From positions 1-64,000 of the forward strand of contig JASANE010028631.1 in NCBI GenBank assembly GCA_030248225.1: a stretch of DNA of 64,000 nt. Direction: 5' to 3'. The notes below the pieces were generated by a model. It searched no databases, was not told the DNA's origin, and saw nothing but the letters and a program-made list of their open reading frames with translations. Source of the stretch: Trileptium ribeirensis. Taxonomy: Eukaryota; Nematoda; Enoplea; Enoplida; Thoracostomopsidae. A program made the translations under genes and the position numbers. Of the stretch, positions 1-64,000 are shown one piece after another (position 1 is the stretch's first letter; each line of letters begins with the position of its first letter).

Positions 1-361
1 ACTAGCTAAAAATTTCGAAACAGCATAAACTATAGTAGCCAAACTGAGCCAGAAGTTAGAAAATGGAGAAATCGACCGGATGAAGCGGTTGCTTTCTTTT
101 ACTTCAAAAAACGTATATTACAAATTTCGTAGTACTAGCTAAAAATTTCGAAACAGCATAAACTATAGTTGCCAAACTGAGCCAGAAGTTAGAAAATGGA
201 GAAATCGACCAGATGATGCGCTTGCTTTCTTAAAAACGTATATTACAAATTCCGTAGTACTAGCTAAAAATTTCGGAACAGCACAAACTATAGTAGCCAA
301 ACTGAGCCAGAAGTTAGAAAATGGAGAAATCGACCGGATGATGCGGTTGCTTTCTTAAAAA
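1..361. repeat. Tandem satellite, about three units
   Basis: Three head-to-tail units start at 1, 134 and 259, each opening with ACTAGCTAAAAATTTCG. Unit 1 is 133 bp and unit 2 is 125 bp; the difference is an extra segment after the GCTTTCTT stretch in unit 1. The third copy loses homology near 361. Units differ by a few substitutions. The array runs off the left edge, so its true length is unknown. Confidence 0.93.
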
Positions 362-1540
362 TGACATATTTTAACGTTAAAATTTACCCAAACGCGCATC
401 AAATGGCACCCGACACAGTATATGGGAACAAATTTTCATAGGTTGCAGGGTGCCATGGCCATGGATAATCACTTTGTTTATCACCATTGATATTCTTATT
501 ATAAATATGATTTTTGTCATTGCTATGGTTTGTCATTGATATAACTTTGCCACTGCATGATTTCTTGTATAATTCTATATTGGGACAGGCTCAGGTGAGC
601 CCAGAGGAAATTCACTTCGGTTAGCTGTACGAACTCAGAAAGACAAGGAAGGTAGGAGAGCCACTAACTGGCGCTAAAATAATAAGGAACCCGAACGAAA
701 CTCGACCAATAGCCTCTATGCTTCCTACTGAAAAGTCAAATTTCCGACCGTCCGGGAATAGGAGGCCACTGGTTGATTGAACCAGACCATTACCGCACAA
801 GTGATCAAAATCGAAAGTATTGATTTTACCTGGTTTGAGCTTTGCAGGGCGCAATGGTCGCGTAAGTAAGCTGAAACAGATGGGTTACGGTAGTTTCCGA
901 TTATTCGGAAACAACCGACATCGGGCCTGTTTATCGGATCGGCCGATAGCCGTCCAACGGTTGATATTTCCCGAAAATGCCCCGAGTACTTTTCGGTAGA
1001 GAATTTTTAGAGCTTTCGAATGAGGTCAACATGTCACAAATCACTGGCGGATTTCCTGAGATATTCTAGGGACGAACTGGCGAAAGTACAATTAACAGCC
1101 AATACTTACTAGGTTTGGCTGGTGACCATGGTTCCGAGTAGATATGACCTAAAAATATACGTGGACATATAACTATATATATATGTATGTGTGTGTATGT
1201 GTGCTACTTGACTTTCCCGTCCCGACTCTTCTATTTCCCCCTCCCACCGGACAAATTCCCCTTTTTATAGCACTTTGAACGCCCCCAAAATCGCTTGATC
1301 AGCGCTCTAGCGGCTGGTCTCTCTTACTGCCGTCGAATCATTGATCGAAATTGTGAGTGCTTCCAAGTAAATTACCCACTAAGACATCCAACGAGACCGG
1401 ACGGGTCTTGACCTGACCAGTCATCTCGCTCCTATTTAACTTATTTCCCTGTTTTATAATGCACTACGAAAACTAAACATAAAATTCCGTCAGTTTGCAC
1501 CGATCCGTACCTGAAATCTGACGTTAAACGTGCCCATGCG
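362..1540. other. Non-coding stretch, no gene recognised
   Basis: I see only short spurious reading frames. Composition shifts from AT-rich to clearly more GC-rich around 850-950. A short TATG/TG-rich tract lies near 1170-1203. Confidence 0.6.
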
Positions 1541-1962
1541 ACCCCTCATTCTACTCGCCTGCTTTTGGCCAACACAGCGATATCCGGCGGGCCTCTGCCC
1601 GACTCCTCGTTAGCTCACTATAACCCGTTAAACTGCCCCCAGCTCGGAACACCGACTGAAAATGGGTACAAACCAACCAAAATTTATCCCTACCTCGAAA
1701 GTAGGTAAATCGCCCCTCATTGTATTCACCACGTTGAGACATCTCCAAAAATGCCCGGCGGGCCTCCGTCCGTTGCCCCGTTAACCCGGGACGGCCGAAA
1801 AAAGCGCCCCACCACCATCGGCACTCTCTCTATCTGTAATGGTGTTAGTGCTCCTCTAACCGCTGCCGTTAAGGCAGGGAAATCACCCCTCGTTTGAATC
1901 GCCTTTCCAAGGCTAGTTCAACGTGCCCGGCGGGCGTCGCTCCGCCCAACCGTTAGCAAGGG
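1541..1962. repeat. Degenerate ~172-bp tandem repeat with CCCGGCGGGC core
   Basis: A conserved block of about 75 bp occurs three times, starting near 1541, 1711 and 1885. Each copy opens with a CCCCTCATT-like string, then has a CCGGCGGGC core (near 1573, 1753 and 1925), and ends with CGTTAGC or CGTTAAC. The period of 170-174 bp is regular, but the sequence between the blocks is much less conserved. This is an old tandem repeat or an internal repeat of a decayed element. Confidence 0.6.
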
Positions 1963-2039
1963 AAATCCCGCTGAAACCCTGTATACTAATATATGTCGGA
2001 ACCCAAAACTGAGTGCCGACCCGCCACTACGTCTACCCC

Positions 2040-2442
2040 CTCGTGTTTGGTATCGTTCGGCCCCGTTCTTCGTCCTGGGACCGAATTTCACCCCAGCCCC
2101 TCGAAAATCCCTCGGGAACCCCTGTCCCTCCTCCCTTCCCGTGCCCTTTCTTTTCCGCTTTTTCTTTTCCTTTTTCTCTCTCTCTAACCGACTTCTTTGG
2201 TCGGTTGTCGCTGTTGTCGTCGCAGTGGCTGTGTTGTATTTGTTGTTGTTGTTGTGGTTGCTGTGTAGTTGTGTAGTAGTAGTTGTTGTTGTTCTGCGTG
2301 TTTCTGGTGTGAACTTGAGCGACCTTTCTGTCGCTCAGGTCGTCTGTGTGTCTCATGTGTAGTGTGTTTATGTGTTCATCAGTATTGTATATATGTATGT
2401 ATATGTGTATGTATTTAGATATATATATATAGTATATAAGGA
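2040..2442. repeat. Low-complexity tract (pyrimidine-rich, GTT-rich, TATG-rich)
   Basis: A pyrimidine-rich run (about 2040-2190) is followed by a GTT/GTG-rich microsatellite (about 2222-2303) and a TATG/TA-rich segment (about 2380-2442). The long reading frames here on both strands are products of the simple-sequence composition and are not genes. Confidence 0.7.
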
Positions 2443-3197
2443 CATGACAAAAAACTAGGACATACCGGGACAAAACGTACCAAATTCTGTTAAATTTGTA
2501 AGTTTTACGGACGGACTGAACAAGGACGACTAGGAAGGACGGGGGTATGTTTAGGGCCCTTCCGTGGGCTTCTGGAGTTCCTGAATAGGACCCCCGATAG
2601 CTCAGAGGATAAATAGGAATGTGATGCACCCCCAAACAAAAAAGGAGGTCATTCCCGCTTGCGGTACCCCCCTTTGGGACGTCTAAAGACGCCCTGTTAG
2701 GATATTTGAAGAGCTGTCAGTTAGGAATGTTTGGCTTTATCTTATAAGCCTACATGCAAGCGTGCAATGTTTGCACGTTTACCCATGGATTTGGTAGTAA
2801 AATTTGGCCCCAGATGGACTTTTAATAAGCTTAAGTAGGTGATGGATGTGGAAGCTAACTCGCTAAATAGCAGAAATTTAACCTTAAATCGACGAGTTAG
2901 CTGGTGGGAATTTGATGAATGAGGACAAGAAGACCAATCTGTCCTGAAATAAGGACAGATTTCCAGCTTACTCCAAGTATCTTATGTAGAGAAGTAGATT
3001 TAAAATTTCAAATTTGACGGGTGATCCAGCCATTTTGTAGAACAGTTGGGGGAATAACGGACGATTTAGGATTAGGTAAGAGATTTAAGAGATCTGAGTA
3101 ATGATCTTCAGATCTATTTTTGACATAAATTTAAAAGTTACGATGGATGAGGGTCGAGATCTCGCTAGAAATTGGGCTAAAATTCACAGATGTTCGA

Positions 3198-3215
3198 CCT
3201 CCGAGTATTCGGAGG
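3198..3215. repeat. Perfect hairpin, 7-bp stem
   Basis: CCTCCGA (3198-3204), a 4-nt loop, then TCGGAGG (3209-3215). Function unknown. Confidence 0.6.
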
Positions 3216-4072
3216 GTTCAAATTTGATGTCGGCGATTTCGATTGAAGCCGACTCTCTCTAAAGGGGACCCGGGGTTTACGATAGCTGTCAAAAATAGAA
3301 TTTTGGGAATTTTTCGATTGGGCGCCCAGGTTTGAATTAGAAAAGTGGGCGTTAAAAGATCATCACCGATAGGATGGCGACAAAACCGCTATCCTTCTAC
3401 ATAGCCGAAAATTTTGAGGCGACGTGGACCTCGATTTTCGACTTTCTTGTGCTTTTGTTTTCTCGGTTTGGAATGGGATTCGACGACTGGAGGACCCGTG
3501 TAGAGATCTTCCGTCTCACGGAAGGGAACTAGCAGTTGCTGTCCCGGATCGAACTTAGTAAGTCAAGACGATAGCCGAGAACGTGGGGGTTTATTTTCCC
3601 CAGTTATGGTTGTAACAGACTGTTCATCGAAAGTCAATTATTTGTAGCACTAGTTGACACGCCATAGGTCGACCTCACATCCGCCAGTGGACGCCCCGTT
3701 TTACATGCTGACTTGCTACACTTTTACAAGTTTCTTGACAAACCTCCTTCAGTCGAGTTCCGTTTTGGGCATCCTGAGTGAATGCACGGAAGTTGTTAAG
3801 TTGGGGATACCAAAGTCGAAGTAGTTCTGATTCCCCGTGGCGTGGTCATAGGTAAGGCAAATCAAGATGGACGCTTCTCGTCCATGTTTTACATGATCTG
3901 TTGCTCTTGAGTTAGGGTAGTTGAATTTTCCCTGAGCTGACCACGGTAAAATTTCCCAACGACTCATAGGGACAGGCTTACTTGTTCATGATTATGGTTT
4001 GCAAATTTAGAGCTTATTGGACTGTTCGACACTCATGCCGCTGCTTGAGTTCGGACTGGTTTTGCAGTTAGG

Positions 4073-4093
4073 GACGGAGGACGAACCTCCGTC
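4073..4093. repeat. Perfect hairpin, 8-bp stem
   Basis: GACGGAGG (4073-4080), a 5-nt loop, then CCTCCGTC (4086-4093). Function unknown. It shares the CCTCCG core with the hairpin at 3198. Confidence 0.6.
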
Positions 4094-4905
4094 GGGCTTT
4101 AGAAAGCCCTAAAATTTCATTTATCAGTCGAGCTAAGAAAATTTGAGAACACAAAAGACTAAACAATTTTTAGGAACTTCAGCTTGAGCATAAGGTATTG
4201 GCACTCCGCAAGGAGCGATTTACATATATCTTCTTTGTATGATTTGCCCGTATTCGATTTGTTCACTATGAAGAGGTCATCACTAACATGGTGTAGGAAT
4301 CAACCGCCGACTACCCGAGTCCTCGACAACTCTGTGATACTATTTGCTAGGATCTCATACCGGATACGGCCTTACAAAGGTTACTTCGAAATCGCCTTGG
4401 TTAGACCATTAAGTTTACTAGAGTTCAGTATCACACGTACACGTGGTTAAGCTTGACAATAGCATGTAGGAAACTCCCCGCCACTAAAATAAACCGACAG
4501 CACGGCAGGACGCCTCAATCGGCCACCGTACACGTTTTCAAAGGCACGCTAGGATGCGCCGGGTTTAAAATAAAATCACTAGACCCACTTGGTAACAAAG
4601 AAAAATCGCGACCTCTTGCGAATCATTTTGACCCCAAACTGAACAAGTGCAAAACCCCGTTTTTATTTCGGAGCGAGCTGATCGCTGAGTTTAAGCATTT
4701 TTCCGTTTTATATCCCTGGTTGCCCGTTAGGCTATGTACTATGTATGCCCTTGCTTTAAATTTTTGTCGTTTTGCCTATCTCCTTTTTCGTTTTCCCGTT
4801 TTAAGTTCCGATCCTGCACGGGGAATTTAAGCCCGCTGCATATTTTTCCGCATTATCCACTCGACTGTCGAGTTCCGACAAATTTTATTAAAATTTCAAT
4901 GATAA

Positions 4906-4937
4906 CTCGACTGCACAGTTTCGATAGTGCAGTCGAG
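4906..4937. repeat. Perfect hairpin, 11-bp stem
   Basis: CTCGACTGCAC (4906-4916) is repeated inverted as GTGCAGTCGAG (4927-4937) with a 10-nt loop. A smaller CTCGAC-type inverted repeat lies about 45 bp upstream. The stem is longer than expected by chance in a given 40-bp stretch, but no role can be assigned. Confidence 0.7.
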
Positions 4938-5573
4938 ACACTGTACAATTTCGACGCGTGCAGTGTATTAAGGCACTAGGATGAGCGATAGAGAGAGGAC
5001 AGAGAAAAAGGGAAAGAGCGACAAAACAGACACAATAAAAGAGAGAGAGGAAACCGACAAGGCAACACCAACCCAAAGGGGACGCAGACGCGTCCGAGGG
5101 CGAAACGCCCCGTGCCCTATACGTCAAGACTAAATGCACCCCAGAGTGCAAACCCAGTCCCGAATCTAGACTAGGCGCGATCATCCGCTTGAAACGGCTA
5201 GAACAGCGACAGTGATCGTCTGGCAGATCGTTGAAGATGGCAATTGCTTGGGCACGCTCTTATTAGGACCGTCGAAAAGTGACTAAGGGCGACCCATTAA
5301 CGTGATCAAAACGACGTCCCCGATCAATATTACGTAGTTCAACTATTACTCTACCACCAAAATAGACATCCACCGTTATAAGCTAACCATAAATGAAGTT
5401 TGAGGACTCGGGACAACTGAGCTTCCGCTTGAACTGCTGGAGATGCTGAGACTAAAGCAATTAGCAGTTAGCACATAACCCGTCATAAGGGCGAAACATT
5501 GTAGGAGACTCGATAAGGATGTTAGTCAGAATTTAAGGAGCAAGGAAGGCGCGCCGGACGGAGTTTTTGTATC

Positions 5574-5858
5574 TGTCGGTTTGACATCATTTGACAGCAG
5601 GTTTCGGTGTCAACCTCCCTCTGGGACCTCAGCGATCATACCAAAATACTAGACACGTGCGCAACCAATATCGAGCGGGGTCCGAACACACCCCGTGAAG
5701 CGCGCCTGCGGCCTGCTAAGCTCCATAGCTTCTTGGGCCTGAGCAAGAAAAGTGCCTAAATCGTAACACCTATGGTCCGCCCTTGAGGTTGTGATAGCCG
5801 GGCTCGTATGGGCATGGTGTTAGGAAGTTGCGCCATGCAGCTGCGTACCGTTATTACA
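5574..5858 (+). repeat. 5' LTR
   Basis: Begins TGTCGGTTTGACATCAT and ends TTATTACA, giving TG...CA termini. It aligns over its whole length with 20392-20677, with about 15 substitutions and a few short indels, the largest cluster lying 17-30 bp from the start. This divergence of roughly 6% indicates an old insertion. Confidence 0.88.
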
Positions 5859-7330
5859 TCGTTGGGGGCTACGCCGTGAGGCGTCTAAAATTTTGTTTAA
5901 CCCCACGATGCGAGTTTAAAATTTCTGTCCCACCCACACGCCTTAAGGCGTCCATTTTATTTCGGTGATCGCAACGAGTGTAACCGTTTGTAGGACTTTT
6001 GGAACATTTCCCAAACAGAGTTCACATAGGTTAAGATTTTAGTTTTGCAGGGACCTCTCGCAAATGGAACGTGTTGCTATTTGTGTACCTTGCCATTGAT
6101 TTATAATTACTTGCATGTGCTATTACCTTCTGTGCGCTTAGCCTATTTTGTGCCTCCGCTCTCGTACTTCTTAGCCGGCGCTATGGTGGATTTATCCTGG
6201 CTCCACTAGAATTTTATGTGTGAAGTCTTCGCTTGCGTTGCAGTCGTCGACCCTATCGCCCAAACGGTCTTTTTGCGTGCATCCAATCGATGGGTAGGCA
6301 CTATTTCAGGAATTGTGTGTTGACTTAACTCGCTTAATTAACAACAATCTACTAATTGCTATCAATATATACTAATTTACCGGAGTATTCGGTTTTGTAA
6401 CTGGTTGCTTAATTTCGACACGGTATTCGTATTTCGTCTACTACCTCGTCTGTTTCCGGCTACTGGGACCGCTCGTCTGACATTGACGCACCCGCCGTTC
6501 GAAAAGTACATTATTTCAACGGACATCTCGATTATTCGGTGACTGCTGGGACTCGTTATAATAACCTGGGACTATTGAGCGTCGTTATTAACCTTCGACC
6601 GGAACTCTGTTTCGTAACCGTGATTCGCTCTGCCGAGTCGATTTGGATCCTGCGCAATTCAAATTCATCGCTGTTGCCTACGTTTTCGAGCACTTTAAGA
6701 GTCATCGTCGACTGCTTCACGGGCGTGGACATTTCGCTGGACAACTCGAGTACGTGGCGTCAGAATCGTGATCGCGCGCTGAACGATTTGGCCTGGGACT
6801 TTCTGAATACTGCTGACTAGACATTGTAACGTTTATTTTGTTATTTACGTATCATTTGTTGTTTTGTAGCGTTAACCTTTGCTTGATAATATTTTGTGCT
6901 TTAACTTGCCTTAGTGGTTTGCATTTCTTCATTTGTTAGCCCGTGTTCCGATCAAAGATTTGCCATTATTATTGTAGTTGGGTTCGTGCGTTGGCAACGA
7001 AGTTGAATTGACTGCTACCTAGTGTTATTACCATTGTCATTGCGGACCGACGTTTTCTGTTTGTTTATTTATCGCTAACAAGGATCGTTGGGTTTCATTG
7101 ATAACAAGTGTGCGTTTTGGTTATTCTAGACGGGATAAAGTTTTTGCTGACCTGGAGACTTGGTAACAAAACCGGTACGTACTTTGGATTGATTGCATAG
7201 CGTTTGTCAAAACCGCCTAAATAGCATCCGATTTAAGAGATTAGACCGCTAGTTAGCCTTCGAACTACTCGTGACTTGACGTATTCTCAATTCTTTACGT
7301 ACCTGAAATTCCAATACCATTGTTGTGCCC
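5859..7330 (+). other. Long untranslated leader of the LTR element
   Basis: About 1.47 kb separates the 5' LTR from the gag start, with no recognisable coding sequence. It contains an ACGCCTTAAGGCGTCC-like palindrome near 5938-5953. A leader of this length may contain packaging or translation signals, but none is identifiable by eye. Confidence 0.55.
5863..5880 (+). promoter_or_regulatory. Possible primer-binding site
   Basis: A TGGGGGC-initiated segment begins 4 nt after the end of the 5' LTR, where Ty3/gypsy elements usually place a site complementary to a tRNA 3' CCA end. I cannot assign the tRNA. Confidence 0.3.
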
Positions 7331-9160
7331 ATGGACTCCCGCGTTAATCATAACGGAGACTTGGAAACCAACGAGTTTCTTGGCTGGACTGACGGACACA
7401 TGGAGGACGACTTACGTGCCAGGCCCCGACGTGCCGCCGGCACTAGTGAGCGACCGCTCACTCCCCCGCCCCGACCCCCCGGACAACTCCGTCGAGGAGA
7501 AACATCTGAGTCACCTGAACTGGATACGAACACTGCCAACGCTATTCTGCACAACCTGACTACCCAACCAGCTGGTCCCCCTATGATCCCTTTGAGATAT
7601 ATGCCAACTTTTGATGGGAAACCTGGAGGCCAGGACTTCGAGGACTGGGTCCGAATGTATAATCGTCTCGCCAACGCCAATGGTTGGGACGATCGTCGAA
7701 AATTAATTTGCGTTCCAGCTCTCTTGCGTGGACCGGCAAGGGAGGCCTTTGAGGGCCTTCCACCGGGAAAACACCAAGGTTTCCTAGGACTAGTTGCCAA
7801 CTTACGCTTTTTATTTTCGTCGTCCCGCCGACCGGGAAAATCATTGTCAGGACTGTGCACACGACAACAAGGAGCAAACGAACCAGTCGCGATGTACGGT
7901 TTAGAATTGCAGAAGTTGTGTGATCGCGCTTTTCCCGACATGGAAGATGAGCAGCGGGACAAAATGCGTCGAATGTTTTTCAAAAGAGGCTTACGACCTG
8001 AGGTGCGTAGGCAGGTTCTCAACCAGATTCATGAGTGTGAAACGTTTCGGGATACCGTGGGCGTTGCTAAGCGGTATGAGGACGCTAGCGCTGCTTGCCC
8101 CGACCCGGACGCGCCTGCCGCTAGTAAGCCTCGTGCTAAAATCGTAAATTCCTAACTTGAGGAAGGAGGTGAAGGCCTGATCACACAGCTTCAAAACATG
8201 ATGGAGGAACATCGTAAGGCGAACAATAGTAACAGCGATACAATAAGTCGGTTGCTGGATGTAATTGATAAAAGGGTCGAGAACCCGCGCCAGCTCAATG
8301 CTCTCGCGCTGCCCTTTGTGCCTAGCTCACCTGCTGCGCCACTGTATTTCCCGATACCGCATATTACTTGTTATCGCTGCGGAGAACCAGGTCACGTCAT
8401 GCGCGAATGCCCATATAATGTGCGTTACCCGCCTGCCGCCGTGAACGGTGTGCCGCGCAATGTCGAGCCAGCCCCAGATTACGCATCTGGAGCCGCGTAA
8501 TGTCGAGCCAGCCCCAGATTACGCATCTGGAGCCGCGCGTCGAGAGCTAGGACAGCTAGAACCAAGAAATGGTGTGGGTGCATACCCACGAAAAAATAAC
8601 TATAATGCGGGCCGAGGAAGCCCACCGCCACAGTTTCGGCGAGCTGAGAACGGAAACGGATACCGGAATAATTCCGGGTGGAACAATCCACCCAATGCTG
8701 GAATGCGACCTAGCGGACCAAACCAAGCGGGACCGCAATATGGCCGTTCGCCGTCGGGATTCGTTGTAATAATCGCGGAAACGGAGAATATGTTGCCAAC
8801 CGCCCAGTGGACAACTACAACAACCGGCCGGCACAGGCCTATGGATACCAACGGGCCCAAAGCGAACGACCCCAACCTAACAGAGTCATGGGGCCCCAGC
8901 AGCAGTCTGGCCGATTTTACTCACGGGACGACGGTAATCGGAACAATGGCGCTGTACCGCGCCGGCGATACCAATTAAATTGTAGCGCATCGCAAGGTAA
9001 TGGAAATAGAGAATTAAGCCCAGCCACTACTCATCTATTAGAAATACTCAGTCGTGAGCTCGGTATGATTCAAGGTAAACTAGGGCATAGTGAACCAACT
9101 GGACGAGTGAACGCTATTGCGAGTACAGACGAACACAGTACGACGATGGCGGATATTTGA
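7331..9160 (+). pseudogene. gag: gag polyprotein (capsid and nucleocapsid), interrupted
   Basis: The likely start is the ATG at 7331; the frame is open a little further upstream only through a GTG. The first ~270 codons contain a Ty3/gypsy capsid signature, with a conserved FDG..QDFEDWVRMY-like segment near 7608-7660, and proline/arginine-rich N-terminal sequence. An in-frame TAA at 8153 interrupts it, but the same frame continues into a nucleocapsid with one CCHC zinc knuckle (CYRCGEPGHVMRECP, about 8369-8413). A 40-bp tandem duplication (8461-8540) then shifts the frame, and a second shift lies near 8760. The C-terminal third is rich in Asn, Arg, Gly, Pro and Gln, as expected of an RNA-binding tail, and stops at 9158. 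Gag would assemble the particle and package element RNA in the cytoplasm. This copy cannot make full-length protein unless the stop is read through. Confidence 0.88.
8461..8540. repeat. 40-bp tandem duplication inside gag
   Basis: The 37 bp beginning TGTCGAGCCAGCCCCAG is identical at 8461 and 8501; the unit is 40 bp. Because 40 is not a multiple of 3, the duplication itself breaks the gag frame just after the zinc knuckle, and the first copy ends in a TAA. Confidence 0.93.
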
Positions 9161-9194
9161 TAAATCGAAATGCCGATCGGGACGATTTTGAGAT

Positions 9195-10589
9195 ATGGAA
9201 GGACTAGTCGAGAGACACCTGAACGTGATCACGTCTACTTCGTGGACTGATGCCGCGCGTCTTTCACGGAGCCGTTATCTAGTTCAGGGTATGGACAGCC
9301 CCGGACTTATGGAATTGTGCCCTAGGGACGGCGAACCACACAGTAACGAGTCTAACGGCATTGTATATAATAAAGAAAACACAAAGTACCACAAAGAGGG
9401 ATATTTGGGAGAGGGATTGTATATGTCGTGTGTGGACGCACTTAGCGCCGGTGTTGATCCACGTGTAAATATGTTTGCGAGCGAAGTAAATGGCGAACAG
9501 CGAGGCCATCGAAGGATCGATCATTCGAACTATCCGGCCATGCGAGGGCTCGGAATGAACGAACGAACTTTAACCGCAGTGAAAGATAGTAATGGTAGTA
9601 TGGAAATTTGCGAAGAAATGGAAGATGGTTGTGTTCAAGATTAGAGGTTGAGTGATTTTAAAGGAAGTGTTGATTTTATTGCCGGTACTCCCCAGGGAAT
9701 CACCTCAAGGGGGAATTCCGGGACCCCCAGCTCTTTGGAGATGACTGCAGAAATTGTGAGTGAAGATGATGTTGTTGTTGTTGAAGAGCCATTGTTATTA
9801 TTTTCCTCCTCTGTGGCTGGCCATCCATGTGTTGAGAGTGTTGATGATGATGATTCCGGCAGGGAAGCCGATGATGTTGATATGGCTCAGGAAGAATTGG
9901 ATTTATTCGGGTCGCCGTGTGAGGCACCCATGGAGCGTTTAGAGGTCGGCGAGCGACCAGGAATGAGGGAGGCTAGGTTGGATGATGATGGTACCTCATT
10001 TAGGCCGCCTAGTCCTAGTTCCGTTCTAAATTATAGGTCGTATAATGTAGTATGTGGGCCGGACCGCCGCGCAGGACGTCCCTTGTGTGATGATGAGAAT
10101 TGTGTGTCGTATGAATGTACTGATTTACCTAAGTTATTACGCGCTTGTAGCCTTCGCGAATTATTGGAAAGTGATGATGGAAGTGATGTTGATGTAATTG
10201 AATGCTACTTCAAACCGGCGAAGTATGCTACTGATGGACTTGAGGTGACTTTCCCGACCTCATTGGCAAGGGGTTCCACGGTCATTGGGTCCTTCCTTGA
10301 TACTGACCGGGGCCGCCCTTGTCACCCGTACCCAAGCAGAGGTAGCGACGGGTTCGCGGGCGATTGCGCCAATGAAGCGGGTATGATCGTTGGGGCTGAA
10401 AGTATTGCCCGGGGTCTGCCCAGGTACGGGGATGTAGATGGCAGGGTGGCGAATAAAGACTGTACATCGCATTGTGAGGGTCCCGTCGCGCCCACCGTCG
10501 TTAAAGCTCGCAGCGACGTTACTTGCAATGAGTTAAGTTTTTTCAATGAGTCTTGTAGTGAAGTCAGCGTGAAGGATAACGCTGAGTAT
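9195..10589 (+). pseudogene. ORF2 of the LTR element, 5' part (acidic protein of unknown function)
   Basis: The frame opens at the ATG at 9195, 35 bp after the gag stop, and runs to the nested transposon at 10590 with one in-frame TAG at 9642. The encoded sequence is strongly acidic, with Asp/Glu runs around 9760-9900 and 10165-10200 (several GATGATG strings), and is predicted to be largely disordered. I recognise no domain. It continues after the transposon at 13423 in the matching frame. Together the two parts make a 982-codon ORF between gag and env, a position where gypsy elements normally have protease and RT. It might be a structural, matrix-like or accessory protein; there is no sequence motif to choose between these. 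Confidence 0.65.
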
Positions 10590-11022
10590 TGCGTCGTTCA
10601 CGTTTATTTGTGCGCAGAAACTGCACACCATAGCCAGTATGGTCACAACAGTTGCACGCACCTGAAGTCCAGTGCAATGGAAATATCAGATGCATTCTTC
10701 GTGCAATGGTTATAACCTCAGCTCCCGTGAGTGAAAGAAACATAACCATTGCCTGTGCATTTGCAATGTCCATTGCAATCACGTCGTGCGTTTGACGATA
10801 TTATTGCATTCGCGCAGGCAATGAAAACAGGGGTTGCATTCCAGCGTGCAATGTTATCATTATCGGTCTGGTAATTATATTTCTATTTACAAGCTATAGT
10901 GCAGTGGTTTGCACCACTGCAAGAGTGTGTGTAACGGTTTTTACAAATGTACTCTTTCGTGCATTGGTCTAGGTATAAGTGCAAGCAGCAACATTTGTTC
11001 ACATATTTACGTTCAAAAATTC
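10590..11022 (+). repeat. Left terminal inverted repeat
   Basis: Aligns with the reverse complement of 13011-13422 at clearly high but imperfect identity. Contains multiple CATTGCA/TGCAATG strings on both strands. Confidence 0.9.
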
Positions 11023-13010
11023 TCGGGGATTTGTATATTATAAAAAATTTGTCACAAATTCTGTTGGGGCTACATAGAACCCACAAATTTGATAATTTGT
11101 TGGTGCTGCTAAATACGATGCACCCAATAATTTTCTCGTTATTGGTGATGATATACATTATCATTCAGTCATTTGATCATTTATAGGTGGTAATAAATTG
11201 CACGCTCGCAGTAATATTGCGGGTTCAATCAAAACCCATTTAGTTCAATTTTTGTGGGACAAATTTTATTCCCTGTTTCTGCTTTAATAATATGGACCAT
11301 CTATTATCAAATAACAACAAAATGAAGAAAAGGTGTCACACCGAAGTTATTTTACTCGTTGTTTCCTGGGTTTGGTAAAAATTTCGATGGAATCAATATT
11401 ATTCTTGCAGCTAACGATCGGACACCCTGGCAAAGATTTTAGACAAATCGGGCAAACAATTATGTTATATATGGATAGTCACAGTGATATTAGAAAGTTC
11501 AGCAATATCATAGCAACCATAATATATCACAATTAACGAAACGCCTGTGAAATACAAAATTTTGCCATACCTGTTTTGTATGAAGTTTGAATTCGCTGTA
11601 TGAAGTGACATCGCACCACATTAATTTAATCATGTTTAAAGATTAAACTTGAGCATAAAATTTCATTAATATCAAGAAGCGTCGGAGGATTTAACCTTTT
11701 ACTTACTAAATTAATTTACATTTTGAGTATCTTAGAACAATTATACATCGAAAAAAACTTTCGCATTTTGCGAATCTACTTTCAGAAACGTTAGCCAGCA
11801 CAGTGCTAGCATTTCTCCGTAAATTATGTTTTTTCAAATATATTTGTTCAGCGGATTTTATAGACATAGATATTTAGTTGAATAGATGTCGGGGAAGCAA
11901 TGTTCGACGAGCAACATATATATGTGCCTTATATATAAGTTAGCTCGAACACATGTTTCTAACATATTCCTGTCAGCTGGTCGATAATATTTAATGCATC
12001 GCAGATTCTTTAGCCCATTCAATGTAGTAAGACCAATAAATTTTTTCGCATTATTAATCCATCAGTAATTTGAGACTACCCTGCAAATTTATTGCATAAT
12101 AAATTGATAGATTTTGAACTTTAAATGTTTAACAATGGGAAACAGCAAACGTCAGCGTTCGTACCTATGCTACACGTAAATTTGGCTCGCTGCTGCGAAG
12201 AGCTACCGTGCTGACAAAATATCTTTAAAGAAATATTGCCCTTTGTATTAGACCTACAAAAACAGTGGACGACCGACCGCTTCTAACTAGCACACTTAAG
12301 CGTAATCGACATTATTGTGACATGTGTAAATAAGAAGCCTAGATTGATTTTCAGAGTGATGTCTGCACTCATAAGTTGAAAAAAGAACAGTTTGATGAAT
12401 AAATGACTTTAATATAATTCAGTATAGTATAATATAGTAAGGAACATATTAATATGCTCTGTGGTCCTTGACTGAATTTACATTTTGTCACATTTTAGGC
12501 CGTATGGCTAATGTTTACGTTTGCAAGACCTGCTATACTAAGAGATTTTGAGAGAAATAATATCTGGTGGCAAATATAAACAGCTACAACGTGATTATTC
12601 CCCTTTTTCGGTTGGTAATCAGATACGGCGAAGCAAATTTAATACAAAAATAGTCAACGTTAATATTTATTCCAATAGATAGGTTAGTATTACTTTATAG
12701 CTATATAATATAAAAATCTCATAAGGAAACTTACAAAGGCGTCTAAATTTTGCAACTATAAAAATTCTTATAAGAACAGCAATTAAATCCACTGAAAGTT
12801 GATAAATATGCAAGTTTAAGTGAATTTTCGAAAAGAGATGTCGATGGAAATACGTGACAAGGTTTTGATCAGCTTTTGTATTTTTTAACTATTTATATGT
12901 CATATTTCTTCCAGTAGTGTTCATACTGCGTCCGATCTGTAGCCACTCGCCACCTTGTACGGTGGGAAATTTTAGAAATCTTAGCAAACAATATATAGTG
13001 CCAGAGTTTG
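11023..13010. other. AT-rich interior of the nested transposon
   Basis: About 2 kb without a recognisable coding region. The short reading frames here (for example 11333-11536) resemble no known transposase. Confidence 0.6.
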
Positions 13011-13422
13011 TTAAAATTTTTGCACGTATATACGTCAACAAATGCCGCTGCTTGTGCTTATACGTAGACCAATGCACGAAAGAGTGCATTTGTGAAAACC
13101 ATTGCACTATAGCGTGCAAATGTAGATGTCATTACCCGAGCGATAGTGATAACCATTGCACGCTGGAATGCAACAGCTAATTTCATTGCCTGCACGAATG
13201 CAATAATATCGTCAAACGCACGACGTGATTGCAATGGACTTTGCCAATGCACAGGCACATGCAATGGTTATGTTTTTGGTTTCATGGGAGCAGATGTTGT
13301 AACCATTGCACGAAGTATGCATCTGAAATTTACATTGCACTGTAGTTCAGCTGCGTGTAACTGATGTGAGCATACTGGCTATGATGTGCAGTAGCTGCAC
13401 ACAAATAACCGTGAACGACGCA
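13011..13422 (-). repeat. Right terminal inverted repeat
   Basis: Inverted partner of 10590-11022. The terminal 36 bp contain a perfect TGTGCAG-TAG-CTGCACA hairpin followed by the CGTGAACGACGCA end, which is also found at 24135-24147. Confidence 0.9.
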
Positions 13423-14979
13423 TATGTTGAAGTTGTTGAATTAGATGAATTGAAGGAGTCGGTTGAACTCTTATTTGAACGAAACGGATCCGCAGCGAGC
13501 GATGCGAACTATTTTAGCGAAGCGAAAGTGTGTAATCTAAGTCAGGGTACCCCGCAGGAGCGCGATAATGGTGGAAATAAATCAGAGAATGAACTTGGGC
13601 TCCGTGTGACCGTTGCACCAGAGGAGCCTGAGGATAGTTGCGACGAGCGCAGTGATGGTGAGATGGATGAGGAACGTATGCTGGATGATGAGGAATTCTG
13701 CGCCAATTGGGTGGATCCGAATGCCGACTGGTACCGACGCGAACCCAGCCCTGACGCACGAGAGTGGCATAGTGAAGGGGTATGGGAAGTGCGTCGCGAA
13801 CACAACAACGAACTACCACGTGCACCATCAGATGACGGCATTGATTTAAGCTTGCGAGCCAGTCAATTGTCTATCCACTCTGAGGAAGGGAATGGTGCTG
13901 CAGGAGGAAACGATGTGAGTGAAGGCGGCGATAGTGGCAGTATCGCTACGGGAAGTGTGAACGAGATGAGTTCGGATCCACTGGTCGAGAACGTTCGTGG
14001 AGACCCTATCGAAGGGACGCCTTGTATGCGCCTGGGTAATTTAGGTAGCGCCACTGATACGTTGGTCGACATTTCCAGCGATATATTGGGACCCGTCGAA
14101 GAGGTGACTAGTATGCCCTCGGGTAATTCAGGTAACCCAAACGAAGTAGGTACGACCACTGAGAAATCCGTCGAAGGGATACCAAGTATGTCCCCGGGTA
14201 ATTCGGAAGAATCAGTGAGCTTGATTAGTGACGACTCGGACACGTGTATGGGACAAGTGAATTTGCTTAACTTTATACAAGAAGCTAATGACGAACGCAT
14301 ACACCAACTGGACGAACGATTATTGGGCATGTCCGGACTTTGTCTTCCCAATAATACGCCAATTGAGATTGGACGAGTTAGAGCAGTGACGGACAAGGAA
14401 CGAAACCGAATCCTTGGGACCGACACACTGTTCACTATATCTGCGGATCATACCGAGACTGCAGCTTATCGATACCCTCGTATTGAATTGACCGAGGATG
14501 CGCATAACGAATTAGCTGAGGGACTTATACAAATTAATTTTAGGGCTAGTGAGATTAATGCTGAATTCGGACAACCTTTGGCATTGAAACCGCAGGCTCT
14601 CTTCTATCGGAGAGCAATACTCGTAATGGAGCAGCTAAATAATTTGAGCCGACTCTTTGAGCTCCGTTTCGAAGTTATCACACGAGCCACCTTACAGCGA
14701 GACGCTGGCATGTTAAGCAGTATACTAGGTATGGCTTCTCCAATCGGGCACTGCATGACCGGAATATATCTTGGCCCCGTAACTCTTGCTTCGTTGGAAT
14801 CTTTCATAGAACTGGTGGGCCAATGCGTGAATGGCCACACGCTCCAACAGGTTATTGAGAGAGAATTCGAGGAAGATTTTAGTAGGGATCCGGTATGTCG
14901 CCAGTGCCAGGAATGCCATACGAGAGATTCACAGGACATAGGCTCAAGCTGTTACTTTTTCGGTCAACGAGGAAAGTAG
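13423..14979 (+). pseudogene. ORF2 of the LTR element, 3' part
   Basis: This is the continuation of the acidic ORF after the nested transposon; the first codon TAT (13423) is the duplicated target copy. The first ~280 codons are acidic and Ser/Gly-rich with repeated short blocks of the type PSGNSG/SPGNSE near 14030-14210. From about 14275 the sequence becomes more globular, with predicted helices and hydrophobic periodicity (about 14490-14860). It ends in a Cys-rich segment (VCRQCQECH and a further Cys, about 14893-14955) that could bind metal. The stop is at 14977. The frame immediately downstream (frame of 15065) is open from 14999, so ORF2 and the next ORF may once have been one reading frame or linked by a frameshift. 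I recognise no integrase signature here. Confidence 0.65.
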
Positions 14980-15064
14980 AATTATGACGGCACGCTAAGT
15001 ACTCCTCCCGGATGGATACGTTGCTCCTCATTGGCCTTTCTATGTCGGAATTCAGTCGGCCAGA

Positions 15065-17377
15065 ATGCAGAATACTTTTCGCGAGGCAAATCTCGAGTTA
15101 CACGACCTCTTGTGCGAAGCGCCCTATCTGATCGAATTCATTTATCGGAACCAGGAGACACGCGGTGTTCCGATCAACTTCTTTGTTGACCAAGCAATAG
15201 GTAATATGGAATTCGACGACGACACCCACCGACTTGCTCGACTAGTACTGCTAAGCGCACGCTTGAGACTTTTGCGGCGCCCCGATATTGCTGCACTGCT
15301 TGCGACAGAGGGAGACACGTCTACTGGATTGAAGTTGAGCAGGGATCGCTTAATCTCGGAACTATGCTTGTTTCCGGACGACGACACCAGCTGCTCCGTC
15401 CCGAATTCGGACGAACAATTAACCACAGCATTAGCCGCTTAGCTCGACTCATCTGACGAAGAGTCGGAGGACGTCTCCGACAGCGATTCCGTCCAGCAGG
15501 AATGCCTAACTGAGTCGGGTGACACGGAAACGAGCGACGGGGAGACTAAAAGCGACACCACGGAACAAGTCGCGAATAACGAAACCATGAGGGAACCCAA
15601 TCGAAACGGGGTACGATCCTCTTCACCGAGCCTTAGTAATGGCCTCGGACATCCTTCAGGTATGTGGAGGGTCTGTACAATTCTGTTGTTACTTTGGCTC
15701 TCAGCGCTCAGCTCTAGGCGCGCAACGCTTTCGCCATTTAGTGATTCAATCTCGCGCTTAGGTGCTTTTGTCAATGGACAGGTAGGAGTGGACATCGAGC
15801 CTCATGGCTTGGTGGTCACCTCTGACCAGACAACGCATTCGCCAGTGGTATTGCAGTTATCACTCCCAGATTGGGAACGTAAGTCCGATCCTTATGTGAG
15901 TAAATTCTGTCCACCTTATGAAGCGAACGGATCATGTCGCGCTGACTGCTGTCGGAAAAAGTACTGGACACCAATTATTATTCGCTACTCGTGCATTATT
16001 TTTCCGTCGCGAATGAACAACTATGCGATGTTACCAATCATCGAGAAAAGCGCTTTGCTAGCTTGATTTCCGCCGTTGCAGGTGCCGTCTCAGGTTTCTT
16101 AGGCCTGGGAATGGCTTTTGCCAATGGAGTACATATCAACAATGTTAACCAGCAGGTTACTGTCCTCGAGAAATTCATGCGCGAGACTAACGATGTCTCC
16201 TTTCGAAATACTAAGGCCATAAGGCAGCTGACCCGAGCTAATGGGGACATTTATGCATTTCTACACCATAGCATGCAAGAGGTAGTCTCTATGATAGAAC
16301 AGGTTAGGTGTGCCGATCAGAAAGAGATCGCGCACCATCAGTTAATAGATCACATCCTTCGAGCCAATATGCGCTCGTCGGTACAGGCTATAATGGAATC
16401 CATGCTTAACGGCGAACTGTCTCCCGGCGTCTTCGATGTCGTTATGTTACGACGGTTATTATCCATGGATCCACGCATTTCCAAGACCATTCTCATGTCT
16501 AGCCTATCAGTTCGGTCGTGTTATGCCCGTAAGTGTGGACCTGACAGCGTTCCGCTTCGGGTTTATTTTGCAATTACCATTGCCGAAGCGCAGTGACGTT
16601 CCACCATATTTTCGGATCTATAACACTGGCTGGAATGCACCTGCCACGCTGACACAGCTGAGATTGCCGCTACCTCAATACGCCGCCCGCTTGGGACACA
16701 TTCGCTTTGAATCACTTAACTTGGGAGCATGCAAGCATAGACCAGGAATTGCTTTCTGTGAACCACACGCGCTGATAACTGATCATAGCACCAGCTGCTT
16801 AGAATGGATAATTGCAGGTGAACATGTGCCTGACACCATTAAACACACATGCAGCAACCGCTCGCTGATAGGCCCACTTGCCAATGACACGTCTGTACAC
16901 ACGACTATGCAGGAAGTATTAATTCGGACTAGTGCACCTGAGGTCATATTGACAAATCGAAGACAACTAGCCCACGTTACGTTGGGTAAGTCAATAAAGG
17001 TCCCGCCTAATGGAGTCTTGTGGTTCCCACAGGGAAACTACACTCAACTAGTTGTAGGGTCGATAGTGCTCACTAGCATGCTGAAACCCGAGAAGATTAC
17101 AATAAAATTCGGACCAAATATCACTATTGACCGGCTATCCGGTATCAAATTAAGACCTTTGACTTGGAACTCACTCGACAACGCCAAGGCTATAAATTTT
17201 CGGGCTGCGCAGATAGCTAAGGATCAAGTACGTAGCGTGGTTAATCTTCCCGCTTTGGAATATACAGAATTCTTGCCCTACTTCCTCGTTACCGTCGTTG
17301 TCGGAATGATCAGTCTGATTTATTTTATGACCAAATGCAAGGTTCCGCCTAAGTACGGGTATTATATTCCCCGATGA
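15065..17377 (+). pseudogene. env: env-like class I fusion glycoprotein ORF, interrupted
   Basis: An ORF starting at 15065 runs through one in-frame TAG (15440) into an acidic linker and then a hydrophobic signal-like segment (15662-15715, Met followed by a Leu-rich core). A frameshift lies near 15950-15990. The next frame holds a furin-type site REKR (16042-16053), immediately followed by an Ala/Gly-rich hydrophobic stretch (16054-16140) like a fusion peptide, then heptad-rich sequence to about 16300. A second shift lies near 16500-16600. The third frame holds Cys-rich ectodomain, several N-X-S/T sites, and a membrane anchor (about 17271-17330) with a short basic tail ending at 17377. This layout is typical of virus-derived fusion proteins of retroelements and would mediate membrane fusion at the cell surface. 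I cannot assign it to the baculovirus F or any other named family. Broken by at least one stop and two shifts. Confidence 0.75.
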
Positions 17378-17543
17378 TTCCCATGTCGTGGACGACTAAT
17401 TAAGTCCGAGTGTAAACCTAGCAATCCGATGGATCAGAGCAAAACACCGATTACCGAGTGCCCCACCCGCGGAGGACGACTTCCCTTATACAGACAGAAC
17501 CTCGCCGACTGAGGTCACGGTTGGGCCTTCGGGAACGCCGCGC

Positions 17544-18194
17544 GTGTCCGTCGCGTCCAGCCGTGCCCCACGCCGCTCGAACAGGCTATTGACATCACGT
17601 AACTCATCCGAGGAGGAACTTGTCTTCATCGAGGACGACGAACTATTTGTCGCTCCCACTCGTGATTCACGTCGTGTACCTTGCCAAGGTGTGTTCACTA
17701 GACAGCTAAACACTACGAACGCAGGCAACACTCCATTGCTTATTAATGCAACCATACTTGGCACCCCAGTTATGACACTTGTAGACACTGGAACCGACGT
17801 CTCAATCATGTCCCAAGCCCTGGCTGCTCGTTTAGGTTTAGTCCCTCGTGACACGAACTACACTCGTATAGTATCAGCAACACAACAAGAATTGACCATA
17901 AGTGGAGTGGTGAAAGCACCGATTACAATAGGATCGCTCAGTACGCCATGTGACTTCCAAGTAGCAACTGACACTCCGTACGAGTGTATTCTTGGCACTG
18001 ACTTCATGGCTTTGTTACCACATGTAGCCATAAACTTCAAAGACCGCTGCCTGGATCTATCCAACGGAACTGAAAACTGTTCGGCGCCTTTCGCCGACCA
18101 AGGGGATTATAGACCACCAGTCATCAACGTGGTGACCAGAAAATACACTGAAGTACCACCAAACACAGAATTGTTTATCAACGCTATCCCGTAG
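17544..18194 (+). pseudogene. pol: pol: retropepsin-like aspartic protease
   Basis: The reading frame contains the retropepsin active-site sequence LVDTGTDVSIM with the catalytic Asp at 17784-17786, followed by a hydrophobic second half and an ILGTDFM motif near 17989-18009, the conserved ILG.D region of Ty3/gypsy proteases. The ORF is open through a GTG at 17544; a frame upstream of it is not obvious, so it was probably expressed as part of a longer polyprotein. It would cleave Gag and Pol inside the particle. A frame change separates it from the RT at 18301. The stretch 18195-18300 contains stops in this frame. Confidence 0.87.
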
Positions 18195-18300
18195 ATCACT
18201 CAACCACCGACCGCTCAAGCGCAGACCCCTTTATTAGGGACGTTGCTATCGCCCACTCTCTGGTAGTTACTGGCCGACGCATGATATCCCGATAGCACTG

Positions 18301-20175
18301 ATGAATTTTGGGAACTTTCCCGTTGCTATACACGCCGGTCAGACAATAGGACACATTGAAATGCTTGATGATAACGAGGTCGAGTTCTTATATGACAGTA
18401 ACAAGCGTCTGCTACAACTTGACCCTCCGAAGCGCACTAAGCAATGTAATAATATCGGGGTTACACGAGACAATGTTGTGCAAATCATAAGCGACCAGAA
18501 GAAGACAATTAACACCGAGCGGTCTATACAAGTTTTGGGTAAAATTGTTTTCGGACAAACGACCATTAACCCTTTCGATCTCAAACAATTGAAAACGACT
18601 ATCTCTGAGAATGCAGACATATTTAGTGTACACCCATTCGACCTAGGAAGATGTGGTGTACACCAGCATAGGATAGTCACTGGAGACGCAAGGCCTATTA
18701 AACAGGTACCCTACCGTCTAGCACACTCACTGCGAGAGCCACTACGTGAGGAATTAAACAATATGGTAGAAGCAGGTGTTATAACGCCATCAGATTCACC
18801 TTGGGGTTCTCCCATAGTTTACGTCACTAAAAGTGACGGCACCTTACGTTTGTGTGTCGATTTCCGCAAGCTCAACGTAGTTGCAGAACGTGACTTATAC
18901 CCACTACCCCGCATAGATGACATATTGGGATGTCTCAGAAACACCAAATTCATGTCCAGTTTAGATCTTAACAAAGGTTTCTGGCAATTAGAGCTGGACC
19001 CCGAGACCAAGGAGAAGACCTCCTTCGTCACTGTCCACGGATAGTATGAATACAACGTTCTGCCATTCGGACTGAATTCTTCACCAGGCGCATTTCAAAG
19101 GTGCATGTCGATCATATTAAAGGGTTTAGAATGGGAACGATGTCTCATCTACATAGATGTCATACCGGTCTTTTCACCCACGTTTGAACAACATTTGGCT
19201 GACCTCATCACCGTATTTGACAGGTTCCGTAAGGCCAATCTTAAATTGAAACCCTCCAAATGCCAGTTTGGACAGAAACAATTAAAATATCTCGGACACA
19301 TCATTAGTTCAGAGGGAGTTAAACCCGATCCCGAGAAAACCGCTGCAATAGACAATTACAAACGACCGGAAACTCTCAAACAATTGCAGAGTTTCTTAGG
19401 ACTTGTAGGATACTATCACAAATTTATACCACACTACTCTGAAATTTGCGAACCACTCAACGCACTCCGACGAAGGGACAGTGAATTTAAGTGGACACCG
19501 CAATGCGAGGAAGCATTCGGAAAACTACGTAAGGCATTAGTCCAAGAACCGTTACTCATATATCCGGAATTTTCTAAACCTTTTATACTCCAAACGGACG
19601 CTTCTGGATATGCCCTCGGGGCTGTGCTTTCACAAAAGACCGGTAAGAGGACATGGCCAATCGCTTACGCGAGCAAGTCGCTCGTAGACTATCAGCGCCG
19701 ATATCCTGCCATAGAGACTGAGGCTCTTGCCATACGATGGGCTGCCTTACACTTCAGGCACTACCTACTTGGATATGAATTCCATGTCGAGACTGACCAT
19801 AACCCTCTCAAGGCACTGTTCGAGAGACCACCGTGGAATTCACACCTAGCCCAATGGCGTAATGAGCTATTGATGGAATTTGGTGGTTTCAACATCGAAT
19901 ACCGACCAGGTAAGGCTAATGCCAATGCTGACGGACTTTCACGTGATCCCCGACATGACGTGGAATTTTCTTATTCCTCGGACGAAGCTGAACACCAACA
20001 AGACCATCCGCGAATGGTTGCTGTAGCCGTTAAGGGACAGGACCGTGGTAAAGGCAAAGCTCCAGCCAAACCACCCCGACGACTTCCCACCGAAGAAGCT
20101 TGGAAACGACTTACTCGGCAGCTCATGGGACTTTTCCCCGAACGCTCCAGTCAACCTACCACCCGAGTACGTTAG
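18301..20175 (+). pseudogene. pol: pol: reverse transcriptase and RNase H, catalytically dead
   Basis: This is a Ty3/gypsy RT. The segment around 18679-18870 carries the RT N-terminal signature (IKQVPYRL, SPWGSPIVYV, LRLCVDFRKLN), and a tether helix precedes it. An in-frame TAG at 19042 interrupts the palm; the same frame continues. The active-site motif at 19150-19161 reads YIDV, with valine replacing the second catalytic aspartate, so this copy could not polymerise even if read through. RNase H follows (about 19570-19950) with the expected acidic residues: Asp in QTDAS (19597), Glu in IETEA (19714 or 19720) and Asp in ETDHN (19795), and the closing NANADGLSR motif near 19918. After a basic Lys/Pro-rich tail the ORF stops at 20173, about 215 bp before the 3' LTR. 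No integrase follows. Confidence 0.93.
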
Positions 20176-20391
20176 AGAACGCTTCTATCGTATGTTTGGA
20201 GGACCTTGTTATGATCCTATACCAGACCCCACACGTTTCTTCTTCTGTGGAGACATAGACATGGAGACAAAGTGTTCGACCAGGGATAAGCTAAGTGGGA
20301 ATCAAAATTTATCTTGTAAAATCAGACTTATCACGCATTTTACTACGAATTCCGCTGAACTAAACAACTTCCGTTAGACTAGGATATGGAA
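20176..20391 (+). other. Short segment between RNase H and the 3' LTR
   Basis: This is too short for an integrase (usually over 400 codons in Ty3/gypsy elements). One frame stays open to 20375 but shows no recognisable domain. No clear polypurine tract lies next to the LTR; only a weak AGGATATGGAATA string (20381-20393) is present. Confidence 0.6.
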
Positions 20392-20677
20392 TATCGGTTT
20401 GACATCATGACCTGTGAGCAGGTTTCGGTGTCAACCTCCCTGGGGGACCTCAGCGATCATACCGAAATACTAGACACGTGCGCAACCAATCGGGCGGGAT
20501 CCGAACACACCCCGTGAAGCGCGCCTGCGGCCTGCTAAGCTCCATAGCTTCTTGGACCTGACCAAGAAAAGTGGCTAAATCGTAAAACCTATGGTCCGCC
20601 CTTGAGGTTGTGATAGCCGGGGTCGTATGGGCATGGTGTTAGGAAGTTGCGCCATGCAGCTGCGTCCCGTTATTACA
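20392..20677 (+). repeat. 3' LTR
   Basis: Partner of 5574-5858. It starts TATCGG instead of TGTCGG and ends TTATTACA. The following bases ATTATACC do not match the bases before the 5' LTR. Confidence 0.88.
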
Positions 20678-23600
20678 ATTATACCACAACATTTATTTCC
20701 GTAAGTACAATGTGAAGGCGCGAAATATATAATGTTACAGTATTCTTTTATAACGCAGTTTGTAATATATACTTCTTTGAACACATATGAAAGCTGCGAG
20801 AACGTACAGCTTCGGAATTTTAACAAAGAGCTGAATGAGAATAAACGTGGCTATAAAAATCAGCTATTTTTATTTATTTCACTCCAACCCGCTATATTAA
20901 TAAGTAGCTTCGAAGAAACATTCAGAACTCGTTGTACATCGAAATACTGCGCTTATGAAATTAGAAATTTCACATTGCTGTAAAATTGTGCATATATTTA
21001 GGTCTAACACGTAAATACTTTTATTTTAAGTGCGGATTTGTATTCAGTGCACAATATTGACACCGTAAACTGTGAAATTTTCTTTGCTTTTTAAGAACAA
21101 TAAATTGCGACAGATATTTAAACACTTTTTTGTGGTGAACATTTCGAATTCGCCGCAATCACGTAGACGATATGTGTGGTTCGCACGTTTTAACATGATA
21201 CAGACTATGTAGTCCTAATTCTTAGGTCATGGTGTAGTCCGCAGCCTGTTGACGTTTAATTGTAGTTTACTGTTTTAGATATGTTTATATATATTTTAAT
21301 CATACATACTTATAGGGGTAGGGGTGTAATCCCCTAGGTTTCCGACATGCCCCCTAGGTTCGGGTAACCCACCCTGACAGATAGACCAATGGAATGATGA
21401 CGCCGTAAGCGCTGCACCTTAACCTGCTCCTCCCCCCTCGCACTGACTAGCTGACCACTCACACATCTATCTACCTCCATCCACCGACGACCTTCCCAAC
21501 TCTCCCGCCGACCGGCTTACCCCCTCGGACTTCGGTGCATATATGGTTGCACATATATTAAGCAACACAATATTTACGGTGTTGGTATATAACTCAAACT
21601 ATATGCATTAGGTGATTACAAAGGAAATATGGCTTTTTAGATCCTCTGCCCTGAGTAAGCGTAGATTGTACGTAGTCACATTGTTTCCGCAAGCTATGCT
21701 AATAACTAGCTGTGAAGTTTGTGTTAAGCTCTTTTGACAAACTGCATTTCAAATTGTTGCTGTTGCTGCAATTTTGAGGCTTGAAATATTTAAGACTGTG
21801 CACAAATTAGTTTACAAATTGTCCGGCAGTGCAACTGCACAATTGTAATAGTCTCTTCGTCATTAATATAAGAAATTTGATATCCTGAATAGACGCTTTG
21901 ACAAATTGAGCACATAATGTACATACGATAAAATCCCAGCTAAAGTCGTATTTGTATCTATTCTTATTACAATTTATTACTTCTATATGTGATTGTGCAA
22001 GGCAGAAACATATACATGAGTTCCGTCATCGAGCCAATCTCAATATGAAATGCAATTACAATTACTACCGACAATACATGCGAAAATCACTTATCTTTGT
22101 TTATCCTTGCTGTTGACGCAATGCCGGAGCTAGGATGGTCCCCACATCCCGACTGGTTGGAGGGTGGGTGGAGAGTACACATATATTTGGAACGACCCAC
22201 ATTTTGGGTATTTTAATCACTTCGAACAGGCGAGTGATTAGCAGTTTCTAGAAAGACGAACTGAAAGTTCCCCAAATATTTGACATGAAAAGACTCGCAT
22301 GACTTTTAGCGCTCCACTCCCGTGTTTTTTGCTATATACGATATTATTCTGAATATAAAACTTGTTCAGATCGACACAAACACAAATGCGCTACGACAAC
22401 ATAGCAGCGCCTCTTCTAACCCCAAATCTGTGATAAAAACTATATAATATAAGCATAAAATATGTGCTATAAAATGTCCAGATATGAGGCCAGCTACACT
22501 ACAGTTATTGAGGGCCCTCACTTCATACTTTGGCGGCACACACTTGGTAGCGCGGGCCCTGATTTGACCCAAAATTACACAGCCTGACAAGCTTTTTCAT
22601 CTAATCTATTTGGCCATTTCATGTCCAGTCCCGTGAGGAAGTCAGCTCAATGTATAATTGTATTTTATATGTTTAAAGCGACACGTCAGCTGCATTTATA
22701 TGTGTAGCTCAAAACTAACAATTTAGTTTTCAATAAAAATATAGCGTCGGAATTTAATCAGGTCAACCGACCGTTCTTCAGCGAAAAGGATAATAATAAG
22801 CCAATATACAATATATTGCTAGCTGATCGTAAGCAATGCAAAAGGCGAGCCCAAACCATACTTTATAACATTGTAGGAACGTGGCAAATACTTCACTGTA
22901 ATCTGTATGTAGTTCAACGATAAACTTGCCTGAAATAGCTTAAATGACTCATATACTAAAATTTCACGACACGTTAAGCTCGAAACGTTGACAACGATAT
23001 AATGATTGTATTGTAGCTAGACGACAGCGAGAGGATTTGCTCCAATAGTAGGTAATTGCTGAAAAATTTTTAGTTTCGTTTCTGTCACCTGTATAAATCA
23101 TCAGTGGCTTGATGGAGTTTCGCAATTATTTTCATTCAATGAATAATATGATTTAATTTTGCACAAAGCATCTTTTTCCATAATTCCGATCAAATTTTCA
23201 TCTCAAATTTTCACTAAACTGAATTGAAGTCTTTGTAATTTTTCCAATTTAGAGTGCTCCGACATTTTATATTATATATCGGCTCGGATTGGTTAGATCT
23301 GAGAACTCAGTGGAGAACCAAACCTTTGCTATATTACAGTTTTGTATCGAAGACGAGGATTGCTCGCGCTTACCAGATTTTCGAAGCCCAACCATGATTT
23401 TATGTCTCCCGTTTTAAGGAGCAGAACAGCTCTTTCAAGCAATTAAACCTCTGCCAGCAACTAGTGCCATATGGTATACATGGCGAAGTAACTACACAAA
23501 ATTTAAATCAGTACTGCATGGCGGTATAGGCTAAATCACAAAGACGATGACGAAGTACGAATAATTATAAAGTCATTGAAAAATAATTTATTTCCAATAT

Positions 23601-24103
23601 GACAAAGCCTGCATCAAAATATTCTAAGTGCATCTAATTGCCCACAACTACAAATTCGTGAAACTAAGTTCTCACAGAAACAATAATGTAGACAGTTATT
23701 CGATACACATTTAGGGGCCTAAGGTCATATAATTGCTGCAGCGGGTGCAAATATAACAACAGTTGCACTCAAGAGTGCTTTGGCAGGTACCATTTGGCAG
23801 GTGTCTGCATTGGCTAAAAATGTTGCGCAAAAGATTACAGTTATAATGGACATTATGTGACTAATGATCAAAATTATAGCGCTCGTAAATTTAAGGAACT
23901 ACTTCCTTTCCACCTTCAATTCCAAGGTCGTGTGAAATGCATGATATCCAAGCAATGAACTATACTATTTCACATCCACGTACCATCGTAGTTGCAAATG
24001 CACTTGGGCAGCAATGAGTTTTACAATTGCGCAGAACGTGCATTCGAGGTTATCACTGCACCACAACTAATTGGTGTGCATTTGTAGTGATGGTTGCTGC
24101 TGT
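20678..24103. other. AT-rich non-coding region
   Basis: Only short chance reading frames are seen. A GC-richer patch at 21310-21560 contains CCCCTAGGTT-type direct repeats (21343 and 21361), and another at 22120-22180 is G-rich; both look like transposon debris of unknown family. Confidence 0.55.
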
Positions 24104-24147
24104 CTGCGGTGTGCAGTAGCTGCACACGTATTAACGTGAACGACGCA
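24104..24147 (-). repeat. Second terminus of the 10590-13422 transposon family
   Basis: The segment contains GTGTGCAG-TAG-CTGCACAC (a perfect 8-bp-stem hairpin) followed by GTGAACGACGCA, closely matching the right end of the nested element (13385-13422). Upstream (about 23740-24100) there are further TGCA-rich motifs, but no continuous alignment. I could not find the matching left end within the window. Confidence 0.7.
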
Positions 24148-27100
24148 ATACTGGATTTCGATAAGAAAACGTTCCGAACGAACCTGCATGGTAGACCCAA
24201 CGTTACACTTTAGTCTGAAATTTGATGGCATAGTTTACCATGCCCCTACCTATTACCAATGTTACAATTTAATACACTATCCTGTCTAATTCACTATTTT
24301 GTCGGTTTCGGCGATTTGTTGCCTAACGAAATTTAACCGCAAACATGCTTTATTAATCTTTTATAGTATTTGTCTTGCAGTGTTCCATTCCACGGCCATT
24401 GCCTGCGACGTTCTGGAAATTTTACAACTAACAAAAGTTCTCTCGTTCCCCGTGGTAAATATTGTGTCAATTTATCGTATTTTTAACTGGCATAAATTTA
24501 CTAGTTAAGTCAGTCTATTCAACGTTTTAGATAATTTTGGTTGTATATAATTTGCACATATACACTTTAGCAGCTAGGCGTGTCCTGTGTGCGAGGCCTG
24601 TGAACTGAACACTTATTCCCAATTTAGAAGCTGATGTACATACTAGCCACAATTCTCTATCATTTTCAGATGATCATTATGTAATGAATTCGAACTGCTG
24701 ATAAGTTCAAGCAAGTTTACCTAAGACTATAGTTCTTAAACTTTATCCTAAACGCTGGGGTGCGTGATTCCAAACGTCTTAGAATATCTAGTTCGTGTGA
24801 GATTTCGACTATCTTAAAGTTGAGGCGTTTTGTTTCGGTTTTGTCGGTTTGTTAGTTAACCATTTTACTTCCCCAAAAGATGTAACATACTTTTGTGGCA
24901 GCTGTGTTATCGAGCTCTACATTTTACTCTGGGATCGTGTCTAAAATTGACTCAAACTTACACAATTTTCTATGTTTAGTTGTAAGTTTCCAATGATTAT
25001 TTCGATAATCTTAACTTCTCGAGTAAACGTCAATTCAACATAACTTTGTGATCAACCCGGACACGTTCCAAACTAGTCCCATACTCCACTATAATCTCCA
25101 CGACCGCACCTCTAAATTTTTCTCTCTCTCTGTTATTCATTTGCCAACCCGTCTTCCCATTTATAATACTGCATAAGATTTTATGTATTGCTCGTGGCGT
25201 ACGTTGCGCTGCGTTACCGTTATATGCTTAGTTAGAAACGCTCGTATTTTTGAAATTTCACGAATGTTGGTCCTACTTAGGCTAGTGCGAGCGAAGTGAT
25301 AGTCGTTAAAATGACTGACTATGAACATCTTAGCAGAGAGAACTATAGAAGCAAACCGTGAAATGAAACTCAAGTCCCGAATTTATGAATGACATATGAA
25401 AACTTAGGGGGCACTGGTGGAAAAACAAATAAAGCGCGAAAAACTCAACGATCAAGTCGCTGTGAAAAAAATTGATTTTAGCTCTCGTGCGATATGAGGG
25501 CAAACTTTACTCAGATCGGGCCTAATTTTCCAAATAACGCGGCGCGTGCTGTGCATTATGTTTTGTCCTTAAATTGACTATTTATTCATGAGGGCTAAAA
25601 ATTTAACTATAGCTATATCACGTCGGAGTCTTTTATTCCTAAGAAAAAATAAAATTTTAAATCGATAAACCGACGATAAACGAAACCTAGGTAAGTTTGT
25701 TATCTGTTTGCTGAAGTATTCAACGACAATTGAGAACAGCTAGAAATCAAACTTGTTTGCGGTTCTTCAAAAACGTGGCTAATTTTCCGACGCTAGGACA
25801 CGTCTCTAAGCCATAGTTTACTACATTCGATACATCTGAATCTACGTCCACCACGGACTTATTGCTTCTAACCATTTTGTCTTAGTGATGCTAGAGAATT
25901 TAAATGCACAGTACGAAAACAAAACATGGTTCACACACGATCATAATTTTGCCGGTTCATCAATGATTCACTGCTTCACCAACATTTAAAATACATATGC
26001 CTATTTGTGGCTTAAACTAAAGCGCTATTTGAGGGTCTATGTAACTCGGCTTATTAAATTCTTTTGTAACTTTGAAAGGCGGGGCTACACATTCAGTGAC
26101 CTCATTCTGTTCGGATCTTTTCCAAATGTTTCTTGGTCGTACCTTGAAGACGCGGTTTGTACGGGAGCATTTGGAACTTGCGGCATCTGGACGCATCCCC
26201 TGAGCATCGTTTACCATATAGCCTTGTTACAAGTTTCCTTCACGTCAGACTGAATAACATCGTGATTAAATTACTGTGTAAACCCAACCCAAATTTCACA
26301 TGGGGACGTGGGAATAGGCGAACATTTTGTCCATTGGTCCGCACTGTGCATAACTCCAAAGTTTTGTTGAAATCTCCTACTTGCAAATCTGCACGAAAAT
26401 CAGTTTAGGCTATTTCGAGATCCTAGGCAACGATTCAATAGAGCTGCTACGACTGAATTTGTGTTCGAGCATATCACGGACACATGTAGATTTTTCCATA
26501 CAAAAGGCAAAAGAAAACGAAACCAAATGCAAAAAAACTAAATTAGAACACAGCAAATTATTGTACAGAAGCGTTGTCCTTTATGATTAACTAACACAAA
26601 TCTTAGAATTCTATCCGTGTTATTAGTCTTTGCCATAAGTGAATCCTCGCTTCGAACGCCGGCCTGGGCCCCTAAATTTTCTTAGCTTCACGTAATGCTG
26701 GACTAAACTTAAAGTAACCTCACTAACCATCTTATTTTGCAATACCCGATAAAGGAACCCACATCCATTGTTAAAGAAATACCAAATCTGATTCAGTTCA
26801 GTGGTTTTACAACTAAGTAACGACTATTCATTAATTTAACGAACATTTCATGTAGGTTTTGAATTAGGACTCGTTTCTGATTGCCAACAACTTTAATGTA
26901 ACTGTGACGTAACAAACGGAACGGTCTTATTATTTATGAATTTTTGTTTTCCACGAACAAAAACCTTGTCAATTTAAATCCGGTAAAATTGTGTTTGCAA
27001 GCAAATTTGACGTTAGCGAAACGACATTAGCTTTTATCGACCAACTCGAAAATGTTCCATAACTCAAATTTTTTTTGAAAAAATACAATTATATGGTTAG

Positions 27101-27350
27101 CGGGTCATCCAAAATTTAGTTGTGCGTAATGTCAGCAAATTTTATCAACCATTCTATGGACTACGTGGTGCCCGCAAGAACCCACGTCCTCTTTCCTATA
27201 GATGTCAGTCGTCTGGTCCCAAGCATAGCATGACCACCAAACGTTCAACTAAACTACATAAATTTTGAAAAACCAAATCGCATTCCAATATTTAAATCAA
27301 GATTCGCCCAAAGAAATTAGCTTTCTAAGAAGTTTATAATAGCTCGTTAC
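24148..27350. other. AT-rich non-coding region
   Basis: No gene or element recognised. Reading frames of up to about 80 codons lack Met starts in good context and resemble nothing known. Confidence 0.5.
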
Positions 27351-27731
27351 CGATAAGTTGAGTGCAGGATGACCAGTCTTGTCAGACTGTCAAAGTAGAC
27401 TCAATGGATAAGGTGATAGCACGACCTTGCTATACCATTTTTCATTCAGCCGTATCTGTGCTACATCCTGGTTAACTTCAAAATTTTGGCAAGCGCAAAT
27501 CTTTTCAGACCCCAAGTATTAATAAATTCAAATCTTGCGCGTGTTTTAGCTCTCATCACGAAATACTCTTTCAGACAAAATTCATAGCCAGCGCAGAATG
27601 TCATGCAAAACTGGCAGTCACGGAAGACTCCTCTGGTTGTCCGGGGTGACTAGGAAAATCACGGAAACAGTGTCTGTCTGATGAGACTGTTGGACAATTG
27701 AGAGTCATTTTGCACGCAGGTTAACTTGAAC
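27351..27731 (+). repeat. Dispersed repeat A, copy 1
   Basis: Starts at CGATAAGTTG and ends after AGAGTCATTTTG. It shares many blocks, in the same order and orientation, with 51946-52490: CAGACCCCAAG, CAGACAAAATT, GACTCCTCT and GAGACTGTTGGAC. The copies are diverged and differ by insertions. Family unknown. Confidence 0.8.
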
Positions 27732-28559
27732 GCCTGACAACCAGATCAGTTCAGTAAAAAAGTTTCCAAATCCTCAGCTCAACTCAGCAAACATGTTAAA
27801 TTTGTATTTATTATATTCGAATGATTTTGTTCTGAACTATACCTAACATCTCGGGGAACCATTGAAACTGCGACCAGTATGAACATACTTTTACCGCTAA
27901 CACAGACTGAGCTCGACCAAGATTTCGGCAAAACTTCTAGCTGCTACGTTAGTGTAGCAAATTTAAACAGATACGGTAGACCGGGAAGGTACACGGGAAA
28001 TTCGACTAGCAGGTATGAACTAGTTACATTCAACAGTACAACGTTTGGCGATGAACTGCAGTGCGATTTTACTTCTGCTCCATTCTATGGGAAAATAAAC
28101 CCTTATCACATACACCACTTCACCCACTCCATAATCACAGATGTCGATCCGACGGCCAGCGACAGCTGTAAGCGTCCTTCGCTAGGGTCTAGATGCCTCC
28201 GCGGGTCTCTTTTTCCAGTAAAATCCATAAGCAATATCCATTCAATCATAAGAACACAGTATTTAATACAATGGTGCCTGTCAGTAAGTCGACCGAACTC
28301 TGTGGTATCGAAGATAGACTGATTTGTATATTCGAGGCGGTACGCCCGACCTCAAAAATTTTGCCGTATATTTTCTATAAAAATTTATCGCTATAAAAAT
28401 CGAAAACAGAAGAGTGAACTTTTGTCGATTTTGCAATTTGAATCAAATAGCTTGCACCAGCGAATTTGTGGAGAAGTTGAAGCTGTGTTTTAATTTTACT
28501 TAACCCTTTCATGTTCGAATTAATTTGAGTATCGTGCAATGTTTGACAAACTCAAGCCT
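27732..28559. other. Non-coding region with one unassigned ORF
   Basis: A 147-codon frame with an ATG at 27879 runs to 28322. Its product has no recognisable motif, no hydrophobic segment and no clear codon bias, so I do not call it a gene. Confidence 0.35.
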
Positions 28560-28628
28560 GCGCCAGGGATCGAAACCGAAACGTACGGTTGAAACTTGTG
28601 TACACAAACCACTGAGCTATCTGAGAGC
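28560..28628 (-). repeat. tRNA-derived SINE head or tRNA pseudogene
   Basis: On the minus strand a pol III A box TAGCTCAGTGG (complement of 28609-28619) is followed 31 bp later by a B box GGTTTCGATCC (complement of 28567-28577), one inserted T away from consensus. The acceptor-stem halves do not pair and the anticodon arm is not a clean cloverleaf, so it is not a functional tRNA. The spacing and the boxes fit a tRNA-derived SINE. Confidence 0.6.
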
Positions 28629-29928
28629 TGTTGCTCGGTTCCTTAAGGAACCTCACAATGCGAGCGAATAACAACGCACGTTCAAACGTACGATATACGA
28701 CAAATTTAGTAAACACAACGAGTCGCAATGTGCGTTGGGTCCATTTGGACCTTACGGGCATGAGAGGGTTAATGTTTCTAAATTAGATTACCATCTGGGT
28801 ATAAGATTATCTGTAGGTAACTTAAAAACACCTAATAATATAATATGTTGAGATTTTATTATATTCAGCGAATCCAAAATACCACGACCGATACTCCTAA
28901 TCTGTACGTTAACCAACCTGTCTAGACGCATCCAAAATACTTACACAAACACTTGCTCCAGTCTAGTTATTTTGAGGCTACGCTGAGCAGACAATAGCGC
29001 ATGTGCAATATGTCTGGAAAGTGTCAGCGCAATACCTTAATATTGATGCGCGTTTTAAGACGTGCCAAGGGGCATGGACCGAGGAACGAGACCCATAGAA
29101 GGTCTCGTGATAGGATACACCCTCGGGAACCACCCACCCGGGACACAACTTAGTCTGGAACCTGCCGGGACCTCTGCGTGCTTCAACCTTACCCTCTTTT
29201 CACCTCTGTGCACCGACATATGCACGTCTTTCTAGAATTCGTAAAGCGTACGAATTTAACAAAATTTGTATTTATCAAAACCTATGTGTAACTATAACAT
29301 GTATTTAAACTATGTTTGTCTGGTATTAATAGTATATATATGCATAGTATTATTTATGTTTATATATAGTATAATATATATTTATATAACGTGTGCCTGT
29401 ATTATACGCTGTGTGTGTATATTTTTATATGTATTGATATATAAGTATAAATATATAATATACATATACACACAGATATGTATAAAATATATATATAGAA
29501 TAACAAGCTGTATGTGTATATATTCGCTAATGAAAGTTTCGCATAATTATTATGCTAAATTCAATCTCTTCTTTAAAATTCCCAAGTCCCATAAAAACGC
29601 ACTTTAATAAACCAGAATGTCCTTTTGCATATATTATGTTTAGTGCAGTTCGATTTAGTCATACTGTTCGAGGTATTGTACAGCGCAGCGAGAGCACTAT
29701 ATATAATGACAGCAGTGTCAGATTGATTGATTTTGAATACACCGAGAATATATTTATTGAAACGAAGTGAGCGGAATTTCCACTGAGTGCGCTAGACGGA
29801 AAGTCGTGAAAATTTCATTTCATTGTCGCTTTCACTTACAACTCGTCTCAGGTGCATGGTTTTTGATAATTTTTGTTCCATAGTTAAAGAATGTGCATTA
29901 TGTGCCTTTGCTAATATGACCATTAGTT
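28629..29928. other. AT-rich non-coding region with TA-rich low complexity
   Basis: 29262-29530 is dominated by TATA/TATG strings. A GC-richer patch at 29060-29200 contains a CGAGACC...GGTCTCG hairpin (about 29087-29107) and looks like transposon debris. No gene recognised. Confidence 0.55.
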
Positions 29929-30399
29929 GAACGCTAGCAACTCTGACCCCATCTTCCCGCTCAAAATGACAAAAAATAGGTTTTACGGGTTCTCCAAATT
30001 TTGCGACACACTGATACTCGTCGAGACAAGCATTGAAAAACAGAGATCACAATTTTAATGAAGGTTCATTCAGCTAATCGAGATCTACCAATTTTCTGAA
30101 CAAGACTTTTTGTGGGACTACTCTCTGGGCCGCTGTGGGCCCGAATATGATTCGTCTCGCCCTTGCCAAATACATCGTTTTTTAAATTATACCTTTTAAG
30201 GGTTTTACGCTCGACTATCCCGATTTCCAAAATGTAGTAGTTTTCATTTGTTTGTTCATGTATAGCGTGCAGGCCAGCAAAAATGGCTATGTAGAAGAGT
30301 TCTCGGTATCCTGAACATGGTTTGGTAATCTAGACTACTGCACAAACAAGTCATGTCTTTTCAGAGGTTTTCAATGAGTTTAGCATCAATGAACCCGCT
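29929..30399 (+). repeat. Dispersed repeat B, copy 1
   Basis: It shares ordered blocks with 60011-60537 in the same orientation: GACCCCAT, the CTGGGC...TGTGGGCC region, TTCCAAAATGTA, TTTTCATTTGT, CAGCAAAAATGG and TCAATGAACCCG. The copies are strongly diverged, with length differences. Family unknown. Confidence 0.75.
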
Positions 30400-30590
30400 A
30401 TATATTGTAACGCAATGCATATTTTAACAAGAATTTTAAGTTGCTACACATGGTAGATAACCTGTTTATATTTAATATTTTTAACAACATTCAGCATAAA
30501 TAAGTCTAAGTCATTTATATATATTATATTTACATGTGTACGTAAATAGATTATGCATTCATACGTTGTTTTGCAACTTGAATTATTCAG

Positions 30591-30785
30591 AAGATCTAAA
30601 CCGGCTCAACACAGTTTGCAACGGAGCTAGTGTTACCGATATCAATCGAGTTTCAATTGAAGTCCGTGGTTTGCCGATTGAGCTGATTGCTGTCAATTCA
30701 ACCGCTGAATCATTTCGCTGGGATCCGCAAACCGGGGTTCGACTCGGAGTTGAGCCATTAGTTTGTAAAGGGTCTAAGAATAACT
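30591..30785 (+). CDS. Weak candidate coding exon
   Basis: A 195-bp open segment is preceded by a pyrimidine-containing AATTATTCAG acceptor-like end at 30590 and followed by a GTAAGT donor-like site at 30786. It is GC-richer than its surroundings and reads as a soluble sequence with balanced composition. I do not recognise the product and found no neighbouring exons. It could equally be decayed transposon coding sequence. Confidence 0.22.
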
Positions 30786-32301
30786 GTAAGTGTTCAGCTT
30801 CTCTGTGTATTTTTAATTTTCAACAATTAAACCGGTAGTATGGGTAATAAATTTTAATAGATTATGCTAGAGTTTAAGCATACGGTTACTTAAGGTAGAG
30901 ACATTCTGAGTTTCGATGTGGTTTTCGCCGCATCAGATGTGCACATAGTGACAATTAAAAGGCGATTGTATCTATTTGTAGCAAAGTAGACGATTTGGTG
31001 CTAGTGCAGCAGCATAAAACAGGATCTGGAATTTGATGAGATTTGAAATATCACTAAAATCGCTGAAACTGACTTAATTCCGAGAGAAATTTAACATCCC
31101 AATAAAACTGGTGCGACTTGTTTATCGCATTTATTTGCCTATGAAAGCAAGATCAGATCTGGCAACTCAGTTTCCGTTTGCATTCTGTTTGACCATTCTG
31201 CAGTTGATTTCTGATCATCGTAATAATGGTATTATTGTTAATAAAGTCATCTCGGTTTTCTGTTTTGTCCGCCGAACAAAGTCAAAAGGGTCTTCTGTTG
31301 GTGAATCCGACGTAATGGTACGCTGCTGGAAGCGAACTAAAGGGCAGGAGCAATAGTAACGATAACCGCTGGACGAACAACGTGCAAACCCGTAGCGCGG
31401 AGATCACATTGGCGAACAACGACGTCGCGTCAAGTCAGTCGATGCTATACTACCAAGTCAACACACAGACCAGCAGGAGAGCAATCATCTGCTTTCCAAT
31501 CGGCGCGCAAACGAGCAAAAGAAAGTCAACACGCCTTGTGCGCTAATTGTTTCTCCTACGCAGACATCTGTTTTCATTCAGGCCATGTTGCTCCAAACCA
31601 TAAGCCAACAAATAATCCAACCAACCAACAACAGCGACAATCCGGTCATTACAGCAGCCCGCAACATCGACAATCAACTCGAAGCATTTGTTTTTGGAAC
31701 AAGGCGTCCAATGAGGACAAATCAGTTCCAAAAACGTACACGCTCGTGGGAGAGCTGGGATGGTTCCCTCGATATGTTCCCGAAACTCCCTCACCACGAA
31801 GCCCGGGTTATAGTCGACAGGTGGTCCAACACCCTCCCCCCGGAGGCCCCAACGAATAAGCGCTAAGGGTGCCGCACAACCCAGCTACTCCTCCACCCCG
31901 TCGACTGGATCACCCACCCTGGGACGCCAAAGGTTTCCTCCACCGAGGATCTGGCTACACCTACCTTGGACTTTCGACTTCTGTCCATGCCTGTCCAGGA
32001 ACCACTCACCATTTGTCAACCACTCACTTGGCAACGACACGTACAAACGACGGATAACCATTCGCAAAAGTGATTAATGATCATACACGCTCATAGGGGA
32101 AGAGGGAGGCTTATCCATCCTAAGGCTCAAACCATCCTCCCTGGGGCGCCGTCGATCTCCCCACCCTGGGAGGAAGCCTAAATTCTCGATATACTTCCCC
32201 AAAGGGAAGTAGATTTCAGAATACCCACAACAAAGAGATATGGTCGTTTTCTCAGTACGGGTAACAAGAACGCGGTGTGCACGGTCGCTCAGCTGCTTTT
32301 T
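30786..32301. other. Transposon-like GC-richer region without clear ORF
   Basis: 31500-32230 is proline-rich in several frames and carries hairpins such as ACTTCCCC...GGGGAAGT-like pairs near 32193-32211. It precedes a gag fragment and may be its degraded leader. No intact coding region is present. Confidence 0.45.
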
Positions 32302-32464
32302 CGGCCAACAAATGCAACGCAAGAAACATTATCTGCACCTGATGATGTCAAGACGATTAAGCTGCCAAAATGTTTTGGGAAAGACACTGGCGTATGGATT
32401 TATCAATTGGAACGAATCCTTGGCGACAGTGCAGAGTCAACGAAGTTTAAGAGCTTGTTGGGCT
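32302..32464 (+). pseudogene. Degraded Ty3/gypsy gag fragment
   Basis: A short frame contains a segment of the kind KLPKCFGKDTGVWIYQLE, matching the conserved start of capsid in a common arthropod/metazoan gypsy group (KLPPFW...W...VE), then a TKFKSLL motif. The frame stops at 32464. Only this N-terminal part is recognisable. It is separate from the gag at 7331 and belongs to another gypsy lineage. Confidence 0.6.
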
Positions 32465-32880
32465 AGCTGCCTACACATATCATCCTCGAAAGTGGGGTCA
32501 ACGTCAAAGATAGATACCACACGATAAAGATAAACCTGATCTTTTTCCTGATATACAGTGAGGAACAAAAAAATGGGGCAGTTTTTGGCGGTGCACCCAA
32601 CAACGACAATCTCGTTCGGCTTCGATTTCTCGAAATGTCGAAATGCTACCAGAAGCCGGTCGCACGGTTCCGACCTCATTGTCAAAACTCTCGACTGACA
32701 AATTGGCATAAACAGCTGATCGCATGATTGCATAGGTGACTCGCAGTGGCACAACTTGCACTGTGGTAGGGCGAAAAAATACCTGGCGCTGTGAGATGAA
32801 TATTTTGAAACGTCGCATGGAAGAGGTGTGAGCAATGGTTAAACAATGGCAGATTCGAGGCAGACAAAATCAAAGCCGAA
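32465..32880. other. Unassigned stretch outside the left palindrome arm
   Basis: Open frames exist on both strands (minus-strand frame up to 132 codons), none recognisable. It is probably part of the same degraded gypsy element, since gag lies upstream and integrase downstream. Confidence 0.4.
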
Positions 32881-33195
32881 ATCATCACTCCGATAGCGCC
32901 ACAATCGTCATTTCGCTCAACTGTCCTGTTCTCAGTGTCGTGGATTCCAGCACAATGGCGCGTACAGCTACTATCATATTAAAATATTCCGACACCAACG
33001 CGTATTTGTCTTGTTCCAAAGTCTCTAGTATGTAGCCTACCGGCCGATGTTAACTGTGGTTAACCAATCTAGCCGGGAATTACAAAATACATTCGCAATA
33101 TGATTAAAACTTGCTAGGATTGTCAAGCCGTGAAAATGAGCCGTCACATAAAGACATCGATTGAGCCGATACTGACGAAACAGCCGATTGGTTTC

Positions 33196-33630
33196 ACACG
33201 TTTCACGTCGACATCATTGGTACGCTACCGGCGAGCGACTGCAAGTGATATATCGTCACGATGATCGATCGGTGTTTTCGGTGACCGAACTGTTGATCGG
33301 TGTTTTCGGTGACCGAACTGTTGTCAGTCTTCGATATTTCGGCGCTTACAATTGCTGAAGCACTCGTCAACGCATGTATGTTGCGTTTTATAGGTATCGT
33401 CCCCCACCGTGTAGACCAATTAGAATCAACCTTATGGAACGACTTAATGTCTAAGTTAAGTATGAAATGGCAATGGGCAACGATATATGTTCTGCAGTCG
33501 AACGCCCCTGCCCGACGTCTCCACAAACTCTGAAGAATATGGAGGGACGGCGCAATCGATCGATGGTTCCCTTCGACTGCGGATGATATGCTACTGCGCG
33601 CCGTGGTTTGATATGTTACTTCGACATTAT
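33196..33630 (+). pseudogene. Degraded Ty3/gypsy integrase core, left arm
   Basis: Frame fragments show an integrase-like HVDIIG segment (first catalytic Asp region, about 33205-33222), a YIVTMIDR segment, and downstream an FDISALTIAEALVNA-like stretch, which together match the Ty3/gypsy rve domain. In-frame stops are present, the second Asp (DxG) region is missing, and a 28-bp tandem duplication (33269-33324) has been inserted. The same damage occurs in the right arm. Confidence 0.75.
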
Positions 33631-33639
33631 GCGGCATTC

Positions 33640-36600
33640 ACATTAACTTACGTGCATTAACCACACACATTTTGTAAGCTAACGTGTCAAATGCATCAAG
33701 TTAATTATACTGGCAAGCCAGCTACTCACTGTTTGTAGATGCCGTCGCGCCAACGCCTACATCTTGGTGCAAATGGCATGTCACTATCGCCAAATTAGTG
33801 TAACATGACAACATTTACAAAGTAGTACAGCTGATATGCCACGATTTAAAAATTCAATACGTGATACAATACAGATACATGCTGACTCTCAAAGGTCTAT
33901 AAGAGTGATAGATGGAGCCGGCTGGAAGAGTCATGCCAAGGAAATTGGGGCCCTTGGCCGGAGTCAGGTCTTCCCAGGGTGGTGCTGAAAACAGTGACGA
34001 CGTGTCCCCCTCCCCGATGTGCTCCTCCAGTTTTGCCAATTTTGGCGCCGTCAATAATGCTAATTTTCACACTATTTTTTGCCAATTGTTGTTAAAATTT
34101 TCCGCGTGTGGAGTGTGGGAGGAGGGAGGAGTGCCGGCGAACCAAGAAGGAAGGGTCGTATCTTTATAGGGGTAGTCCTGTTCTTTGTTCCCACGGATTG
34201 TCTACCTCATCCTTTCCCTCAAGCCGACGAACCTTCGGCAGACTGTCTATGACCTATCTCTGTGACAGAAAGCGGACTAAGTCTCAGTTACATTTTTGAA
34301 AAGCTTATTTTGCGGTATTTTAAAATTTTGACTCATATCTTGAAAGCGGTTGCTCTAAGAGAATAGTTCCGCAACTTCAATGTGTAGCTTCTGAAGAAGA
34401 TTTTGCTTCTTGCTCTTTCATAACGTAGTGACTTAAACGTTAATTCCCCAAACTGCCAACCAAAAGTTTCGAATTAGTATAAGTTTTGTGAGCATGTGGG
34501 CAGGAAGTCGTTGAAGCGTCTCAAATACAAATTTATACGCATAGTTAGATACTATTGTGAGGCCAAAAAAAAATCTGCTAAAATAAATATATCCACTGCT
34601 GAATTAGACTAGTCAAAAATATTTTTCGAATAACTATCCGTTATTGAGATTTAGCAAACTTCGCTTGCTCCATTTCAATTCGAATAACCTACTCTAGTGT
34701 GTGACTTCTGCAAATGGGCTTTGAAAATTCTGCTGCTATAATAAAGCTCGCCTTACAATTTTAACTGTTTTCCTTAAGTGTTCCGTAATTTCCATGTATA
34801 TTGATGGAAAACTACGCCCCAAATTCACCAATATTCTGTTAGAAATCCGTGCTCAAATAGTTTTGAGCGACAATCCCTCTTTGGATTACAGTATTTTAGT
34901 TACCAAGTTTTTCCAATGTAGTAAGTTTCTGTCACAAATTTGTTAATACAGTGTTATACTAGCTTATATTGATTTCGTACAGTTACATAGATGATAGCCA
35001 GTTTATCTAAAATTCGGAAACTGTCATAAAATTTCTATAAGCAGAAATAAGCTCCACGTTATCTTATTCATATTCATATTACTGGCTTTCTTATTTCATG
35101 TATAATTAAATTCTAATAATACTTCACGATATATTTTTAAACTGGATTTGTCGCCTTATATATATATCAAAATTGTGTTGGGTTGTCTTAGCTTCATTTG
35201 TATATATTATTCAGAGACGTACCTCCATTGTTGTGATAGAGTCTAGTGTTCTATGCGTGTCTAGTATAAAAATTTCTACACTATATACACCAATATATTT
35301 TATCAATTGCACACAATGTGCGACAGTTGTGACGTTTCAGCTATCCAAGGTTATATAAGGAGGCAAATAACATATACAATAAACCGGTTCATTACTCATA
35401 AAAAAATTAGCGAATTATGACAGATATGTACAAAGATAAATTGAAATTTGTTGATAGTTTAAACGATGTTGTACGCATTTAAATTTTCTAATCACTGTCA
35501 TATTAACTATCGCTCCAACCATAAACATCATTTGTATATCAGCGGTTGCAGCGAGCGGTTTCATTGGAGTAACATTACATGTAACAGTGACAACGCCCAG
35601 CATTATAAGACAGTTTGCATCGAATTCTGTTCGTTTGAGACCTAACAGTCATTTCTGGCTGAGACTTCGTGTGCTACACATCATAGTAATTGAATTCTGA
35701 GTTTCAATGAACAATGCCTTTTATCTCATTGGTAGCGGCGGCTTCAAACTGTACCCAATGGTCAAATATGCCGTTAGAAAACGACGGTAATCAGCGGTGC
35801 AGAACAAACGATCACCACCATTTTTGAAATTGTAGAAATAAACAAATATACATCTACGGACCACAATTTGATAAATTTACAATTTTGCTGAAAAATTATT
35901 TGACGCACAATTTTTATCAAAAGTGTACTCTATTAATGTATTGGGACCGTTCTGTGTCCCGGAGATCGGAAAATTGGGACAGTCCTCTTTAGGAGAATAC
36001 TTGCGAGAGTAAGTTGAATCCCAGTCGGGCTATTAAGTTCGAAATTTCCATTAAAAAATTTAAGACATGTAACAGGACCGTTCCGGTCTGCTGCGTGTAT
36101 ACTAAAAATTTTTGGAGTCGATACTCTCTGCAAGAAATAGAACGTTGGACATACCATGACCTGGAACATTATCCGGTAGAATATTCAGTGTACTTTGGAT
36201 CCGACTTATATAGGCAGATAGGAAATAACATGATGTATAGTGCCATGGTCGTGGCTGTAATGATGTTCCGGTTATTAACCTTTGTTTCTTATGTGTATTT
36301 ATGTTATGCTTTGCTATTGCATGCCTTATCTCGTATTATGTCGATATGTTTGTCGTTGCCTCGGCGACAGTAAACACAAAAGGCCGTAAGCTAAGCTAAT
36401 AGGGTACAAACCCCGCATCTGAAGCTGGACCAAGGGAACACTTTTAACAAAGTCCAAACAAATTGAGGATGCCGGACAGGTGGAAATGTGCTTTCTATTA
36501 GAGGCTGGCGAACACAGAGTGTGATATGAATGCGCCAGATTGGTTTGCGTTTGTTCTTACTTTTGCCGACTGTGCAATTTCATAGGAGTTTACGCTAAAA

Positions 36601-37559
36601 TTATTGAACGTGGTATGCCCAGACGTCTCGCATTATTTGGCTAAAAAACTATTTAAAGGTCTACCTTCAAACTTCCTAGGCCAATTCAGGCCAGAATTTG
36701 TCGTGCACTATACAATGATCAAAGCGAATGTAATAGGTGCTTCAGATTCCAGGTTGCCTTCGGCATAGGTATCGCTGGCAGGTGAGCAAAAGCTGAAGAC
36801 GCGCCCAAATTCGGCCTGAACCTGCTAGCCGACTAGTAAAAGCACTTAAATCGGAATTAGCCGTTATATACTCTATTGCAGCAACATCAAATTTACCTAG
36901 GTTTTGGTAGGTGTCGACTCATGGACCAGCACTCGAGCATTCAATGTTAGGTTGTTTACGGAGTAAAACGAATTCTGCAGGAGTTAATTATAGTTAAAAT
37001 TTTAGCCCAATCATTTCGGCCACCTCAGTTGCGGACAAAATACATCGTCCAATGGGCGCCCCCCACAGATTTAAAATTAAACCCGATCTGAAGACCGGAA
37101 TTTTGGCTCAGGATGAGCAAGCAAAACCCATGATTCTTTTTTGGGCGACTTTATGGCTGAGTTTTGACATTTTCGCTTTAATGGAAAGGCACTTTAAGCT
37201 TTCAGTTAGTATCAACAGTTTCAGGTTTGAGTTTTTGGTTTAAGTTTCACGTTTTTATTCACATTTCGCTTCTCTCTTTCTTCGCCTATAGTCAGTCGTT
37301 GGTACGGCAGCTTAGGTAGCGCCCACGCTCGTGAAATTCAAAAATACGGGCGTTAGTGAAGTGCGCATCGCAGTGGAAATGCAAAGCACAACACAGTAAC
37401 AACGCGTATAGCAGTAACAGAAGCCAGGCATCCGCGCGGACAAGGAAAACCAAAAACGGGGGACCGGGAGCAGAATTTAAGGATTAGGCTTAAATTGTAG
37501 GACGAAGAAAGGGTTGGCATAGAGTCACAACGGGACCGCAGGCGAGATGGAAGCTGAAC
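33640..37559. other. Left-arm sequence without recognised gene
   Basis: AT-rich. A 119-codon frame at 36014-36373 is identical in the right arm but begins with TTG rather than ATG, and its identity only reflects the recent duplication. 33840-34320 has higher GC and looks transposon-derived. No gene called. Confidence 0.5.
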
Positions 37560-39499
37560 CATAGGCGCAAATCCTGGGGGGCCAGGGGGGCCCGGGCCCC
37601 CCCCATAATTAGCAGTGCCGACAGCAAAAATTTAACGTATCTACTGGACCAAATCTCAGATCGCAAAATTATTGTTTCTAAAATGTGATTTTTATTCTTT
37701 GTTGTTTTAGAGAAGCGTTATCATTAGCTATACAATCAATGATATATAGTGACATTTAAATCGATGGCAACCTTGCATAAATTTTATAAACGGCTGAAGA
37801 AGCCAGATGACCAATCCTCAACCTCGGCTACCGGTTCACAGACTACAGATAATATAACTCAGCCGCCCGTTGCTGTTGACACTCCCCCAAAGGATACATC
37901 TGACGTGACTATGGAGCTTCAGCTTCCAGGACCGTCAACACAGCCTTCTACGTCAGCGCCTCTCTCAGTTTCGTCATGCGAGACCGCCAGCAGAGCACCC
38001 GATGGAGACGCCCAGAAGGGTTCAGCAACTGGAAAAAGGCCTTGAGCCGGTTTGACTCACACAGAGAACATCGGCTGCCACCGTTTCAGCATGCAGCAAT
38101 TGAAACAAGTCTCTACACCAGTCGATTCGCTGCTTTCAGTACAAATCAACCAGGGCCGCAAGGTGGCTCTGGCTTGTCTAACTAACACCATTCTTCTGTC
38201 CAATACCTTGCACGACAGGGCCTCGCCTTTCGTGGACATGAAAACGAAGAAGGCAATTTCCGAAGCAACTTTTGCTTCTCGTACCCGGGAATCTCCTGCA
38301 ATGAAGGCCTGGCTCAACCACCACTTACGAGCTTTTACCAGCTGGAGCTCGCAAAATGAAGTACTGGACATGCTTGGGCATAAAATTGTCCGGCAAATTC
38401 GATATGAGATTGGCGAAACATCCTTGCTATCATCTTTGGATGGAACTTAAGACGTCAACGGAACTGAGCGGGAAGGCGTATGCTTGCGTCACGTCGGCAA
38501 CGACCTTCAAGCTCGCGAAAACTTCGTCGGATTTTATGCAGTTTCGGACCAGACGTCTGAAACTATCGCCAAAATGATTAAAGAGCATGTTGGTCCGTTT
38601 AAATTTGCCCTTGGACAAACTTAGAGGACAAGCCTATGACGGTACGGCCAATATGAGCAGGGGTGCTACAGCGGAGCTCAAACACGAATAAAAGCTGACC
38701 AGCCGCTTGCGTTGTACGTGCATTGCGGCGCTCACTGCGTTAATCTTGTGCTGCAGCAGGCCATTTCTCGTCCCAATTTTGTCAACGACTGTCTGGGAAT
38801 GGTTAACGAGGTGGGAACGCTGTACGGCCGCAGCTCCAAGTATCGAAGCATATTCGCCGACACAGCCCAAGCAGCTCCTGGTTCAACCCGTCGGCTAAAG
38901 CCGCTCTGCCCCACTGGTTGGACCGTCCAAGGCCCAGCTGTCTCGCAATTGTTATCTGTGTACAACGCCGTCTGCCTTTCCTTGGCTGAACTTGATGAAT
39001 TGTTAGGAGGTTCTGCGGCTTCTCAAGCGCGAGGTCTATCTGAGCGCTTTGAAAATGGGACCACCTATTTGGGTCTGAAGATAACAATGTTTGTTATTGA
39101 GCCGCTTGAATGTTTAAACGTCGCTGTTCAAGGTTCTACTAAGACTGTCTCAAGCATGAGCAGAGATTCACACATGGTTCTTCAAGATCTTAGATCCCAG
39201 AGAAATGAGACTGTGTTTCAGATGCTATTTTCGAAAGCACAGGCAAAATGCGAAGAGTTAGATTTGTGTCCTATAACTTTGCCGAGGCAGCGACAGGCAA
39301 ATCTTCGTTACGCTGGTTCCTCGGCTGCTCATTGCCACCAAACAGCTGAAGACTACTACCGACAGGAGTTCTACAAAGTGTATAAGGAGTAAATACTGGA
39401 GTTGATACATTTAACAAAAATTTAAACATATAATGTTTTATGTATACCAAATATGGGTACCTTGGGCCCCCCAATGTTTAGGACAGATTTGCGCCATTG
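37560..39499 (+). mobile_element. hAT transposon (ZMYM1-like group), left arm, internally deleted
   Basis: Termini CATAGGCGCAAATC (37560) and, inverted, GATTTGCGCCATTG (ending 39499) are adjacent to runs of G and C typical of this hAT group. They are flanked by a perfect 8-bp target duplication AGCTGAAC (37552-37559 and 39500-39507), the length diagnostic for hAT. The 1940-bp element carries a broken transposase. Confidence 0.95.
37764..39392 (+). pseudogene. hAT transposase (ZMYM1/DUF4371-like), broken, left arm
   Basis: The frame starts at ATG 37764 with a Lys-rich MATLHKFYKR start and a Ser/Thr/Pro-rich linker. It then jumps directly into the region after the TTF-type zinc finger, so the DNA-binding finger is deleted. 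Frameshifts near 38010-38050 and 38440, and stops around 38620-38700, divide the DUF4371 part. A final open piece (38712-39392) matches the RNase H-fold region with the LCPTGWTV motif near 38908. It stops at 39390, before the C-terminal hAT dimerisation domain, which is absent. The intact enzyme would cut and paste hAT DNA in the nucleus; this one cannot. Confidence 0.88.
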
Positions 39500-39507
39500 A
39501 GCTGAAC

Positions 39508-41092
39508 TTAAGGCGATTTAGAAAACTAAAATTATTTAAGACAATAGGCGACAACTTCTAAGGAAATCCAACAATGTGAAAGTTTGATCTAACTTTGGGG
39601 ACGTCCCGTGCGTCACAGACAAGCGCAGGATGCGCCCTCATAGCTTAAACTATACTATAATTACAAGACAGTTACGAGAGCTAACCCAATCTTTCTGTAC
39701 ACCAAAACTGGTCAGCTATGATATCGCTGAAAATCGTACAAATCGCCCGCCCCCACCAAAGTTGACCGATAAAATTTTTGGTGTTTGCAGCAATTATAGT
39801 ATAGCCCGGCAAATTCCCTACCACAAAAACGTTTCTTATTACTGCGCAAGGCCAATTCGTAATTTTAGGCGAGTCAAAGCCGCCCCAAATTGTTATTCGA
39901 AATGGCGGACGACTTTGGGTAGCCTTAAAACCGTTCTGGGATTTTGTGAGTCGTGTCTCTATGTTTCAACTTTATCATCGACCAGTTACATAACGCAAGG
40001 TCTAAATAAAGAGGAGACGAGAGCCTGAACAGGATGAGCCCTCAGGGTGCTAAATGTATTTAATATTTTGGTTTACAGTGAAAATCGGTCTAGGTCTCTT
40101 CCGGTTTAAATTCACCAGCTACAGATTCTCAAATCACCTTGCTTACGGTGCATTTAGGGGGCTCGTTCTGTAGCCTATAGCGCACAAACTTAACTTGATT
40201 GGTAGCTTAAACCATGACCCAACATGGTAGATCGTGACTTCAGTGAGACGTAAATGTAAAACACATTCAAGCAATTCCAGGAATTAGGTTCGGAAGGAGA
40301 GTTAGAAGTTCTTTATTGCCATAGATCAATTTACTGGATGGTGTCGTTTGTGCGATTGTTGATGGCGAGTGTGGCTTTTGACACTTGCGAGTTTAGACTA
40401 AACTAAGGATTACTGGCAATTTTCAGACAAACTCGGAGTCGGATGTAGAGCGCGATACAAATTAACAGGTATAAAAGAAAGTACAAAGATTACAGATACA
40501 GAAGCTTTGACATGCTGACGAGGTTACCCGTTCGAGCAATGTACTAAACTTTAGAGCCCTTCGATGTTTTTAGATTGGTGATGCTGTTCGCGTTATCGGC
40601 ACAGCATTGTTTCTGTCTTTAAACGATGTTAACATATTTTGTAATTATGGAATTAATGGAAACGTTGGTATTAAAGCGTAACAAAACAAATGATCGCATC
40701 TAAATAGAGCGTATCTTAAACTGGGAGCGACCCACCCCGACCAAACTATTATTTTATCGTCACTTAAACTTTAAACTTAGCGATTATCATACTTTATGCA
40801 TGATCGGTCAGATGTTTGGATAGTAAGTGAGAGAACTAGCGTTGGATTCCCGTACGGGAGACGGATAAGAATCACCGTTTAGCACTAGAGACACTATAGA
40901 AGATTAATTCCGGTAGGTATGCGTCTCAAAGTGACTAAATGTTCGTAATCATGCAGTGATTTGTACTACTTGGTGTATCATACTTTTATGATTAACTTTC
41001 GGCGTTCCATTTTACTTTGTTTTGCTGCCGTGTTATAAATGTTTCCTGGACGTCTTTTGTCATGCCCCGCTCACCCTCTAACCGCCAATCTT
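39508..41092. other. Left-arm inner part, no recognised gene
   Basis: A 132-codon ATG frame at 39630-40028 is identical in the right arm (43385-43783). Its product has no recognisable domain. The innermost part (about 40620-40840) is the most diverged between the arms. Confidence 0.45.
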
Positions 41093-42314
41093 GAGCAGAA
41101 TTTCAGTTAAAAACAACTTTGACTCGGTCTAAAATAGAGTATCTGTCAGGCAAATTCGAACAGTTTTTATCGAAGTTTTCAGAGTTCGCGAACAACAATG
41201 CAAATATCAAGCTGAGTGGACTACTAATGTCGACTCAACTATATTCGAGCTGCATGTCGGCATGCAAACTATTAATGAGTCTATTGAGCATCAGCACCAA
41301 ATGTTTCCTACATCTGACCTTTCCGTCTCATTTTCGTTTTTTTGTTCCTCGTTTGTATATAACCAACTATTACTTATCTGGTTTGGTCTATTTCGTATTG
41401 GATTCAATGTCAGACTCATATTAATTAATAAAACTCTTGGTACTACAATTTGATACCAAATCATTTCTATCATATGATATATACTATTTCTTGATATACG
41501 GTTCAAAGATTCTTTTGAACAAAGCAGTTCATTATCGTGGTAAAATTTTTAGTTTTGATGCTAAAGAATTTTGGCACACTATCACCGAGTGAAAGCAATC
41601 TTATCAATACCCATACCTATCAGCTGTCAGTCATTGATCAATACTTCCTTAAATCAGAAGGGAATTTGATGGTTACTGGTGTTATTCACAAGTTTGACGG
41701 TCCTGCTAACAGATGAATACCTATTTATTCGGCTGTAAAAGAAATACTATTGTTTTCATCTTGAATTTATGCTTGATAATATATATATGCTGGTTTGTTC
41801 TACGAAATGGTTAGAACAGTTTCGCCTGTGGTATTTTCTGTGTTGCGTTACTCCACGAATATTCTAGTCAGTATGTAAGTGTTTTAGATGTTGAAAATGC
41901 AGAATACTATTTAATGCTTAATATTTCTTTTTCGTTTTACACATTAGTTATCGACTTACAAACACATATACGCTGATGCATAAAACACGAACACGCGTTA
42001 CAATACGATGCGCGCACTAAGGGCAAAGCAGATTATGAGCAATACTGTAACGTACTGATGTTAGATTATAAAACAAATCACCGTAACACTGAACTCAAGA
42101 CAGAAGAATGAGCGACGCCGGACCCAAATAGAAGAACAAAAGAAATTAGTTGTTTCCGAAATCATCAATTTTGGCGATTCTTAGCTCAGCTATGAGCCCC
42201 GAAACGGAATCCGATATGCTTCGAAAGTCGCTCTACATAGCGCGAGGGGTACCACTGTTTGAGAAAAATGAAACAAACATATGAGTTTGTCCCCTCGCAA
42301 TTGTTGGCATTGAG
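41093..42314. other. Unique spacer of the giant palindrome
   Basis: This 1222-bp AT-rich segment does not pair with itself. No gene, repeat or element end is recognised in it. Confidence 0.85.
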
Positions 42315-43913
42315 AAGATTGGCGGTTAGAGGGTGAGCGGGGCATGACAAAAGACGTCCAGGAAACATTTATAACACGGCAGCAAAACAAAGTAAAATGG
42401 AACGCCGAAAGTTAATCATAAAAGTATGATACACCAAGTAGTACAAATCACTGCATGATTACGAACATTTAGTCACTTTGAGACGCATACCTACCGGAAT
42501 TAATCTTCTATAGTGTCTCTAGTGCTAAACGGTGATTCTTATCCGTCTCCCGTACGGGAATCCAACGCTAGTTCTCTCACTTACTATCCAAACATCTGAC
42601 CGATCATGAATAAAGTATTATATTCGATAAGTTTAAATTTTATGTGACTATAAAATAATCGTTTGGTCGGGGTGGGTCGCTCCCAGTTTAAGATACGCTC
42701 TATTTAGATGCGATCTTTTGTTTTGTTACGCTTTAATTTGTCGACATTTTCCATTAATTCCATAATTACAAAATATGTTAACATCGTTTAAAGACAGAAA
42801 CAATGCTGTGCCGATAACGCGAACAGCATCACCAATCTAAAAACATCGAAGGGCTCTAAAGTTTAGTACATTGCTCGAACGGGTAACCTCGTCAGCATGT
42901 CAAAGCTTCTGTATCTGTAATCTTTGTACTTTCTTTTATACCTGTTAATTTGTATCGCGCTCTACATCCGACTCCGAGTTTGTCTGAAAATTGCCAGTAA
43001 TCCTGAGTTGTAGGTTTAAACTGCAAGTGTCAAAAGCCACACTCGCCATCAACAATCGCACAAACGACACCATCCAGTAAATTGATCTATGGCAATAAAG
43101 AACTTCTACTCTCCTTCCGAACCTAATTCCTGGAATTGCTTGAATGGGTTTTACATTTACGTCTCCCTGAAGTCACGATCTACCATGTGGGGGCATGGTT
43201 TAAGCTACCAATCAAGTTAAGTTTGTGCGCTATAGGCTACAGAACGAGCCCCCTAAATGCACCGTAAGCAAGGTGATTTGGAGAATCTCGTACCTGGTGA
43301 ATTTAAACCGGAAGAGACCTAGACCGATTTTCACTGTAAACCAAAATATTAAAATACATTTAGCACCCTGAGGGCTCAACCTGTTCAGGCTCTCGTCTCC
43401 TCTTTATTTAGACCTTGCGTTATGTAACTGGTCGATGATAAAGTTGAAACATAGAGACACGACTCACAAAATCCCAGAACGGTTTTAAGGCTACCCAAAG
43501 TCGTCCGCCATTTCGAATAACAATTTGGGGCGGCTTTGACTCGCCTAAAATTACGAATTGGCCTTGCGCAGTAATAAGAAACGTTTTTGTGGTAGGGAAT
43601 TTGCCGGGCTATACTATAATTGCTGCAAACACCAAAAATTTTATCGGTCAACTTTGGTGGGGGCGGGCGATTTGTACGATTTTCAGCGATATCATAGCTG
43701 ACCAGTTTTGGTGTACAGAAAGATTGGGTTAGCTCTCGTAACTGTCTTGTAATTATAGTATAGTTTAAGCTATGAGGGCGCATCCTGCGCTTGTCTGTGA
43801 CGCACGGGACGTCCCCAAAGTTAGATCAAACTTTCACATTGTTGGATTTCCTTAGAAGTTGTCGCCTATTGTCTTAAATAATTTTAGTTTTCTAAATCGC
43901 CTTAAGTTCAGCT

Positions 43914-45830
43914 CAATGGCGCAAATCTGTCCTAAACATTGGGGGGCCCAAGGTACCCATATTTGGTATACATAAAACATTATATGTTTAAATTTTTGTT
44001 AAATGTATCAACTCCAGTATTTACTCCTTATACACTTTGTAGAACTCCTGTCGGTAGTAGTCTTCAGCTGTTTGGTGGCAATGAGCAGCCGAGGAACCAG
44101 CGTAACGAAGATTTGCCTGTCGCTGCCTCGGCAAAGTTATAGGACACAAATCTAACTCTTCGCATTTTGCCTGTGCTTCCGAAAATAGCCTGTGAAACAC
44201 AGTCTCATTTCTCTGGGATCTGAGATCTTAAATGACCATGTGTACAGCTGTGCTCATGCCTGAGACAGTCTGAGTAGAACCTTGAACAGCAACGTTTAAA
44301 CATTCAAGCGGCTCAATGACAAACATTGCAATCTTCAGGCCCAAATCGGTCGTCCCTTTTTCAAAGCGCTCGGATAGAGCTTCGCGCTTAAAGAGCTCGC
44401 AGAACCTCCTAACAATTCACCAAGTTCCCCGGAAAGGCAGGCGGCGTTGTACTGATAGCGATTGCGAGACAGCTGGGTCTCGGACGGTCCAGCGAGAGAG
44501 CGGCTTTATGGTTGAACCAGCAACTATTTGGGCTGTATCGGCGAATATGCTTCGATACTTGGAGCTGCGGCAAGTTCAAGCTCCCCCCCTCGTCAGCCAT
44601 TCCCAGACAGTCGTTGACAAAATTGGACGAAGAAATGGCCTGCTGCGGCCCGAGGTTGACGCGGTGAGCGCCGCAGTGCACGTACAACGCTAGCGGTTGG
44701 TCAGCTTTTATTCGTGTTTGAGCTCCGCTGTAGAACCCGCTCATATTGGCCGCACTGTCATAAGCTTGTCCTCTAAGTTCGTTTAAGGAAAAATTTAAAC
44801 GCACCAACACGTCCTTAATCATTTTGGCCATAGTTTCAGACGACTAGTCCGAAACTGCCATAAAATCTGACGAAGTCTTCGCGAGGCTGAAGGTCGTTGT
44901 CGACGTGATGCAGCATTATGCTTTCCTGCTCAGTTCCATTGACGTCCTGATTTCATCCACAATGACTCGCATAGGATGTTTCGCCAATCTCAGATCGAAT
45001 TTGCCGGACAATTCATGCCGAGCATGTCCAGTACTTCATTTTGCGAGCTCCACCTGGTAAAGCTTGTAGTACGGCCGAGCCAGACCTTCATTGCAGGAGA
45101 TTCCCGGGTACGCAGAAGCAAAAGTTGCTTGAAATTGCCTTCTTCGTTTTCATGTCCACGAAAGGCGAGGCCCTGTCGTGCAAGGTATTGGACAGAAGTA
45201 ATGGTGTTAGTTAGACAAGCCAGAGCCACCTTGCGGCCCTGGTTGATTTGTACTGAAAGCAGCGAATCGACTGGTGTAGAGACTTGTTTCAATTGCTGCA
45301 TGCTGAAACGGTGGCAGCCGATGTTCTCGTGTGAGTCAAACCGGCTCAAGGCCTTTTTCCAGTTGCTGAACCCTTCTGGCGTCTCCATCGGGTGCTCTGC
45401 TGGCGGTCTCGCATGACGAAACTGAGAGAGGCGCTGACGTAGTAGGCTGTGTTGACGGTCCTGGAAGCTGAAGCTCCATAGTCACGTCAGATGTATCCTT
45501 TGGGGGAGTGTCAACAGCAACGGGCGGCTGAGTTATATTATCTGTAGTCTGTGAACCGGTAGCCGAGGTTGAGGATTGGTCATCTGGCTTCTTCAGCCGT
45601 TTATAAAATTTATGCAAGGTTGCCATCGATTTAAATGTCACTATATATCATTGATTGTATAGCTAATGATAACGCTTCTCTAAAACAACAAAGAATAAAA
45701 ATCACATTTTAGAAACAATAATTTTGCGATCTGAGATTTGGTCCAGTAGATACGTGAAATTTTTGCTGTCGGCACAGCGAATTATTGGGGGGGCCCGGGC
45801 CCCCCTGGCCCCCCAGGATTTGCGCCTATG
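43914..45830 (-). mobile_element. hAT transposon, right arm copy
   Basis: Same element as 37560-39499, inverted. Termini CAATGGCGCAAATC at 43914 and GATTTGCGCCTATG ending at 45830 are flanked by GTTCAGCT (43906-43913 and 45831-45838), the complement of the left-arm target duplication. The shared target site shows the insertion happened once, before duplication. Confidence 0.95.
44021..45626 (-). pseudogene. hAT transposase, broken, right arm
   Basis: Same deleted architecture as the left-arm copy: no TTF finger and no C-terminal dimerisation domain. The frameshifts differ. Here the junction after the linker is in a frame that stays open through the start of the DUF4371 region (45388 down to about 44990), whereas the left copy has two extra single-base insertions in this part. 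Conversely, the piece matching left 38712-39392 is more broken here. Confidence 0.85.
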
Positions 45831-45838
45831 GTTCAGCT

Positions 45839-48800
45839 TCCATCTCGCCTGCGGTCCCGTTGTGACTCTATGCCAACCCTTTCTTCGTCCTACAATTTAA
45901 GCCTAATCCTTAAATTTCTCGCTCCCGGTCCCCCGTTTTTGGTTTTCCTTGTCCGCGCGGATGCCTGGCTTCTGTTACTGCTATACGCGTTGTTACTGTG
46001 TTGTGCTTTGCATTTCCACTGCGATGCGCACTTCACTAACGCCCGTATTTTTGAATTTCACGAGCGTGGGCGCTACCGAAGCTGCCGTACCAACGACTGA
46101 CTATAGGCGAAGAAAGAGAGAGCGAAATGTGAATAAAAACGTGAAACTTAAACCAAAAACTCAAACCTGAAACTGTTGATACTAACTGAAAGCTTAAAGT
46201 GCCTTTCCATTAAAGCGAAAATGTCAAAACTCAGCCATAAAGTCGCCCAAAAAAGAATCATGGGTTTTGCTCCCGCTCGATCTGAAGCCAAAATTCCGGT
46301 CTTCAGATCGGGTTTAATTTTAAATCTGTGGGGGGCGCCCATTGGACGATGTATTTTGTCCGCAACTGAGGTGGCCGAAATGATTGGGCTAAAATTTTAA
46401 CTATAATTAACTCCTGCAGAATTCGTTTTACTCCGTAAACAACCTAACATTGAATGCTCGAGTGCTGGTCCATGAGTCGACACCTACCAAAACCTAGGTA
46501 AATTTGATGTTGCTGCAATAGAGTATATAACGGCTAATTCCGATTTAAGTGCTTTTACTAGTCGGCTAGCAGGTTCAGGCCGAATTTGGGCGCGTCTTCA
46601 GCTTTTGCTCACCTGCCAGCGATACCTATGCCGAAGGCAACCTGGAATCGGAAGCACCTATTACATTTGCTTTGATCATTGTATAGTGCACGACAAATTC
46701 TGGCCTGAATTGGCCTAGGAAGTTTGAAGGTAGACCTTTAAATAGTTTTTTAGCCAAATAATGCGAGACGTCTGGGCATACCACGTTCAATAATTTTAGC
46801 GTAAACTCCTATGAAATTGCACAGTCGGCAAAAGTAAGAACAAACGCAAACCAATCTGGCGCATTCATATCACACTCTGTGTTCGCCAGCCTCTAATAGA
46901 AAGCACATTTCCACCTGTCCGGCATCCTCAATTTGTTTGGACTTTGTTAAAAGTGTTCCCTTGGTCCAGCTTCAGATGCGGGGTTTGTACCCTATTAGCT
47001 TAGCTTACGGCCTTTTGTGTTTACTGTCGCCGAGGCAACGACAAACATATCGACATAATACGAGATAAGGCATGCAATAGCAAAGCATAACATAAATACA
47101 CATAAGAAACAAAGGTTAATAACCGGAACATCATTACAGCCACGACCATGGCACTATACATCATGTTATTTCCTATCTGCCTATATAAGTCGGATCCAAA
47201 GTACACTGAATATTCTACCGGATAATGTTCCAGGTCATGGTATGTCCAACGTTCTATTTCTTGCAGAGAGTATCGACTCCAAAAATTTTTAGTATACACG
47301 CAGCAGACCGGAACGGTCCTGTTACATGTCTTAAATTTTTTAATGGAAATTTCGAACTTAATAGCCCGACTGGGATTCAACTTACTCTCGCAAGTATTCT
47401 CCTAAAGAGGACTGTCCCAATTTTCCGATCTCCGGGACACAGAACGGTCCCAATACATTAATAGAGTACACTTTTGATAAAAATTGTGCGTCAAATAATT
47501 TTTCAGCAAAATTGTAAATTTATGAAATTGTGGTCCGTAGATGTATATTTGTTTATTTCTACAATTTCAAAAATGGTGGTGATCGTTTGTTCTGCACCGC
47601 TGATTACCGTCGTTTTCTAACGGCATATTTGACCATTGGGTACAGTTTGAAGCCGCCGCTACCAATGAGATAAAAGGCATTGTTCATTGAAACTCAGAAT
47701 TCAATTACTATGATGTGTAGCACACGAAGTCTCAGCCAGAAATGACTGTTAGGTCTCCAAACAAACAGAATTCAGATGCAAACTGTCTTATAATGCTGGG
47801 CGTTGTCACTGTTACATGTAATGTTACTCCAATGAAACCGCTCGCTGCAACCGCTGATATACAAATGATGTTTATGGTTGGAGCGATAGTTAATATGACA
47901 GTGATTAGAAAAATTTAAATGCGTACAACATCGTTTAAACTATCAACAAATTTCAATTTATCTTTGTACATATCTGTCATAATTCGCTAATTTTTTTATG
48001 AGTAATGAACCGGTTTATTGTATATGTTATTTGCCTCCTTATATAACCTTGGATAGCTGAAACGTCACAACTGTCGCACATTGTGTGCAATTGATAAAAA
48101 TATATTGGTGTATATAGTGTAGAAATTTTTATACTAGAAACACATATAGAACACTAGCAACTCTATCACAACAATGGAGGTACGTCTCTGAATAATATAT
48201 ACAAATGAAGCTAAGACAACCCAACACAATTTTGATATATATATAAGGCGACAAATCCAGTTTAAAAATATATCGTGAAGTATTATTAGAATTTAATTAT
48301 ACATGAAATAAGAAAGCCAGTAATATGAATATGAATAAGATAACGTGGAGCTTATTTCTGCTTATAGAAATTTTATGACAGTTTCCGAATTTTAGATAAA
48401 CTGGCTATCATCTATGTAACTGTACGAAATCAATATAAGCTAGTATAACACTGTATTAACAAATTTGTGACAGAAACTACTACATTGGAAAAACTTGGTA
48501 ACTAAAATACTGTAATCCAAAGAGGGATTGTCGCTCAAAACTATTTGAGCACGGATTTCTAACAGAATATTGGTGAATTTGGGGCGTAGTTTTCCATCAA
48601 TATACATGGAAATTACGGAACACTTAAGGAAAACAGTTAAAATTGTAAGGCGAGCTTTATTATAGCAGCAGAATTTTCAAAGCCCATTTGCAGAAGTCAC
48701 ACACTAGAGTAGGTTATTCGAATTGAAATGGAGCAAGCGAAGTTTGCTAAATCTCAATAACGGATAGTTATTCGAAAAATATTTTGGACTAGTCTAATTC

Positions 48801-49744
48801 AGCAGTGGATATATTTATTTTAGCGAGATTTTTTTTGGCCTCACAATAGTATCTAACTATGCGTATAAATTTGTATTTTAGACGCTTCAACGACTTCCTG
48901 CCCACATGCTCACAAAACTTATACTAATTCGAAACTTTTGGTTGGCAGTTTGGGGAATTAACGTTTTAGTCACTACGTTATGAAAAGAGCAAGAAGCAAA
49001 TCTTCTTCAGAAGCTACACATTGAAGTTGCGGACGATCTCTTAGAGCAACCGCTTTCAAGATATGAGTCAAAATTTTAAAATACCGCAAAATAAGCTTTT
49101 CAAAATGTAACTGAGACTTAGTCCGCTTTCTGTCACAGAGATAGGTCATAGACAGTCTGCCGAAGGTTCGTCGGCTTGAGGGAAAGGATGAGGTAGACAA
49201 TCCGTGGGAACAAAGAACAGGACTACCCTATAAAGTACGACCCTTCCTTCTTGGTTCGCCGGCACTCCTCCCTCCTCCCAGCTACGCACGGAAAATTTTT
49301 AACAACAATTGGCAAAAAATAGTGTGAAAATTAGCATTATTGGCAGCACAAAATTGGCAAAACTGAGAAGACGCGTGGAGGGGGACACGTCGTCACTGTT
49401 TTCAGCACCACCCTGGGAAGACCTGACTCCGGCAAGAGGCCAACTTCCTTGGCATGACTCTTCCAGCCGGCTCCATCTATCACTCTTATAGACCTTTGAG
49501 AGTCAGCATGTATCTGTATTGTATCACGTATTGAATTTTTAAATCGTGGCATATCAGGCTGTTCTTGTAAATGTTGTCATGTTACACTAATTTAGCAATA
49601 GTGACGTGCCATTTGCACCAAGATGTAGGCGTTGGCGCGACGGCATTGCAAACAGTGATAGCTGGCTTGCCGAGTGCTGGTCGTTGATTCATTTGACACG
49701 TTAGCTTACAAAATGTGTGTAGTTAATGCACATCATTAATATAA
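45839..49744. other. Right-arm sequence without recognised gene
   Basis: Inverted counterpart of 33640-37559. It contains the same 119-codon TTG-initiated frame on the minus strand (47021-47380). No gene called. Confidence 0.5.
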
Positions 49745-50165
49745 ATGCCGCATAATGTCGGAAGTAACATATTCAACCACGGCGCGCAGTAGCATATCAT
49801 CCGCAGTAGAAGGGAACCATGATGATGGCGTCCCTCCATATTCTTCAGAGTTTGTGGAGACGTCGGGCAGGGGCGTAAGAATGCAGAACATATATCCATT
49901 GCCATTGCCATTTCATACTTCAGTTTGACGTCATGACCCATAAGGTTGATTCTAATTGGTCTACACCAGTAGAGAACGATACCCTGTAAATCAACATGCA
50001 TCAACGAGTGCTTAGCAATTGTAAGCGCCGAAATATCGAAGACTGACAACAGTTCGGTCACCGAAAACACCGATCAACAGTTCGGTCACCGAAAACACCG
50101 ATCGATCATCGTGACGATATATCACTTGCAGTCGCTCGCCGGCTGACATGCCGATGATGACATAA
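49745..50165 (-). pseudogene. Degraded Ty3/gypsy integrase core, right arm
   Basis: Inverted partner of 33196-33630. It has the same 28-bp tandem duplication (about 50050-50106), plus its own indels and substitutions. Confidence 0.72.
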
Positions 50166-50475
50166 AACGTGTGAAACCAATCGGCTGTTTCGTCAGTATC
50201 GGCTCAATCGATGTCTTTATGTGACGGCTCATTTTCACGGCTTGACAATCCTAGCAAGTTTTAATCATATTGCGAATGTATTTTGTAATTCCCGGCTAGA
50301 TTGGTTGACCAGTTAACATGACGATCAGCTCATGCTTGGAGCTTTTGGAACAAGACAAATACGCGTTGGTGTCGGAATATTTTAATGATAGTAGCTGTAC
50401 GCCATATACTGGAATTGGCGCGAACGAGAACAGGACAGTTGAGCGAAATAACGGTGGCACTATCGGAGTGATGAT

Positions 50476-51945
50476 TTTCACACTTTCAACTTTGTTATCC
50501 TGGGATATTCCGCATGACTTCGACACGGGGTTATTTATCTCATCCGCCAAAATACAAAAATTTCATGCAAGCAAAGATTGGTTAGCGAGCATGAAAATAT
50601 GTCAATGCTGAGACGTGAACCTGTAAAGCGGACATTTGTGCCATTTTCGGTGCACGGATCAGTCATATACAACAAAATTTATATTATTACCGTAGTTGAA
50701 GGAGAGCCCTCCTATGCCTGATAGGAGCACCTTAATCAAACTAGGGAAAGCTAGCCGGTCATTTTATCATAGATTTCGAAACGTCATCACTTATACTTCA
50801 GGCGAATCACTACACTATACCTGCTGCCTTCGGACCCTTCCACAGTCAATCTCGTTTAGAATCGTAACTGAATTATACAGCACACTGATCCTGAAGCTAC
50901 GGGATATCAATATGTATACAAAACGTGGGCGCCTGGTGATTAAGGAACAAAGGGTCGACCAAAGTTGTATAAATTATGTATAGAATTTTGTTTATTAGTA
51001 TCCAAGTTTTAAGCAAATATATTCATGCACGCCATGGTCAGAGCCTAGCCTAACCGACCGTGCCATTCAATTAGTGACTTAGTTTACACATAACACAGCA
51101 GGACTTTCGCCATTTCCTCGCATCGTGTTGGACAGAAAAGGCATTTTTAAGAAAAACCCTTAAGAAACCAAAGAAACCACGGCTCTTGCTGTTATAGCAA
51201 GCTCCTCGGCTTCATACCTGAAGCCATCTAAACGATATCAGCTATTACCTGAGCAAAAATGCGAAAGCGGCAGGCGTAAATACAGCAAGCCGAGCACTAA
51301 AACTCTAGTCGGACACCCCGACTGTTTTGTGAAAGTTTTGCGCCGACTAACCTCGAATAGTCGTCGCGGTGCTACTTTTATACCTTGGCGGTTTCGAAAC
51401 TCTAGCTTCGGACTGACTCTACTGGTCTCTGTTTTCTCTCCGGCTTGATCCATCATTTTGCAGTATTTTAGATTTTTAATTATTTGCAGTGCAGAGCAGG
51501 TACTTTATCAGACTGCGCTACCATTACCTGGTCTCATCGCCAGGCACGCGGTGGGGACATCCAGCTCCCATGTATGTGTTGCGCATTGTTTCACTCTCTT
51601 TTTTTGTGTTTCTGCTCTGGGGCGTTTACTGCTCTGCTTTGGCTCTACGGCCCTTTGGTCATGTTTGGCTTCCTGCTTTTTGCTGTTATTTTTCTCTCTG
51701 CGCTTTCCTTGCGCTATGGTCTCTGTGCTGTGTTCTGAGCCAAAAGAGCTTTGCGCTGTTCTCTCCTTTTTCACAGCTCTCCCTATGCCGTCTTTGGTAG
51801 TGTGGGTTCTCGAGTCTCTCGCAGCTCTGCTGCGTTATTGTTTTGTGCTCTGTTGAGCACGTTGGGTTTCTCTTAGTCTGAAACTTGGCTGAACAGGCAT
51901 ATTTTTTATTTTAATACATATATATTTCTATTTATGGCTCATTTA
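50476..51945. other. Non-coding region with a GC-richer, pyrimidine-rich block
   Basis: 51180-51880 is GC-richer. Its second half is strongly T/C-rich and gives Leu/Phe/Cys-rich frames that are composition artefacts. It may be an unassigned LTR or element leader. Nothing is recognised in 50476-51180. Confidence 0.45.
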
Positions 51946-52490
51946 CGATAAGTTGTGTGCAGGCTGACTTTAGTCTTTTCCAGCCGTCAAAGTACACTCA
52001 GTTGGCAATGCTATAGCACCACCTAGCTACACGTTTTTTCTTTGCAGGCGTATCTAGCTTTCTGGAAAATTTATCTAGTCTAGCCTAACTATACTGGGAA
52101 AACTAGAGCCTCCTGGAGAACTGACATATGCGGTGAATGTTTTTGATTTACACTATAGCTGTAAAAATTTTAACACTTTCTGGGTCTTGAAATTTCTATT
52201 TGGACAGCGCTAAATCGTAAACTTCAAATTTTGGGCAAGTGAATATCTTGGCAGACCCCAAGACCCCAAGGTAAGGAATTCAAATTTTGGCGTGAGTTTC
52301 GGATACCGTCACGGGTTGACTCTATCAGACAAAATTTATAGTTTGCGCAGACTGTCATACAAACCTCGAGTCACGTAAAGACTCCTCTTGTTGTTCGGGG
52401 TGACTGGAACGACAGTATGCGGAAACCGTCTGTGGTTCATGAGACTGTTGGACGACTGAGAGTCATTTTGAACGCAACTTAACTTAAACT
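51946..52490 (+). repeat. Dispersed repeat A, copy 2
   Basis: Collinear with 27351-27731, same orientation, with about 160 bp of extra sequence in the middle. Confidence 0.8.
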
Positions 52491-52641
52491 ACTCTTTATT
52501 ACCCAATGCTTTCTACGTAATAATTTAGGCTGTATTTTTAAGTGTATATTTAGCCCTATGCAACCAGTGTTAATCTAATATAACAATGGCATACCCGGTG
52601 ATGCCACTACTGCGATATAGACCAAACTGTGAAGTTTATCA

Positions 52642-52862
52642 CTGTGATACCCCTGGCAAACTGTGATACCTGACTGTGATACATTAATGCTGTGATACCC
52701 AGACTGTGATCACCCCTTGTCAGAGGCTGTGATATTATTGGGACCTGCAATTATTTACCTGTGATATACAATTTTATAAGCCGAAAGTTGGTACACAAAA
52801 TATACCAAATTTATGTTGTTTAACCTGTGATTTTTATATACTTTTATATTCAAAACTGTGAT
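52642..52862 (+). repeat. Cluster of nine CTGTGAT motifs
   Basis: CTGTGAT occurs at 52642, 52661, 52674, 52690, 52704, 52727, 52759, 52825 and 52856, all on the plus strand, often extended to CTGTGATACC. Spacing tightens to 13-19 bp in the first five and widens later. The sequence between the motifs is not repeated, so this is not a simple tandem repeat. Confidence 0.85.
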
Positions 52863-55800
52863 AGTAAAATTTGTAAATTTACCATTGCCTTGACGGAAAG
52901 ATAACTGGGCAGAATGTAGGGAAAATGCTCAGACCGACTTGTTTTCTGCCGGGCGATGCCCGTGTTCAAAATCTAGTGTATTTCAAAGTTCAAAGTTGAT
53001 CCGAGGCCAGCCGATCATTAGTAAAGTCCCCCTTTTCCAAAATTTCATAGTACCCGTCAATTTCGAGCATCATTCATTTCTCTTCTTCGTTTATACTAAA
53101 TAAAATCAATGTTATCAGCCAATGCACTACCCAAAAACTATTTTCGCGCATATATTAAGATTTTAGATTCTTGATCCCCGCTTTTAAAAAACTTTCTGGC
53201 TAAACAAGTTACCTGCATGACCATAAATCTTTTAGCTTTCCAAACTAACGGTGGTCCCATTGTTTAGCTGTTAAAATTTAGTGGTGAAATCTCTGAAAGT
53301 ATGTGCGCCGGGCAAGTGGGTGTTAACATTAGAAACATTAAAAGCATATATACTCATAAATCTTTGCAAAGTTTTGACGTTTTCGTAGCTTGTGCCCATT
53401 ACCCTGATGTGATGTAACAAAATTAGTAATCCCAGAAGCCTAAAGCGGAATTGTTACTAGCTTGGACAAAATCTTAATATACTGTAGTCTTAGGAGACCA
53501 AAAGGGACGGCACCAATGGGCTAGACATATATATTCATAGAAATATAAAATTATACTTTATTAATCGTTCTAATTGTGCGAAGTTGTCGATTTAGAAGAG
53601 GACTATTTTGAAATCCAATCGGGTTATTCAGACGCAGCATTGGTGGCTCGGCTGCCAAAATAGTCAGAAATTCAACGTTTTGCAAAAGTAAAATTTGGGT
53701 AACAATGAGTTATGCCGGCAACAAAGCGATTGTTAGTTTAGCTCTAGCAGTCGGCCTGTAAATTTAAAATTTCGAAAAGCGACAATATACAAAGTGCGGT
53801 CTACGTGGAAGAATAAAAGAAAAATAATAATTCAACAGAAAGCCTTACGGGACACAAATAATAACAACACCAAGAGCTTAAGACGGCCATGAATTAAAAA
53901 AATTAGATATATAAGTTCGCGACTCATGCGTATATAACAAGGCTAAACATAACGTCGGGATTGGATCTCAGCCGCAATAGCAAACGCTGCGCCGGGTTTG
54001 GTTCGTCTTAAATTGTCCTAGCGTCAAATTTAAGGTCGAAGTTGAAATTTCTAAAAATAATCCTTACCGTCGCTTAAAATTCGAAAATGCGTGCTTTTTT
54101 GTCAACTGGCCGCCTCCAGTACACAAAATTATTAACTTTTCATAACAATTATATATACAACAAAAAACATCTCTAATATCAACAAAATTCCACCCCTCTT
54201 CATTCCTGGTGCATTTTCTATGTTATATATTTCTTGTTTAAATGCTCTCTCTCATTCTCCCTGTCTCTGTGTTAGGGCCCAATTGGGGATCCACATGCAA
54301 TGTTTTGTATAACGACGCGGAAACGTCAAAAATTTATTAATATATTCCAAATTATTAACATTGCACTCGGACTGCTTTCGTGTTAATTAGGTGCCAAAAT
54401 ATCATGAATTAAGATAAAAATTTGCGTTTCTTATCCACTGAATAATCGTCCCCGATTACATATCTTAAATTTTCTTCTTATTTTTCGCAATTAATACTCG
54501 TGGTGTGAAAGAAAAGTTTTATGTGTTTCTTACGTTTTCAGAACCAGAGAGAATCCGTAAATATAATTACTCAAAATGGTTCACGAAAATATAACAAATA
54601 TAAATAGCAGTTCATACAAAAAACACATTATTAAATGCGTGAGTAAACTTAACCCGTACCCATCAGCCATCTTATTTTGTTATTTCGAATAAATATCAGT
54701 TAACGAACGTTTTAGTTAACCATTATTCGACGCAAAACTGTTCGCGAAAACACAGGTCTGCGGTACAAATGCGGTCACATTAATTTCGCAAAAGTTCAAC
54801 GAAAATTACTTAATTTTTCGCTAATGAAAATTTACTCGTATTGAGCAACGTGGGTTGTGTTCACAAACTCTATAAGCTAAACGATAGGGCCGATTAAGTT
54901 GTAGCGTTACTATTGCGTTTGTTTGCGAGCAGAAATAAAGGTTAAAAGGCAATACATAACCACTTCCCCTTCAAAATTGAAAATCACCAAAATTTTGTTA
55001 GCACACAAGGAGTAAATTCTGGGACTTGATTATGCTTTTGCCTATTTTGTAGCGAAAACACCAATTTCCATATTTGTGTCGTAACAACAGTTTGCGATTT
55101 TCTATCGGTTATTTACAAAATAGGATGATCGATGGGCGCAGGATAAGTTTGCTCACACAAAAGTTAAAAATGCGACTACAAATCCAGACGAATTAACCGT
55201 TTATGCGGAAGGTGAAATATATACATTACGATGGTATAAGGGCATATATACATACACACATTATGTCTAACACGATTTGCCGAATATTATTTCATAATTC
55301 AAGTCATACCTCGAAAGTGATACCAATGTTCAAAATAATTGGAATTTCTCAAAATATTTCGAGTTTTTTTCGTTTAAAACACTTAAATTATCAAAAATAT
55401 TCCAAAATCTGAAGATGTCTGAAAACATACTTCTCTCCCAAATTTATTGGGATTGGGCATCTTTATCCTTCGGTTTAAATTTATTTTGAAGTATCTCGCG
55501 TCAACTGTGCCATAATTCCGACAGTCGTCTTTATATTTAGCTCGTCAAATATGTTATAACAATAATAAAATCGACGAGGTGTGTATGTCAAAGTAAGCAT
55601 AGTTTATATATGCAATACACGTAAAATCATGTTCGCCAAGCAAAATTTATAACGTTAGGTTCAAGCATGTTTGGGTTCGGATTTCATAACTCCTTTCTCC
55701 ATAAGTATCTTAACATAAATTATAATTACCCGTAACTAGTGAAGCTCGCTTGCGAGCCAGAATTCGAGTGGTGAGAACAATCCCCCGAAGTCTGTTGTAG

Positions 55801-56029
55801 AAAGCACACACAAACAAAGCCTACACACAGTACGCAGGTGCAGCATTATATAAACCGTGAGTGATGAGTCATAGTTACACCCGCCGATTTTGATAGCCAA
55901 CATGTGCAGTAGACAAAACATCATACAACGAGTACAAAAACAATCAAGTAACAATTTAATAATTCAATAAAACCCTAAATTGACCGTGAAAAGAACGTTA
56001 AAGAATTCAAACCGACACTTGAGAAAAAT
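52863..56029. other. AT-rich non-coding region
   Basis: No gene recognised. One near-match to the GTTCGCGAAC palindrome lies at 54740-54749. Confidence 0.5.
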
Positions 56030-56640
56030 CTCATTTTTCATACCAAGTATGAAGCAGAAGTGTGAAAAATATTTGCCACACAATATTTTTGACACTCGCA
56101 ATGAGCTTGTTGGCCCAGAAAACCCCATACGACACTAAAAGCAACAAAAACACACATTTAAGTGCATTTCCCACAATTTCACCAAATATGAAATTTGGCG
56201 CCAACTATAAGCTTATAGACTCCAGATTGGGAAGTAGTTGAAAAACTTGTTATATATCATTAGAAAGCCTTGATCAAGCTGCATGGAATAGGCCTATTAG
56301 TTTGCGGATACCTCGTTTCCTTATTGAGAAAAGTCGCAAAAACTGGAGGGATGCCCGAAAAATGGGCCAAAATGACGGCGTTTTGCCCCATAACTTTTCC
56401 TCGGGAAAAAATTCTAATTCTCGGGCTTCGTCACTACGCCTAAATCGACCATTGCGGTTCGAATGAACTAACTTGCATCAAAATCCGCCCAACCGTTATA
56501 GAGATCCAGGTGCGACAGACACACAGACAGGACCTCCTCCAGTGCAAAAATTGAAAATCCTCGTTCCACTCGCTCGCGAGTGGAATGAGCTCGCTTCGCT
56601 CTCTCATTCTACCCGAATTCAATTATGTGTTTATGATCCC
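56030..56640. other. Possible interspersed repeat, family unknown
   Basis: A more GC-balanced block contains an AACCGTTATAGAGATCCAGG string followed by ACAGACACACAGACAGGA, a type of sequence I associate with interspersed repeats in invertebrate genomes. It then has an inverted pair, CCACTCGC and GCGAGTGG, around 56568-56583. There is no second copy in the window to confirm it. Confidence 0.3.
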
Positions 56641-59600
56641 TTTTCAAGAAAGGAGACAAGTTACAGAGTCAAGATTGAGGACCGTTAATAAATTTTGTCT
56701 AAATTGTCTATACATTGGCGTAAGTTGAAAAGGAAGTTGCCGAGAGTTCTATCAAATTGAACGCGACAAAGGTACTAGAACGATTACCCGTGTAAAGGGG
56801 CATGTCATCATAGGGACAAAGTATTTTCACCTTAACTTGTTGGAAAATGTTACCCATACGTACGAGATTTCAAACCTGGGTCAGTATCTTGCTTTCAGGC
56901 GACGGACAAACGGTTTAAAAATCTTCATTTTAACCCAGACTCCGAATAGCACACCCGATGGAAACAAGCCAGGGCAAAGCCAACATTGGCAATGAGTTCC
57001 CGCTTGAAGACATAGTTCAAATGGTTAAAAGAATCCGATTACGCTCAGAAGCTACAAAATACAACAGTAGATACAATCTTTACTGAAAATATAGTGCTTG
57101 TAATACAAAATTCACAAAGCACAATAAATAGCTAACGGCTTAAAGAACTACCTAACTAAAGGTCACAGTAACAAATCCGTACATCACACAATGCGGCAAT
57201 ATAGCAGGCGCTGTATACATATACTGTCAAGCAAAACAGCTACAATTGTACACTTGCAACAGCGGTTCATCTGATTGTAATCTGTGGTCAATGAACTAGA
57301 ACAGAGATGGAAAGCGTTGAAAAGTTTTTGCTTTTTCAAATAACCAAACGCCTAAGGTACATGATGAACCTCAAGTGGGTGCACGGCTATATAAAGCAAC
57401 GATGAATCCGGCCGGAGGAATCTTGAAGAGCATTTCGTTTAAAATCGCCAATTCAAACATTTGGGGCATAAATTAAATGCACGCTATGCCGCTTGCATAA
57501 ATGCTATGTAAATACGGATAAACCTTATACGAGCTACCAGTAAGTGAAAGCGGACGACTGCCGCCCACTGCACCCTGCACGTGTTTCGGTTTTGCAGCTA
57601 TACAAAGTTCCAATTTTAACCGCGATATGAAACTGCACAAGAGTCAATATAAGGCCCCTGTTACATACTACTACAAAGAAGCATGATTGTAACCACCATC
57701 CCACAGTGGTGACGCATGTGTGCTTGCTTAGGTGTATAGCATTAGAAATATATAATGTAAGACAAACCATTGTTAAAATGTAATAGCGGTCGTTATGCCT
57801 AGAACAGGAAAAGCTAAAATATTTGGTTGTATGTATGAAAATCGATGAATTATAGCCTTGGGAAATATTGCTAAATATTCAATATTGATCTTATATTCTC
57901 GCACGCTATCACATCTGGCGCTTTGCGGTTAGACAGGAAATGACGACTAGCATTATTCGAAGCTAACATTTATATGTATCAAAAAAATGAATTGCTAGAT
58001 TAAACACACTAACTACATCGAACTGTTACAGTGTTGGCTGGATTAACGCATAAGACTATGTCCCTAGGCGCCACGCATTGCGGCTTCATAACTCATCATC
58101 TAGCTGTCGCTGGCGTTATTTCTTGCCCATGCTTGAGACATTATTCAGCTCCTGGCATCCGAAGTTTTCATGCGACCTACTACAAACAATTAAAAACCAA
58201 CCCGATCCTCTGGCAAATGACGATCAAAGAAATCAAGCCGCACGATATATTATATTCATGATTTGCTATGGATTTGTCATATATAAAATACCCAATTCAA
58301 CAAGTACCGTCTTAACAAAGGAATAAAAAAATTTAATTCAGCCGACTTATCCAAAATCCTGTAATAAAGAAAACGTTTGCCACGCAAGTACAAGCTAGGT
58401 GAGAGTAGCATAACTTATGAAATCATAACTTCACATAATTTAGATGCCGTTATATTATGAAGGAATTTTACTTTTGACATATGTAGTTTCCTGGTAGGTA
58501 TATAAAAAATCAAAATTGAACAAGCATGCTTAAAAATACAAATACCATTAAGAGGGGGACAAAATGCACCGAAGTACATAGTATCATAATAACCGGTAAT
58601 ACAATTAATCATATTTTTGCAACACTGAACAAATATATCCGCAGTGGATGTGACATACGACAGAGTCAATGAAATTTAAATAAACGAACATACTTGTAAC
58701 TTACTATTCTGAACTCAAACGATGCGGATAAGAGCTTTACACATATGAACGTAGAACAAATACAATTTTATGGTCGCCATAAGACTAACGATATATATTT
58801 GTAGAGAGCAGATATTTATATAAGAGCAAATTGACGAAAATTCTTAAAAATTCTCGAATTGCTAGTTATATTATAAATGGCCCCAATCTAAGAGATCAAA
58901 AAATGTAATTGATAAATGTTAAACCTCCACATTCTTGAAATCAGCTTACATTTGACCAAATATATTATTCTTGACACTAAATAGGCATTGCGTACAATAT
59001 TGTTTTCAAAAGATAATACGCAAACTGTCAACTATAAAGAATTGCAAGCAATCAAATTAAGTGGATCAATTATATTCATCCACGCTTCCAACTGAGAATT
59101 AACAACGGATTTTTAGCGAAATAAACAGTTTAGCCAGGTGTTGCATACTCCAATCGCTATCCCGGGGAAACGGAAGTAGTGCTAATATATAAAACAAAAC
59201 TGACCTGTTATTGTTGATAATGTAAATGCGAGACTAAATTTGCATGGGCCCAGCAATAACCCTCCTTTGTCATTCCCAAAAAATTCGGTAATCGAATACT
59301 GCTTTTGGCGATCACACATCCCTCTTCAAACGATTGAAAAATGTTTGCGTCACGAGCTTCAAGGCGTATGAATACTGTTACCGAACATTTTAATGAAACT
59401 GTCAAATTTTTGTTCAACTCATTTTTGTAGTTTTAATTTGAAACTTGTCAATCGGGAACAGTATAAAATTTTGTTAGCGAACAAACATGCAGACTAAACA
59501 TCCAACAAAACTAATTTAATTAGCATAATGTAACACGCCACTATTCGCGAACACTGAACACCACTTTGTGCCACAACAACATAATTACTTATCGCATTCA

Positions 59601-60010
59601 CATTTACCTATACGTAATTTTTTGGCGAAGTACAGCGTAACCCACTGGTAATAGTTTACCCTAAAGTTAGCGAACACGCTGATTGAGAGTTCTGATCTGA
59701 TACATAGGCATTTTATATCCAATTTTGTTTTTGCAAAAAAATTGTATTTGCTTTCGCGATGACGAATTTTATTATTTGCGTACTGATTTGTGCAAGGGAT
59801 TTATGCAGAGGTTACCGAACACATCCGCTAACATCTTTACTAACGAGCAAATGTGCTTTGGAATGCGAAACTGACTAGGTCAATGAATTTCAAGAACGTT
59901 GATTAGGGCAAGGATACATTTAAAGGAGTTATTGAACCATTTGGCTACGAATGTTTAATATGTATGAATGATGTTCGATAGCAAAAGTGACGTCGATGTG
60001 TTCTTTGTTT
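56641..60010. other. AT-rich non-coding region
   Basis: No gene recognised. Near-matches to the GTTCGCGAAC palindrome occur at about 59474-59483, 59543-59552 and 59668-59677. Confidence 0.5.
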
Positions 60011-60537
60011 GAACGCAAACAGCTCCGACCCCATGTTCCGGGCCAAAATAGCAAAAAAGCTTTTAAGGGAATTTTGCAAAATGTGGTTAAAAAGGTACTA
60101 GTCTTTCGCAGCCCATATCTCACGAGCATCGAAAAGGAGACCATCTCAGAATCAGCTCATCGAGAACTAACCTTTATTGTGGAACCACTCCCTGGGCTGA
60201 TGTGGGCCAGAATGTGGTTTATCTACCGCTTGCCAGAAATAGTGATACTTCAGATTTGGCCGTGCTGCTCGTTTTTACCTTACAATGCATGCCTATTAGG
60301 TTATCAAGTACGCTGGATACGATGGTTCTAGAGTCCAACCGTACTATATCATACGAACCCGACTTCCAAAATGTAATGCGTTTTCATTTGTGTGATTATT
60401 TATCGCATGTAATGCAGCAAAAATGGTCTACATAGGTATTAAAGCTGAATACATTGTTTAGGCTATCTATAGTCCAACATGAGTATCTTAAACCTTTTTA
60501 GACGTTTTCATCGGGTTTAGGGTCAATGAACCCGATT
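60011..60537 (+). repeat. Dispersed repeat B, copy 2
   Basis: Collinear with 29929-30399, same orientation; somewhat longer. A 114-codon frame here is not conserved in copy 1. Confidence 0.75.
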
Positions 60538-61871
60538 TTCAGAAAATGTCTTCAGTAGTTTGGTTACATATTGTGTACGGCATCAAGAAGTCTATATAGG
60601 TTTTTCAGTAAGCTGAATGTGACGGTTTCGTTATATAGAGACGAACGACGAGGTTTTAAGATTTTCAATAGATGCAGGGTTCGAGAGGTTTCAGAGTAGC
60701 ATATACATGAAACTCACCCTGTTACAAAACGAAACCACGCTCGCCCCGTTTCACAATTGCTTGCGAGTTAGTAGTACAAATTATTGTCATCATAATGCTT
60801 GTAAAATCTTATTAAGCAAACTTATTGATATACTAATCTTCAGAAAATAATGTCTAAACTAGCAACCCGCACGTTTATTGAAAGTGCCAAAATTATCAAT
60901 ATTTAAATTGATTTTATGCTAACTTCAAGTTTAATTTTATGGCAAAACTCAACATTAATAATTCAAATCCAATACAACGGACGTCGCCAGTATGCTATCA
61001 CATCTCTATCATATATTATACGATCGAAAAATGACTAAAAATATAACCAATGACAGACTATTGAGACAACGAATGGCTGAATGATTTATTGAAAGAGAAC
61101 CTCCTAAAATTAACAAAAAATCTCGAACCTAACAGCATTACACATTTATTCAATTATACCATCCATGTACGTCAGAAAATAATCGGAACAATAATATATC
61201 TATGTACAGCAAAAAATACGAAATACAAAAAGGACTACGACTTTGCAATACGTTGAAAATCGCCGCTATACAGAACCTTATGTATCGCCATGTCGTATTT
61301 GCGTAAATTCGAAGGAAATCATGAAGCTACCTCTAATTTTTTAAACAATTGTTTGCTTATTAATAGTTTCATTTGCTATTCCCAAACTATAACAATTAGC
61401 TTTTATTCATGTCCCTAAATCTATAGTATTATGTAATTATTTGCACAAGCACCACACTATTATTCCTCACATATTTAAAGTATATCATAAAGGTAGGATA
61501 CCTTAACATATGAAAGAGAAATAGTCAACCAATAAATATTTTTAAGACGTTGTAATTTTATACTAAATCATACAAGACTTAATATAGAATATAATAAAAC
61601 ATGAAGTATTTTACAAATGCATGAGTAAACTTAAGCTGCACCGCGTAATATTCCTATTTTGACATCACGTAGTAAATGTTAGAGAACACACTAATATACA
61701 AAAGCATAACGCTATTCCCAAACTTTTGCGTTCCGCGAACGCTTAGTATCTAATTACAAAAATGTTTATGTTACGGTAGTTAACACATTGCACCTTTTTA
61801 CACTTTCACCATAACTGCGTTCCTCCGAAACGCGCAAATAACTTGCATTTTGAAATTTTTCGTTCTGATTG
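60538..61871. other. AT-rich non-coding region
   Basis: Nothing recognised. A degenerate palindrome copy (TTCCGCGAAC) lies at 61731-61740. Confidence 0.5.
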
Positions 61872-62522
61872 GTTCGCGAACAATTCTATGATGTATACAA
61901 TTTTAAAAATTTTGTATGCGAACAGAACGAGCTTTGTAATGCAAAAAAATGTTCGCGAACATAAAATACTGAGATCAAGCTGTTCGCGAACGCCCATATA
62001 TGTCCTAACACTGCGTTAATACTAAAACGATATTAACTATGCTTTTTTGTTCGCGAACGTGTATCCATAACTAAAATATGTTAAAATAATAATGTGAAAA
62101 ATCTTAATAAAATTTTAACGGGAAATCCGGAGCCGAATACAGTATATCGTTAAATTTTTGCTCGATAAATAGATGCGTTTGCGTTTACACATAAAAACCT
62201 GTCCGCGAACATTGATTGGTGATACAATACGGGGCAGCGAACACTGATCCTATACTTCAATTAAATTAATCACGAGTAAACTGTCGTCGAAAATATCAAG
62301 AGTAATGAAAGAAAAATGTTTACGCAAGACACCCAAAACGTTCGCGAACATAACATTCGAACGTTCATTGCTTTAATACTTGTTTTTTAGCATATATATT
62401 AAACTGAAGACGTTCGCGAACATCACATTTGAACGAGCATTCCTTATAAATATCATAGTTCAGCCACAGCAGCCATTCCGAAAGTTATCTATCGAGTTAT
62501 TGTGCAAACGGCGTTAGCGAAC
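61872..62522. repeat. Cluster of the 10-bp palindrome GTTCGCGAAC
   Basis: Exact copies lie at 61872, 61951, 61982, 62049, 62340 and 62412, with one-mismatch copies at 62201 (GTCCGCGAAC) and 62513 (GTTAGCGAAC). The intervening sequence is AT-rich and not repeated. A perfect 10-bp palindrome occurring six times in 550 bp is far above chance and resembles a binding-site array. Confidence 0.92.
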
Positions 62523-63033
62523 GTTTTGAATATAATTATAACAATATATTATTAAGTTCCCAAAAAAGATGATAAAACGGAAAATGTTGTGTTACGTTCA
62601 ATAACAAACTTGAAAATTCACGACTTTAACCTTTAGTCCAGAAGTAAGGTGTTCGTAACACTTCAGAAGCAATCAGCAAGCAGTCTATTTCTTGTTCATT
62701 TACGTTTTAGAAGAATTACCTAAAAGCCCCATTTTTTGTTTTCATATAATTTTATGAATTTCGTGTTCACTGAACAAGCGATTGCCAATCGCTAATTTCA
62801 AAAGATGGCAGGCGACGCAGCTTAATTTTACTCATGCATGCGACAAAAATAAACAGGTCAGCATCAGCAATAAAATCCAGCCGAATAAGTCACGAAAGTA
62901 ATGATCAAAATATATTTTAATGAACATATCACTGGTCACGATTGTTCACACTTTGCGCCAACGAAAAGATCGGGCCGACCGTCATATCCAAAACTACTGG
63001 GGTTCCATTAAACGGGGGTGATACGTCTTGTGG
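62523..63033. other. AT-rich non-coding region
   Basis: Nothing recognised. Confidence 0.5.
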
Positions 63034-63136
63034 CCCAAGTAACCATGGCTCATATAAGGACCTTAGCTTAGGCTAAGGCTTAGTATGCCGAGAACGGCAT
63101 GGCCTGGATTTTTTCCGCCCCTCAAGGTCACTTGGG
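63034..63136. ncRNA. Possible structured element, three-way junction fold
   Basis: An outer stem CCCAAGT/ACTTGGG (63034-63040 with 63130-63136, extendable by ACC/GGT across one mismatch) encloses two perfect hairpins: CCTTAGC-TTAG-GCTAAGG (63061-63078) and ATGCCG-AGAA-CGGCAT (63085-63100). The block is GC-richer than its surroundings. It could be a structured RNA or the remains of a small inverted-repeat element. I recognise no RNA family. Confidence 0.35.
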
Positions 63137-64000
63137 TTCGTAATGTAATAGACACGTCCCTCCGCATAAAATTCAATTCCAACAAATTTGTTCTAACAAA
63201 AGTAAAATGCAACTGCAGAAAATTTACGCGCATCAAAGTTATAAGATAGATTCACACAAAGGTAGACACAGGTGAGCAACCATAATACCAATTCCGGCGA
63301 AAATTATGCCATGCAACGCTGAAGTTGTGGTCCAAACACGTTTTTATACACATAGTGATCAAGTTCCGATAGCACCAAACAATGCAAAATTTATTGCCAA
63401 AAACAACAAACTGCATTGTAAAATGTAAGACAGATACTGTCAAAAGGACTATTTTCATCTTAACCCTACAGTAATAATTATTTACCAACAACTTACGTTA
63501 TCAATCCAACGCCGGTCATACACTCGAGAAACAAATTCATGAGCACCAAAAAATATAATTCATGCAGGAAAAAATTCACGTCATATCGAAATAATATTTA
63601 TGAATATTCAGTTACTTCTGCAACAATGTAAAGCAGGACAATTGCAGTCTCCGCGGGATGATAATATTGAACGCAACTCAGGGAGAAGTGAGAAGCATTC
63701 TTATAGCATACCGCAAAAAACACAGACGCGACGAAGCTGTTTAACTTACTGAGGCCGTTCGAAGTGCTAAAAAGTTAATGCGCCAATAATACGTAACTAA
63801 TAGTACGGCGCTAGTGCAAAACCACAGAACCCTTTATTCGTTCTTCGAATAACACAGATGAACACATCATTTGAAGTTTACACACCTCAATTAAAATTTA
63901 GAATTATTTTCCACGCCCGTGTCGCCAATGCAATAGATGTCTATCCGAAAACCTACAAGCTACACGAGATATCTGGCTAAATTATTAAAAAATGAGAATT
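63137..64000. other. AT-rich non-coding region
   Basis: Nothing recognised up to the right edge of the window. Confidence 0.5.

What the first reader, a model, noticed from the sequence alone, without database searches (positions are those of the whole stretch)
5574..20677. LTR element with env between gag and pol, and no visible integrase
Between two matching LTRs the plus-strand order is gag, unknown acidic ORF, env-like fusion protein, protease, RT, RNase H. Known Ty3/gypsy env-carrying elements place env after integrase, and Gmr1-type elements that move integrase upstream still have one. RNase H here ends ~215 bp before the 3' LTR, too little for an integrase, and I see no HHCC or DDE signature elsewhere in the element. 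Either this is a lineage with a rearranged genome, or a recombinant between two elements.
Basis: partly seen in the sequence, partly recalled or inferred. Interest (0 to 1): 0.75.

Follow-up and report, generated by a model that had tools for sequence, protein, structure and literature searches.

The report
Decayed retrovirus-like element, env before pol
This is a decayed, retrovirus-like jumping element, probably of an animal, whose presumed envelope gene sits in front of its enzymes instead of behind them and whose integrase gene is missing; the unusual gene order has a published precedent in planarian flatworms, and the missing integrase is most likely a deletion.

Summary
A 15.1-kb LTR element (TG...CA LTRs 5582-5858 and 20400-20677, 4.0% substitutions) carries, on the plus strand, gag, an acidic ORF2, an env-like region, protease, RT and RNase H, and no integrase that our profile search finds. 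A 2.8-kb terminal-inverted-repeat element is nested in ORF2. The copy is broken by stops, frame changes and an altered RT motif.

The env-before-pol order is not unprecedented: Burro (GYPSM1) elements of planarians have env in-frame between gag and protease (PMC6431247), but with integrase after RNase H. Here too the protease frame opens 22 nt after the env frame closes and has no Met before the protease domain, so it was probably read on from env.

Differences from Burro: no integrase, no dUTPase, half the size. Coding-like sequence continues from RNase H almost to the 3' LTR and holds a weak, disputable match to the start of the integrase core, favouring deletion. Env identity rests on anatomy; no homologue was found. 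No target-site duplication is visible. The genome search did not complete, so other copies were not examined and 'integrase-less lineage' versus 'damaged copy' stays open. I favour the latter.

The parts
5582..5858 (+). 5' LTR, 277 bp, TG...CA
   Evidence: identity with the 3' LTR extends 6 nt further left (5576-5581)
5863..5880 (+). possible primer-binding site beginning TGGGGGC, 4 nt after the LTR; tRNA not identified
   Evidence: sequence inspection; not tested against host tRNAs
7307..8500 (+). gag: capsid-like region (weak match) and CCHC zinc knuckle; stop at 8153-8155 interrupts the frame
8452..8538 (+). 40-bp tandem duplication where the gag coding signal changes frame
8539..9644 (+). 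partly coding-like region linking gag to ORF2, frame changes, stop at 9642-9644
   Evidence: no Pfam match
9645..10589 (+). acidic ORF2, left part (frame 2)
   Evidence: no Pfam match
10590..13422 (+). nested element without coding signal, ~430-bp terminal inverted repeats (80%), flanked by TAT/TAT, inserted in ORF2
13423..15442 (+). acidic ORF2, right part (frame 0 then frame 1)
   Evidence: Pfam, NCBIfam, PHROGs and PDB gave no match better than E 0.19
15443..17377 (+). env-like region in three overlapping open pieces: signal-like stretch 15659, REKR 16042, fusion-peptide-like 16063, transmembrane-like 17270
   Evidence: no homologue found
17400..18194 (+). aspartic protease with a 114-codon upstream extension and no Met before the domain match
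18238..19869 (+). reverse transcriptase and RNase H, interrupted by a stop at 19042-19044 and with an altered YxDD motif at 19150
19870..20377 (+). coding-like tail after RNase H (frame 0 to about 20140, then frame 1); no integrase found; weak match to the region before the first catalytic Asp of integrase in 20041-20148
20400..20677 (+). 3' LTR, 278 bp, TG...CA

Best explanation
A decayed copy of an env-bearing Ty3/gypsy element with a Burro-like layout: LTR - gag - acidic ORF2 - env - protease - RT - RNase H - LTR. Inferred working cycle: LTR-driven RNA; a long polyprotein, or an env-pol product reached by frameshifting or splicing; env segment threaded into the lumen by its signal sequence and returned to the cytosol by the transmembrane stretch, so that protease-RT-RNase H stays on the same side as Gag and could be packaged through the env anchor; protease and furin-like cleavage; reverse transcription primed next to the 5' LTR. 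Integrase originally followed RNase H, as in integrase-bearing RT relatives, and was lost by deletion or recombination in this copy or a recent ancestor. Shown: parts and order, no integrase found, broken state, nested insertion, protease frame without its own early Met. Inferred: env identity, topology, polyprotein, cause of integrase loss.
For: Domains and order. A coding signal trained on gag, protease and RT pieces runs on the plus strand from 7239 to about 20318 outside the nested insert, weak in several stretches. The protease frame opens at 17400, 22 nt after the env frame closes at 17377; its first Met is residue 124 while the protease match starts at residue 115. Frame arithmetic: 2,833 bp plus a 3-bp duplication is 1 modulo 3, matching frame 2 on the left and frame 0 on the right, so ORF2 was one frame before the insertion (coordinates). 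Four in-frame stops against 8.6 expected from the LTR divergence, so the stops fit simple decay. Published precedent for env in-frame between gag and protease with integrase downstream. RT relatives with integrase domains: 37 of 120 listed. The tail after RNase H is coding-like, and its match to integrase profile positions 142-178 is reached by 17 of 20,000 shuffles.
Against: The integrase remnant is weak: 3.8 bits; against 11 integrase-core-bearing relatives, one alignment is reached by 0 of 200 shuffles, one by 9 and nine by 55 to 186; one unrelated stretch of the window (33297) scores higher (8.1 bits); the catalytic Asp is not there; Pfam sees nothing. The linker that precedes integrase in relatives is not recognised (167 of 500 shuffles as good), though 15 of 15 control linkers tried are. 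The second half of the tail does not match integrase (40 of 500 shuffles as good). Coding scores of env and of parts of the gag-ORF2 junction are near the null, whose maximum is 0.31. Env has no detectable homologue. No other copy was seen.
Confidence: 0.6

Rival explanations
1. A lineage that permanently lacks integrase and either borrows integrase from other elements or enters the genome by end joining or recombination.
For: No integrase in 2,124 six-frame pieces. No exact target-site duplication of 4 bp or more beside the LTRs, which integrase would normally leave (established knowledge). The 6 nt before both LTRs are identical (5576-5581 and 20394-20399), as an unprocessed cDNA end might be. 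Coding-like sequence runs on to about 80 bp before the 3' LTR.
Against: The RT has integrase-bearing relatives around it (17 of 62 tips in the enclosing group of a midpoint-rooted tree, a group without support value). The 6 nt may simply be the true LTR start. One broken copy tells nothing of a lineage. Weak integrase-like match in the tail.
Confidence: 0.15
2. A chimera made by template switching or ectopic recombination between two different elements, giving LTR-gag-ORF2-env from one and protease-RT-RNase H-LTR from another.
For: No target-site duplication, as expected when two copies recombine. Frame change at the env-protease border.
Against: LTRs match at 262 of 273 aligned positions. One coding bias trained on gag and pol also fits the right part of ORF2 and, weakly, env. 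The protease frame has no start of its own. The same order exists in Burro.
Confidence: 0.2
3. The region 15443-17377 is not an envelope protein but another membrane protein or a chance pattern.
For: No match in Pfam at E up to 10; in NCBIfam and PHROGs only lines far below cut-off (best E 0.025). PDB: best line E 0.0012 for the whole piece, made of two stretches with E 5.8 and 7.1, which I take as chance, and E 0.27 for the third piece. Two protein searches: 178 and 856 candidates, none with E <= 10. The furin-plus-hydrophobic pattern occurs in 16 of 200 shuffles.
Against: Signal-like stretch, furin site, hydrophobic segment, glycosylation patterns and a C-terminal transmembrane stretch lie in the expected order, just before protease as in Burro. 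The searches see only close relatives of similar length.
Confidence: 0.15

Closest known systems
Burro / GYPSM1 giant gypsy-like LTR elements of planarians (PMC6431247: section 7 read whole, and passages; the original Burro paper is not held)
   Same: gag with zinc knuckle, long extra region, then env directly before protease, RT, RNase H; env read on into protease (shown there, likely here)
   Different: Burro is over 30 kb with a 4,873-aa ORF, has dUTPase between protease and RT, extra domains (MATH, BIR, BCL2-like) and integrase; none of these was found here; no sequence comparison with Burro was possible
Insect errantiviruses (gypsy, ZAM); recalled, papers seen only as a search listing
   Same: Ty3/gypsy pol and a furin-cleaved, membrane-anchored env-like protein
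   Different: env is 3' of integrase there (recalled); no Baculo_F profile match here
Gmr1-type Ty3/gypsy elements (passage in PMC6238403)
   Same: Ty3/gypsy with an unusual gene order
   Different: Gmr1 has integrase upstream of RT; none is found here
Bdelloid rotifer TelKA/Vesta/Juno elements (abstract and passages of PMC5408684)
   Same: animal gypsy-like elements with captured env-like ORFs; two bdelloid proteins (P0009, P0017) are among the RT hits
   Different: the env-like gene is a separate ORF3; integrase present

Membership tests
Ty3/gypsy (Metaviridae) | protease, RT and RNase H of the gypsy type in that order | tested here: met
Ty3/gypsy (Metaviridae) | direct LTRs ending TG...CA | tested here: met
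Ty3/gypsy (Metaviridae) | integrase after RNase H | tested here: not met
   with controls; this copy only. I place it in Ty3/gypsy by RT ancestry, as a defective copy, not by a complete gene set
Ty3/gypsy (Metaviridae) | 4-6 bp target-site duplication | tested here: not met
   (exact matches of 4-8 bp)
Ty3/gypsy (Metaviridae) | tRNA primer-binding site | tested here: inconclusive
   TGG-starting stretch at 5863, no host tRNA to compare (one search found none in the window)
Burro | env-like region between gag and protease | tested here: met
   order; env identity by anatomy only
Burro | env in frame with protease in one giant ORF | tested here: inconclusive
   different frames now, 22 nt apart, no early Met in the protease frame
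Burro | integrase after RNase H | tested here: not met
Burro | dUTPase between protease and RT | tested here: not met
   (Pfam on 17400-18194 and 18238-19044)
Burro | BIR, MATH, BCL2-like domains | tested here: not met
   (Pfam on open pieces of at least 100 aa; HHpred-level sensitivity not available)
Burro | sequence relationship to Burro | not testable with these tools
   no named Burro sequence was at hand
Gmr1 | integrase upstream of RT | tested here: not met
Errantivirus | env 3' of pol | tested here: not met

The most novel reading that the evidence does not exclude
A compact element lineage, separate from Burro, in which Env and Pol are made as one membrane-threaded product (so that Pol is packaged through the Env anchor) and which has given up its own integrase, entering the genome by another element's enzyme or by end joining.
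Probability: 0.1. Interest if true: 0.8.

Novelty: new variant of a known kind. Interest (0 to 1): 0.42.

Why it matters
As far as the papers I opened show, the env-before-protease order had been reported for giant planarian Burro elements only (PMC6431247 calls it a first case). Seeing it in a 15-kb element suggests it may recur across animals. Fusing the envelope to the enzymes would then be a standing alternative to the Gag-Pol frameshift for getting enzymes into particles, which can be tested by reading intact copies. The missing integrase matters only if other copies share it.

Tried and rejected
Integrase elsewhere in the window: rejected. Integrase moved upstream as in Gmr1: rejected, no match in any frame. 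A circularly permuted element: rejected on paper, because gag and protease are not adjacent in any rotation. Other copies within the window: none besides the LTR pair (self-comparison; tblastn with 120 RT relatives hits 18286-20211 only). Other copies in viral contigs: four protein scans (RT/RNase H, env C-part, ORF2, protease) gave no relative (the tool warns that records of the window's own genome may be left out). PDB search of env and ORF2 pieces: nothing credible. Known RNA families and tRNAs in the window: none. A pre-integrase linker in the tail: not recognised.

Papers: nine searches ran. Opened: PMC6431247 (section 7 whole, passages); passages only of PMC10309623, PMC6238403, PMC8556966, PMC11410931 and PMC5408684. 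Of these only PMC6431247 describes env between gag and pol. I saw no integrase-less env-bearing LTR element described, but the rest were seen as listings only and the library holds open-licence papers only.
Full report
Observation. The window holds a 15.1-kb element between two direct LTRs, 5582-5858 and 20400-20677, each beginning TG and ending CA. They differ by 11 substitutions in 273 aligned positions and 3 gaps. Six further bases before each LTR are identical (TCGGTT). No exact duplication of four to eight bases flanks the element; the only shared 4-mer lies inside the LTR on one side. From left to right on the plus strand the domains are gag (weak capsid match, clear zinc knuckle), then protease, RT and RNase H. 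Between gag and protease lie a long acidic region without any credible family match and an env-like region. The seven longest plus-strand open frames (550 to 264 codons) exceed the longest in 100 shuffles (220).

Decay. Stops at 8153, 9642, 15440 and 19042 interrupt frames that continue beyond them, and the coding frame changes at about 8450-8540 (at a 40-bp tandem duplication), within 8700-9190, and near 14980, 16000, 16400-16600, 17380-17400, 18194-18238 and 20030-20175. The RT motif that is normally YxDD (recalled) reads YIDV at 19150. With half the LTR divergence as the per-copy distance (2.1%), 8.6 nonsense changes are expected over about 3,262 codons; four are seen. The stops therefore fit ordinary decay since insertion, with the caveat that the LTR clock fails if the copy is a recombinant.

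Nested element. Bases 10590-13422 form an element with terminal inverted repeats of about 430 bp at 80% identity and TAT on both sides. It has no coding signal. ORF2 is in frame 2 on its left and frame 0 on its right; 2,833 + 3 bases is 1 modulo 3, so the two sides belong to one former frame.

Coding signal. A codon-usage score trained on gag, protease and RT pieces, not on ORF2, env or the tail after 19980, was scanned over the element. Windows in 20701-33000 gave a 95th percentile of 0.08 and a maximum of 0.31 (202 windows); antisense windows a 95th percentile of 0.12. The right part of ORF2 (13479-14740) and the pre-protease region lie mostly above 0.08 and agree with the open frames; the left part of ORF2 does so in about half its windows; env and parts of 8859-9260 lie near or below it, so there the evidence for coding is the open frame itself. 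After RNase H the signal stays at 0.16 to 0.31 to about 20318, first in frame 0 and then in frame 1, both frames scoring high around 20000-20200. The tail is thus coding-like rather than a plain 3' untranslated region.

Env. The region has a signal-like stretch (15659, by eye), R-E-K-R at 16042 followed by LISAVAGAVSGFLGLGMAF at 16063, four N-glycosylation patterns in the third piece, and a transmembrane stretch at 17270. The furin-plus-hydrophobic pattern alone occurs in 16 of 200 shuffled elements, so only the ordered combination argues for env. No homologue was found: 178 and 856 candidates, none with E up to 10; no Pfam match at E up to 10. In the PDB one chain reached E 0.0012 with the second env piece, but through two stretches with E 5.8 and 7.1, which I take as chance; the third piece reached E 0.27. 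These searches see close relatives of similar length only.

Env joined to protease. The env frame ends at 17377 and the protease frame opens at 17400. The first Met in the protease frame is at residue 124, inside the protease match that begins at residue 115. The protease thus seems to have no usable start of its own and was most likely reached from env by continuous reading, frameshifting or splicing. The topology would work: Gag and ORF2 in the cytosol, env in the lumen between signal and anchor, protease and RT back in the cytosol. This is inference.

Integrase. A profile from 33 relatives' sequences downstream of RNase H was run against all 2,124 six-frame pieces of at least 20 residues. 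The best line had E 0.19 and lies outside the element; the only line inside it is on the minus strand with E 6.1. Held-out integrases cut into 60-residue pieces were found in 8 of 8 cases tried, of 33. The tail after RNase H, tested alone, scores 3.8 bits at profile positions 142-178, the stretch leading to the first catalytic Asp; 17 of 20,000 shuffles reach this. Pairwise against 11 relatives with an integrase core, one alignment is reached by 0 of 200 shuffles, one by 9, and nine by 55 to 186. One of 430 open-frame windows of the window scores higher, at 33297. The second half of the tail is matched by 40 of 500 shuffles. The linker before integrase is not recognised (167 of 500 shuffles as good) although 15 of 15 control linkers tried are, and Pfam sees nothing. 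I read this as a hint of a deleted integrase, not as proof.

Relatives. The RT/RNase H piece finds 4,601 proteins with E up to 1e-3 among the 7,987 candidates scored; the best of the 120 listed are 50% identical. Thirty-seven of the 120 carry PF17921 and/or PF00665 (hand count). Five listed proteins bear organism names: two bdelloid rotifers, two insects and one fungus. In a midpoint-rooted tree of 121 sequences the window sits on a long branch next to P0110 (support 0.89) inside a 62-tip group, without support value, that has 17 integrase-bearing members. The host of the window is unknown. Its G+C of 0.34-0.51 does not look like Schmidtea mediterranea, described as over 70% A/T (passage in PMC11410931).

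Known precedent. A review (PMC6431247, section 7 read whole; [quoted passage not shown] integrase is listed after RNase H. The present element shares that order but lacks dUTPase, the accessory domains, the size and the integrase. I therefore do not file it as a Burro; it is laid out like one.

Verdict. The order is real and uncommon but already described in kind. The missing integrase is most simply a deletion or recombination in a broken copy.

Noticed in passing
window 32879-41092 and 42315-50477: A very large inverted repeat: arms of about 8.2 kb, 95.6% identical over 8,254 columns, 1.2 kb apart, carrying ORF fragments with DUF4371 matches below the Pfam cut-off (hAT link recalled). Either a real palindrome or an assembly foldback.
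   Followed up: partly
window 10590-13422 and 24100-24152: The tip of the nested element's inverted repeat recurs at 24100-24152 (83% over 53 bp), so the family may have another trace nearby.
   Followed up: no
window 27339-27731 and 51934-52489: Diverged direct repeat in two blocks, about 75% identical.
   Followed up: no
window 1-361: 125-bp tandem repeat, 2.8 copies, starting at the window's left end.
   Followed up: no
window 6413-6820: A 135-codon open frame in the long leader between the 5' LTR and gag, without Pfam match; the coding score is briefly raised there in another frame.
   Followed up: partly
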